From Liolophura sinensis (Eukaryota; Mollusca; Polyplacophora; Chitonida; Chitonidae), in NCBI RefSeq assembly GCF_032854445.1, contig NC_088303.1, forward strand, positions 5,897,501 through 5,961,500: 64,000 bases of DNA. Reading direction: 5' to 3'. Positions 1-64,000 of the stretch are shown here, piece after piece (position 1 is the first letter of the stretch; each line of letters starts with the position of its first letter). The notes under the pieces were generated by a model, which was not told where the DNA came from, searched no databases, and saw only the letters and a list, made by a program, of their open reading frames with translations. Made by a program: the position numbers and the translations under genes.

Positions 1-350
1 AATAGAGCTACAGGCAGCTAGTCTGCGTACAGTTGACCTACAGGGGACAGTCAGCCTGTGTACAGTAGATCAACAGGTAGCTAATCTTTGTACAATTGAT
101 CTTCAGGCGGCAGCCCATGTACAGTAGATCCACAGATAACACAGGTCTGTGTACAGTTGATCTTCAGGTGCAGCCTGTGTACAGTTGATGTACAGGTGGC
201 AGCCTGTGTACAGTAGATCTACTAGCAGCTAGTCGGTGTACAGTTGATCTACAGGCAGCTAGTTGGTGTACAGTTGATGTACATATGTGAAAAAGTGTAC
301 ATTTGGGGAACAGATGGCAGCCTGTGTACAGTAGATATATACAGACAGCA
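1..350. repeat. Degenerate ~31-33 bp minisatellite
   Basis: Tandem copies of a unit built on GTACAGTTGATCTACAGG followed by CAGCTAGTCTG or GCAGCCTGT. Copies are diverged and alternate between GTACAGTTGAT and GTACAGTAGAT. It runs off the left edge of the window, so its full length is unknown. It shares the GTACAG core with the 18-bp array that follows and probably has a common origin. Confidence 0.8.
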
Positions 351-359
351 GTAAGCCTG

Positions 360-735
360 TGTGGGGCCTTTGTACAGGTGGAACCTTTGTACAGGTGAAA
401 GCATTTGTGCAGTTGGGAGCCTGTAGGTGAGAGCCGTTGTACAGGTGGGAGCCTTTGTACAGGCGGAAGTCTGTGTACAGGTGGAAGCCTTTGTACAGGT
501 GGACACCTCTGTCCAGGTGGAAGCCTTTGTGCATATGGGAGTCTTTGTTTTGGGTGGAAACCTTTGCGCAGGTGGGAGTCTGTGTAGAGGTGGAAGCCTC
601 TGTACAGGTGGAAGCCTTTGCACAGGTGGGAGCCTGTTTACAGGTGGAAGCCTTTGTACAGGTGGGAGCCTGTGTACAGGTGGAAGCCTTTGTGCAGGTG
701 GGAGCCTGTGTACAGGTGGGAGTCTTTGTAGGTGA
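360..735. repeat. 18-bp minisatellite (GTACAGGTGGAAGCCTTT)
   Basis: About 20 tandem copies of an 18-bp unit, alternating between GTGGAAGCCTTT and GTGGGAGCCTGT forms. Because 18 is a multiple of three and the unit lacks stops, several frames on both strands stay open with a six-residue protein repeat. I read these as by-products and not as genes. A short (AAAT)n run follows at about 745-765. Confidence 0.85.
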
Positions 736-934
736 CATCCTCTAACAAATAAATAAATAAATAAATACACAGAGATGGAGGCCTATATACGCAAAGATCT
801 GTAAACCGGTGCTCGGGGCTTTTGTACAGACTTAAAAGCTACTTCGACTCGTTTTGAAATGTTGAATGCATGGGCTTGACGCGAGAGACGAGTCAGGGTT
901 CTCTTAACTCACACCTTTCTAAAACTCTCTCCAG

Positions 935-1032
935 GTGTGGGTCAGTATCGTTCCGAGACTTGGGTTGTATGCCAGTGGTTCATTGGCTACAAAGAACAAG
1001 AAAACGATGTTATTGTCTATAATGAAAGGTAG
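935..1032 (+). CDS. Possible terminal exon of an unidentified gene entering from the left
   Basis: A pyrimidine-rich tract ending in CTCTCTCCAG (925-934) precedes a short open stretch. Read in the frame starting at 937, it gives about 31 residues rich in aromatic and charged amino acids, ending in VIVYNER and a TAG stop at 1030-1032. Two extra bases at 935-936 would complete a codon from an upstream exon, which would lie left of the window. The acceptor is good and the residue composition looks protein-like, but I do not recognise a family. GAAAG|GTAGTG at the end could instead be a splice donor. It may also be chance. Confidence 0.3.
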
Positions 1033-2472
1033 TGTACCTTGTGGTAAATCTGATTTAATCAAAATCTCACAATGTTTTATGCACATTTTATATTATCTCA
1101 ATCAGTTTGTCAAACGTCAGCATTTAAATAGAGATGTTGTAAACTCTACTCTTTGATATATGACTTGCATAACGGCTTAACATAAATAATACCACGATAT
1201 TGCTGAATGACTACGGTACCAACAATCTTATCAATGTTTAAACTTTACGTGATGACCACAACACATCACAAATGTCACACTGACACGACATCTCAACGTT
1301 AAGAAACGTGTCAAAGTATACAAACACAAGTTTAATCAACAAAGTTTAGTTAAAATGAATATAAATTCTACAAGATGAAAACATAAACATGTGGAGGCGT
1401 ATATGTATTGCCTCAATGGTAGATTACGAGGTGGAGGCGAACACTTACTTGTATGTACCGGTAGTCAACATGTATGCGTACATGTGGAGATCAATGTACT
1501 GTAAGTGTGCATTTCACTGTGTAGGGGACATGGGTATGTAATGTAGGCACAAGCATCCCACACAGATAGAGAGCCTGGGAACCTATATAGGTCTAATTAC
1601 ATGTACATATGTGGTAAGAACAAGGAGCTATTTACTGGACTATATCTGTCACCCATTACGATGCCCTAGACGCAGTTTAGAATAAAAAGTAACACATTTC
1701 TCGACAAAACAGTAAAATAATACAGGTATAAACAAACAGAGTGATGTGCGAGAATACCACATTTAGTGTAGCAACAAAGTACATATAAATATGGCACAAG
1801 AGCAACACTGTAACGTATACACCTCCATCTGCTTGTCACTTCATGAAAAAATAAATAAATAAAAAAATTGGAGAATATGAATGATACAGTCTTTTATAAT
1901 GACATATATTCCGGCCCATAGTTATGGTATTAATGACATACATGCATCACTATTAAGAAGAAAAAAAAGACCATACAGAAATATACAACCTATTACAGGT
2001 TCCAGCTCATTATAAGTTAATTGTGAGCAAACCAAGGAAGAGCTATTACAACAGCTCCGGTTTGAAGAAATGACATGCGAAGGGAAATCTGAGCGTTTTT
2101 GTGGAAGTTTAAATATGTGTACGCTGTATATCAGATGAATTTTATACTAAACCTTGACCTTAACCTAGCCTGAATACAATCACTTAGTTTATCTCTTGGA
2201 GATATACATATTTTCCCGCCACGATTGTGTTTACTCAGGCAAATGGGTTAGTAGGGGCGTCAGTCTCAATTTGCAGCGTCATTGTGATATTGCGGTTATG
2301 TGAAACGGCAACCTTACACCCCTTGTCTAGGTCAGGCTGGTCTAGCCTACATAAATGACTGTCTGGCGTGCCTCAGCAGTGCCGTGACACCCAGACGCCG
2401 GGATTTAAACGACAGCAGAAGAGGCAGTTTTAACATTTCATAGAGAAGTTGCGAAAGGAGCACGTTTTGAGA
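1033..2472. other. Intergenic stretch upstream of the GST gene
   Basis: No exon, array or identifiable transposon was recognised here. It is AT-rich DNA with scattered ATGTACATG-type palindromic words. The GST promoter and 5' UTR must lie near its right end; I see no convincing TATA box. Confidence 0.5.
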
Positions 2473-5400
2473 ATGGCAAACGGTATGATGCTTTACTGGG
2501 GCTCCGGCAGCGCTCCATGCTGGCGAGTGATGTTGGTTTTGCGGGAGAAAGGCCTGGAGTACAAGGACAAGATGGTGTCGTTTGAGAAGAAGGAGCATAA
2601 GAGTGAGGAAATCTTGCAGATCAACCCTCGTGGGCAGGTTGGTATGTTAAAAAGTAACCCGGGATGGGGAGTGAATATCTCTTATGTCGGCTTCTTGAAA
2701 GTTCTAATTCATATATCGAAGTACATGTATATAGCTAGGCCTACATGTATATAGTACATAGTCCCAGTAGTCCACAAAAAATAAGCATAGTAACTTGATT
2801 TCAATATTTCGAACTTAATTAAGATAGCTTAAGGACAAATGTGACCTTCCAGCACCAAACCAGTCACATGGGTGAATTTTTCAAATATGAGATATTATAT
2901 TTTTCTGAAAGAGCATTGAATGAGCTTTTCAAAAATATATGATATGTTGGCATTGGATAAAAACTGGCCATGTAATTGTGAATTTAAAACCCTGAATTTA
3001 CGCGCTCGCAAAAATAAGAAAACTGGAGAAAAAACCCATTAAAATGCCATAAATTGAGTCCTTAGCAACGCATTGTTGTACTAAAGTTATCAAGATGAAA
3101 TTTACTACACATGTTTATCACACATATGCCTATATTTGCACCAAAATCTGAACACAAACTCTAACAGGAACATATTTTGCTTTTACTTTAAAGTTTATAC
3201 CCTTGTTCACCGTTATCAGTCATTTTGCCCGTTTTGGCGTGACTGTGACACAGTCCACTCATCTTAAGTATATATCAAACAAGTGTGACACAAGGTGTGT
3301 TTTTAACTGTACTGAAGATTCAAATTGAATTTGAAGAGTTTATACACCATTGTTCTCCCCTGACCACGCCCACGGCTATGGCCACGCCCACCAAACGTCT
3401 GACCACGCTGACTTCCTTTGCCACGACCACGTTTCACACGTTCATGTCCATCGCTGTCCTTCCTTGTTTCAGTGATAATCACAGTTTCATCCTGTTCTAC
3501 ATTTGGCAATACATCTGGTTTAGGGCAAACTGTGTCTTTAAAAGGCTCATCAACATACTCTCGGATAGATTTATATAAGTATTGTTGCCTCTGAAGTGGA
3601 AGACCAGGTGGAGCTAACACATCCGGTGCACCCCGTGGGAAGCTTGAATCTGACATGAGGATGTTGAACTCTGTTTCCGCAGATTCTGAGTGTTCCTTTA
3701 CGAACACAGAGCCAGGATGAGCATCATCAAATCTGAAGTGCTGATACTTCTTTATTCCGTGTAATGGTTTACAGGAATTCTTGAAGAAGGCCTGCCAATC
3801 ACTGACTGGAACGACAGTGGTGCCATCTCCATACCCAACGACCTGCGCAATGTTGACAGATGAGCTCTCATTCACCACAGTTTCTAATACACTTTGTGCT
3901 GGTACAAGATTGCGCTTGAAGGCCCTCTTCAAGAGACCAAAACACCAGTCTGGTGCAAATTTGGTGTGTCCGGCGATGAGAAAATTCAGCGAAACAGATT
4001 TGTGCAGACCGACAGCCACTCTCCACGCAAAATACCACAACACGAAACGGTCAGCTGATCTTTGTTTACATTTTGATTGCCCCTCAGGTGGCGCGCGAAA
4101 TTCTTTCTCTCGGCTGTCAGTCAGTCATAAATCACTCATTGAGGGGTTTGGCGTCTATGACCTGATTGTCTACCTGAATTTTGTGGCTTTTCCCCACTCA
4201 GCTTGATCAATGCTATCCGCATGATCGAAAACATAGTCTTCGGCGGCCTCGCTTTTCATTACCGACTCGTAAGTGGTCTCGGTTGGATCAAAATTCATCC
4301 TCTGTGGTATCGGAATCAGAGCCGTCACCGTCTGCATCGTCTTTTCCATCTTCTGAGACGTATTCAGCGAGTAAATCCTCCAAATTCGACGAATCTTGGG
4401 CATTCAAATTCAGAAGTTTCGCGATTTCAGCCTCCATGCTTGAAAAACGGAAGCGAAGGCATAACATTCACTACGCTTGCGCAGAAGAATTGGACCAATC
4501 ACTGATCGGCTGTTATGCAGTTGCTAGGACAAACATAGCTTTGTGCAGATACAAAGGGTTTGAAAACGGCTTTCTAATTGGCTTACAGTTGACATGACGT
4601 ATTTGAAAGGAATAGAACTGTGTTGGGGGAATCCTGACCTAGATTTTGATACCAAGCACGCCGGGGGAATACCCTTTTACCACGCTGTGTTGGCCGATAC
4701 TTTGGAGGAAATTTAAGGACAATTTGGGCAATTTTATCGCTGAACAAGCAACATCATCTCAGAAAAAGTGTTTTGAAACGTATTTTAAGGTATGAATTTT
4801 CAAAAAATGTATGTTTAGGAGCAAAGTCTAAGAGTTTTTCTAACGTATGACCTAAAATTCCAAAAATCGATGATTTACGCACGGAAATGTATATAAGCCT
4901 GTGTAAACAGATACAGGCTGGCGACTTCCGACTGGTTTGGTGGTGGGGGGTCACAAATGTTAATTAAAGTGATAGTAGAAATATTGATATTGTTGAAATG
5001 AATTCCTTTGTAGTTTATGTTGTCTTCAAAAGTTGGTTGAGTTTTGCTGAGATTGTAGGCCTACTGCAAAATCGGATCCATACTGTTTTCACTTTCGTTT
5101 TTGTTTACAGATTACAAAGTTTTGTTGGGGGATATGTCTTTTAACCTCTTTGTTAATTATTAAAAGACTACTTTAGCATAGTTGCAGAATGTAACTCTCT
5201 GTATCGATCAGCACGAAGTGTTTGGGGAATTACGGGATATAACTGCTTCTACATGTAATGGGTCGGATCGACGGTAAGCCACATTTAGCACATCTTCACC
5301 TGTGCATTAAGTCTTCCCTAGCGTAAATTAACTGAGTGGTCCCCATAATCAGTTAACCTGTTCTGAGCATCGCCAAACCAAAAATGATCACTAGGAAAGA

Positions 5401-8400
5401 TCTAATGTGCGTGTAAAGATGAGGTAAATGTAGCTTACTGCCGATCCGCCACATTAGAAGCAGTTATTCCCCGTAGCTCTCCCAACATTCCACGGTTAAA
5501 TTTGGCACAGAATGATTCCTTGATTATGATATTAAGGAATTGGAAAGTAGTGACATTTAGACATTACCTAATTGTGTGAAGGATATGTTAACATTTTGAT
5601 ATTTCAGCTGCCTGCCTTTAAACATGGGAACATTATTATCAACGAGTCCATGGCCATATGTGAATATCTGGAGGTTTGTATATGTACATTTCCTTCCGAT
5701 AAAATTAGTCTACGTCATCATTTAAAGTACCATATGCCACATATTCTTAATAACCAAACTTGTTTTGATGCTGAGATGAAGACTTTTGAAATATAATTCC
5801 CTATAAATCTGTGAGTAATTTAAGCTGTTTATGGGACATATTGTTGACGGCGAAAAAATTGTGCTGCTATTTTAAATGTCAACTACATAAAGTTGAACCT
5901 TCCAGATGAAGTACGGACATGTATTGGGCTTTGAGTGGACAGTCAAAAGGTTTTGTTTTGGACAATCCAAAAGTTCCATTTATCTGAGTTCTCCCTTCGA
6001 CCATCAACCACAGATGCTTAAATCCTGTCCGTAAGCCCTATATATGCCATATACCAGCCTCTTACATATATAAGAAGTAAAGGTATGAAACGACTTTCAA
6101 CTGGCACAATGCAATAGCTGCAAAATTCAAGAAACCGTAAGTATTTCCAAATCAGTTGTATTCTGTCCCAGTGACACTTATGTGCTAATTGAGCCTATAG
6201 CAGATCTGTTGTATTATTATTTATTCGACTTTACAAGGGAGATAGTACCGTACAAGGGAGATAACCCATAGGGGTAAATTTTTTATAGAGTAAGATGGTA
6301 CTTGGACATCACCAATGTCTTATCGGCTCATTTAGCACATATAAGTGCCACTGGGATAAAATACAATTGATTTGGAAATACTAATGGCGGATTCGAGCAG
6401 ATAATATCTCCAGGTATGGAAACGAGTAGAAAGGTTGGAGGTTGAAGGCATTATTTCTTAATGTCGGAGACATTGCATGATGCCAGTCGAAAGTCATTTC
6501 ATACCTTTACATATGACATATACGGACTGGTTTTGAGCACCTGTGCATCAACTCACTCAAATTGCTATATTTAGAAACATGGCTGAAGTTTGACTTTTTT
6601 GACTGGGTTACCTCCCCTTGTAGTGAAAATGCCAGATGTCCAGTGAACTTCAACTGTCAGACTTGGCATTGTTTTGTAATTATGCAGCCTACCTTGTATA
6701 ACAGTTCTGCTGTACAGATCGAAGGGTACTTTATAGTACATGTACATATATTAATATAAGGTAAGGTTGTATTTGGTTTAATTGATTTACAATTCGCTTT
6801 CAGTCTGTAATATTGTTGCCACGAAAGAAGGTTGCATTGTGGGAATCTTTGTGCCATGGTACCTCATTTGCGTGCTATCTCATAGGGCAGAAAGTTTAGA
6901 CCAGTGACAGACTTCCCCTTCTAATAATTGACCCAGCACTGTGTTTTGGGACACCTGTTGAAATCATTCGGATTTTTAGGGGTTCACGCAGGTACTTCTG
7001 GGACAGTTGTTGTTTTCATTCAGATTATTAATAGTTATTTGATTTTGTGTGCCACCTACAGCCTAGACCGTTTGACCGATTTTTTTCCATTTCTTTGTAA
7101 CTTCTTGAGATATTGTCAAAAAACTAAAATTTCACTGACCTGTAGCTCGAGAACTATGGGAACTACAAATGTGAAAGAGCCCAAGGCATGCTCTTTCCAC
7201 AGCTCGCCAATGAATTTGAGCTGCGATCAGTTGTTTTCTCACTAGAAGCAGTTAAGTGACAACACTGTTTTTTGTTACAAATAGATGGTAATCCTATTGC
7301 TTTAACATGGAGTTAAATGGGAACTGGACTAGGTTTGTGGTATTTGATTTAATGTTTTCTGCTGCACTGTTTGTGATTTCCCAAAAGGGTTGTGGGATTA
7401 CATACAGCTATGCTGTCTTCTGTTTGATAGCGTAGAAAGTGAAACTGCTTTGCATTTCTAGTTATTATTGTTTTTTTTGCCTTTTCTTGAAAGCTTAAGG
7501 AGCTGTACAAGGAAAAGTTTTGTTGTTGGATTGCATGTTGAAATTTGTTGATTTTAGGAACAATGTTACGAGGCAGATTTTGGCTGTTTTGGGTTAAGTT
7601 TGGTCTTGTGACATGGCAGCCTTCTTGGATTTTGATCAAAACCTTTAAAAATCTTCTTCACAATCAACGAAAGGATTCTTTTGACATTTGAGGTACTTGT
7701 AGAGAGTAAAAGTGTCCAATTTTGAGAATGTTTTCATGTATTCTGCTGCATTTGGCAACACTGATTTCGGTTTATGCTTTCTGATTTTGCCTATCTTTAT
7801 AACTTTTTGAGATATGGTCAAAAAACTTTTTAAACTTTCAAAACATAGTTTTGAGAACTAAAAGCTAGAAATGGGAAACTTGCACCAAATTGTAGCTCAA
7901 GACATGTAGTTTCTGCTGATGACCATGGATTTGAGCTATGATCAATAGTTTTCTCGCTAGGAATGTTCAAATGACACCATCCTACTTCACAAATAGAAAT
8001 GTAAGCCTGTGCATTTAACGTAGATTTCAGAGGCAACTGTATTACTATACATGTGCTGCAGGTAACTTGCCACATAGGTCGGCCGTCTGTCACTCAAACC
8101 GAGAAATGAACAACTCTCCCTCCTCTCCACAGCTATCAACGGACAATTTTGAATGTTTGCACGTAAACCAGCCCTGTTGCAATGCATCTTGGGTAATTCT
8201 TAACAATCCCGATGACATTCCGCCCAAACCCTGTGCTATCACTAATATAAGTCTAAAGCCATGGCCAAATATACCAACAATTTCTATCCACAGATGTACC
8301 TTGAGTCATGACTAGCCCCCAAAAATGTAACTCTTATTAGGGCAAATTCAACTGTTAAAGAAGTATTTCCTTTTCCAGTTTCTTCTCAGGTCTGGACAGG

Positions 8401-11400
8401 CTTTAGGATGCCGCACAGAAAAGTAACTACAAAACCATATGCCATGGCTTTGGACTGGAGATCTTTCTTAAACAAAGCAACACTCAACACTGCTTATCCC
8501 TTCTAACTATTTAGACCAAAATTTCATATCTTTATAGTCTCTGAACATTTCCTGTCAGCTACATGAACTCTGTCCTCGACTGTCGTCAAACCTGACCTGA
8601 GCCCCGGGAAACCAGATGGGACATGAGGCACCATATGTTGAGTGACCTAAAACATACATAATTCACCAGGTGTGGTGATCGCAAAGGCTTAATACAGGCA
8701 AGACGTTGTGGTGGCCTTCAGCACTCTGAACACATTGTTTATGATGTTTCATAGTGTGGTGTCCAGGCAAAGTTGATTATTTTTCTTTTTTGTCTGGCTT
8801 TTTCTCCATGTTGTCTATTTTTGTAAATACTGTTACGGTTTGTACATGCAACTTGAATTTGTTGAATTGTCCGTTGTCTATGTTTTTCGGCAATTAAATG
8901 GAGCTATTCGTCGTCTTGTGTTAGCAAGGTTTGCCAAAGCTTAATATTTTCTGATCGTGGCATATTAGTTTATCTCATTATTTTCATAGTGTTTTCTTAC
9001 TTGACATTCAATTGAGCCTTGATGGCCACCGGTATCACTGTAAGGAATGTAACAGCTTTAATTCTTGCGATCAAGATTTTTCGGAAAACACAGGCCCGAG
9101 CTGTTTAGTTAGGAGTCAGATGCAGTTTATTTTTGTATTTAGATGAACCAACTCAAAAATCCTGAATTTCTTTCTGCAATATGTCTTTTTGAACCAGTGA
9201 CTTGAGCTTCAACTAATGCATAATTCTGGTGGAAGTGCCAAAACTATTGAGATCAAATACTGAGGTGTACTTGGGACAAATTCTGCTGTTCACCTGCTGG
9301 GTCGACCTAAAGACAGACAGACCAGAAGACATGTTTTAAGAGGGGTTAGCTACATATATATCACCAAGGATTCAGGCGGATTACAAAAGAGCACTACACA
9401 AGCCATTTTTCTTTGGCTGACTCCTGGATCTAATTTGATACTTAGTTCTTAATACTCTCACAGGCTACATCTTTATTTTTTGTTCTTGCTGCCACAGGCT
9501 ACTTTTAAGGAACAGGGCTCAACTCTCATCCCTGACTCTCCAGAGGAGCGAGGCTTGGTGCTGCAGAGGGCCTTCGAGGTAGGGGTTTGCCTCAGATTTC
9601 TCATAGCCAGTACTGCATCATTTATCTGAAAGATTAATACAGAACTCAGAGCACGAATCATATATATCATATATGATCATATATATAGCAGTGTTTTTTT
9701 TTGCCTCACAAAAGTATTTTGAGGGAGCATCTGTAGTTGTTACTTTGTGCATCCATGCATCCATCAAAAGTACAAATTGTATGTTGAAAGCATAACTCGG
9801 AAGTCTTGGTAAGAACAGTTTTTATTATTGGCTACAATGTACTTGTACATAGGGATGGAACATTCAGCATTCATCCAACACTAGCAGCGTTTTGTTGAAG
9901 TCCAGCTCATGCTGACTTCCTCTCCAGCCGTACGTGGGAAGGTCTGGCAGCAACCTGCAGATGGTTGTGGGTTTCCATCCATCATAAGGCTGGTTGCTGT
10001 CATGTAAGTTAAATATTCTTGAGTGCGGTGTAAAACACCAATCAAACAAGTAAAGAACAGTGTTTTGCACTACATGATGCATGTTTCCATTGCCTTACTG
10101 CGACCATTTGCCGACAGCAATATACATGTATGTCTGACATTGATGTTTGCTGACTTGTTGCAGGCACTAAACGTCCATACTAACTGCATAGCAGAGGTGG
10201 TGTTGTACCACTGGAGAACCAAAGAAGAGGACAAAAAAGAGGTAGGGATGGAAAAGTGTGAAACTTTACAGGCTTGTCAGGAAAACATTCAGGTGTTTCC
10301 AGAGTTGGAGAATATTGTGGCAGTGGAAATTACCTCCCTGTCCCGTTCTGTTTTTTGAGCAAAGCGAATCTTTGACCACTGTAGCTATTTATGTACATTT
10401 ATAAATGTGCATTAGGGATGCAGTTAACACAAGTTAAAAAAGGCCCAAGAACATAAATATGGGTTGACCATCAACGTGCACAAAACTTTTTTAAAGATAC
10501 GAACAGGAAACATTGAATTCATGTATTCCAGCGAAGAAAAACTATGAGAAAACAAGTGAAGGTGTTGTTGGACATCGGTGTGTAGAACAGGTGATTTCTT
10601 TTAATTTAAAAATACACAGGTGTGTAAAATTTTATTTATTTATTTGATTCATGTTTTACACCATACTGAAGAATATGTCACTTAATTATACCATGACAGC
10701 CAGCATTTTTGTGGGAGGAAATTGGGCAGAGAAGACCCACGGCCATTCGCTGGTTGCTGGCAGACCTCATTCTAACAAGTTTTAATGGATGCTCATATAA
10801 ATCTGATGTTTCTGGAAATTCTTTGCTTTTTGTACCATTTGTGAGAAAGAAAACTAATTTAAAGTATTTCAGTATTTTCTGTGGTCTAACTTCTATTTGA
10901 GGCACAAAATGTGTTTTTTTATCACACTTGAGGCAAATCACTGTAATTGGGATGTCATGTTTTGAACCTACAGATAGGCCGCAAAATAATGTGTGGGGTT
11001 TTTGATTTAATCTTATCAGGAGGATATCAGAAAGAGAGAGGAAGCTTTCAGAAAAGAGGTGCAGCTGTGGGAGGGCTACTTTGTAAAGGTATGTATTCAT
11101 GGACTAGTAGTTCTCTTGATTTCACAAATGTAGCGCTGTAAAAAAGGGTTTTTATTGTAAACACTGTAACTAATTAGCACCTGTATATATATAAATCTCA
11201 CGGAATACCATTTATGTTATTTGGAATAAAGTGGTTGGGTCACTGGACAAAGATCTGGTCATGTGGGTGGAAACTTGTGAAACCTTTTACAATTATGTGG
11301 TGATGCCTCGTCTTAAGATAAGGTTAAGACACATATTATCCAGATGAAATATATTCATCATCACAAAAGGGTATTTGTGGAGACAGGACTTTATTGGTTT

Positions 11401-11882
11401 TCATGCAGCTTTAGGGTTATCCTTAATATTCAATTTCAATACAATACAGTATGGTAAGTTGGTCCATGAAGGTTGGTAAGCTGTTCGGAATAGATCTGAT
11501 ATGTTTCATAGAACATGTTTGGTAGGAAATTTACAGAGGTTTCAAAGGTTTGGAGAAATCAGGCTAATTGACTTATCTTATCGTGTCCTGTTAAGTTTAG
11601 GAACATGCATGCAAGCTTGCTCCATACATCAGATATAAATTCTCTTAATGTCATTTATTACAGATGGGTGACAAATCATTTGTTGCTGGGAAAACATTCT
11701 CCATGGCTGACTGTGTCTTTTTCCCACTGTTCGCCTTCCTGGTGCGGATGGGCCTGGACTTGAAGCGCTATCCTCAGCTGGCGAAATACTACAACATGGT
11801 CTCAGAAAGACCCTCAGTTAAATCAACATGGCCACCACATTGGAAGGATTCAGAAAACAAGACGATGCTTCAGAACATCTAA
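2473..11882 (+). CDS. gstr: Glutathione S-transferase, rho-class-like (six coding exons)
   Basis: Cytosolic GST that conjugates glutathione to electrophiles. Coding exons: 2473-2637, 5608-5673, 9498-9578, 10164-10241, 11020-11088 and 11664-11882 (stop included). All five introns are GT-AG and phase 0, and the product is 225 aa, the usual length for the class. Thioredoxin-like domain, residues 1-80: SAPCWR at 13-18 (the position of the catalytic residue in this class), the conserved cis-proline P57 in QLPAF, and the glutathione-binding ES pair at 68-69 in NESMAICEYLE. The helical C-terminal domain has the N-capping box S166-x-x-D169 (FSMADCVFFP) and ends with the family signature WPPHW near the C-terminus. 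An in-frame ATG at 2449 exists, but 2473 matches the family N-terminus. It resembles fish and molluscan rho/'A-like' GSTs. A possible polyadenylation signal AATAAA is at 12034. The short exons make it invisible to single-frame scanning. Confidence 0.95.
3303..4043 (-). pseudogene. C-terminal fragment of a DUF7869-like transposon protein
   Basis: Open frame of about 246 codons beginning with no ATG (GTG at 4041-4043), so it is a truncated body and not a gene start. It opens with LWYFAWRVAVGLHKSV and FLIAGHTKFAPDWCFGLLKR, a segment I recognise from the end of the conserved domain in large families of uncharacterised transposon proteins in corals, molluscs and cartilaginous fish. It continues with a YGDG..VPVSDW segment and ends in an Arg/Gly-rich tail (GRGKGSQRGQ...GRGHSRGRGQ). 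The acidic catalytic region that normally precedes LWYFAWR is missing. Confidence 0.65.
4170..4437 (-). pseudogene. N-terminal fragment of the same transposon protein, frameshifted
   Basis: From an ATG at 4435-4437 the - strand encodes MEAEIAKLLNLNAQD followed by an Asp/Glu/Ser-rich stretch ending TTEDEF, then a TGA stop at 4288-4290. The neighbouring frame continues with DPTETTYESVMKSE down to about 4170, so a one-base slip in the run of four A/T around 4290-4293 breaks the frame. The acidic N-terminus followed by FDPTETTYE reads as one ancestral protein. A GT-like site follows (AG|GTAGAC), which may be a former donor. Confidence 0.5.
5211..5500. mobile_element. Foldback/MITE-like inverted repeat element
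   Basis: Two arms of about 80 bp, roughly 5215-5310 and 5400-5495, are imperfect reverse complements. Shared blocks are TATAACTGCTTCTA versus AATAACTGCTTCTA, GGATCGACGGTAAGC versus GGATCGGCAGTAAGC, and CACATCTTCACC versus CTCATCTTTACA. A ~90-bp loop separates them. No coding capacity. It lies in GST intron 1. Confidence 0.7.
6040..6540. mobile_element. Second, unrelated foldback/MITE-like element
   Basis: Arms at about 6060-6210 and 6320-6525 are imperfect reverse complements. Matching blocks are TAAAGGTATGAAACGACTTTC (left) against the complement of GAAAGTCATTTCATACCTTTA (right), and GTATTTCCAAATCAGTTGTAT against the complement of ATACAATTGATTTGGAAATAC. The central region has two copies of TACAAGGGAGATA (about 6232 and 6253). 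The element is in GST intron 2 and has no coding capacity. Confidence 0.7.
7060..8005 (+). repeat. Diverged direct repeat pair in GST intron 2
   Basis: About 230 bp at 7060-7290 and about 240 bp at 7765-8005 share a series of blocks in the same order: AACTTCTTGAGATATTGTCAAAAAAC / AACTTTTTGAGATATGGTCAAAAAAC, GAGAACTA, GTAGCTC, GAATTTGAGCTGCGATCAGTTGTTTTCTC / GGATTTGAGCTATGATCAATAGTTTTCTC, and ACAAATAGA. This indicates two old copies of one unidentified interspersed repeat or a local duplication. No coding content is seen. Confidence 0.55.
9897..10056 (+). mobile_element. SINE family 1, 5'-truncated copy
   Basis: Starts within the body (GTCCAGCTCATGCTG) and runs through TACGTGGGAAGGTCTGGCAG, GGTTGTGGGTTTCC and the family 3' end GTAAAACACCAATCAAACAAGTAAA. 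The tRNA-like head is absent. It lies in GST intron 3, between the exons at 9498 and 10164. Confidence 0.8.
10629..10772 (-). mobile_element. SINE family 1, truncated copy
   Basis: Begins with the reverse-complemented tail TTTATTTATTTATTTGATTC, then CATGTTTTACACCATACTGAAGAATAT, CCAGCATTTTTGTGGGAGGAAA and GCTGGTTGCTGGCAGACCT. The tRNA head is missing. In GST intron 4. Confidence 0.75.
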
Positions 11883-12033
11883 AATAAGTCCTGTATGTCA
11901 TTTAACCTCCCCACATCCACTACCTTGGCACCAATCTAACATACATGTATATCCAGCCGATGGAAAGTTGTTCCTGCCTATAATAATTCAGGTCCAAGCT
12001 GTGTAGTTCATTGTTCATTCTTCCCTTAATTGC

Positions 12034-12039
12034 AATAAA
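12034..12039 (+). terminator. Candidate polyadenylation signal of the GST gene
   Basis: AATAAA about 150 bases past the GST stop codon at 11882, the first canonical hexamer downstream. The 3' UTR would be short. Confidence 0.5.
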
Positions 12040-12079
12040 GATATTTGATCAAACTAAATATGTAGTAGAGCATAATAGT

Positions 12080-12225
12080 CAAGCGCAGCACAGTGACTCA
12101 GGAGCCTCTCCCTAAAGCATCTGCTGTTTTCGTCTCAACTTGTTCATGGGGAGGTCCACCAGCAAGCTGGGGATGGTTGTGGGTTTCTGCTGACCACCAT
12201 CATATAAGTGAAATATAATTACTGC
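12080..12225 (+). mobile_element. SINE family 1, diverged partial copy
   Basis: Fragments of the consensus are in order: AGCACAGTGACTCAGGAGCCTCTCC, CTCAACTTGTTCATG, GGGGATGGTTGTGGGTTTC, CCACCATCATATAAGTGAAATA. The promoter half is partial and the tail has decayed. Confidence 0.6.
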
Positions 12226-14460
12226 TTCGAATGATGAGATGAAATAAACATAGTCTAAAAACCACATGTTAGCCAATATGCTGTGGCAGGGATGGATCTT
12301 GGCTGACTGAACATGAATAGTAATGAATCATCACATTATTCAGAGTCTAAAAGCCTGGACACTTCAAGTAACTTTTCCAGACCTGAAAAGGTAGGGGTTT
12401 TGTGCTCAAAGCTATTTTAAGAACAGCAGAAGCAACCGGAGTTTGGTGACATTCTCTGGAGAAATTTGTTTCCAATTTCGATAAACTTCCTGGATGCACT
12501 TTGTTTGTATATGCTGAAGTTCAGCTGTTAAGATCTGAAAATGAGTCGGTCTTGCATGACTTTCAGGTCTCTGTAAAAACTAGTTGTTGGTATTGCAAAA
12601 TGATCAGAAAAAATTGGGACTGCTACAAGATAGTAAAGACGTCTCCTGCCATTTGTCAGATTGTTTGAGGAACTTAACATTCTGTTAGATTCTTTGATTT
12701 TCGGAACAGTCTCAACAGGATGAGAAGTACAAGCATGTACATGTATATCAGGGTTATTACAGGGCCTTGAAAACCTTGGTAAAGACTGGAATTTGAAAGT
12801 TACTTTTCCAGGCCTTTTAAAATTTGGAAAAAATCCTGAAAATCAGGGGTTTTTGTCCTTCAGCTTGGAAAACCTTTCAAATTGAGACTACAAATTTACT
12901 GGAAAATGTGAATTTCCACCTAGGAAAAGCTAAGAAATTTGAAATTTTCAAAGCGTACGAAGCCTGGTATACATGTATGTATTGAATGGAGAGGAGTGAA
13001 GTGCGTGCCTTGAATGTGAACTGTGAAGATGGATCAAGGACAGCACTCTTTTCTCATATTTTGCCAGCTCTATGTCATCCCTGGAGTGGCAATAGCGACA
13101 ACACCACTGATTTTTAACCATCATAAAATAATCAATTATATACACACATTGCAAACTGTTTACTTAAATAACTGGTTTGAATCACATCCATCACTGTTGT
13201 GAGTACATGTATATTAAAGTTGACTGAAAACACTAAACAAAAGATGTCTTGGTTTTTTTTTTTTCATAGTCTGTTCTGGAAATACCGTAGTTGTCGACAG
13301 AGCCTTCAACAATGAAGGCAGGTGATCAAATCCAGCACCATCCGTGTTGATTACAAAGTTCTTTGTGGGTTTCTCAGCAGACCTTGTTCCTTTCTTATTG
13401 ACCCAGATTACTTTGAATCAAGCTGACTGCACCTTTGTGTACTTTTGACGAGAATGTTGAAGTGAACATAAAGTCAGTCACTAAAGTGGAATTAATCAAT
13501 AAAGTAATATTCCAGAAATGTTCTAAAAATATTTTTAAAATTCTACATCGCTTGTTACCAAAACAAATAGCAAACAATCATCAGTCCTTAGCCTCTCAAA
13601 TGCCGTAATTCTGATGATGCCATTTTGCAATGTTATGGCTATCTAGAGTGACGTCACAAAACCTAGGCGCTTTACCGTACCATTGGTATAAACAATAAGA
13701 AAATACAAAGAATATATCCAACCAAAGAGTATCAGCTCTGTTCTATGTTCAAAGGGCCTATGTTTCTTTCAGCTTCATGCTCAGTCTGGGCGATGTTCGT
13801 GGACACAAGCGTCGTGCTATAGCTGTCCCGCTCGCTCTCGTCCCACATGAGTGTTGGCTAGCTGGCTGTGCCGACATCAGGGAATTCACTGAACAAGCAG
13901 GACCTTGACTGATAACAGACCCTTTCAGTCAGATTTTGGGAGCATATCTTGGTAATAAATCTGACTTTGCTAAGAAAAAATAATGCAAAGTCACAACGTT
14001 TTTCTTCAAGCAATGACAGTCCTGCACTGTGACACGGGCAGCCATTCTCAGTTCCCTGCTCATAAATGTGTGGTTCAAAATGCATCAAGGTAACACTTGA
14101 ACTAAACGTAAAATCCAACTGATTGCATCGATATCTGTCTATCCACAATACCTGTCTATCCACAATACCTGTCTATCCACAATACGAAACACAATACGAC
14201 AATCAAGACCCGACGTGACTGGCAATTATCACGTAACGCTTTCAGCACTAACGATTAGCTGAGTTCATCAGCGCATGGCTACTTCCAGTGAATTGCCAGT
14301 CAGTGCAATGTCCCAAGTGCTGAATCTTCTTGGCTTTCTGAAACTTTTTTCTGAAACACATTTTTCTTTCTAATATATTCTTTCCTATGTACTGGTATTG
14401 ATAGTGGCAGACTTTATGTTCACTTGAAAGTTATTTGATTTGCATTTCACACGGAGAACT

Positions 14461-14807
14461 ACCGGCCCCGATAGCACAGTTGGTAGAGCTTCGCTTAGGG
14501 AGCGGTAGATCCAGGGTCAATCCTGGGTCGAGTGACACCTAAGACTTTAAAAGAGGAAGTTGTAACTTCCTCGCGTGGCGTTCAGCATGAAGGGTATAGT
14601 GCAACAACTGGTTGACCCGTATCGGTATAATGGCTCGGGTAGGGCGGCTTACTTGCCTTCGGTAAGTCGTTTCCATGAAGCAGCACTAGATAAAAGAGCA
14701 GTGGAAATCCCTCCTGCAACAAGTTGGCACATTACATGCACCCTAAGGATTCCTTTGTTGTCATATGACTGAAAAATTGTTAAGTATTACGTGAAACCCC
14801 AAGTACT
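14461..14807 (+). mobile_element. SINE family 2, full-length tRNA-derived copy with target-site duplication
   Basis: The head CGGCCCCGATAGCACAGTTGG contains an exact polymerase III A box (TAGCACAGTTGG), followed by a B-box-like GGGTCAATCC at 14515-14524. A non-tRNA body follows (GTGCAACAACTGGTTGACCCG, GGCTCGGGTAGGGCGGCTTACTTGCC) and it ends near CCCCAAGTACTCA. A 13-bp direct repeat CACAC(G/A)GAGAACT with one mismatch flanks it at 14448-14460 and 14808-14820. The 65-codon open frame inside is just the SINE body. It is partnered by the copy at 54335-54566. Confidence 0.85.
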
Positions 14808-14994
14808 CACACAGAGAACTTTTCACGACACATAGGGATTCTGATTTATGGATGAAAGAAACTGGAATAATATAATGCCTTTACCAAGTACAAGTACCAG
14901 AAAATCTTGTGACTTTTAGCTGCATGAGGATTGCAGCATGCAATTTTCTTAGTGGGGTCGGAGGTGACGTGACCACCCTTTCGCGTCAAACAAA

Positions 14995-15237
14995 ATGGTC
15001 GCCCAATGGCACAGCATTGTGGAAAAGGTCACTTTTTGCCACTTCACTAGCGACCAGTTAGGCGTAGATGTACTAAATAACATCACGAAAATTCTGCAGA
15101 AATACTCAGACTGTCTGGAAAGCTGGAAATTATACATATCCAAGGGATACAAGATCGCTGACAGCGATTCAAAAATATGCATTTTCTTATGCAATACTGT
15201 TGGGAGGACCGTTTTCTTCACTCACACTGTTTTTTGA
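14995..15237 (+). other. Protein-like open stretch of unknown origin
   Basis: An 80-codon + strand frame starting MVAQWHSIVEKVT has a helix-like composition (DVLNNITKILQKYSDCLESW) but matches no family I know. On the - strand at about 15485-15600, another protein-like stretch (RRFEMQLLLPETITL...) ends at CAG|GTTTTG, a possible donor. These may be decayed pieces of a transposon or an exon of an unannotated gene; chance cannot be excluded. Confidence 0.2.
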
Positions 15238-15761
15238 TAAGATCACGTGGTCTCCAGCTTACAGAATCACTGGTCAACTGGACCCAATCGACAATGCCTT
15301 AGGCAAGAGTTCCTGGATGATTCTCACGATCATGTTGAACAGGGAGGGTGCCGGAGTAAATCATACTACAAGTAGGTACCAAACACCTCACAATTTAAAG
15401 TTACAGCTTTACCAGCGAAAGCCTGAATACAAGCCTTCCAACTTATTGGTCAATCTGCTCAGCAATGAACGACAAAACCTGTGAGGGTAGCTCAGCCAGG
15501 TTGAGGATGGGAGAACTGTCCAGAGTAATCGTTTCGGGTAGAAGTAGCTGCATTTCAAAACGGCGATATCCTTGGACAGGGACAAATTGGCTTCGGCAAG
15601 ATCAGGAGCTCTGCAGGGAATCTGTACATTTGCTAAGTCTGTTGGTGTGACAATAAGCTGTCAACGATGCTTGTGTGGCCATGTCTAAAGATTGTAGATC
15701 ATCTGAAGTCTTCCATATACATGGCATGCAAATGCACTTTAATTGTGGAAAAGTTTGAACA

Positions 15762-15897
15762 TGCCAAAGGTGGGTGGTTTACCCAGGGCAATCTGGTTTT
15801 CATCACCCATCAAACAGACTGCCGTCATACAAGTGAAAATTCTTGATTATGACATTTAACAACAATCAATAAAATAAAATGACAACTACAATCAAGT
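15762..15897 (+). mobile_element. SINE family 1, diverged 3' part
   Basis: Recognisable by GGTTTACCCAGGGCAATCTGGTTTTC, ACTGCCGTCATACAAGTGAAAATTCTTGA and a tail ACAATCAATAAAATAAAAT. It lies just downstream of EXOSC7 and could supply or disrupt its 3' end. Confidence 0.5.
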
Positions 15898-16294
15898 CAC
15901 AAAGTCCATTTTATTGTACATGTCTTTGACATGACTAATATGGGGCAAATTGTCTGAAGAATGAATGAGTTAATGACTGGTAGTAGTTAGTCATTAGACA
16001 AAGGAAGTTTATATCTGCCTTTGGAGTAAATTGAACTGTAGAACTACCCATACATTCTCATTCATTAGCGGGGGCATGGAATCACTGCCTTTAAATTCTG
16101 ATTGCTATTGGAATGTCAAATGATCCCTGCATCTTGTCTTGCTGTTAGTCTGGCATTTTCATCCCCTCCAACAAGCATGTCCATGACGGGCCAACACACG
16201 AATTCATGGCATTTCACTGGCCCATCATCATAGGGCAATTGTTTTCCAAGTCTCCTTACATAAAATGTCTAGTCCTATTCTGACAAATGTCGGG

Positions 16295-19200
16295 TCACTT
16301 CAAAAAACCCATGGTGTGTTTCTTGCTGCCTAGTTTCTCTTCGTCTTTCAAAACTTCCAATAATCTCTTGTTTAATGCCTGTCCAACCCGCTTTCCAGAC
16401 TGTGAACATATAAAAGTGATAAAAGGTACAAAGGGTTTATAAAGAGAATGGAAACTCATACCAGCGTTTTGTGTTAAATGTGTGTCACAACTTAAAATTC
16501 CAAACAAAATAAAATTGATGACAGAATTGGTTTGGTGTGTTGTTTACCTTCACTTCAAAGTTAATAAGGTCTGAGGTTATAGTACGTAAACTTTTTGACT
16601 ACAGTCGTTAATAACACTTCACATGCGTGGAAAAGTGTACATGCAACATCATAAGAAAAGTTAGAAAAAGTGGTTTATAAAGTTCTGTGAAAGTAGAAGT
16701 AATATCCTACATATACCTCCATCATATCCAAGACACTATCAGGGTGTAGGCTTCCTGATCCTTCCTTCTTTAGGGCTGTCACTGTACCTTTGTCTGTTAT
16801 TCCCATTATAACTCTGCAAAAGAAGTCATGACAGTTTCTTTCAATGTTAACATGTTAATTTACCCTTTGATTATGATTACTAAAAGTATGGTTTTAAGGA
16901 AAATGAAGAAAAATATGCCCCCAAAAAGTAGGGGGAAAATTCATTTCATTTTGAGGCATTTTTTATATTTCTAAACAACCCCTCTATTTTATGCATATTT
17001 TCCATCAATGATCGGAAATGACGTCATCAAGGAAGATACGGGGAATGAGGGATCAGCTTAATTAACACCCCCGATTCAAGCTCCGTTAACTACAAAGCTG
17101 TTTTGACTATCACCAATGACATAACGACGGCAGACTACTTACTTTCCAGACTGATGGCTGGGGATTTATGAAAACTGTAGTTTAAACCCATTTTATGCCC
17201 CAAGGAGTAAGCTGAGAAGCTTTATTGCACTTTCATATCTTAGGACACATCATATACCATGTATTAAGAGAATAAAACCCAAGCTTTTCATAAAACCTTT
17301 AATACATGTATACAAAAGTAGTCTGGTCCATGAGTGGAGACTTGAGCAATAGCCTATGATTTACTGGTCACTGGGTCTGTGTGCCTCTATAGTAACGGCA
17401 CTTTAGATTACTTGGAAAGAGATCAGTTACTCATATTTAGGCACAACAACTCATTTACCACCTACAGGTATATCAGGGAGGAGACATAATTTTTAGCACC
17501 AGACTGAATCAGCTGTCGTAAAGCCGGGCGTATATTGACCTTGTGTTTGGCAGCAACTGGGTTTTTGGCAACTGGAAGCAGCGAGCACCATACAACCGGA
17601 TGCTGGTTTGACCTGATCTACGTGGGCTTGCGGTCACTGACAACTGCTGACTCCGTGGCTGCTCGGAGTTGAACATGTTCTACTTTTCTGTAACTCAAAG
17701 CATGCATTTGTACCCAGTTCAATCAATCTACGCGTGCTTGCGTCCATGGTCACGGTTGCTCCCAGTGCATGCATGAGTTCCACTATGAATAATGGCGACC
17801 ACTGAGTGGACCCATGAGGCGAAAAATAAGCTCATCCATTTGTGGAGGCAGCCCGTGCTTGTAGAACACCTCTTGCTAGGCACAGACAAAGCATATGATG
17901 CACATGGGTTGTGTAAGGAGGGAGAAGGCTATAATTAGAACAAATTATTAAATTTGTCTATCCTTTCATTAAATGGGGGTATCAAGTGAAAAGTAGGAAT
18001 AAAAGGACAAGGAAATTTTCCAACAATCTTAAATTTCAAAAGAAAAGACAAAGGTACATTAGACATTATATCAAATACATCCACGCATCATGTACAAGGG
18101 TCCCACCATCATGAATAGGTCACATGACTATCATGTTGCTATAAGTGTCTGCTCACAGTTGCCACCAGTCATAGTCTGAATCTGATCAGACACAGCCAGT
18201 GCTCATGATCATAAGGTTGAGTTGAGTTGTACCCAGCTGTTTATGATCGCAAGTCAACCTACGCCCTACTTAAATGAAATATTCTCGAGTACAGTGTAAG
18301 ACACCAATCAAATAAATAAATAAATAAAAGGCTAGAAATATGCAGAATCTAGGTAAGATTCCAAATCTCATTTCAAGACTTTTTTTTATATATTCTTGTG
18401 ACAGTGACTAAAATGAATCATAAGACTATGGCTCTGCTTTTAGGGCCATTGTGAAGCAGCTGAAGCACGTCGCCGATTCTTTCTAGCTTCTAAACATCCT
18501 CTCGTTGTTTTATATCTACGCTGAACATTAACATACATGTAGTACAACACCCGTATCTACAGCGTCTACACTGAACATGAATGTACATGTAGTACCACAC
18601 CTATATCTGCAGCTTCTACACTGAACATGAACATACATGTAGTACCACACCTGTATCTGCAGTTTCTACACTGAACATGAACGTACATGTAGTACAACAC
18701 CTATATCTGCAGCTTCTACACTGAACATGAATGTACATGTAGTACAACACCTATATCTGCAGTTTCTACACTGAACATGAACATACATGTAGTACCACAC
18801 CTATATCTGCAGTTTCTACACTGAACATGAATGTACATGCAGTACCACACCTATATCTGCAGTTTCTACACTGAACATGAACGTACATGTAGTACAACAC
18901 CTATATCTGCAGCTTCTACACTGAACATGAATGTACATGTAGTACAACACCTATATCTGCAGTTTCTACACTGAACATGAATGTACATGTAGTACCACAC
19001 CTATATCTGCAGCTTCTACAATGAACATGAACGTACATGTAGTACAACACCCGTATCTACAGCTTCTACACTGAAGATGAACATACATGTAGTACCACAC
19101 CTATATCTGCAGTTTCTACACTGAACATGAATGTACATGTAGTACAACACCCATATCTACAGCTTCTACACTGAACATGAACATACATGTAGTACAACAC

Positions 19201-22200
19201 CCGTATCTGCAGATTCTACACTGAACATGAATGTACATGTAGTACCACACCTATATCTGCAGCTTCTACACTGAACATGAACATACATGTAGTACCACAC
19301 CTATATCTGCAGTTTCTACACTGAACATGAATGTACATGTAGTACAACACCCGTATCTGCAGATTCTACACTGAACATGAATGTACATGTAGTACCACAC
19401 CTATATCTGCAGCTTCTACACTGAACATGAACATACATGTAGTACAACACCTATATCTGCAGTTTCTACACTGAACATGAATGTACATGTAGTAAAACAC
19501 CCATATCTACAGCTTCTACACTGAACATGAACGTCCTTGTAGTACAACACCTATATCTGCAGTTTCTACACTGAACATGAATGTACATGCAGTACCACAC
19601 CTATATCTGCAGTTTCTACACTGAACATGAATGTACATGTAGTACCACACCTATATCTGCAGTTTCTACACTGAACATGACTGTACATGTAATACCACAC
19701 CTATATCTGCAGTTTCTAGGATGAACAAGAATGTACATGTAGTACAACACCTATATCTACAGTTTCTACACTGAACATGAACGTACATGTAGTACCACAC
19801 CTGTATCTGCAGCTTCTACACTGAACATGAATGTACATGTAGTACCACACCTATATCTGCAGTTTCTAGGATGAACAAGAATGTACATGTAGTACAACAC
19901 CTATACCTATTTTCAGGGATACCCATATGCCTGGGGTAGCAACGGAATGCAAAGCCGCTTCATCTGCAGCAGTATTTCCAGGGATACCCATATGCCTGGG
20001 CACCCAGCAAAAGACAATGATAAAATCTTCATTAAGTTGTTTAATGCAGTTTCTAGGATGAACAAGAATGTACATATAGTACCACACCTATATCTGCAGT
20101 TTCTACACTGAACAAGAATGTACATGTGCTACCACACCTGTATCTGCAGATTCCACACTGAACGTGAATGTACATGTACTACCACACACTACACACATAA
20201 AATCTTCATTAAGTCTTTTAATGCAGTTTCTAGGATGAACAAGAATGTACATATAGTACAACACCTGTATCTGCAGTTTCTACACTGAACATGAATGTAC
20301 ATGTAGTACCACACCTATATCTGCAGTTTCTACACTAAACATGACTGTACATGTAGTACAACACCTGTATCTGCAGTTTCTACACTGAACATGAACGTCC
20401 ATGTAGTACAACACCTATATCTGCAGTTTCTAGGATGAACAAGAATGTACATGTAGTACCACACCTATATCTGCAGTTTCTACACTGAACATGAACGTAC
20501 ATGTAGTACAACACCTATATCTGCAGCTTCTACACTGAACATGAATGTACATGTAGTACCACACCTATATCTGCAGTTTCTACACTGAACATGAATGTAC
20601 ATGTAGTACAACACCTGTATCTGCAGTTTCTACACTGAACATGAACGTACATGTAGTACCACACCTATATCTGCAGTTTCTACACTGAACATGAACGTAC
20701 ATGTAGTACAACACCTATATCTGCAGTTTCTACACTGAACATGAATGTACATGTAGTACAACACCTATATCTGCAGTTTCTACACACTGAACAAGAACGT
20801 ACATGTAATACCGCACCTATATCTGCAGTTTCTAGGATGAACAAGAATGTACATGTAGTACAACACCTATATCTACAGTTTCTACACTGAACATGAACAT
20901 ACATGTAGTACCACACCTATATCTGCAGCTTCTACACTGAACATGAATGTACATGTAGTACCACACCTATATCTGCAGTTTCTAGGATGAACAAGAATGT
21001 ACATGTAGTACAACACCTATACCTATTTCCAGGGATACCCATATGCCTGGGGTAGCAACGGAATGCAAAGCCGCTTCATCTGCAGCAGTATTTCCAGGGA
21101 TACCCATATGCCTGGGCACCCAGCAAAAGAGTTGTTTAATGCAGTTTCTAGGATGAACAAGAATGTACATATAGTACCACACCTATATCTGCAGTTTCTA
21201 CACTGAACATGAACGTACATGTAGTACCACACCTATATCTGCAGTTTCTACACTGAACAGTACATGTGCTACCACACCTGTATCTGCAGATTCCACACTG
21301 AACGTGAATGTACATGTACTACCACACACTACACACATAAAATCTTCATTAAGTCGTTTAATGCAGTTTCTAGGATGAACAAGAATGTACATATAGTACA
21401 ACACCTGTATCTGCAGTTTCTACACTGAACATGAACGTACATGTAGTACCACACCTATATCTGCAGTTTCTACACTGAACATGAATGTACATGTAGTACC
21501 ACACCTATATCTGCAGTTTCTACACTGAACATGAACGTACATGTAGTACAACACCAGTATCTGCAGTTTCTAGGATGAACAAGAATGTACATGTAGTACA
21601 ACACCTATATTTGCAGTTTCTAAGCTGAACATGAATGTACATGTAGTACAACACCTATATCTGCAGTTTCTACACTGTACATGTAGTACAACACCTGTAT
21701 CTGCAGATTCCACACTGAACATGAATGTACATGTACTACCACACCCGTATCTGCAGTTTCTAGGATGGAACAAGAATGTACATGTAGTACAACACCTGTA
21801 TCTGCAGTTTCTACACTGAACATGAATGTACATGAGTACAACACCTATATCTGCAGTTTCTACACTGAACATGAATCTACGTGTAGTACAACACCTATAT
21901 CTGTTAACATGGAAATATAACAGCTATTTTTACATCCACCATAGATGTCTGTTTTTGCAACTGCAAAAAAAAAAGCACGAAAACCATTACTGGATCTGAA
22001 TGACATGACCTCTGTCTTGATTTTAAGGTGGTCCTCCTCCTTTTCTAGTGAATGTAGTGAACTGTCAAGTAACACATGCATACCACTGCATGCTACCTCC
22101 AACCAAAACATTGATTGCTGCTATCACAGTGAGAACTTTCTCAGTGCAGTGATGAACTCAAATTCAATCCTATGTACTTATTGATTCCATCACATACCTG

Positions 22201-25200
22201 GCCAGACAGCACGACTCTTCCTTCTGACTGGCATCTACCAAATGACAGTTCCCAATCTGAAGAAAGAAAATAAATATCAGTTAAACGTTCAACAAAACAT
22301 TTACTAATTCAAATGCATTTACAGCTGAATTTATAATGACAATGTTCTGAAGAATTTAGGGGTACAAAGTAGCAAACAAACCACCTGACTCTGCAGTCAA
22401 ATCAGCAAGAGCTGGATTTGAACCAAGATAATGGTTTATATAAACCACAGTCAGAACAAAGGTTTAGCAAATTTATCAACAAAATTACACACAAGGTTAA
22501 AACTTTACAGGTTTACTAGTTAATATCATCTTTGTAATTCATTCTTTGAAGAACTTCAACATGAGAACAAATTTAATTGTCCATTTAAATTCATTGAGCT
22601 TTGGGCGTGAGAAGATTTAAGTTTTTAACTTGATTACATGAATATGCATCACAGTTTATACTTTACGCCATGTCTTGAAGTTTGGCTATGCTTGTTTGCA
22701 ATACCTTGTGACCTCTGTTTAAAATATGAATGAAAGATTATGGTCTAACACCAATTTGCTCCGCATAAAATAGAACATACCTGCAACAACAATTGCATAA
22801 AAGTTAATCCACATACATATAGTATTCCAAAACTGAAATTTTGCATTGTATGTAACAAACATTTACTATGAATGTTTGTGTAAAGTAAACTTCAGATCAA
22901 TGTTGTCCTTTTTTATTAACCTACTTCTGCTCTATCTCAAGTTTACAAAGAGTGAAGCACATTATCTTCACATGTAACATCTGTGATTTGAAGGAAAAGG
23001 TCATGAGAAAATGAGAAAAAAACCCAATCAATCAGCAGCTAGTAAAGGCAAGCTTAAACATAGCTCTGAGGCGCTTTCCACAGCTGGTTGCTCCTAGCCA
23101 ATTAGGGATAACTTACTTGAGGCGAGATGATTGCACTGCATTTTGCAGGAGAACACTGGGCACCTTACCTTACTGTGTGTGATGAGGGCAAGGGAGGAGG
23201 CGACACTGGGCACCTTACCTTACTGTGTGTGATGAGGGCAAGGAAGGAGGCGACACTGGGCACCTTACCTTACTGTGTGTGATGAGGGCAAGGGAGGAGG
23301 CGACACTGGGCACCTTATCTTACTGTGTGTGATGAGGGCAAGGGAGGAGACGACACTCGGCACCTTACCTTACTGTGTGTGATGAGGGCAAGGGAGGAGA
23401 CGACACTCGGCACCCTACCTTACTGTGTGTGATGAGGGCAAGGGAGGAGGCGACACTGGGCACCTTACCTTACTGTGTGTGATGAGGGCAAGGGAGGAGA
23501 CGACACTGGGCACCTTACCTTACTGTGTGTGATGAGGGCAAGGGAGGAGACGACACTGGGCACCCTACCTTACTGTGTGTGATGAGGGCAAGGGAGGAGG
23601 CGATACTTGGCACCTTACCTTACTGTGTGTGATGAGGGCAAGGGAGGAGGCGCCACTGGGCACCTTACCTTACTGTGTGTGATGAGGGCAGGGGAGGAGA
23701 CGACACTGGGCACCTTACCTTACTGAATGTGATGAAAACAGGACAGAAGACAACACTGGACACCTTACCTTACTGAGTGTGATGAGAACAGAGAGGAGAC
23801 GACACTGGGCACCTTACCTTACTGAGTGTGATGAGAACAGGAGAGTAGACAACACTGGGCACCTTGCCTTACTGAGTGTGATGAGAACAGGACAGAAGAC
23901 AACACTGGACACCTTACTTTACTGAGTGTGATGAGAACAGGGGAGGAGATAACACTGGGCACCTTGCCTTACTGAGTGTGATGAGGACAGGGGAGGAGAC
24001 GACACTGGGCACCTTACCTTACTGAGTGTGGTGAGGACAGGGGAGGAGACAACACTGGACACCTTACCTTACTGAGTGTGATGAGAACAGGGGAGGAGAC
24101 AACATTCAGACGTTTGACATCGTATGGATCATCAGAGATCTCCAGCTCTGTGTGCCCTTCTTCCTCAGAAACAGTCACATTAGGGATTCTGAAAGTGATG
24201 TTTTTTGAATTACAAAAGAAAAGTGTTTTCATAATTTAAAAATACAGGAAAGGACAGCACAAAAATGAAGCTGGATCAGCAGATAGGCCATTCAAAACTG
24301 ACTCCAAAAATAAATGTGCTTATTTTCTTACACTTTCTTTTTTAACTGAATTAATGGAGGTCAAATATTCAAATGGTGGGCTTTATGGACCATACTGCCA
24401 GTGGTAAGTACACACACTCCTCAGTATTTCACATCACTGTATTTGCATTATATTCATCTACAGGTGAATTCTGGAGAACATCAAAGTAATCTTTTATTCA
24501 TGGGTAATAACTATTCAAACATTAAAAGGTGTGTTTATAGACAAAACACTTCTGATTATTTATTTATTTATTTGTCTGGTGTTTTATGCCATACTCAAGA
24601 GTATTTCACTTATAAGACGGTGGCTAGCATTATGGTGGATGGAAACCGGGCAGAGCCGGGGGGAAACCCACGACCATCCGCAGGTTGCTAGCAGAAACAC
24701 TTCTGATGATGTGATAAACACCACCTATATGGTTCAAAAAGCCCACCATATAATTCAAAAATTTAATGCAAATTGCCAAAAAAAAAAACTGAAAAAAAAA
24801 ACAATGATATATTTTTACACATTGTTTAGTCCATCTGATGAGCTTAATTTGATTTTTTAGCTTTCCTTCTCTTTAAATGATGGAGTATGCGGTATCCTTT
24901 ACTTACTTAGTGTTATATAAGGCAGCTTTTACGGCTATTGAAACTGCGTCAAAGAGATTCCCACCACATTCCAGTAACTATCACAAACAGAAACACAAAA
25001 CATGTACAGTAACAATCTTAAGCCCCGTCCAGACTATCTAATATCCTTCAACTTTTGTCCACTCATCAGCAAGTTCAATGCTGTTGAGGTAAGTTGGGTG
25101 TCCTATCTATACTACAAATCAAATAGGTCAACACTGTCCAACACTGGTGTTGTATGTTGATCAATGTCGAGCTGTGTTCCAAACTTTCGATAAATTGGAG

Positions 25201-28200
25201 GGAAATTTCCACCTTTCTCTCCAATGCACAATGAGAGACACAATGACCTTCACCTGGAAGAATTGTGTCATGGGTTTATCGTTTGTGCTTATTACCATAG
25301 CCATACTCCTGTATCAATGAAACTGTCTCCTCTCTCTTTCACCTTTGGCACTGCCATTTTGCCCAGGTCAATTGCCTTAAGACGGTCACGTTATTTCTAC
25401 ATGCCCGCTGATTGGCTACATTCACTCAACCTGACTCAACTTGTTGACAACAAATACACATGCACATTTCCAATTTAACAAAGTTGGATGGTGTTTAATG
25501 TTGTTTAACAGAGTTGAAGAACCTGTCCAAACTACTGAACATGGCTCAACTTGTTCACTCAACTTCAACTTGTCTCTTGTTGGGTCACCAAAAGTTGAGT
25601 GATGTTGGGTTGTCTAGACGTGGTTTAAACTAACAATAATCAATCTACAACAGCAATGGATATGTGATACTACTTGTGATAAGTGTAGTTCAAAACAAAT
25701 ATACATTGCAATGGCAATACATATTTATTTATTTATCTATTTGACTGTTGTTTAACCCCATACTCTAGAATTTTTCTAGAGTAAAAACTTTCATGACGAC
25801 AGTCAGTTTTATGGGTTGGAGAAAATGCAGTGCCCGGGTAAACCACCACCCTTTGGCAAGTTACTACCAAACTTTTCCAATGTGTGACATACAGATACAT
25901 GTTGGAGGAAGGCAAGGCGTGGTCTTCAACAAACGTTAAACTATGCCAATGCCCACAAGAGTATTGTCAGCTTCTTATTGTCCACGTTGTCACCAAGGTC
26001 CCACAAGCAGTGAGATTGGGGAAATCTGAAAATTCCCTGTGTAAGGCTGGTTTGAACACACACCTTGTGTTCCTAGAGACTGAAAGTTAAGCACTAACCA
26101 TAAGACCAGCAATAGTCCGCTAATGTTCATAAATATACGAAGGTGACTTCTAATATATTAAATCAAGAATCAAGTCTTTGGGTACATGATGAACAGGTTT
26201 CATACTTCCATCATAAGAATGACATGAATTTACTCACGACAAAAGATTTTTAACACTCAGATGTAATAGTTGCATGGCATACCACGATATCCACGTACAG
26301 GACCCAACACTGCTGCCCTGGAATAATTACTAAAGAGTTCAGGTCTAAGCTTGTGGCTGTGTCATATGCTCGTGCTAGCGTGTTGCTGATTTCTGTGGCT
26401 AATTCTTCCCCACCTCGGCCTTCAAACTCGGGAGTGGCGTTTGCTGAGCTATTAAAATAAAGGATATTCATTTATATCAGAATCAGGCACTGCAGAGGGA
26501 GCCTTTGTAGCGCGGTCATCAGCGTGCTAGTGCAGCACAATGACTCAGAACCTGGTCACCAATGCAGTTGCTGTGAGCTCAAGTCCACCTCATGACCTAA
26601 CCATCGCAGAGCAAAGTGCTTTAACCACTTGATCTTGACCCAATACCACACTAAAGTGATAATGACTACTTAAAGAAATAAATAAATTATGATATATTGA
26701 ATTTTTGGGAAAGTGTGAAGTACGAAGTAGTTTGAACATAAAGACTTTCCACAAATTTGGAAAGTCTTCCACATGCCACATTTAAATGTGTAATCAATTT
26801 TCATTTAGAAGCCTGGGGCCTCCGTGGGTCAGTATGTTAGCGCACAACCCGGGAGCCTCTCACCAATGCGGTCACTGTGAGTTCAAGTCCAGGTCACGCT
26901 GGCTTCCTCTCCAGCCATATGTGGGAAGGTTTGTCCGCAATCTGCAGTTAGCCATGGGTTTCCAGCGGGCAGTGTCCGGTTTCCACCCACCATAATGCTG
27001 GTTGCCGTTGTATAAGTGAAATATTCTTGAGTACAGCGTAAAACACCAATCAGATAAATAAATACATTTATTAAGAAGCCAGTCTGTGTGATTATAACAC
27101 AGCTTTCCACTGGCATGAAATTCTTCGGATGGATTTCACCAGTCCATCAGTGGGATTTAAAATTACATGAACTTTATCTGGTTTGGTCTCACTTCTCACC
27201 AGTCCACAAAGAATTCCAGTCGGCCCTGATTAGGCCTATCAGCAGTGGGCTGACCCATGTCAGCTTTTACCCCCACCAAAATGTCTGTGTTAGCCTGGAG
27301 AGGAAAAATCGACAGTAGAATACATCACAGAAATCACCACTCCAGCAGCCTGCCTTACAAAATTGTCACAACACAACGTCAAGCTCATTTAACCAGAGAT
27401 CAATTTCTTCATTCTATGCTACTTCAGCGGTATGTTGTACTGCTCCAAAGACGTGCCCCAAGAGAGTGAGATTTGTGATTCAGGTATTTTCTCACAAAAT
27501 AAAGTAAAAGTTGCAGACTGGACAGCAACACTACACTAGTCAAAAGCTAGATGGAAGCTATTTATTGCACTTTTGTGTCTAGAGTTACCTCCCTTTGACA
27601 GTGTTTTCAGTGGTCTGGTTTACTCGGCATGATCTGACAAATTAAGATTTGAAATGATTTTCTGTGAGCAAAGAACAGATGTTTGGTTTCAGGAATATGA
27701 ATTGTTTTTCTTTTTTGGAAGAATAATGCAAATAATGTCATATTTACAGATAACTATATTTGTCGTATAACTTAGTCATATTAAAATTTGGCATAGTTTT
27801 TCCAGTACAGCTGCATGCACATAACTGCTCCTTGCACTATCAGAATTTTTCTATATGTTTTGTCAGTTTCTTGGTTTCATGTGATTTAAAGTCACTATTT
27901 CATCATACCTTAACAATGTCTATCAGCAACAGTAGGAGACAATCTGAATGCCTAGAAATGTTTAGGGCTATATCACTGTACTGAGGACTGAGCGGACCCT
28001 CCAGTGTACTTGAGGGGACCCACCAGTGTACCTGAGGGCACCCAACAAATTACCTGAGGGCACCCTCCAATGTACCTGAGGAGACCCATCAATCAACCTG
28101 AGGACACTCGTCAGTCAACCTGAGGAAACCCGTCAGTTTAGCTCAGGTTACTCACCAGGCTACCTGAGGGGTTCCATCAGTCAGCCGGAGGACACCCGTC

Positions 28201-29936
28201 AGTCAAGCTGAGGAAACCCGTCAGTCTAGCTCAGGGTACCCACCAGCCTACCTGAGGACACCCATCAGTTTAGCTCAGGGTACCCACCAGCCTACCTGAG
28301 GACACCCATTAGTTTAGCTCAGGGTACCCACCAGCCTACCTGAGGGGTTCCATCAGTCAACCAGAGGACACCCATCAGTCAACCTGAGGAAACCCGTCAG
28401 TTTAGCTCAGGGTACCCACCAGGCTACTTGAGGGGTTCCATCAGGCAACCTGAGGACAACCGTCAGTCTAGCTCAGGGTACCCACCAGCCTACCTGAGGA
28501 CACCCATCAGGAAACCTGAGGACACCCGCCAGTCTGGCTCAGGGTACCCACCAGCCTACCTGAGGACACCCACCAGGCTACCTGAGGACACCCATCAGTC
28601 TAGCTCAGGGTACCCACCAGCCTACCTGAGGACACCCACCAGCCTACCTGAGGACACCCACCAGGCTACCTGAGGGCACCCATCAGTTTAGCTCAGGGTA
28701 CCCATCAGGCTACTTGAGGGGTTCCATTTGTCAACCGGAGGACACCCATCAGGCAACCTGAGGACAACCACCAGCCTACCTGAGGCGTCCCATCAGTCTA
28801 GCTCAGGGTACCCACCAGCCTACCTGATGACAACCACCAGGCTACCTGAGTTGTCCCATCAGTCTACCTGAGGGTACCCTCCAGTCTACCTGATGACACC
28901 CACCAGTCTACCGGTGGATATCCATTTGACCACCTAAGGACACCTACCAATCTACCTCAGATTACCCACCAGTTTGTCTGATCCACCAGGCTACCTGAGG
29001 TGACCAATCAGGCTACCTGAATAGACCCACCAGTCTACCTTAGGAGACTCACCAGCCTAAGCCTGGCTGATCCACTGGTGTTGGACACCATGTCTGTCTC
29101 TAATTCCATGTGACGGTAGTCTTCACATCCTCTCCCATCCTCTCTTACATTATCCTGAAAAATAAGACTGAATACTACAAGTAATTTGCATGTACTTAGA
29201 GTATACAAGCAACTGTTATATCATGAAGAATGTCTGTTGGAATATTCTTGACATTATATTTCCATACTTATTTGTGAGTTTTATGTTCACCTGGAAGGTC
29301 ACCATTTAGGAAAATATTTACCAAACTTTAAAATGTTGTTGCTCCCTGCTAAAATGATTGATAGCAATAGGTCTATATTATATTTCATATCTAGTAGGTG
29401 TGACTGTTCTGTACTGTACATCTATGAATGCAAAAATCCTCACCAATTAAAAAGATATTGTTATCGGTGCAACTCCTAAAGTGCTCTATTGATAAACAAA
29501 AAAAATAAATCAATTCTGACTGAATCGCAAATCAAATTTACTTTTAGTTTTGCAGGTGAATTTCCGAGGAAGCAATGCTAGCAGTTGTAAAGACAAGGCT
29601 GATCCATTTGTTAATCGATGAGATCTTTCTTGTTCAAACACTGAAATTCCCATAGACTCTCTAAAGAACCTAATCAAGAATGTATAAAAGCATTAATGGT
29701 AAACAAAATTGAACGTGACGGTCTGTTGTAATTCAGGAGTAATCTCCCTTTACTCTTGTCTTCCCAACTAAAACCTGATTTTTCCACCGAAACGACTTGC
29801 CGTTTCATTAAATACCCTGATCGGAGGACTTGTGAGCTACATGACCCAATGGACGGAACACTTGACAGAACGATCTTACCTGAACTCCATGAACAATAAA
29901 GGTTTTCTCCGCATCGCTCAACAAAACATCTGCCAT
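16295..29936 (-). CDS. EXOSC7: Exosome complex component RRP42 / EXOSC7 (nine coding exons)
   Basis: RNase PH-fold subunit of the hexameric ring of the RNA exosome, which threads RNA to the 3'-5' nucleases in nucleus and cytoplasm; animal EXOSC7 is itself thought to be non-catalytic. Exons, 5' to 3' on the - strand: 29936-29880, 29154-29053, 27294-27200, 26448-26283, 24977-24907, 24188-24068, 22256-22198, 16813-16717 and 16399-16295. All junctions are GT-AG and keep frame, giving 290 aa, one less than human. Landmarks: start MADVLLSDAEK; DGRGCEDYR at 25-33; SGSARLRL at 46-53; ATPEFEGRGG at 89-98; CWVLYVDIV at 132-140; LLECGGNLFDAVSIAVKAAL at 141-160; SDDPYD at 182-187; end KHTMGFLK. A likely polyadenylation signal (TTTATT on +) is at 15910. 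Two introns hold arrays that start at the splice donor (see separate entries). It is divergent from the palmitoyltransferase gene. Confidence 0.97.
17520..17936 (+). mobile_element. Possible transposon remnant with a short MADF/Myb-like coding start
   Basis: From an ATG at about 17793 there are about 48 codons beginning MATTEWTHEAKNKLIHLWRQ before a TAG at about 17934. The WTHEAKNKLIHLW pattern resembles the first helix of MADF/Myb-SANT-like domains, which occur in PIF/Harbinger-type transposons. The upstream GC-richer stretch (17520-17770) has repeated words such as TCTACGNGNGCTTGCG. No clear ends were found. It is in EXOSC7 intron 7. Confidence 0.3.
18222..18329 (+). mobile_element. SINE family 1, 3' tail fragment
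   Basis: The 3' end is well preserved: TTAAATGAAATATTCTCGAGTACAGTGTAAGACACCAATC followed by (AAAT)n. The upstream part is unrecognisable. EXOSC7 intron 7. Confidence 0.65.
19908..20052 (-). mobile_element. Retrotransposon RNase H fragment inside the satellite (copy 1)
   Basis: The - strand encodes FCWVPRHMGIPGNTAADEAA, the conserved end of the RNase H domain found in non-LTR retrotransposons (pattern W-P-x-H-x-G-I-x-G-N-x-x-A-D). Only about 145 bp is present and both sides are satellite, so the fragment was trapped in the array. A second block AGGGATACCCATATGCCTGG occurs twice within it, showing internal duplication. Confidence 0.7.
21017..21145 (-). mobile_element. Retrotransposon RNase H fragment inside the satellite (copy 2)
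   Basis: Same sequence as 19908-20052, about 1116 bp away, encoding CWVPRHMGIPGNTAADEAAL on the - strand, but lacking the ACAATGATAAAATCTTCATT stretch present in copy 1. It is flanked by the same satellite variants, so it arose by duplication of a ~1.1-kb piece of the array and not by a second insertion. Confidence 0.7.
21906..23149. other. Unique intronic sequence around EXOSC7 exon 7
   Basis: Apart from the 59-base exon 7 (22198-22256), this is unremarkable AT-rich intron with no array or recognisable transposon. Confidence 0.5.
23150..24115 (-). repeat. 50-bp minisatellite built from the end of EXOSC7 exon 6 and its splice donor
   Basis: About 19 head-to-tail units including the true exon end. 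On the - strand each unit reads GTCTCCTCCCCTGTTCTCAT, CACACTCAGTAAG (exon-derived, about 33 nt) and GTAAGGTGTCCAGTGTT (intron-derived, about 17 nt). The first unit overlaps the real exon 6 end (VVSSPVLITLSK, donor GT at 24067-24066); the rest lie downstream in intron 6. Most copies keep an intact AG|GTAAGG; variants include AG|GTAGGG, two copies with AG|GCAAGG, and one destroyed (AG|ATAAGG, near 23318). Units nearest the exon match it best (CACTCAG), distal ones carry CACACAG, so the array grew outward and homogenised in two blocks. Reading into the intron meets a stop after 17 codons. Confidence 0.93.
24556..24696 (-). mobile_element. SINE family 1, 5'-truncated copy
   Basis: Tail TTATTTATTTATTTATTTG, then TCTGGTGTTTTATGCCATACTCAAGAGTATTTCACTTATAAGAC, AGCATTATGGTGGATGGAAACCGGGCAGAGCC and ACCATCCGCAGGTTGCTAGCAG. 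It stops before the tRNA head. EXOSC7 intron 5. Confidence 0.85.
25021..25624. mobile_element. PIF/Harbinger-like non-autonomous element (MITE)
   Basis: The left end AGCCCCGTCCAGACTATC and the reverse complement of the right end (ACCACGTCTAGACAACCC) are related, and the similarity continues inward to TTCAACTTTTG / CTCAACTTTTG, about 40 bp in all. A TTA occurs at both flanks (25018-25020 and 25625-25627), the 3-bp TWA target duplication typical of PIF/Harbinger elements. There is no transposase. It lies in EXOSC7 intron 4. Confidence 0.65.
25717..26105 (-). mobile_element. SINE family 3 copy
   Basis: Tail (TTATTTATTTATCTATTTG) at the left, then a body with CATGACGACAGTCAGTTTTATGGGTTGGA, GTGACATACAGATAC and GTCACCAAGGTCCCACAAGCAGTGAGATTGGGGAAA. 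The right end has, on the - strand, a B-box-like GTTCAAACC within a degenerate tRNA-like head. The same body occurs at 37766-38060. EXOSC7 intron 4. Confidence 0.6.
26505..26625 (+). mobile_element. SINE family 1, head fragment
   Basis: Contains TAGCGCGGTCATCAGCGTGCTAGTGCAGCACAATGACTCAG and the B-box-like GAGCTCAAGTCC. The body and tail are missing. Between EXOSC7 exons 3 and 4. Confidence 0.55.
26814..27073 (+). mobile_element. SINE family 1, full-length copy
   Basis: Starts GGGGCCTCCGTGGGTCAGTATG (A box partly mutated), B box GAGTTCAAGTCC at about 26879, body CCTCTCCAGCCATATGTGGGAAGG and TTTCCACCCACCATAATGCTGG, 3' end GAGTACAGCGTAAAACACCAATCAGATAAATAAATACA. AGAAGCC flanks both sides (26807-26813 and 27074-27080), a possible target duplication. 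It ends about 125 bases from EXOSC7 exon 3. Confidence 0.88.
28000..29060 (-). repeat. ~21-22 bp minisatellite abutting the EXOSC7 exon 2 donor
   Basis: Around 45 degenerate units; on the + strand the core is CTACCTGAGGACACCCACCAG, with a variant (TCTAGCTCAGGGTACCCACCAG) giving a ~43-bp dimeric pattern over much of the array. The first unit overlaps the exon end: the true donor on the + strand reads GACTCACCAGCCTAAG, matching GACACCCACCAGCCTAC. On the - strand each unit thus resembles CTG|GTGGGT and also contains CAGGTAGG. Confidence 0.85.
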
Positions 29937-30347
29937 GCTCGCTCTTGCTGTTGTTGTTGCGCGCGTCGTCTGCAAGAAGTATTTAAATACATCATTTAAA
30001 CGTCAACCTAATATAACGGAATAGATTTTACATCTTACGGAAACAATTTTGCGTCTTTGGTTTAATAACAGAGACACATTTAACATTTAATTACATATAA
30101 GAATAATCCAACGGCTGATATCAGGATTCTGGGGCCGTATTAATAACAATTTCCACATTTTTTGATCAGAAAAATATTATTCATTCCTAATTTTGAAACC
30201 ACTGCCTACAATTTCGCTTTAGCTTGTACTCACAAGTCAATGACGTTTTACACATGAGTTCTTGTTGTCAAGTATCGTGTAGGACATCCTGATAAGATGA
30301 TATTGTCCTAATTGTAGCTCTGTTCTTTGAAACAAACCAGTTCTGCA
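29937..30347. promoter_or_regulatory. Presumed bidirectional promoter between EXOSC7 and ZDHHC3
   Basis: The 0.4 kb between the divergent start codons (29936 on -, inferred 30348 on +) must hold both transcription starts if the split start codon is right. It contains a local CpG cluster (GTTGCGCGCGTCGTC, about 29955-29971) and an AGTATTTAAATACA palindrome at about 29979. I see no canonical paired TATA boxes. Assignment is by position. Confidence 0.6.
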
Positions 30348-33300
30348 ATGTAAGTAATAGTTTACTGATTCCAGTTCATGGATCTGTCTCAGCGTCCTTT
30401 TGTGTGGGCCGGTTTTCAGGTTTTGACGGTTGATTCCACGCTAGCCCTGAATGACTACGACACACTCATTTATATTTGTACTTCCTAATACCAAATCTCT
30501 GTTCTTGTGACCCCTTAATCACACTTCTTAAGGAGTTAAATTAAACATCGAGGCCTATTTTCAACAATTTTTGATAGTTGCCTGCCTCAACATCAGAAAT
30601 TGTTGAAAATTGACCTCATCGTTTAATTTAATTGAACTACTTCGTAAGTGACAGTCCCTTTGCATCCCATCTCAGGTCTGGGGATCCCTCTTTGCACCCT
30701 ATCTCAGGTCTGGGGATCCCTAGATTACTTTCTTACTAACGGCTCATCTCTTGGGACCCCTTATATTTAGTTCAAACCTGAAATGACTGAAGGCTAATGT
30801 GCTCTGACAACATTTAAACAAAATCAGTGGACTCATCAAAAAGATGAAGTTTAATTTCTTTAATAATCCCTATATGTTTGTTGTTGTTGTTAATGTTGGT
30901 GGGAATAGCATACTGGTTGTAGTGTGTATGTTTGGAATGTGCTGCAGTTACTTACTTCTACTGAAGACTATTTACACATAAAACAATCATTTATTTCTTG
31001 TCAGTCCTGTTCGAAATTAAAAAAAAATATTTTGTTCTTTGTTCAAAATCATTTTGTCCTTGTTTTGTTTTAGGGATGAAGTGGAGTCTGGCTATGGCAC
31101 GATGCACGAAACTGGTGCTGGTAAAATAATCGTGAAGTCAGCCAGACGGCCGGCTGAGGACACAGTAGTCATAGTGGACTGTACTCCATTCTGCAAACGG
31201 CTGGGCTTGATGTGGCCAGAGGGTCAGCAGTTATGGTTTGTTAAGGACATCTGCGGTGTGATCTGTGCTGTGTTTACCTGGATGTTAGTGGGCTACGCAG
31301 AGTTTGTGGTCCTGTTCGTCATGTTGATTCCTGGCACGTCAGCGGTCTACGCCACGGTCCACGGCCTACTCTTCACATTCCTGTCCACAATGGCCGTGTC
31401 TTCACACATGAGAACCATGCTCACTGACCCTGTAAGTTATGGTCCTGCCATTTGTGCATTCATTCTTAATGTGATGCACATTATATGACATTTGCCCAAA
31501 AAGAACCGATGATGCTTTGGTGCCTGGTACCTTTGCTGGCCGAATGCTTTAAAGTGGTAATTTAGAACTTGAACCCTTGACACATGGTGTAATCTAGCCC
31601 TTGATCAATGAGACAATGCTCTAATCCGTCCCTTGACCAATTCATGAGATTGTCTTTTAATGTAGTGCTGGACAAATAAGCTCCTAGCTCTTGAGTCAGT
31701 TGGGCCGTGTTTCAATCTAGTCCTTGACCAGTTACATGTAGGTCATGCTCCAGTCTAGCTCTTGACCAATGAGATGGTGTTTTAATCTAGCCCTTGTCCA
31801 ATGAAACTGTGTTTTAATCTAGCCCTCATGCAATGAATTTATATGTTAATTTAACCCTTGTACGATGAGACCATGTTCTAATTTAGCCCTTGATCCAATG
31901 GGACTGCGTTCTAATCTAGCCCTTATTCTGGAGTATGGCATAAAACACCAGTCAGATAAGTAAATAAATCCTTGACCAATGAGAGTGTGTTCTAATCTAG
32001 CCCTTGACCAATGAGATCATGTTCTAATCTATCCTTTGACCATTGAGATGGTCTCTAATCTAGCTCTTGACCAATGAGATCCTGTCACAGTCTAGCCCTT
32101 GACCAATGAATGACATGGTGTTTTAACCTAGCCCTGTTTTTTTTAACTTAGAAGGTGATGGCATTTCAAACTAGTACTTGACCAATGAGATCATGTTTTA
32201 AAATAGCCTGTGACCAATGAGATCATGTTCTCTTACATGTAGCTCTGTCTATCTTTCACTCATGAACGTGGCTGTTGTTACCCAGTCACAGGTGGAATGT
32301 TCTTGAGTACATCATGGATTATAAAAACAATTGCCGTAACTCACGAATAGATTTGCCAGATTGTTTACAGATTGTATCGTTTGATTCTCTGCGTGTAGTT
32401 GTGATTTTTGGCAACTAGGCACAGCTGGAGAGATATTGGGTGGCTGGGGTGGTGGGGTGTCAGGACAGAACCAATAAGCTTCACTAACTACATGTGTATC
32501 AGCTCCAGTTAAAGCTTCTACCTGCATTCTACCACCAAGCTGGATGTTTTATGTAAGGATTATTAGCCTGGTCATAGTCGTACATAAGCTTTTCTATCTG
32601 TACAGGTAGACCTAACATAAATTATATTTTCAATCAGTACTTAGTTGCTTGCAGGATGTGTTTCAAATTTCACGACATCCATGAATTAGAGTTTATTACC
32701 AAACGATAAATGGGCAAAGTCAAGGATAAATGAATACCCCGTCATCCATGCATATGCCACTGTCAGTCCATGCACATCGGGTGAGTTTACTCAATGTGGT
32801 GCAGGCCAGCAGCCAGGCTGGCACATAACAGTTACCGCCTGAAGTTGAGGTGATCACCCAGTCAAGACCTTCTTTTGTCACAGAGGTTGTGAAGCGACCA
32901 AGGTGACAAAACACAACCAAGACTGGGTGATCAGCTAACTTGGACACCGCAACTGACAGTAAGTGGCGGTAACTGACTTACACAGTGGTTTCGTTGTTTG
33001 ACAAGAGTCATTATGTTTCATGAAAAATCACCATTTTATTGACTAAAGTCGGACAAATTTTTCTAAATATTGAAATTCACCTTAATTAATACGTACGCGA
33101 TGCATGTGTTTAGGCATGTAAAACTAGGTATTTCCCTAGTATGTTAGCGATATTGGTGCAGTCTTACATGAAGTTCTTAAGACACATGGTGCCGTGTTAT
33201 CCATTACACATGGTGCTGTGTTATTTATTACAGACTACATAGGTTTAACACATACGTTTACTTCGTGTTATCGTTTATGTTCGCATAAACCAATTTAGTA

Positions 33301-36300
33301 AGTTTTTCGAACAGGTACCCAATAAGTTAACTTGAAAACTGTTGCCAATTTCTATGTTTATATAGCCTTCAATCACTTTTATCAGTAGAACTTGATCTAT
33401 TGAGGGACTATTGAGGGAGGAAAATGATATTTCTCAGCACGGCAGTCTCTCTGAACAAATACCACACCCCGCCAAAGAATTCTCAGCAATATTCTAAGTA
33501 CTGTTTTTAAACAAATATGTTTGTGCTGATACATGAAACAACTCATTTAGAAGCTTTAATAGATATTTTCTGATTATTGCAAATAAAAAATTCGCTTGAA
33601 AAAATAAATCCAGTAGCTCATCAATTTTAATCCGCCATACTGAAAATGGAAACATGTTTATCTTTAATTGTGTTAAAGAGTTGGGATAGAGGGCGTTTGG
33701 CTTGACGTGGTGTTGTTGTTGAAAAATGTCAGTACCGGGAAAAGATAGTATGATGATAGCCTCCATAGAAGGGTGTAACGTGTCCAGCTTTCTAGTGCTT
33801 ATACAAGTAGTATCAAACGAGGAATACTGAAGTGCTCAAATGGTAGAGAGCTGGACTATGGACTTAAAGATCCGATTTCAAATCCCGAAGAGTGAAGCAG
33901 CCAGTTTTAAATGGAATGTGCGAAATTATTACACGTACATCACTTAAACACCTGGTATACCTCACTTGAACACCTGGTATGCATCACTTGAACACCAGAT
34001 ATATGCCACTTGAACTTTCAGTACATCACTTGAACACCCGGAACAGGTCACTTGAACACCTGTGATCCGCTGGCAAACTGGTGGGTACGAAGGATGAGTG
34101 ACTCACATCAAACATTGGAGCCAGTGTGTAATGGGAATTACTACATGGCTGAAAACTGATCTTTCTCCCCTGTAATCTCTACCAGTAACTAACTGAGGTT
34201 TAGTATTTTATAGATCGTACCAAAAAAAAAAAAAAAGTGAAAAACGCACCAAATATTTGTCACTTTTGTTTCATACAGAACTTTTCCCTTGCTCGATGTA
34301 CAATGGGATGAGTTCAGTAGAACAGCCAGTTCAATTGGAGGCCCTGACCTGCTTATCATGATTGGGGTTTACATCCTTTCAATTCGTAGGACACATGAAG
34401 TGTAAGTTCAACACAGCCTTGTTCAGGGAATTTGTAGATTCCTCTGCTCCCCTCATCAGATTGCTCTGCTCCCCTCATCAGATTGCTCTGCTCCCCTCAT
34501 CCTCAGGATTATCTGTCTGCATGTCACATATGGGAAAGTGTGTCAATAACATAAACTTCCCAAAGTTTGTTGGTTTACTGGACTTTTCAGTTTCCTCCAC
34601 CCAAAAAAATGACTGTTATGATTGAAAAATATTTGAGTAGGACAGTAAAGAAAAGACAAATAATTATGCTTTTTATACTTCGTATGGGACACTTTTATCA
34701 ATGCATATACTGTTTCTGTGCTGTAGGGTGCCATACCACGTGGTAATGCCACCAAAGAAAACATAATGAAGCTGGGTCTAAAGGAGGGCCAGGTGATATT
34801 CAAATGTCCAAAATGTGTGAGCATCAAGCCAGAGAGGGCCCATCACTGCAGGTAAGATGAACCCAAATGAGGAATTTGCACATTTTGATTCTGAGAACTA
34901 TAGATCTATGATGCAAGCTGTTGAGACTTTAGTTTATTTAGTTTAGTTTAGTAAGCGTTTTGTATGACATGCACATGATCTCTGGTTGGGGTGCATTTTG
35001 GGAATTTGCATTCAGGTCAGTCATTTTCCATGTATTTGACTAATTTAAACGTGACTAACAACAAAATTTCAGTGTTATAGTTATTCTGTGCATTTATTGT
35101 AAAAAACATTATTGAATATTAATTATGGCTGTAGTTCATTAAATGTATATTAGAGTGACCCTAATTAGTGTGAAATGGTATGTATGTGTACACTGGTTGT
35201 TGTGTCCAAGGGAGGCTACTGTTATCTGGAACAAAAATGTATGGAGTTGTAAATAGTCTCCCTTGTACTAAGCTATTTAGTAATAGGCTACAGAAGATAT
35301 ACATTTACGTACATATCTTCATCAGGGCATGGTGAGGTGAATTTATTCACAGCAAGTGTTTTTATATAAACAGTCATAGCTGATAATTTGCTGCTCAGAT
35401 CACATCCATCAAGGAATCCAAAGGTTAAATAAAACAAATGGATGTGGTATGTCTGCTTGTCTGCTACTAGTGTTATGCCTTAAGAGATTTAGCACTACAG
35501 CTTACACTGAAACATACAGTGAAATATATTTCAGAAGGAGAAATGTGGTCTTACTGCGCAATTAAGATATGCAGTTAAGAGTGCTGTTTGAAGTAAAGGT
35601 TTAAAATGGATGAATTAAATTTCAAGGTTAGGTGATGTAGGTTAGGGGGACCTTGCTAGTTACTACCCTCACCTGAAGATGTACATATAGGTGCTTCCTT
35701 AGGGTCGGGGTCTGTTGAATTCTTCCCAGCTTGTAGCTCTCAGAAATTTAGATCTGTACTCTTCCATTTACTAACCAGCTCAGTGCTTTGTGAGTGTGCT
35801 GTCCTATATATCAAAGCTGTACACCTGTCTCCTGGAATCCTGAAGTAATTCTGACCTCATGTCATGTAGATTAATACTCCATCATTGATGTGCAGTGGGC
35901 TTGGTAATTTTCAGAAATAAGAAAACATCCTTTTTTGGACATTAGTATCCAAGGTACAGTATCTGTCAAGAGAGTTGTTTGAAATAGTCTTCTACATAAA
36001 AGCCATTTAAAAGCTTTGCTATCAAAGCTAATTTTAATATTGTGACATGTGCCTCAACTGTTGTTATGCCTGCAATGAAAGTGACACTTGAGCTAGCTGA
36101 TGTACATGTGTAAATCTGTTCCTTCCACCATAATGCTGACTGCTGTCATATGAGTGAAACATTGTTAAGAACGGCATAAGACATCAATGAAATAAATGGA
36201 TAAATCAGTGCCTTTCTCAGACGGGATCAATCAAGGCAGACAACACGTACACATATGATGCTAAGTTTTTTGGATACTCCATGTGATATGTGATGAAATG

Positions 36301-39300
36301 GAAATGAGATGCACTGCTTCTCTGGCCCTGGGATCACAGCATGATCTTAACTTAGATCAAATTTCAAATCACTATAATATTGTTATTTCCAATGTAACAA
36401 GGTCAAAATATGGCTTGCCAATGTAAATTATGGGTAATTTATTGTAAAACAAATTTCAACTAAAGTGAGGAACATACCAAATTTAATTTTGACTTATGTC
36501 TGGGATCATTTCTTGATCCTGGGACGTGGGTCTTTACACATTGATGGCAATAAGCAATTGACAGTAATCTCATGTGGTCTTGCGTGAAGTGTGAGGAGAC
36601 CACTTGCCTCCTTTATCTTGCGAACCATAGTTGCATGTATATAAGGACCAAACATTACATGTACATTACAAGTGTGGTTGCCTGCAATTGTGGACATGTT
36701 CGGACTGCCATTACCAAGCCCAGAATCTTTTCTTTTAAGTAGCCTTCATGCACACTGTATCAGGCTTGCAGGAAGGATGGTTTGAATTCAAATACGGTTG
36801 TAAATATTTAATATCTGCTCATATTTATCTCTTGTTTGTCTAGAGAATTTCATTATCTCATCCATCAAGTGCTGAGTGTGAAGAAATTCCCATCTTTCAG
36901 CATGGGAGAGCATATGCACTGGTCATGTCACACTGAGGGCAAGAGTTATTGAACTGCCAGTTGACAGGTTCATGAAATTTTTCTAGTGAACTGATTATTT
37001 TTTTTTCTTTTTATTGTTGTTACCAAAGTATTTTTCACTTATACAATGTTAGCAAGTATATTAAGAATGGAGGAAGCTGGAGTGCCCAGAGCAAACCACC
37101 TGTCAGTGGTACATCTACTGTAGTGTGGACAATTTTTCCATGTGAGACATGGAAGGCCCATGGTCTCTAGGAAGTAGAGGAATTTTGAAAATTCGCGGTC
37201 CAAGATTGGAATAGAACACGTCTCATGTGACCTAGTGGCTGAATGACAAGCACCTTAACAACTTGTTTTTAAGTGGAGGGTTTGAGGCCTGAATCAGGGC
37301 AGTGCACATATCATACCTTAACTTAAAGAAAAAGACAACAAATAGGTTAAGCATAGTTATTTCTGAAGAGTGGTGGACTTGAGTTTGAGTTTGTTCTGAC
37401 AAACTTGACAACTCTGTAAGTCAACTTTTAACCTGGAATTCTTATAAAGCTGCTATGTTAGGGAAATCGGGAATATGATATTGTGTCGTCCGTACCCCAG
37501 GCTCATACAGATAAAATGCGAAACAGGGATTGGGTGTCATCATTGGAAACAGGTGCATTCTCGGTCTATAGAAATACATGTAACTTCTTGATTGGTTAAA
37601 GTTGATAACATGGCGGTACGTTCAAGTTTTTAATGTGAACAATTTTGCTTACTTGTACTTTGAACTGCGATGTTTTGGTTAAACTGTGCAGTATTACAAA
37701 AGTAAAAAGGTTTGCTTTTTAATCCTTCTGTATTGATGCATATGTACATTTTGGTTTAGTGTTTTTTTTAGTTATTTGATTGTTTTAATGCCATACTTAG
37801 TAATTGTTCATTGTAATGTGATGGCAGTCAGTTTTATGATTGGATGGAACAATTGCCTGGTGTATAATACTGGCAAATTTTCCTACATGTGACATACAGA
37901 TATACACACCATATACAAGACAGGTGTTGTCACTGGATGGTAGACTGCTTGTCTGAATCACTTTACATACAAGGTTGACAGCTTTAATATTGTCACCAAG
38001 GCCCAACAAACAGGGACAGCGCAGGAATCATCAAGTTCTCTGTTACGGCCAGCATCAAAGCTAGTACAAAACAGTGCAGAACATAGTAGCAAAGTGATGA
38101 AAAAATGACAACAAAGAATAAGACAGGGTGAAGAATGATAGCTACTAGAATTCAGTTCGAATCACCAAGATGCATGTCACAAGAACCTGTGTTTTATTCA
38201 CAAAATAATCAAATGGTGAAGATGCATGTGATGTGATTGCAAAATGGAACTTTGCATTGTTTATCAAAACATACTGTATGTGCATGAAAAAGTGAACAAT
38301 ATTGCCAGTTGTTTATTCATGGAGACCTTCACTCAGTTTCACAGTTTTTTACTTGCCCTGTTGTAAGCCATCACTCATCTGAGTTAATCTAATATTTGTG
38401 TAATTTCGGATGAGTATTTTTATCATACAGAGCTTTGTGATGTCACTGTCACACATCAAGCTCATTTATACTTGCTACTTAAGATGAACAAGTTATTGAA
38501 ACCCTGTTTTTACAGAGTTAATTGTACATGTATGCTTACAGTTGTAACTAATTGTAACAATATTTTGTATTGTTGCACTTGTCTCATTTTAAGCTTGCAC
38601 TTACAAAGTATGGTAAGGTATTATGAGTGTGGGGGAAAAGTGGTGTTGATGTGTGGGTCAGTGTTTGGGTCAGTGGAGTAAGGTTTTATGTTTGGGTCGG
38701 CTAGTCTCACAGCTTTCACATCACCTTGATGGAAAACTTGATGGGGATGATGAACATAATTTGGACGTATACTCATTTTGATTATAAATTAGGCAGGTTT
38801 GCATTTTTATCATGTTTTGGACTTTTTGTTTTTTTTTATTCAACTCAGTACTATAGTAGGCCAGAGTAATGTTTTATGTTTGGGTCAGCTGATGTCAACA
38901 TACCTTCATCAAACTTAGGCTGCCATTTGAACTGAAGCCATTACCGGTGATTTGGTGGGTTTCTCATAATCCGTTTTAGATAACTATTAGGGTATTTTTA
39001 TTTATTTATTTGGTGTTTTACTTTATACTCACAGATTGAAGAGTATTTCACTTGCATGTACATGTATATGACAGCATGCAGCGTTATAGTGGAAGGTAAC
39101 CAGGTGAACCCTGGGAAAATCCACGACCATCCGCAGGCTCCTGGCAGACCTTACCAAGTTCGACTGGAGAAGACAGTATGAGCTGGACTTTTTTGCTATA
39201 AAATTTCTGTTTTAGGCTTAGAATGGTTAGCCACTGCTTGTAATTTCAGGTCAGTGATCTGCAGTGTATGCAGTTTTACTTTCACAGCATGCAGTCTGAG

Positions 39301-42300
39301 GGACTGGAGGTTCATTCACAATATTTAAATGTCACCACACATGTTTACTATGATAATAGATTATGATAACTGCACTTCATTACTGCTGTAATACTGGTGG
39401 TACTGTAGTGTTAATTGCACTCCTATATTTTGATGGTAATTATGCTTTGATACCATGATAATTGCAAACTGATATTAGGATAATAACGCTCTGTATACCA
39501 AGATGATAATTAATAAGAGTGCATGTTACCCTGATGCTACATGTACATATGATTGCACACTGATACTGTGATGATAATTAATAAGAGTGCATGTTAGTCT
39601 GATGCTACATGTACATATGATTGCACACTGATACCTGTGATGATAATTAATAAGAGTGCATGTTAGTCTGATGCTACATGTACATATGATTGCACACTGA
39701 TACCTGTGATGATAATTAATAAGAGTGCATGGTTAGTCTGATGCTACATGTACATATGATTGCACACTGATACCTGTGATGATAATAGAGAGCATGATAC
39801 TATGATGATTTATGTAATTGCACACTGATACCTGTGATGATAATTAATAAGAGTGCATGTTAGTCTGATGCTACATGTACATATGATTGCACACTGATAC
39901 TGTGATGATAATAGAGAGCATGATACTATGATGCTTTATGTGATTGCACACTGATACTGTGATAATAATTAATACACACTTACGCTTATATTCCTCCATT
40001 TACATGCGATACTTTTACAGTGATCAAGCAAATACATACATGTACCATTCTGCTATGATTCCAGACTGGTGTTGTGAAGCTACATGTAAATGTATCTAAT
40101 AACTATTATCATTGATACAGACTGATACTGTAATTATCATTGATACAGACTGATACTGTGATTATCATTGATACAGACTGATACTGTTATTATCATTGAT
40201 ACAGACTGATGCTGTGATTGCCATTGATACAGACAGACACCATAGACTGTTATTGATACAGATTGATACTGTGATTATCATTGATACAGACTGATACTGT
40301 AATTATCATTGATACTGTGATTATCATTGATACAGACTGATGCTGTGATTGCCATTGATACAGAAAGACAACATAGATTGTTATTGATACAGATTGATAC
40401 TGTGATTATCATTGATACAGACTGATACTGTAATTATCATTGATACTGTGATTATCATTGATACAGACTGATGCTGTGATTGCCATTGATACAGAAAGAC
40501 AACATAGATTGTTATTGATACAGATTGATACTGTGATTATCATTGATACAGACTGATTCTGGGATTATCATTGATACAGACTGATTCTGTGATTATCATT
40601 GATACAGACTGATTCTGTGATTATTATTGATACAGACTGATTCTGCGATTATCATTGATACAGACTGATTCTGTGATTATCATTGATACAGACTGATTCT
40701 GTCATTATCATTGATACAGACTGATGCTGTAATTATCATTGGTACAGACTGATTCTGTCATTATCATTGATACAGACTGATACTGTTATTATCATTGATA
40801 CAGACTGTTACTCTGATTATTATTGATACAGACTGATACTGTGGTTATCATTGATACAGACTGATACTGTCATTATCATTGATACAGACTGATGCTGTGA
40901 TTGCCATTGATACAGACTGATACTGCCATTATCATTGATACAGACTGATACTGTGATTATCATTGATACAGACTGATGCTGTGATTGCCATTGATACAGA
41001 CTGATACTGTGATTATCATTGATACAGACTGATTCTCTCATTATCATTGATACAGACTGATACTGTTATTATCATTGATACAGACTGATACTGTAATTAT
41101 CATTGATATAAACTGATACTGTGATTATCATTGATACAGACTGATACTGTGATTACCATTGATACAGACTGATACTGTAATTATCATTGATATAGATTGA
41201 TGCTGTGACTGCCATTGATACAGACAGACACCATAGATTGTTATTGATACAGACTGATACTATGATTATCATTGATACAGACTGATACTGTGATTATCAT
41301 TGATACAGACTGATGCTGTGATTGCCATTGATACAGACTGGTACTGTGATTATCATTGATACAGACTGATACTGTTATTATCATTGATACAGACTGATGC
41401 TGTGATTGCCATTGATACAGACACCATAGACTGTTATTGATACAGATTGATACTGTGATTATCATTGATACAGACTGATACTATAATTATCATTGATACA
41501 GACTGATACTGTAATTATCATTGATATAGATTGATGCTGTGACTGCCATTGATACAGACAGACACCATAGATTGTTATTGATACAGACTGATACTGTGAT
41601 TATCATTGATACAGACTGATTCTGTGATTATCATTGATACAGACTGATACTGTGATTATCATTGATACAGACTGATGCTGTGATTGCCATTGATACAGAC
41701 TGATAGTGTGATTATCATTGATACAGACTGATACTGTCATTATCATTGATACATACTGATACTGTGATTATCATTGATACAGACTGATGCTGTGATTGCC
41801 ATTGATACAGACTGGTACTGTGATTATCATTGATACATACTGATACTGTGATTATCATTGATACAGACTGATTCTGTCATTATCATTCATACAGACTGAT
41901 ACTATAATTATCATTGATACAGACTGATACTGTGATTATCATTGATATAGACTGATACTGTGATTGCCATTGATACAGACAGACAACATAGATTGTTATT
42001 GATACAGATTGATACTGTGATTATCATTGATACAGACTGATACTGTGATTATCATTGATACAGCCTGATACTCTGATTATTATTGATGCAGACTGATACT
42101 CTGATTATTATTGATGCAGGCTGATACTGTGATTATTATTGATGCAGACTGATACTGTGATTATTATTGATACAGCCTGATACTCTGATTATTATTGATA
42201 CAGACTGATACTGTGATTATTATTGATGCAGACTGATACTGTGATTATTATTGATACAGCCTGATACTCTGATTATTATTGATGCAGACTGATACTCTGA

Positions 42301-45300
42301 TTATTAATGATGCAGGCTGATACTCTGATTATTATTGATGCAGACTGATGTTATGATTATCATTGATACAGACTGATACTGTGATTATCATTGATATAGA
42401 CTGATACTGTGATTGCCATTGATACAGACAGACACCATAGATTGTTATTGATACAGCCTGATACTCTGATTATGATTGATGCAGACTGATACTGTGATTA
42501 TTATTGATACAGCCTGATACTCTGATTATTATTGATGCAGACTGATACTGTGATTATTATAGATACAGCCTGATACTCTGATTATTATTGATACAGCTTG
42601 ATACTCTGATTATTATTGATGCAGGCTGATACTCTGATTATTATTGATACAGCTTGATACTGTGATTATTATTGATGCAGGCTGATACTATGATTATTAT
42701 TGATGCAGCTTGATACTCTGATTATTTTTCATGCAGACTGATACTCTGATTATTATTGATAGAGCCTGATACTGTGATTATTATTGATACAGCCTGATAC
42801 TGTGATTATTAAAGATGCAGGCTGATACCATGATTATTATTGATGCAGGCTGATACTATGATTATTATTGATAGAGCCTGATACTCTGATTATTAATGAT
42901 GCAGGCTGATACTATGATTATTATTGATACAGATTGATACTGTGATTATTATTGATACAGCCTGATACTGTGATTATTAATGATGCAGGCTGATACTATG
43001 ATTATTATTGATGCAGCCTGATACTCTGATTATTATTGATAGAGCCTGATACTCTGATTATTAGTGATGCAGGCTGATACTCTGATTATTATTGATGCAG
43101 GCTGATACTCTGATTATTATTGATGCAGCCTGATACTCTGATTATTATTGATGCAGCTTGATACTGTGATTATTATTGGTAGAGCCTGGTACTCTGATTA
43201 TTATTGATGCAGACTGATACTCTGATTATTTTTGATACAGGCTGATGCTATGATTATTATTGATGCAGACTGACACTCTGATTATTATTGATACAGGCTG
43301 ATACTCTGATTATTATTGATGCAGACTGATACTCTGATTATTATTGATGCAGCCTAATACTCTTATTATAATTGATGCAGGCTGATTATTATTGATGTAG
43401 GCTGATACTCTGATTATTATTGATACAGATTGATACTCTGATTATTATTGATACAGATTGATACTATGAGTATTATTGATGCAGACTGATACTGTGATTA
43501 TTTTTGATGCAGGCTGATACTCTGATTATTATTGATACAGATTGATACTCTGATTATTATTGATACAGATTGATACTGTGATTATTATTGATACAGCCTG
43601 ATACTCTGATTATTATTGTTGCAGACTGATACTCTGATTATTATTGATACAGGCTGATGCTATGATTATTATTTATGCAGATTGATACTCTGATTATTAT
43701 TGATACAGATTGATACTCTGATTATTATTGATAGAGCCTTATACTCTGATTATTATTGGATGCAGGCTGATTATTATTGATGCAAACTGATACTCTGATT
43801 ATTTTTGATGCAGGCTGATACTCTGATTATTATTGATACAGATTGATACTCTGATTATTATTGATACAGATTGATACTGTGATTATTATTGATACAGCCT
43901 GATACTCTGATTATTATTGATACAGACTGATACTCTGATTATTATTGATACAGATTGATACTCTGAGTATTATTGATGCAGACTGATACTGTGATTATTT
44001 TTGATGCAGGCTGATACTCTGATTATTATTGATACAGATTGATACTGTGATTATTATTGATACAGATTGATACTGTGATTATTATTAATACAGCCTGATA
44101 CTCTGATTATTATTGTTGCAGACTGATACTCTGATTATTATTGATACAGGCTGATGCTATGATTATTATTGATGCAGATTGATACTCTGATTATTATTGA
44201 TACAGATTGATACTCTGATTATTATTGATAGAGCCTTATACTCTGATTATTATTGATACAGACTGATACTCTGATTATTATTGATGCAGCCTGATACTCT
44301 AATTATAATTGATGCAGGCTGATTATTATTGATGCAGGCTGATACTCTGATTATTTTTGATGCAGGCTGATACTCTGATTATTATTGATACAGATTGATA
44401 CTGTGATTATTATTGATACAGATTGATACTGTGATTATTATTGATACAGCCTGATACTCTGATTATTATTGATACAGACTGATACTCTGATTATTATTGA
44501 TACAGGCTGATGCTATGATTATTATTGATGCAGACTGATACTCTGATTATTATTGATACAGGCTGATACTCTGATTATTATTGATACAGACTGATACTCT
44601 GATTATTATTGATGCAGCCTGATACTCTAATTATAATTGATGCAGGCTGATTATTATTGATGCAGGCTGATACTCTGATTATTATTGATAGAGCCTGATA
44701 CTCTGATTATTATTGATACAGCCTGATACTGTGATTATTAAAGATGCAGGCTGATACCATGATTATTATTGATGCAGGCTGATACTATGATTATTATTGA
44801 TAGAGCCTGATACTGTGATTATTAATGATGCAGGCTGATACTATGATTATTATTGATACAGATTGATACTCTGATTATTATTGATACAGCCTGATACTGT
44901 GATTATTATTGATAGAGCCTGATACTATGATTATTATTGATGCAGACTGATACTGTGATTATTATTGATACAGATTGATACTGTGATTATTATTGATAGA
45001 GCCTGATACTATGATTATTATTGATGCAGACTGATACTCTGATTATTATTGATACAGCCTGATACTGTGATTATTAATGATGCAGGCTGATACTATGATT
45101 ATTATTGATGCAGGCTGATACTATGGTTATTATTGATAGAGCCTGATACTGTGATTATTAATGATGCAGGCTGATACTATGATTATTAATGATGCAGGCT
45201 GATACTATGATTATTATTGATGCAGGCTGATACTATGATTATTATTGATACAGACTGATACTCTGATTATTATTCATACAGCTTGATACTATGATTATTA

Positions 45301-48300
45301 TTGATACAGCCTGATACTGTGATTATTATTGATGCAGCCTGATACTGTGATTATTATGGATGCCAGCTGATACTATGATTATTATTGGTACAGCTTGATA
45401 CTCTTATTATTATTGATTCAGGCTGATACTATGATTATTATTGATACAGCTTGATAATGTGATACTATGATTGATACTGTGGTTATTATTGTTACTGACA
45501 TATACCTAGTATGCTAATTGCACACTGATACCATGATGATAATTATTGTTTTTGTTTAACATTGCACCTTTATCTATGATCGTACTTGCACACTATGACT
45601 GTAGCAACATCTACACAACTTTGACCAAGATGCACACTTTTCACCAGACATGGCCACAGTGAAGTGTTTGGTACACTGTAGTTATTTATGTATAGTGCCT
45701 ATAGTCATCATACAGTTAATGCTGGAAACAAGCCTTCAACCTGGCTATAGGGTTTAGAAATGGCTTATAATTTAATCCTGCTTTCAGTTTTAATAAAAGT
45801 TTCTCTTTGATCCAAAAACAGTGGGTCAGTATAGTCCAAAATAAGCTTAATATTCTTAAATCTACAGCATTTTTGAACAAATTGGCTGTGATGAGCAGTC
45901 AGCTTAGACTAATTACTAAACCCAGATTTGAGTTACCATATTTATCTTTTTCCACATGCAATTCTCAGTTTTATTGTTAAAATTATGCAGCATGATTTTG
46001 TACGCAGAAAATTCATTTAGATTGCTTTGAATAATGGAATTACTGGCTGATATTATATTAGAATTTTTTTACCCTTAACAGTGTCTGCCGGCGATGCATT
46101 AGAAAAATGGACCACCATTGCCCATGGGTTAATAACTGCATTGGCGAGAATAATCAAAAATACTTTGTCTTATTCACGGTAAGTGTCAGTTGTAGTAAAT
46201 GTTCAGCTCTCATATTTGACATACATGTTCTAAATTCATAGGCAAAAGGGTTTTTCTTTCCCTGACAGATGAGACTGACTCCACTAAAAGATGTGATGTC
46301 ATTGATGGAAAATAAATTCAATTATTTCTCAGTATGAACAGTTTGCTAAAGCCTTTTAGGCTGTGAAATTTTCATTAATACGTGAGGAAAAATGAACAAT
46401 GCTCTGTTTAAGAAAAACGTTCCTTAAAATTGTGATGTTTTTGCATTGCTAGTTGGTTGCTAGGATGTGATATCAGCTTTTTAATGTTGTGTTTCATTGC
46501 TGTTTTGTGTTCATAAAACTTTTTAATGGTGTAAACATTGATGTAAATTTTTTCATTTTTAATAGCATGTTATTGAGTCAGGAATTGTTTTGATTCTGTA
46601 GGATTGTCAAATGTGTACATATTTACAGCACAGTTTGCAGATGTAAATCTTCAGATAGCTGCTGCTGCTTTATGCTTGTTCAGATAATTGTGCAATAAAA
46701 TAACATTTTGTTATAACATCATGGGGGAAATGTTAATTTCTTCACCATCTCATAAATGTAAAAAAATTTGTAGCTTAAATAAGAACAAAGAATCTTCTAT
46801 AAAATATTAAAAAACAAACTATTAAAAACAAAGTCAAATGACAAAAAAAAAAAAGAAAATAAGAAGGGATCTTGCCAGAACTCATTTATGTTTTCCCTTT
46901 CCATTTAGAACATCCCCACCCACCTATGTGTTTCCCTTCCATTTAGAACATCCCCACCCACCTATGTGTTTCCCTTCCATTTAGGACATCGCCACCCACC
47001 TATGTGTTTCCCTTTTATTTGGAACATCCACACCCACCTATGTGTTCCCCTTCCATTTAGAACATTACCACTCTCCTATGTGATTCCCTTCCATTTAGGA
47101 CATCACCACCTACCCAGGTGCTTCCTATCCATTTAGAACATCCCCACCCACCTATGTGTTTCCCTTTTATTTGGAACATCCACACCCACCTATGTGTTTC
47201 CCTTTTATTTGGAACATCCGCACCCACCTATGTGTTTCCCTTCCATTTAGGACATCGCCAACCACCTATGTGTTTCCCTTTTATTTGGAACATCCACACC
47301 CACCTATGTGTTTCCCTTCCATTTAGAACATCCCCACCCACCTATGTGTTTCACTTTTATTTGGAACATCCACACCCACCTATGTGTTTCCCTTCCATTT
47401 AGAACATTACCACCCTCCTATGTGATTCCCTGCCATTTAGGACATCACCACCTACCCGGGTGCTTCCCATCCATATAGAACATCACCACCTAGTGATGTT
47501 TCCCTTCCATTTAGAACATCACCACCTAACAAGGTGTTTCCCTTGCATTTAAAACATCCCCACCCTCTTATGTGTTTCCCTTTCCATTTCGAACATCCCT
47601 ACCCAACTATTTGTTTCCCTTCCATTTATATCACTACCTAGTGATGTGTTTCCCTTCCATTTAGAACATCACTACCAACCTAGATGTTTCTTTTCCATTA
47701 AGAACATCAGCACTCGCCTATGTGTTTCCTTTCTGCTTTGAATATTCCCAATCACTCCTCTGTACTTCCATTTCTCACCCATCCATGCATTCCCCTTATC
47801 TCCTTGAACTTTCTGATCCACTCGCTGTTACCCTTCTGCTCACACGTTCAACCCATCTCTGTTACCCTTGTACTCCCGTCTTCAACCACTCCCTGTTGCC
47901 CTTGTACTCCTGTCTTCAACCACTCTCTGTTACCCTTCTGCTCACACATTCAACCCATCTCTGTTACCCTTGTACTCCCGTCTTCAACCACTCCCTGTTA
48001 TCCTTGTACTCCCGTCTTCAACCACTTGCTGTTACCCTTCTGCTCACACGTTCAACCCATCTCTGTTACCCTTGTACTCTCATCTTCAACTACTCTCTTG
48101 TACTCCCATCTTCAACCCATCTCTGTTACCCTTGTACTCTCGTCCAACCACTCTCTGTTACCCCTGTACTCTCGTCTTCAACCACTCTCTGTTACCGTTG
48201 TACACCTGTCCAACCACACTCTGTTACCCTTGTACTCGCATCTTCAGCCACTCTCTGTTACCCTTGTACTCGCATTTTCAACCACTCTCTGTTACCCTTG

Positions 48301-51300
48301 TACTCCCATCTTCAGCAACTCTCTGTTACCTTTGAACTCACATCTTCAAACACTCTCTGTTACCCTTGTACTCACATCTTTAACCACACTCTATTACCCC
48401 TGTACTCCCATCTTCAACCACTCTCTGTTACCCTTGTACTCACATCTTTAACCACACTCTATTACCCCTGTACTCCCATCTTCAACCACTCTCTGTTACC
48501 CTTGTACTCCCATCTTCAACCACACTCTGTTACCCTTGTACTCCCATCTTCAACCACACTCTGTTATCCTTGTACTCCTATCTTTAACCACACTTTGTTA
48601 CCCTTGTACTCACATCTTCAACCACATCCTGTTACTCTTGTACTCCTGTCTTCAGCCACTCTCTGTTACCCTTGTATTCCCATCTTTAACCACATCATGT
48701 TGCACTTGTGCCCCTATTTTCAACCTCTGTTACCCTTGTACTCACATCTTCAACCACCCCTGTGTTACCCTTGTATTCCCATCTTTAACCATATCCTGTT
48801 GCACTTATGCTCCTATTTTCAACCACTGTTACCCTTGTACTCACATCTTCAACCACCCCTGTGTTACCCTTGTATTCCCATCTTTAACCACATCCTGTTA
48901 CACTTGTGCTCCTATTTTCAACCACTGTTACCCTTGTACTCACATCTTCAACCACCCCTGTGTTACCCTTGTATTCCCATCTTTAACCACATCCTGTTAC
49001 ACTTGTGCTCCTATTTTCAACCACTGTTACCCTTGTACTCACATCTTCAACCACCCCTGTGTTACCCTTGTATTCCCATCTTTAACCACATCCTGTTACA
49101 CTTGTGCTCCTATTTTCAACCACTGTTACCCTTGTACTCACATCTTCAACCACCCCTGTGTTACCCTTGTTCTCACATCTTCAACCACCTCTGTGTTACC
49201 CCTGTACTCACAGTAGTCTTCAACCACTGTTACCCTTGTACTCACATCTTCAACTACCCCTGTGTTACCCTTATATTCCTATCTTCAACCACTCGTGTTC
49301 CCTCTCCACTCCAAACTCGTCTCTTCTCTTCCACTTTGAATACCACACGCATCGTCTTGTTTCATTTTCTCCCAGTGACACCTTTAAAGTTTGCAATCAG
49401 AATCTTCAGGTTTTGAACTAGTGAGGTTTATGTTGTACCCTGAGCATCAGCATCAGCGTCTAGTAACAAGAAAATACTTCTTTGGTTTAGTTCTTTGTAC
49501 TGAGCTGAAGTTTTTCAGCCATGTATCGCCTACAGTCGAGTAGCTTGCTTCCAGATTTAAGTGTCTAGATATGGCCCTGATTTCGGCCATGTTTACTCAT
49601 CCCTCTTTATTTCAGTTTCATTTGAAACACTGTCACTGCCCATCTGTTACAACTGTGAGCCTTGTCAGATAAAAGGGTGTGAGAGTTGGAAATACCAGAT
49701 GTCAGCCATAAACTTTGCTGAGTCTAATTTCTTATCGCGACAGTGTAAAGTACATATAATGTGTAAAAGAAGAAGTCATGTCATTGCCTTTGAAGTCGTC
49801 ACTATTTTGCTAACAGTGCTTGTGGACACTTGGCTGTGTGCCATGCAATCAGCTGGCATGCTGAGGCAGTCTGCCTAAGACCTTTTGCACCTCTGTAATG
49901 AAGATACATCCCATGTTGTAGCAAAATGTGGCTATCCTTCAAAATTAAACTGAAATTGCCAGGTCATTAACTGGTTTCACTCAGCGTGACCTTTGATTAC
50001 ATCTTTATACATAGCATCATCAGTTTACCACCAGATCGAAATTGGCCTGGCTGAGGAAATTGATTTTAGAGGCAGCTTCTATAGAGGTAGGCGTCTGGAC
50101 TGTAAAACTGACTGAGTGATAGTTTGAAGGCTCACTACAGACATCAGGTCTTTTAATGTTTGGTTTGTGGAAAATGTCGAGCTGACTAAACCCTTGAACG
50201 TGTTGTTCTACCTTGAGATAATAGAGCAAGCAGTGGGGCTAAGATGCTTCAGAGGCATGGAGATGATAATACCGTTGTTGACACGTAGAAACAGAGAGAA
50301 AATAGTTTACGAGGAGTGTGGAGAAAAATGATTGAATTGTTTCCTGATATGCTGTCCGTACTGCTGAAAGTATGTGTACATTGTGTCATTGCTCCTGTCA
50401 TATATGTCATTTACTTTCAGCTAATGTTGGCACGGTGTGGCTGAAATATTGTCAACATGGTGTTCAGCAAATTGGTTTCAATTAAAGCTGTGAGGTTGTT
50501 TCTCCTTTACTGTCATATTTTGCACTTATATTAAAGAAATCAGGCAGTAGGCAAAGATAACTAATATAATGTCTCTCCAATATGACTCTCCAAGACTTCC
50601 AAAAAGGACATTAAACACCTTATAAAAATTCAGGAAAGCCTCACAGATTAAATGGGTCCATTAAATAATTATTTATTTAATTATTTGATTTAGGATATAA
50701 GTAAATTTTTTGTACTAATCAGAATTGTTGTTTCATGACACTAATGACTGAAAGAGCCGACTTCACTCAGCTTGCTGCTCTCATTTCAGCTGAAAACAGG
50801 AAAAGCAAGAATTTGATTTGCAGACAGGCTGAGAAAACATATTTCTTCACATCTTAGTATAGGGAGTAATTAGACTGACCTGACTATAATGCGATTAATT
50901 TTTAATGGTACATGTATACTCCTTCTGTTTGGTTTCAGATGTACATATTTCTTATCTCCGTTCATGCCCTGTATATGGCTATCTCCCACTTCATTGGCTG
51001 TATTGGACAGGAATGGAGAGGTGAGTACAACAACAATGATTTTCCAAATGTAAGTATAGGACAACCCATCGGAGCCATGACCAAGTCATGTTTATAGGGT
51101 TAAAATAAACCTCTGATTACGTTTGATGGGTGGAGGCCTTCACTACTGAAGCACTGACACGTTTATACTCACGTATGTATTGCATTTTGCAGTAAAGCTT
51201 TATAAAGCCTATTGATCAGTATTTACAAAGTTGTGAAAATGTAAGAATCCATGTGCAATGATAGTGTATGTATCTCTTTGGTGAAAAAATAATAATAAAT

Positions 51301-54300
51301 AAACAAAAGAAGTAATTAACAGAAAGACCAGCGAAGTACCTTTATCAGAAGCTACGTGTACCTTTTATACCTAAATAAAATGAAGTCAAAGACAGGATTT
51401 TTGTTGTGAGCTTTGTGTCAGAACCATATTGGAACAGCTGGATTCCTGTGATGTAAAGCGTACTTTCTAATGTGCTAGAAACTCCTTGAGGTTATGCAGC
51501 GTAATTGCACAATACATGTTTCCGTCTGGTCCTTGAACTCCTTATGAAGGGCACTTGATGTTTCTGTGTGAAATAATCATATTACATACATGTCATGTTT
51601 GAAATAGACCCATAAAACACCAAGAAATACACACATGGTTAACAGAACATGGTTAATAAGTTGTAGTTTTCTTCATGCTTTTATTTATTTATTTATTTGA
51701 TTGATGTTTTTACGCCGTACTCAAGAATATTTCACTTATATGATGGCGACCAGCATTATGGTTGATAGAAACCGGGCAGAGCCCGGGGGACCTTCCCACG
51801 TACGGCCGGAGAGGAAGCCAGCATGAGCTGGACTTGACAGCCACTGCATTGGTGAGAGACTCCTGGGTCATTACACTGTGCTAATGTGCTAACCAACTGA
51901 GCCACGGAGGCCCCCTTTCTTTAGGCTAGTCACAAGAGATTAAGGTCTTTTTGCATGAAGATTTGTCAACTGGTTGAAGACATGATATAAAAACCAAAAA
52001 TTTTACCTATTAAAGTGTAAGTTGCACGTTTTCCTGATTCTGAGAGTTAAGTTGATCTTAAAAATCTGTTTTGAGGTTTGTTTAGAAGGCATTATGATAT
52101 CCCACTAGACAGATGTCTGTTTCAGAACTAAAAGTAATATTTTATGACAGTTATTGACCTCTAAAATTGGACTTTTTGGGTAGAAGTGGAGAGGAAGGGG
52201 GGGGGGGGGGGGATTTCAGACTGTTTAATATATGTGACAAAGTATTTCTTGTGTGACTCTTAGTGTAATCAAGGGCATCAGGATTTAGAGAAACAGGGCT
52301 GTATGCATTGAGTGTGTGTGTGTGATAAATACAGATGACTGAATGTGGATGTAGTCCGTGGTGTGTACACATAAGCCATCAGGGACCTGGCTGGAGCCAG
52401 TGTGAAGCTGGGATGGGGACAAACCTTTAAAGTGGCGGGTTATTTATAATCTCAGGGGGGTCGTTCTGTGCTATACATTAGAGTTAACCCTCTCATATGT
52501 GTTGGGCTTCTTAACTATGGCCTGTTACTGATGGGGTATTGTAAGGTTGAATAATGCATTACTTTGTCACTGGACAGTACTTTATGCCTGCCTAAAGAAG
52601 ATAAGTTAACCTCTTCTGAGGATGCTCAGCCCACAGCTAAGTTTACAAGCCCCATTCGATTTATTACAGTGAATATATAGTGCCACAGCTTTAGGCTAGG
52701 CTTGCCGCCCATCTTATTGTCAGCTTATATACCTGATTACCTCCCCTGTGTTACCTCCTGTTTTATCTCTTTGGAGAGTAAATGTTTGCCCTATTTTAAA
52801 AACATTTACCATTTGTATATTTCTGTGTTGATGTTTTACTCTCTTGTGGCTGATAACCCATGAAATAGCATTTTCTGCACAGAATTTACTTTGATACTAA
52901 AATACATAAACACATTTATTTCACAGTCATATACTGTGATTTTACTCCATGAAAAGCTCTTGTGGCCTTTCTGACAGACTTCCATGGCAGTAAAGCTCTT
53001 AAGGCTAGACCAGATAAAGCAATAATGGTTCAGATCAAATCAGTTTGGCCCACTAATTGCTTTAATTACTCAATTACGACTGTTCCAATGAGAGTAGGAG
53101 GTAGTTAGCGAGCACTGATTACAAAGCTCTACGTAACAAACACCTGCTTCCTGATCATTTATTTACAAAGGGAAGAAGGGAGAAAATGTAATGCTTCCCG
53201 TTTCCTGGAATTTCAGCTCTGATTCACAACACAGTGTTATGACTTGATAATGTTGTAACTCCATATTGGTTACAGGTATTGGTTTATATATTATTATATC
53301 CATTGCTCAACCCTAATTTCAGATTCAGTAGCCACTGACATGATGTCCCAGTATTCTGAAAGTCAGATAGTAACATAGGTCACTGATCTGACTGACATCA
53401 TTCTTGCTGCTGGTGATTGGAATGGCACCACTGTGCAGAACTGAGTAGGCCTACTAAATGTGTATTAGTGGTATTAAGCTCCCTTCAGTAGCCATTGGAG
53501 ACTGAATGGCATGAATGTAGCATACCTCTTATTTTAAGCTTTTTTGTCAGCATCAAATCAGTACGTGTACATGTTTATTTATGTTTCTTTAATCTCATTT
53601 TCAACCATGAGTCTGCAAGATGTTTGGAACAACAGGCTTGTCAGACTGATGCTTGAAGGTAGGAAGAGGATGAGGTTGGCTCAGACAGATTAAGCGCTGG
53701 CTCGCTGCAGCTATCAGACTCTGGACCTTTGAGGTTATATGCTCGTATCGGCTGCGGCTTTAAGTCGTGTTTTGTTTGTTACCTTGTCAACGACAGTGGT
53801 TTACTCCAGTCAATCCTGTTTCCTCCACTCATAAACCTGACTGCCGTCGCATAAATAAAAAATTCTGTGTTCAGTACTGCAAGGCCCCTGTTCACTCAGT
53901 TTTATATCCTCACTACTTCTTATAATTTGATGTTTGTTTTACAGGTTGTGGCGGATTTTCCCCTCCAGCAACCACAGTATTTCTCATCTTCCTCATATTT
54001 GAAGGCCTTCTCTTTGGTATATTTACTGTGATTATGTTTGGATCTCAGATGCAGGCAATCTGTAGTGATGAGACGGTAAGTACAATATAATATAACGGTA
54101 ATCTACATGTACATGTAGTCCTTTTATGTGATGAAATACACTAGGGCGCAGTTATCATCATGAAACATGAAAATCACCTACAAGTACATGTACACACACA
54201 GGTGCATTTCAGTAGATCAAGTGTAGTATTTCATTTATCATCAAACCTATTGCTAGTAACTGACCAGAGGTTGGCGGGTTACTCTGTGCACTCTAGTTAT

Positions 54301-57300
54301 TTTAACTTATTTACATGTGCACACAAGTACAGTGGGTGAGTGAATGCTTGGGGTTTAATGTCGTATTTAACAATTTTTCAGTCATATGATGACGAAGGAG
54401 TCCTTAGAGTGCATGCAACATGCCATCTTGTTGCAGGACGGATTTCCACTGCTCTTTTATCTAGTGCTACTTCACTGAGACACCTTACCGAAGGCAAGTA
54501 AGCCGCCCTGCCTGAGCCATTGTACTGATACGGGTCAACTAGTTGTTGCACTATCCCCTTCATGCTGAACCACACAAATACATGTGCCTGCATTATGGAA
54601 AACAACAGTCATATATTAGTAAGTCACCTGTATGCAGTCTGCATGTGCAGCTGTTGACAAACAGAGAGGTGCAAGGTGAAGCAGGGTTTTCATTTAGAAC
54701 TGGAGAAGGAGATCAGAGTTCAAAAGTAAAGGCAGTTGAATTGAAAGTAATTATGCCACAGTTACTATTCTTTTAAATAGTAAGAATATTCAAAGTAGGC
54801 AGTAGACAGCTGTCTGCAGCCTGCTACTTGCCCTTTTTGACCACCTTGGTGAAGGCATGTTTGGATAGACGATGGTAACAGTAGAGAGGGATACAGAATA
54901 AAGTCATGTCTGGATAGACAGTGGTATCAGGACCGGTGAGGACAAGCAGAGAGGGATACAGAGTAAAGGCAAGCGTGGATAGATAGTGGTAACATTACAG
55001 GTGATGACAAGCAGAGAAGTACAGGGTAAAGGCATGCCTGGATAGACAATTGTAACAGTACAAGTGATGACAAGCAGAGGGGTACAGGGTAAAGGCATGC
55101 CTGGATAGACAGTGGTATCAGTACAGGTGATGACAAGCAGAGGGGTAGAGGGTAAAGGCATGCCTGGATAGACAATTGTAACAGTACAAGTGATGACAAG
55201 CAGAGGGGTACAGGGTAAAGGCAGGCCTGGATAGACAGTGGTATCAGTACAGGTGATGACAAGCAGAGAAGTACAGGGTAAAGGCATGCCTGGATAGACA
55301 ATTGTAACAGTACAGGTGATGACAAGCAGAGGGGTACAGGGTAAAGGCAGGCCTGGATAGACAGTGGTATCAGTACAGGTGATGACAAGCAGAGTGGTAC
55401 AGGGTAAAGGCAGGCCTGGATAGACAATTGTAACAGTACAAGTGATTACAAGCGGAGGGGTACCGAGTAAAGGCAGGCCTGGATAGATAGTGGTAACAGT
55501 GCAGGTGATGACAAGCAGAGAGGTACAGGGTGAAGGCATGTCTGGATAGACAATTGTAACAGAACAAATGATGACAAGTTGAGGGGTACAGGGTAAAGGC
55601 AGGCCTGGATAGACAGTGGCAACAGTACAGGTGATGACAAGCAGAGGGGTACAGGGTGAAGACAGGTCTGGATTGACAGTGGTAACAGGGCAGGTGGTGA
55701 CAAGGAGAGGGGTACAGGGTAAAGACAGGTCTGGATAGACAGTGGTAGCAGGGCAGGTAATGACAAGCGAAGGCATAAACGGTAAAGGCAGGCCTGGATA
55801 GACAGTGGTAACAGGACAGGTGAGGACAAGCAGAGAGGTGCAGGGTGGAGGCAGACCTGGATTGACAGTGGTAACAGGGCAGGTGATGACAAGCAGAGTG
55901 GTACAGGGTAAAGACAGGTCTGGATAGACAATGGTAGCAGGGCAGGTAATGACAAGCGAAGGGATAAACGGTAAAGGCAGGCCTGGATAGACAGTGGTAA
56001 CAGGACAGGTGAAGACAAGCAGGGAGGTGCAGGGTGGAGGCAGACCTGGATTGACAGTGGTAATAGGGCAAGTGGTGACAAGCAGAGAGGCAGAGGGTAA
56101 AGGCATGCCTGGATAAGGAAGAAGTAGATAAACAAATACATGTAAATGTGCACCTGAGGACAAGCAGACAGGTACAGGGTACACACTGGCCTGGTGGCAT
56201 GCTTGTCATAGGTTTATCCCAGACTGATACATTTGTGAAAAAGAGCTTTTCGCTATAAAACCACCAGCATTCTTCATGTCAAAATTGTACATGTTTATTT
56301 ATGTAGATTGGGTCGCATTTTTGTTTTGTACATAAGCTGTTTGGAACTGTTTATTGTGGGTATACATAAAATAGAGAACAAGTGAAAATTTGATGAAACA
56401 TGCCCGATTATGTTGTCTTGCTTTCCCACCCCTCATTTTTAAGTGAATGGCCATTTTAAGACAGGATATCAAAAATTAGACCAACTGACTGACTGATTGA
56501 TTAATTGACAGGCACGACCTACAGGCAGGAACCAAGCTAAACCAGCCTGTACATAAATACATAAGTGTATGTGTCAAGTTTGTAATGAGTATTTGAGAAA
56601 GCAGCTATCAGGTGAAACAAAAAGTGATTAATGTGTCAATAGAAAGGTTGTGTTTGACATTGTTCAGGACATCTGTAATCATCTTGGTTGCTGCTTATAA
56701 TTAAATATGTGGTGTATAGTGTGGAAGAGGAAAATGCAAAGAAGATCAAAGCAAGAGCTCATTAGTCAAAGTACCTTAAGTTATAGGATTACTTAATTAT
56801 TAATCTTATGAAGGATGTTCAGTACCGTAATATGAGGAATAGTAGAATATCAGGGGGTGGGGGATGGGGATTTCCTTTATGGTGATAAATCTATGGGTAG
56901 AATAATTGGAAGTCTGGTCAAGAATAGCCACTTGTAAGAAATCCCCTTTGTTCTGGCTTTGATGATTGTTCAGTTTATATCTTAATCCCTTTGATGACTG
57001 AGTACAGGTATTATTTTCCATCCAGGTTACATGTATAGCATGTAGCTCACAGACATAATACATTTCTATAACAGAAAAACAGTAAAGTAGACTTTTGTTC
57101 ATTTGTTGCCCTATTAGCTCTTAGGGAGTGTTTTATTTCTCTATTAATGATCGGGGATATTCTTGTGGGATGATTAAATGACAAGGTTTACAGGTTGATC
57201 AGATTAATGATTTTACTACCCTGTTTCATGCTAAATTTAGCTGAATCCTTTTAAAGCTACCCTAAAATGGGAACTTTCATTTCAACTTTGCAGTAATAAT

Positions 57301-59811
57301 AAATTACAACTAATATAGCCTATTAAATTTGACTACAAATTTGTAATGTTCTTGTTTTGTTTTTTTCACATGTCCAAATTGAAACATACATGTATGGTAT
57401 ATACTGGTTCTATTGTCAAAGCTGTTCGTAGGAAAGGGTGATTAGCATCAAACTTTACATAATTTTTAGTGAATTACAGGGAGAAAAAGGTGAGCATTAA
57501 TTAGATAATACAGTATTATGCAAGTCATTGTACTGCGGACTGCTGATTTTGATTTATAATGCAGTATTATGCAAGTCCGTGTAAAGCACACTGCTGATTT
57601 TGATTTATACTCTGTAAAAAAAAAAAATGGAAAGGAATTCTAGGAACATAAAATTCACAGAAATAGAAACAGCATTATTATCTCGTCTTTAATATTACTG
57701 GCTGGGGCATTTGGTTGAATAGGCAATCAGTGCATCACGGATAAGACTTTTTTAAGGCCATGTTGCAAATTACGATATTACATTTAGATGATACTCAGGC
57801 TGCCTCCAATTGTCCATTATAACAATGTTTTTAATACACCCAGTCTCAGAGCCTGTGGTGACTCTTGTCACCATTTGATGGCTTGGAGTTAAAATTAGCG
57901 TCAAAACTTCCATCAACAAATTGACCATTCTCAAGAGACTAACAGTCGGTCAATATTTTATCCTCCTCTTCATAGGGTGAGTGGGTAAAAAGACGTCAAG
58001 CAGGAGGTCGACCTATGTGACCCCCGTCCTTGACACATGGACTCTGGAATGCCTTGTTTAGCAGAAAGACTTTGTTCTTGAAAGAACGCATGGTCTCTGT
58101 ATGCACTCAAGTGGATTAAGTGACTCCTCTACTTGCCACTTTCACATTAACTTTCACATTTCATGAGGTTAAAAGCTGACTGTTAGCTGATTGTCACATT
58201 GTTTGGTTTGGAAAATCTGACCGCTTAGTGTTACAGCCCTTCTTTACCCAGTGTTCCAAAGGACGCAATAGTCTTTAAAAAACATGTACATTAACACAAA
58301 CAAAAAATATGTATGTGTACATGAAGTGTAGATGCCACATGTGTTAGATGTACAGGAACACAAAGATAGAATGTGGGTACATGTATGTGTACATGAACTG
58401 TAGATGTACAGGAACACAAAGAAAGAGTGTGGGTACATGTATGTGTACATGAACTGTAGATGCCACATGTGGTAGATGTACAGGAACACAAAGATAGAAT
58501 GTGGGTGTGTACATGAAATGTAGATGCCACATGTGGTAGATGTACAGGAACACAAAGATAGAATGTGGGTACATGTATGTGCAGATGAAATGTGGATGTA
58601 CAGGAACACAAAGAAACAATGTGGGTACATGTATGTGTACATGAACTGTAGATGCCACATGTGGTAGATGTACAGGAACACAAAGAAAGAATGTGTGTAC
58701 ATGTATGTGTACATGAACTGTAGATGTACATTAACACAAAGATACAATGTGGGTACATGTAGGTGTACATGAACTGTAGATGTACATTAACACAAAGAGA
58801 CAATGTGGGTACATGTATGTGTACATGAACTGTAGATGCCACATGCGGAACATGCACAGGAATATAAAGAAAGAATATGGCTACATGTATGTGAACATAA
58901 ACTGTAGATGTCACATGTGGTAGATGTACAGAAACACAAAGATAGAATGTGGGTACATGTATGTGTACATGAACTGTAGATGCCACATGCGGTAGATGTA
59001 CATTAACACAAAGATACAATGTGGGTACATGTATGTGTACATGAACTGTAGATGTACATTAACACAAAGATACAGTGTGGGTACATGTATGTCTACATGA
59101 ACTGTAGATGTCACATGTGGTAGATGCACAGGAATGTAAATAAAGAATGTGGGTACATGTATGTGTACATGAACTGTAGATGCCACATGCGGTAGATGTA
59201 CAGGAACACAAAGAAAGAATGTGGGTACATGTATATGTACATGAACTGTAGATGCCACATGCGGTAGATGTACAGGAACACAAAGAAAGAATGTGGGTAC
59301 ATGTATATGTACATGAACTGTAGATGTACAGGAACAAAAGAAAGAATGTGGGTACATATATGTGTACATGAACTGTAGATGCCACATGTGGTAGATGTAC
59401 AGAAACACAAAGAAAGAATGTGGGTACATGTATGTGTACATGAACTGTAGATGCCGCATGCAGTAGAAGAGCAATGTGGTGCCTTTTTCCCCATGCATTG
59501 ATAGTTTGGGCTGAAGCGCCAGTGCCAGAGCCCATTTCCTGAAGTTGGCTGCTGTGGATCTACTATTTAGAGCAAAATTGTTTATTCATTTAAAATTTCC
59601 TGGTGGTAATTCTCTGTTGTAAAATGCTCATCTGACCCATGTTTTCTGCCCAGGGTATAGAGTCACTGAGAAGGAGCATGCCACCTGGGAAAAGAAGTCT
59701 CGCTGGCTTTCTCTAAAATCAGTCTTTGGTCATCCCTTCAGCTTCACCTGGTTTTCACCCTTCTCAACACCGAGGATCGGGAAGACGGAATCATACCTGT
59801 ACACTGTGTGA
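30348..59811 (+). CDS. ZDHHC3: DHHC palmitoyltransferase, ZDHHC3/7 type
   Basis: Golgi-type S-acyltransferase that transfers palmitate from its DHHC cysteine to substrate cysteines. Exons: inferred start AT at 30348-30349, then 31074-31431, 34727-34851, 46082-46178, 50939-51020, 53945-54075 and 59654 (or 59671)-59811; all GT-AG with frame kept to exon 6. The product is about 311-317 aa. N-terminal cytosolic ~54 residues; membrane spans about 60-86, 91-112, 190-212 and 231-254; DPG motif at 119-121 split by an intron; cysteine-rich domain with CPKC at 147-150, HHC at 159-161, CRRC at 164-167, catalytic DHHC at 172-175 (Cys175) and PWVNNC; CSDE at 261-264 where the family has TTxE; C-terminus [11 protein letters not shown]. 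The first in-frame ATG inside exon 2 is 31102 if the split start is wrong. The last exon appears frameshifted (separate entry). Confidence 0.93.
30535..30635. repeat. ~37-bp inverted repeat (hairpin)
   Basis: TTAAATTAAACATCGAGGCC...TTTTCAACAATTT is followed after about 25 bases by its near reverse complement AAATTGTTGAAAATTGACC...CGTTTAATTTAAT. A small foldback repeat in intron 1 of the palmitoyltransferase gene. A two-copy ~32-bp direct repeat (ATCTCAGGTCTGGGGATCCCT) follows at 30665-30721. Confidence 0.7.
31560..32240. repeat. Degenerate ~30-bp minisatellite in ZDHHC3 intron 1
   Basis: About 18 loosely tandem copies of CTAGCCCTTGACCAATGAGATCATGTTCTAAT with variable spacing. It is interrupted by a SINE tail at 31922-31972 (GGCATAAAACACCAGTCAGATAAGTAAATAAAT), so the array is older than, or grew around, that insertion. 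Confidence 0.8.
32829..32980. mobile_element. Small hairpin element (MITE-like)
   Basis: Nested inverted blocks: CAGTTACCGCC at about 32829 with GGCGGTAACTG at about 32964, and TGATCACCCAGTC ... TTTTGTCAC with GTGACAAAAC ... GACTGGGTGATCA. The whole forms one imperfect foldback of about 150 bp. No coding capacity. Confidence 0.6.
33835..33900 (+). mobile_element. Possible tRNA-like SINE head remnant
   Basis: AAGTGCTCAAATGGTAGAGAGCTGGACTATGG followed by GATTTCAAATCCC resembles a tRNA D-arm/anticodon/T-arm order with degenerate A and B boxes. No body was recognised after it. Confidence 0.3.
33940..34065. repeat. ~23-bp short tandem array
   Basis: Six diverged copies of CACTTGAACACCTGGTATACCT. 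A three-copy 22-bp repeat (CTCTGCTCCCCTCATCAGATTG) lies further on at about 34443-34503. Both are in ZDHHC3 intron 1. Confidence 0.75.
36120..36207 (+). mobile_element. SINE family 1, 3' fragment
   Basis: CCTTCCACCATAATGCTGACTGCTGTCATATGAGTGAAACATTGTTAAGAACGGCATAAGACATCAATGAAATAAAT matches the last ~80 bases of the family in order. ZDHHC3 intron 2. Confidence 0.65.
36990..37265 (-). mobile_element. SINE family 3, diverged copy
   Basis: TTTTCACTTATACAATGTTAGCAAG, GAATGGAGGAAGCTGGAGTGCCCAGAGCAAACCACC, CATGTGAGACATGGAAGG and a right end GTGACCTAGTGGCTGAATGACAAGCACCTTAAC, which on the - strand looks like a degenerate tRNA head. Order agrees with the copies at 25717 and 37766. Confidence 0.45.
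37766..38060 (-). mobile_element. SINE family 3 copy
   Basis: TTATTTGATTGTTTTAATGCCATACTTAG, GATGGCAGTCAGTTTTATGATTGG, CTACATGTGACATACAGATATACA and ATTGTCACCAAGGCCCAACAAACAGGGACAG line up with the copy at 25717-26105. ZDHHC3 intron 2. Confidence 0.55.
38996..39192 (-). mobile_element. SINE family 1, truncated copy
   Basis: TTTATTTATTTATTTGGTGTTTTACTTTATACTC, GAGTATTTCACTTGCATGTAC, ACCCTGGGAAAATCCACGACCATCCGCAGGCTCCTGGCAGACC and GTATGAGCTGGACTT. The tRNA head is missing. A small ATGTACATG-rich insertion is present near 39055. ZDHHC3 intron 2. Confidence 0.8.
39490..39990. repeat. ~69-bp minisatellite with shortened variants
   Basis: About seven copies of a unit containing GATGCTACATGTACATATGATTGCACACTGATACCTGTGATGATAATTAATAAGAGTGCATGTTAGTCT; successive copies are spaced 68-70 bp. 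Two shorter copies have AGAGAGCATGATACTATGATG instead. The GATACTGTGATGAT core resembles the unit of the next array, suggesting that the latter was derived from it. Confidence 0.85.
40110..45480. repeat. 28-bp satellite, ~5.4 kb and ~190 copies, in ZDHHC3 intron 2
   Basis: Unit CTGATACTGTGATTATCATTGATACAGA in the first ~1.9 kb and CTGATACTCTGATTATTATTGATGCAGG from about 42050 on, so there are two subfamily blocks. The first block has an interspersed longer variant (CCATTGATACAGACAGACACCATAGATTGTTATTG) recurring at about 40220, 40350, 40480, 41210, 41410, 41550, 41970 and 42415, a higher-order pattern. The 28-bp length cycles through all three frames, so only short open frames appear. The purity and length suggest recent expansion. 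Confidence 0.97.
45481..46081. other. Unique intron sequence before the DHHC exon
   Basis: AT-rich intron with no recognised repeat. The acceptor for the DHHC exon is TTTTTTTACCCTTAACAG at 46064-46081. Confidence 0.5.
46900..47720. repeat. ~40-bp minisatellite (CATTTAGAACATCCCCACCCACC)
   Basis: About 20 copies of CATTTAGAACATCCCCACCCACCTATGTGTTTCCCTTC, with variants TTTATTTGGAACATCCACACC and CATTTAGGACATCGCCACC. Close to but distinct from the following array. In ZDHHC3 intron 3. Confidence 0.9.
47830..49300. repeat. 34-bp minisatellite with a 99-bp higher-order block
   Basis: Unit CTTCAACCACTCTCTGTTACCCTTGTACTCCCAT, about 40 copies. From about 48720 to 49170 it turns into a 99-bp higher-order unit made of three diverged 34-mers (about five near-identical copies). 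The unit has almost no stops on the + strand, giving a 564-codon open frame (47722-49416) and others in the remaining frames. They have a low-complexity cysteine/leucine/proline-rich composition, lie inside an intron and are open in more than one frame, so I do not call a gene. Confidence 0.93.
51678..51914 (-). mobile_element. SINE family 1, full-length copy
   Basis: On the - strand the head is GGGGGCCTCCGTGGCTCAGTTGG with an exact A box (TGGCTCAGTTGG, 51893-51904) and a shortened B box (TGTCAAGTCC). Body GAGGCCTC is followed by CCGGCCGTACGTGGGAAGGTC; a stretch of the consensus (cagcaacctgcggatggtcg) is deleted. Tail (AAAT)n. This is the best-preserved family 1 promoter in the window. ZDHHC3 intron 4. 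Confidence 0.9.
52197..52212 (+). repeat. Homopolymer run of 16 G
   Basis: Sixteen consecutive G on the sense strand of ZDHHC3 intron 4, preceded by GGAGAGGAA. It can in principle form a G-quadruplex in DNA or pre-mRNA; it is also a place where length errors are common in assembly. Confidence 0.85.
53795..53882 (+). mobile_element. SINE family 1, decayed 3' part
   Basis: GGTTTACTCCAGTCAATCCTGTTTCCTCCACTCATAAACCTGACTGCCGTCGCATAAATAAAAAATTCTGTGTTCAGTACTGC follows the family order but lacks the tail. It lies about 60 bases before ZDHHC3 exon 6. Confidence 0.5.
54335..54566 (-). mobile_element. SINE family 2, 5'-truncated copy
   Basis: On the - strand ATGAAGGGGATAGTGCAACAACTAGTTGACCCG and GGCTCAGGCAGGGCGGCTTACTTGCC match the 14461-14807 copy closely, ending GACTGAAAAATTGTTAAATACGACATTAAACCCCAAGCATTCAC. 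The tRNA head is absent. Its 75-codon open frame is the same non-genic frame seen in the other copy. Confidence 0.85.
54880..56140. repeat. 63-bp minisatellite in ZDHHC3 intron 6
   Basis: About 20 copies of GATAGACAGTGGTATCAGTACAGGTGATGACAAGCAGAGGGGTACAGGGTAAAGGCAGGCCTG, with alternating GACAATTGTAACAGTACAAG copies giving a ~126-bp dimer in the left half. Because 63 is a multiple of three and the - strand is nearly free of stops, three overlapping - strand frames (up to 426 codons) remain open. They encode 21-residue repeats such as [22 protein letters not shown] treat these as by-products. Confidence 0.95.
58300..59460. repeat. 72/54-bp minisatellite in ZDHHC3 intron 6
   Basis: About 17 copies. 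The long form is GTGGGTACATGTATGTGTACATGAACTGTAGATGCCACATGTGGTAGATGTACAGGAACACAAAGAAAGAAT (72 bp); the short form lacks 18 bp (GCCACATGTGGTAGAT region). Both are multiples of three, so - strand frames of 100-240 codons stay open. The array ends 195 bases before the last exon. Confidence 0.93.
59654..59811 (+). CDS. ZDHHC3: Last coding exon of ZDHHC3, with an apparent one-base frameshift
   Basis: The acceptor TTTTCTGCCCAG (59642-59653) is followed in frame by GIESLR, as in the family, but that frame then reads [13 protein letters not shown] and stops at 59714-59716. The family C-terminus ([12 protein letters not shown] ... SVFGHPFSF ... ending LYTV and TGA at 59809-59811) is in the next frame from 59671. 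One base is missing at about 59669-59672 relative to a family-like reading. Alternatively the CTGAG at 59666-59670 acts as an acceptor; starting at 59671 it restores the frame but drops about six residues. Confidence 0.85.
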
Positions 59812-60297
59812 CAGCTGCTCACCTGTCCAGTGCCACCATTGTATGCTTTTGGTAGTATGTCTTAATTAAATCAGAACTGCAACAAAACTTTTTACGCAAA
59901 TGATTTTCTTGGACTATTCGGAGTGTAGTGTAGTACATATGTATATTAGATCATGTCATCAGAAGATCATACCATGTCTGAATTCAATGATCATCCGTAG
60001 GCTGTCAGGGAATGATCTAGGTCAGTTTGAAACACATGATATATGGTTGGACATCGATGGTGAGTCTGCCCAAACAAGCATTGATGATAACAAATCTTTA
60101 AAACATGTATATCCAAAACAATTGGTTTGTTTCAGCTGGAATTGTTTATATATTTAACAATATTGTCTTATATTGCCCATTGCAGGGATTAGGAACTCCT
60201 TATTTTTAGACCAAACATTAGAACATCTTGTGCATTTGCCCAAACTTTTATTATAGATGAGGCCCTGCTCATTTTGTATACGACAAATTTTGACAAG

Positions 60298-60352
<55 letters not shown>

Positions 60353-61760
60353 CCACTCAATGAACAAGATTAAACTTTGTTATTTAGTTGTTTATGAAAA
60401 CTTTATTGTGAATCAATTACAATGTGTGACGAGCTTTAAAGTTTGGCACTGTTATTCAACCTTTTGCATGTTTGCTTGGTGTTTGTTCAAGCATGTTCTT
60501 AAGACATAATTCTGTGTTGACTGATAAAATTAACCTATTTGCCAAGCTCTGAAATTGGCCAATCCAGCCAATGTTATTTTGTCTCCAAAGTCAAATTAAG
60601 ATTGTGCATGAATTGCACTGAAAGTTGCTCTTTGATGTGCGAAAAGTTTGGATTGCTTGCCTTTTATTTGTAAATACATACTGTAGCTGTGTGGTAACTC
60701 AAGCAGCCTAGTGTCAAATGTACTGGCGCATACAGCTGTACATGAGGTTGTATCCAAACATATCCTTTTGTCAAAAAGCTATAAAATTTGTGAAATGCAA
60801 GCACTCATGTACATGTAAATTGTATCAGGTAGAGAGGTGTTAGCCATTGAAGACATGATTGATAAAATAATCAATAAACCAACATTTACTTAATACTTTA
60901 TGAGTCACAGTTTCAGCAAAATCTAAAACAACTGTAATTGAACTGAATTGAAACCCATGATGTCAGTTATGTGTTTGGTGTTCATGGTTCATGATTAAAG
61001 TTGCTTTGGTAGCTAGTAGCTATGAGCATAAATATGCCATTACACGTATGTATTCATTCCACATTGTTTGATAAATCATGCAAGAACAATCTTTTGGTGG
61101 CAGTGACCAAAATCTGATGGTTTTAAGGATAAGGAGACTTTCTGTTTGCTCTTGAACACCAATTTTATTAAGCAGCAAACTTGAAGTGGTGCAGTATAGA
61201 ATGAATTGTACGGTGGTAATGGAAAATGAATGCGTATGTTGTTGTTAAACATTTAGTATACCACCATTGGTCATTGGTTCCATTTCCTAAGGTTTCAGTT
61301 TATCAGTGCCGTGGTAATGACTAGGGAGTACTGAGTCCATTCCGTAGACAGTTAGGCCTTTTTAGATAAGAAACTAAGTGATTTTGTTTTTAGATAACAA
61401 TAAGTGATATAGCCTATCCTGGAGAAGAAGTGGATACTGTCCACAGCCATATTTTCTGATGTGCTTAGTTACTAAATAGGTCAACATTTGATCTGGTATT
61501 CTTACGAAGCAAGAATGTGTCTTGTGTCTCTACCACAAGATTAAAAGGCAAACCAGCGCCTGATTGATGTAAGCGGAACACCTATGTTCTTGGGTTCTAT
61601 AGATAACTCGCACCTGATTGATCAGAATTGATAACATTGGATGTGCTGTCCATTTTCTCAATGTGTGTGATATTGCTTACCTTGAGTTTCAATATCTGGC
61701 TTATACAACATCACAGACGAGAAGTTATGCTTTGTGAACCTCATTTTGGATACATTACCA
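59812..61760 (+). other. ZDHHC3 3' UTR and downstream sequence
   Basis: AT-rich, no coding signal. An AATAAA at about 60873 is a candidate distal polyadenylation signal about 1.06 kb after the stop. A pure (CT)n run of about 50 bp is at 60300-60349. Confidence 0.45.
60300..60349. repeat. (CT)n microsatellite
   Basis: About 25 uninterrupted CT dinucleotides. It generates a meaningless - strand Arg/Glu open frame. Confidence 0.97.
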
Positions 61761-62466
61761 ATGCATATATACATCCAGCCCTAAGTGGTAAGCACATATG
61801 CTGTTGATCATACATGGAATATATCTTCGTCTAACAAATGGAAACTTGAATGTGATCCTTGTAGAGAGGGTTTTCACACGGAGTTTTTAGGATTTATTTT
61901 CACTTTCAAAGTTTGTTTGTTTCTGGTCAAGCATTGCAACTTACCATATCTCTTGATTTCGGAGATTGTGTTATGCAGATAGTACATGTCATGGTACAGG
62001 ATATACGTATATGAGGAATTGTTAGCTCGAAACAACTAATGTTGAACAGGAATGCAGAGCACTTGATAAGAGCTGACAATTCCTGATATCCCATCAAACA
62101 GCATGCACTACATGTTTTATTACGGCAAATAATAAATGTAGTGCAAAAAAGGTAAGAAAGTTCTTATAGCTGTCACCAACAGAGCCATCGTCCAACTATT
62201 TATCTAACAAAACCAGTAGACACAAGGAGGTAACTGTAATATAACACAAAAATGTAAGTGCATGAGATCATTGGCTATAGCTATGATCCATGTATTGACC
62301 AATGAAAACTAAGATTCACTCCACGAGGTATATTCATTTTTGATTGCGTATTTGAAGCATCTGTATTCAATAGCAATCAGATTTCCCAACAATTTCACTG
62401 TGACAGTTTACTGTCTATGCTCATAAAAAATATTTACATGTACTCTCAAAAAAATCTTAAATTTAA

Positions 62467-62640
62467 CAAAACCTGTTGCTGGAATGTGTTCTGTTGTTTC
62501 AGATGATTATTGTGTTAAACAGAGCTCACATATTGTGTTAAACATAAAGTTTGTGTTAGATTATCAGGATGTTATGTGGATCATTCTACAGTGTTTGTTC
62601 TAACAACAGAATACATTCTAGCATCACTGAGACAACAGAC
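62467..62640. mobile_element. Small inverted-repeat element
   Basis: TGCTGGAATGTGTTCTGTTGTT at about 62475 is matched by the reverse complement of AACAACAGAATACATTCTAGCA at about 62603, framing about 100 bp with two ATTGTGTTAAACA copies. MITE-like; no coding capacity. Confidence 0.55.
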
Positions 62641-62812
62641 TTTCTGTTAAAATGAAGAGTTTATTGTTTTGAGTGCAGTAACAAGTAATTGTGGACACAA
62701 GATGCAGCCTTTTTCCTTTCGTCATGCTCTGTTCAGTTTCCTATACCTGTATCTTCAAGCCTGCGTGTGTATATGCGAAATGCAACTTCACATATAAGCC
62801 AGGGCATAATCA

Positions 62813-63110
62813 TAATAAATGATTGGGATTTAATGTCACATTGGCAAATATTTCAGTTATATTTTACATCTTGGCAGCCTTGTCTTATAAGTACTACATA
62901 TGTATGCAACACCGGTAGAGTAAATGAATAAGCGTCCACAAGTGCAGAAACACATATACATGGTATTTCTCTGTGCAGAAAGGTAGGCCGCTCTTGCTGC
63001 TTTCCAATATCTAGCATAGTTATATTCATTTGATACGCTGTCGGAGAGACGTGGATAGAAGCCTGATTCCTGTGGGAAATTTAACACTGGATAAGTGTCA
63101 TCATCAGGTT
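62813..63110 (-). mobile_element. Possible SINE related to family 2
   Basis: GATTGGGATTTAATGTCACATTGGCAAATATTTCAGTTATATTTTAC resembles the 3' end of family 2 (GGGGTTTAATGTCGTATTTAACAATTTTTCAGTCATATG). The following ~230 bases (GCAACACCGGTAGAG, AAGGTAGGCCGCTCTTGCTG) would be the body. No tRNA head was identified. Confidence 0.35.
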
Positions 63111-64000
63111 GTTGTGGTCATTTTTATTTATTTTGTGGGACGTGCTGTATGCATACCTCTGTAGGGGACGCATGGGTAAATCATTCATACTCACTTAACA
63201 GTTGTGTATATTTGAATAGCATAATATATTTTAATGTTCTCGGTCTGTAGAGAAATAATTGACAAAACCTGTAAATATGTGTACAACCAAACGTACAAGA
63301 AACATCTAGCACATGTATACGGTACTGCTGACTAGAATGGTCGTCATGGCCTTTTATTTCTTTCTGGGGCTTTAATTTTACTTTACATGATATGCACGGA
63401 ATAATTTTTTCCGAACCATTTATAAAGGGTGTGATTTTCAAAACCGCAAACTCCTATTTGTAATAGTTATTGTCTTCTATTTCGAGGTACATGTATTGTA
63501 AGGTCTAACCAGACAGAGTTTAATCTGTTCAAGATGCTCGTCACACACTCTGGGTCTGCCGTGTGTCACATTTAAACCGCTTGTGTTATAATCCTGACGT
63601 ATGGTCATATATCGTTTTACACCAAGAGCTCATGCGGTTGATACTACAGTTACTGGGAGCAGCAACTTTAAAGGACCAGTCACTATCCTTTCCTTACATT
63701 ACTAAATGTTATACACCATGTCTGTATGAACGAAACCCTGTAAAACAGAGTACCATTAGCTGAAAAATATAACAGATGTAAAGTTGTATATATATTTGTA
63801 TACATGTATGTTTAGTTGTACATGCTTTAATCAAGGAATAAACCCTTTTGACACCTGCAGATTTGTTCTTTGTTAGTAATTCCTAGCTGGTAAACTGACT
63901 AGACGCGGTGTTTTAACGGTTACGTGAGACAATTTGCCAACTATCGGACTGTTGTTGCTGCTCTTAAAGTCTAGATGATTAGATTATTTTGTGTACTGCA
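63111..64000. other. Right-edge intergenic sequence
   Basis: AT-rich; no exon with convincing splice sites and no known transposon recognised. AATAAA at about 63837 could be a polyadenylation signal for an unidentified transcript. Confidence 0.35.

Follow-up and report, generated by a model that had tools for sequence, protein, structure and literature searches.

A minisatellite spanning the exon 6 splice junction of EXOSC7 in a chiton, probably tolerated and of the 'mirage' kind described in amphioxus

The window considered here, a stretch of 64,000 nucleotides from the genome of the chiton Liolophura sinensis, carries on its minus strand the gene EXOSC7, also known as RRP42. The first 256 amino acids of the product match PDB chains 6d6q_E, 6h25_E and 2nn6_E with E values of about 5e-108, and once the nine exons are joined the open frame runs unbroken over 290 residues (Table 1). 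The frame also sets the authentic exon 6 junction, which falls at LSK|IGN (...ITLSK to IGNCH) with 24068 as the last exon base; up to LSK, the exon end aligns without insertion to human EXOSC7/RRP42, both in the PDB match and by tblastn. A Pfam search with the exon 6 peptide returned no match. The donor of intron 7 reads GTATGT. Head to head with EXOSC7, as in human, lies a ZDHHC3/7-like palmitoyltransferase gene; one of its exons gave no match against PDB and Pfam. In addition, the minus strand of the window contains an open frame with a DUF7869 domain that possibly comes from a transposable element.

Table 1. Features of the window, in window coordinates.
Feature	Position	Strand	Evidence
EXOSC7 CDS in 9 exons, encoding 290 aa	16295..29936	-	spliced frame and PDB RRP42 matches
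EXOSC7 exon 2	29053..29154	-	tblastn, CDS
EXOSC7 exon 6, 121 nt, 3' end = VVSSPVLITLSK	24068..24188	-	tblastn, PDB match, frame, CDS
EXOSC7 intron 6, 1811 nt; 50-bp array occupies its exon-side half	22257..24067	-	CDS model
EXOSC7 exon 7 (IGNCHLVDAS...); sets the phase of the authentic exon 6 donor	22198..22256	-	frame, CDS
Minisatellite of 19 units, 50 bp each; the first (unit 0) covers the end of exon 6 with its authentic donor, the others (units 1-18) are decoys	23153..24104	-	TRF, unit dissection
Second donor-spanning minisatellite, 22 bp, ~48 units, from exon 2 donor CTG|GTGAGT	27996..29059	-	TRF, sequence, unit analysis
Very large minisatellite, 50-bp units, EXOSC7 intron 7	18515..21903		TRF
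Very large minisatellite, 28-bp units, long intron of ZDHHC-like gene	40105..45477		TRF
ZDHHC3/7-like palmitoyltransferase gene	31231..59808	+	tblastn with a human protein
Open frame with DUF7869 domain	3306..4124	-	Pfam, E 2.3e-9

The first-pass annotation of this DNA had described an exon end and its 5' splice site amplified about 18 times directly behind EXOSC7 exon 6, and that description holds. TRF reports a period of 50, 19.1 copies and 92% matches, and dissection of the array yields 19 donor-bearing units in register on the minus strand, one authentic and 18 decoys. The same dissection bears out the division of the unit into 33 nt of exon and 17 nt of intron, the recognition of VVSSPVLITLSK as the exon end, and the placing of all decoys in transcript orientation downstream of the true donor. 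Most decoys had been said to keep the consensus, two to have changed to GC and one to be destroyed; the 18 junctions indeed comprise 12 AAG|GTAAGG, two AAG|GTAGGG, one AAA|GTAAGG, two GC and one AT, GT being present in 15/18.

Predicted pairing with the 5' end of U1 places most decoys on a level with the authentic site. The authentic exon 6 donor scores -10.0 kcal/mol, a value exceeded among the six other authentic EXOSC7 donors scored (intron 7 excluded) only by that of intron 1, at -11.0 kcal/mol. Twelve decoys also reach -10.0 kcal/mol, two reach -9.7 and the other four lie between -4.8 and -5.3, so that 14 of the 18 are no more than 0.3 kcal/mol from the authentic duplex, and the choice of site is therefore not explicable by pairing strength alone. 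If a site counts as donor-like when its predicted U1 duplex is at least as stable as -8 kcal/mol, the array holds 15.3 such sites per kb on the sense strand versus 1.1 per kb on the antisense strand; on the sense strand, seven non-array stretches of EXOSC7 introns (intron 8 excluded) hold 0-2.8 per kb and the unrelated array of intron 7 holds 1.5 per kb. Use of any decoy had been expected to be non-productive, and a stop is predicted for all 18. Decoy 1 would add 50 nt, shift the frame and lead to a stop in exon 7, 69 nt past the authentic junction, while each of decoys 2-18 would meet, inside the array, a stop codon starting 51 nt past that junction; the claim of a stop within 17 codons is thus right for these 17 but not for decoy 1. 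The near-authentic pairing of 14 decoys, a sense-strand density far above that of the non-array introns scored and the predicted stops all speak in favor of functional decoys. According to such a model, U1 bound along the ladder would tune the splicing or retention of exon 6 or block premature polyadenylation, the number of units acting as a dial for EXOSC7.

Each unit also contains a pyrimidine-rich tract followed by CAG, 4 nt ahead of the donor, in the manner of a 3' splice site. The pyrimidine fraction before this CAG is 0.74-0.79, versus 0.53-0.79 at the seven authentic EXOSC7 acceptors scored, a composition that would suit a recursive-splicing ladder in which the intron is removed stepwise through the units, the donor is re-created at AAG|GTAAGG and the mRNA is left unchanged. 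We nevertheless consider such a ladder very unlikely, as the intron measures merely 1.8 kb, splicing to the nearer CAG would retain TAAG and, with it, an in-frame stop, no branch point was identified, and the exon end is itself pyrimidine-rich. At the borders of the array, the exon-side edge TGTTGTCTCCT and the intron beyond the last unit TGTTCTCCT match imperfectly over 9 nt, with a gap of 2 nt.

EXOSC7 has a second donor-spanning array, at exon 2. The junction CTG|GTGAGT sits within its first unit, CTG|GTGGGT or CTCAG|GTAG occurs in many units, and donor-like sites reach 27.4 per kb on the sense strand. The two very large minisatellites of the window, in EXOSC7 intron 7 and in the ZDHHC-like gene, lie away from splice sites, and inspection by eye of the arrays in the latter gene found none adjoining an exon end.

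The 50-bp array occurs at three sites in the genome, all inside about 62 kb of contig C9, in tandem segments some 28-32 kb apart whose longest matches are mostly 94-98% identical (lower when minisatellites are included). Upstream of the intact gene lie two 5'-truncated EXOSC7 copies (C9:5847501-5897500), in which exons 3-9 are present, exon 9 of one of them matching over 88 of the 112 nt compared, and in which exons 1-2 had no match within the 50 kb fetched. One truncated copy has a stop in exon 4. On the other hand, only 6 and 9 positions in about 700 nt separate their exons 3-9 from those of the window copy, a lower divergence than in the introns, and both retain intact splice dinucleotides at exons 3-8; this low divergence and the intact dinucleotides count against simply calling the truncated copies dead. 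An RNase PH profile search found matches elsewhere in the genome and none at the EXOSC7 exons, and is therefore uninformative on further EXOSC7 copies. The similarity of the truncated copies to the window breaks off within the exon 2 minisatellite, which suggests that this minisatellite took part in the rearrangement; beyond the breakpoint they have common sequence without a long match in the window.

The possibility that the array, or the triplicated locus, is an artefact of assembly draws on a HiFi coverage of just 14x (available text of PMC11068029), on the proneness of tandem repeats to error and on an apparent concatemer of mitochondrial DNA in the same assembly. It is nonetheless extremely improbable: the 0.95-kb array is far below the mean HiFi read of 8.3 kb, its units differ in sequence and order, the 94-98% identity that mostly holds between the copies over their longest matches compares with a heterozygosity of 1.24%, and the sequence that the truncated copies share past the breakpoint lacks any long counterpart in the window (read length and heterozygosity as given in the part of PMC11068029 available). 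As to the mitochondrial DNA, contig C99 (108,685 bp) matches COX1 seven times, about 15.5 kb apart and once over a shorter length, and for this reason looks like a concatemer.

The number of units is 19 in the intact copy and 27 and 41 in the truncated ones. Both truncated copies contain a repeated block of three units (units 1-3 and 4-6, with at most two differences per unit) that is absent from the window copy, and in the 41-unit array a block of 15 units is also repeated, with three differences in all. Since the array is common to the three copies, with different unit numbers and repeated blocks, the comparison of these paralogues within one assembly indicates that it is older than the duplication of the locus and that its unit number alters by blocks.

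The three copies also bear on the splice-efficiency dial that the first-pass annotation had offered. With a single consensus, and donor columns set against the remaining columns, mismatches amount to 6/162 versus 57/702 (p = 0.06) in the intact copy, and to 8/234 versus 76/1014 (p = 0.03) and 17/360 versus 170/1560 (p = 0.0002) in the truncated copies. The lower variation of the donor columns could reflect some constraint on the decoys and favors a function for them; however, these columns are equally quiet in the two truncated copies, and the column comparison of the three copies gave no sign of a donor constraint peculiar to the intact gene. Decoy integrity is likewise equal, GT being kept in 23/26 and 34/40 decoys of the truncated copies versus 15/18, unit number is not constant, and unrelated genes carry similar arrays. 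As the truncated copies have preserved their decoys just as well, a regulatory dial is unsupported, and functional decoys are unlikely.

The array had been presented as a single oddity, whereas it belongs to a class that recurs in the chiton genome and had already been named in amphioxus. A genome scan for three AGGTAAG motifs at gaps of 20-50 gave 1530 + 1556 matches, and the controls gave 926 + 526 (reversed motif), 1415 + 955 (unrelated GATGAAG) and 323 + 687 (its reverse); counted by eye among the matches listed, separate arrays numbered 8 in 2.94 Mb versus 7 in 4.15 Mb. A genome-wide enrichment of the donor motif was dropped, the control motifs also having given many arrays, and donor arrays stand at most modestly above the abundant minisatellite background. 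Among the eight donor-motif arrays fetched, one starts at an exon end of RPTOR (L015; 33 aa, E 5e-11), another (L014) is probably at the end of a short exon, and an exon sought by eye was not seen at the other six (L009, L010, L011, L012, L013, L016). A 52-bp array at L012:2472-2733, with the unit GTAAGAAC...CTCCCCTTTTATAG, looks like five copies of an entire short intron; no exon was seen upstream of it.

A rough frequency comes from sampled exons. The 41 short kinase exon matches, taken as the first of at most 300 nt in listing order, include three with donor-spanning and two with acceptor-spanning arrays, and one donor-spanning array was found at 40 RRM exon matches, these being drawn from the first 47 with an open frame of at most 110 aa after seven near-identical paralogues or retro-like members had been skipped by judgement beforehand. 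Pooled, junction-spanning arrays occur at 6/81 matches (four donors and two acceptors; 95% interval 2.8-15.4%). The 30 best kinase loci (L017-L046) have no array at the matched exon ends and were left out of this figure because their exons are long and mostly uninterrupted single ones; their inclusion gives 6/111. One further array (L081) looked donor-anchored but begins 16 nt inside the intron, and was excluded from the count. Twelve arrays (TRF score of at least 100, period of at least 15) lie near the sampled exons, and six of them cross the junction, reaching at most 60 nt into the exon, versus 1.7 expected at random (P = 0.004); the 60-nt limit was chosen once the arrays had been viewed, and the edges of the matches stand in for those of the exons. 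By predicted U1 pairing, the decoys are better than the authentic donor at L069 (-9.5 or -8.2 versus -5.7), equal to it or weaker at L060 and about equal at L084. At L050 and L051, arrays of decoy 3' splice sites lie directly upstream of kinase exons, and the authentic acceptor is the last copy. In EXOSC7 introns 2 and 6, in RPTOR and in the six sampled cases, the extra copies are intronic and one partial unit lies in the exon.

The first-pass account was right about the exon 6 array, but it omitted the exon 2 donor array, the acceptor-like tract of each unit, the two further copies of the locus and the arrays elsewhere. Among the options it had offered, simple tolerance is the better supported. 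The exon 6 array is very probably a splice-junction-spanning minisatellite of the amphioxus 'mirage' kind, tolerated as the exon-adjacent donor is the one used. A segment of about 50 bp, in which ~33 nt from the end of exon 6 are followed by ~17 nt from the start of the intron, was tandemly duplicated, as the sequence shows, and the first event was perhaps guided by the short and imperfect direct repeat noted above at either end. Unequal exchange or slippage, to which the block duplications and the unit numbers point, would then have multiplied and homogenized the extra copies on the intron side. Their persistence would follow from the splicing machinery taking the copy that adjoins the full exon, consistent with the intact frame and with the RT-PCR reports from amphioxus. 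Given that the exon 6 end aligns to human without insertion and that the 290-aa frame is intact, we infer that the first donor must yield the working mRNA. With the exon-adjacent copy in use, the decoys would remain part of the intron and be close to neutral, perhaps with non-productive splicing at a low level. A position rule by which the copy attached to the complete exon wins, as exon definition predicts, would cover both the donor and the acceptor cases.

Intron evolution in progress had also been proposed, by duplication of sequence containing AGGT. The units do hold paired 3'- and 5'-splice-like signals, and the link to intron gain by tandem duplication is sound insofar as boundary-spanning duplications are among the published routes (PMC4974935, PMC3087553, in the text available). 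The birth of an intron at this place is nevertheless scarcely credible, since all 18 extra copies lie inside an existing intron, protein homology places none of the decoy segments in an exon and the exon 6 end matches human EXOSC7 without insertion.

In a wider and more tentative reading, which we regard as possible rather than probable, minisatellites in this chiton arise or survive preferentially at splice junctions, ladders of competing donors or acceptors are present at thousands of exons, and the position rule is strong enough to make identical decoys nearly neutral. If this is true, each such gene would be a natural test of how position by itself governs the choice of splice site. A curiosity of a handful of amphioxus genes is extended to a distant phylum, with 6/81 as a first rough frequency. 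RNA-seq from L. japonica exists, with tissues that include foot, gill, gonad and heart (PMC11068029, available part), and data of this type could directly answer whether position or strength decides. Nineteen near-identical donors in series separate these two variables, whose roles in the choice of a 5' splice site are a long-standing question. For gene predictors and variant callers, many false splice sites are to be expected in such genomes.

Several known systems resemble the EXOSC7 arrays in part. Pseudo-5' splice sites and decoy exons, such as those of the P-element and of intron retention, bind U1 without being used and have tested regulatory roles. They share with the EXOSC7 decoys strong, putatively unused donor sequences near a real one, and differ from them in that tested role. 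Recursive splice sites have AG directly before GTAAG, behind a pyrimidine-rich tract. The EXOSC7 unit seems similar in its tract, AG and GTAAG, but the intron is short, the units are tandem and an earlier CAG lies 4 nt upstream. Intron gain by a duplication crossing an exon/intron boundary has been described in the accessible text of PMC4974935; an exon/intron boundary is crossed in EXOSC7 too, but a new intron was created in that case and an existing one is merely lengthened here. A formerly exonic segment turned into intron was not found, all decoys lying within intron 6 and the flanking exons matching human EXOSC7. Earthworm metallothionein has intron repeats, and the available part of that report (PMC12783039) mentions no unit containing a splice site. 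In a limited literature search, with most subscription journals outside it, boundary-spanning minisatellites were found for amphioxus only, with no report from a mollusc.

The closest likeness is to the amphioxus 'mirages' of Adh3, the globin genes BflGb6 and BflGb9, TnC and PGBD5, which are minisatellite-like tandem copies of exon/intron boundaries. As far as the accessible text goes, these affect donors or acceptors, repeat the AG/GT signals, are unstable in length, evolve in concert within a cluster and, by RT-PCR, leave regular splicing apparently undisturbed (PMC3087553, PMC3902484); the units measure 10-72 bp in Adh3 and 150-160 bp in BflGb6, whose haplotypes have 6 and 3 units. In EXOSC7, too, the repeat unit crosses an exon/intron boundary, at exon 6 and at exon 2; units are of minisatellite scale, 50 and 22 bp; splice signals are kept in many of them (GT in 15/18 decoys); and length is unstable, with 19, 27 and 41 units in the three paralogous copies. 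The intact frame is consistent with normal splicing. By contrast, the EXOSC7 arrays have 19-41 units versus the 6 and 3 given for BflGb6 in the text available, two arrays occur in one gene, a frequency has been measured in the chiton (6/81 sampled exon matches), and the host is a mollusc, with eight molluscan haemocyanin domains in a row in its genome, and not a cephalochordate, the taxon being the place of description and not part of the definition. Every sequence-level feature tested was found, and on these features the EXOSC7 arrays are of the 'mirage' kind: splice-junction arrays new at this locus, of a kind already known from amphioxus.
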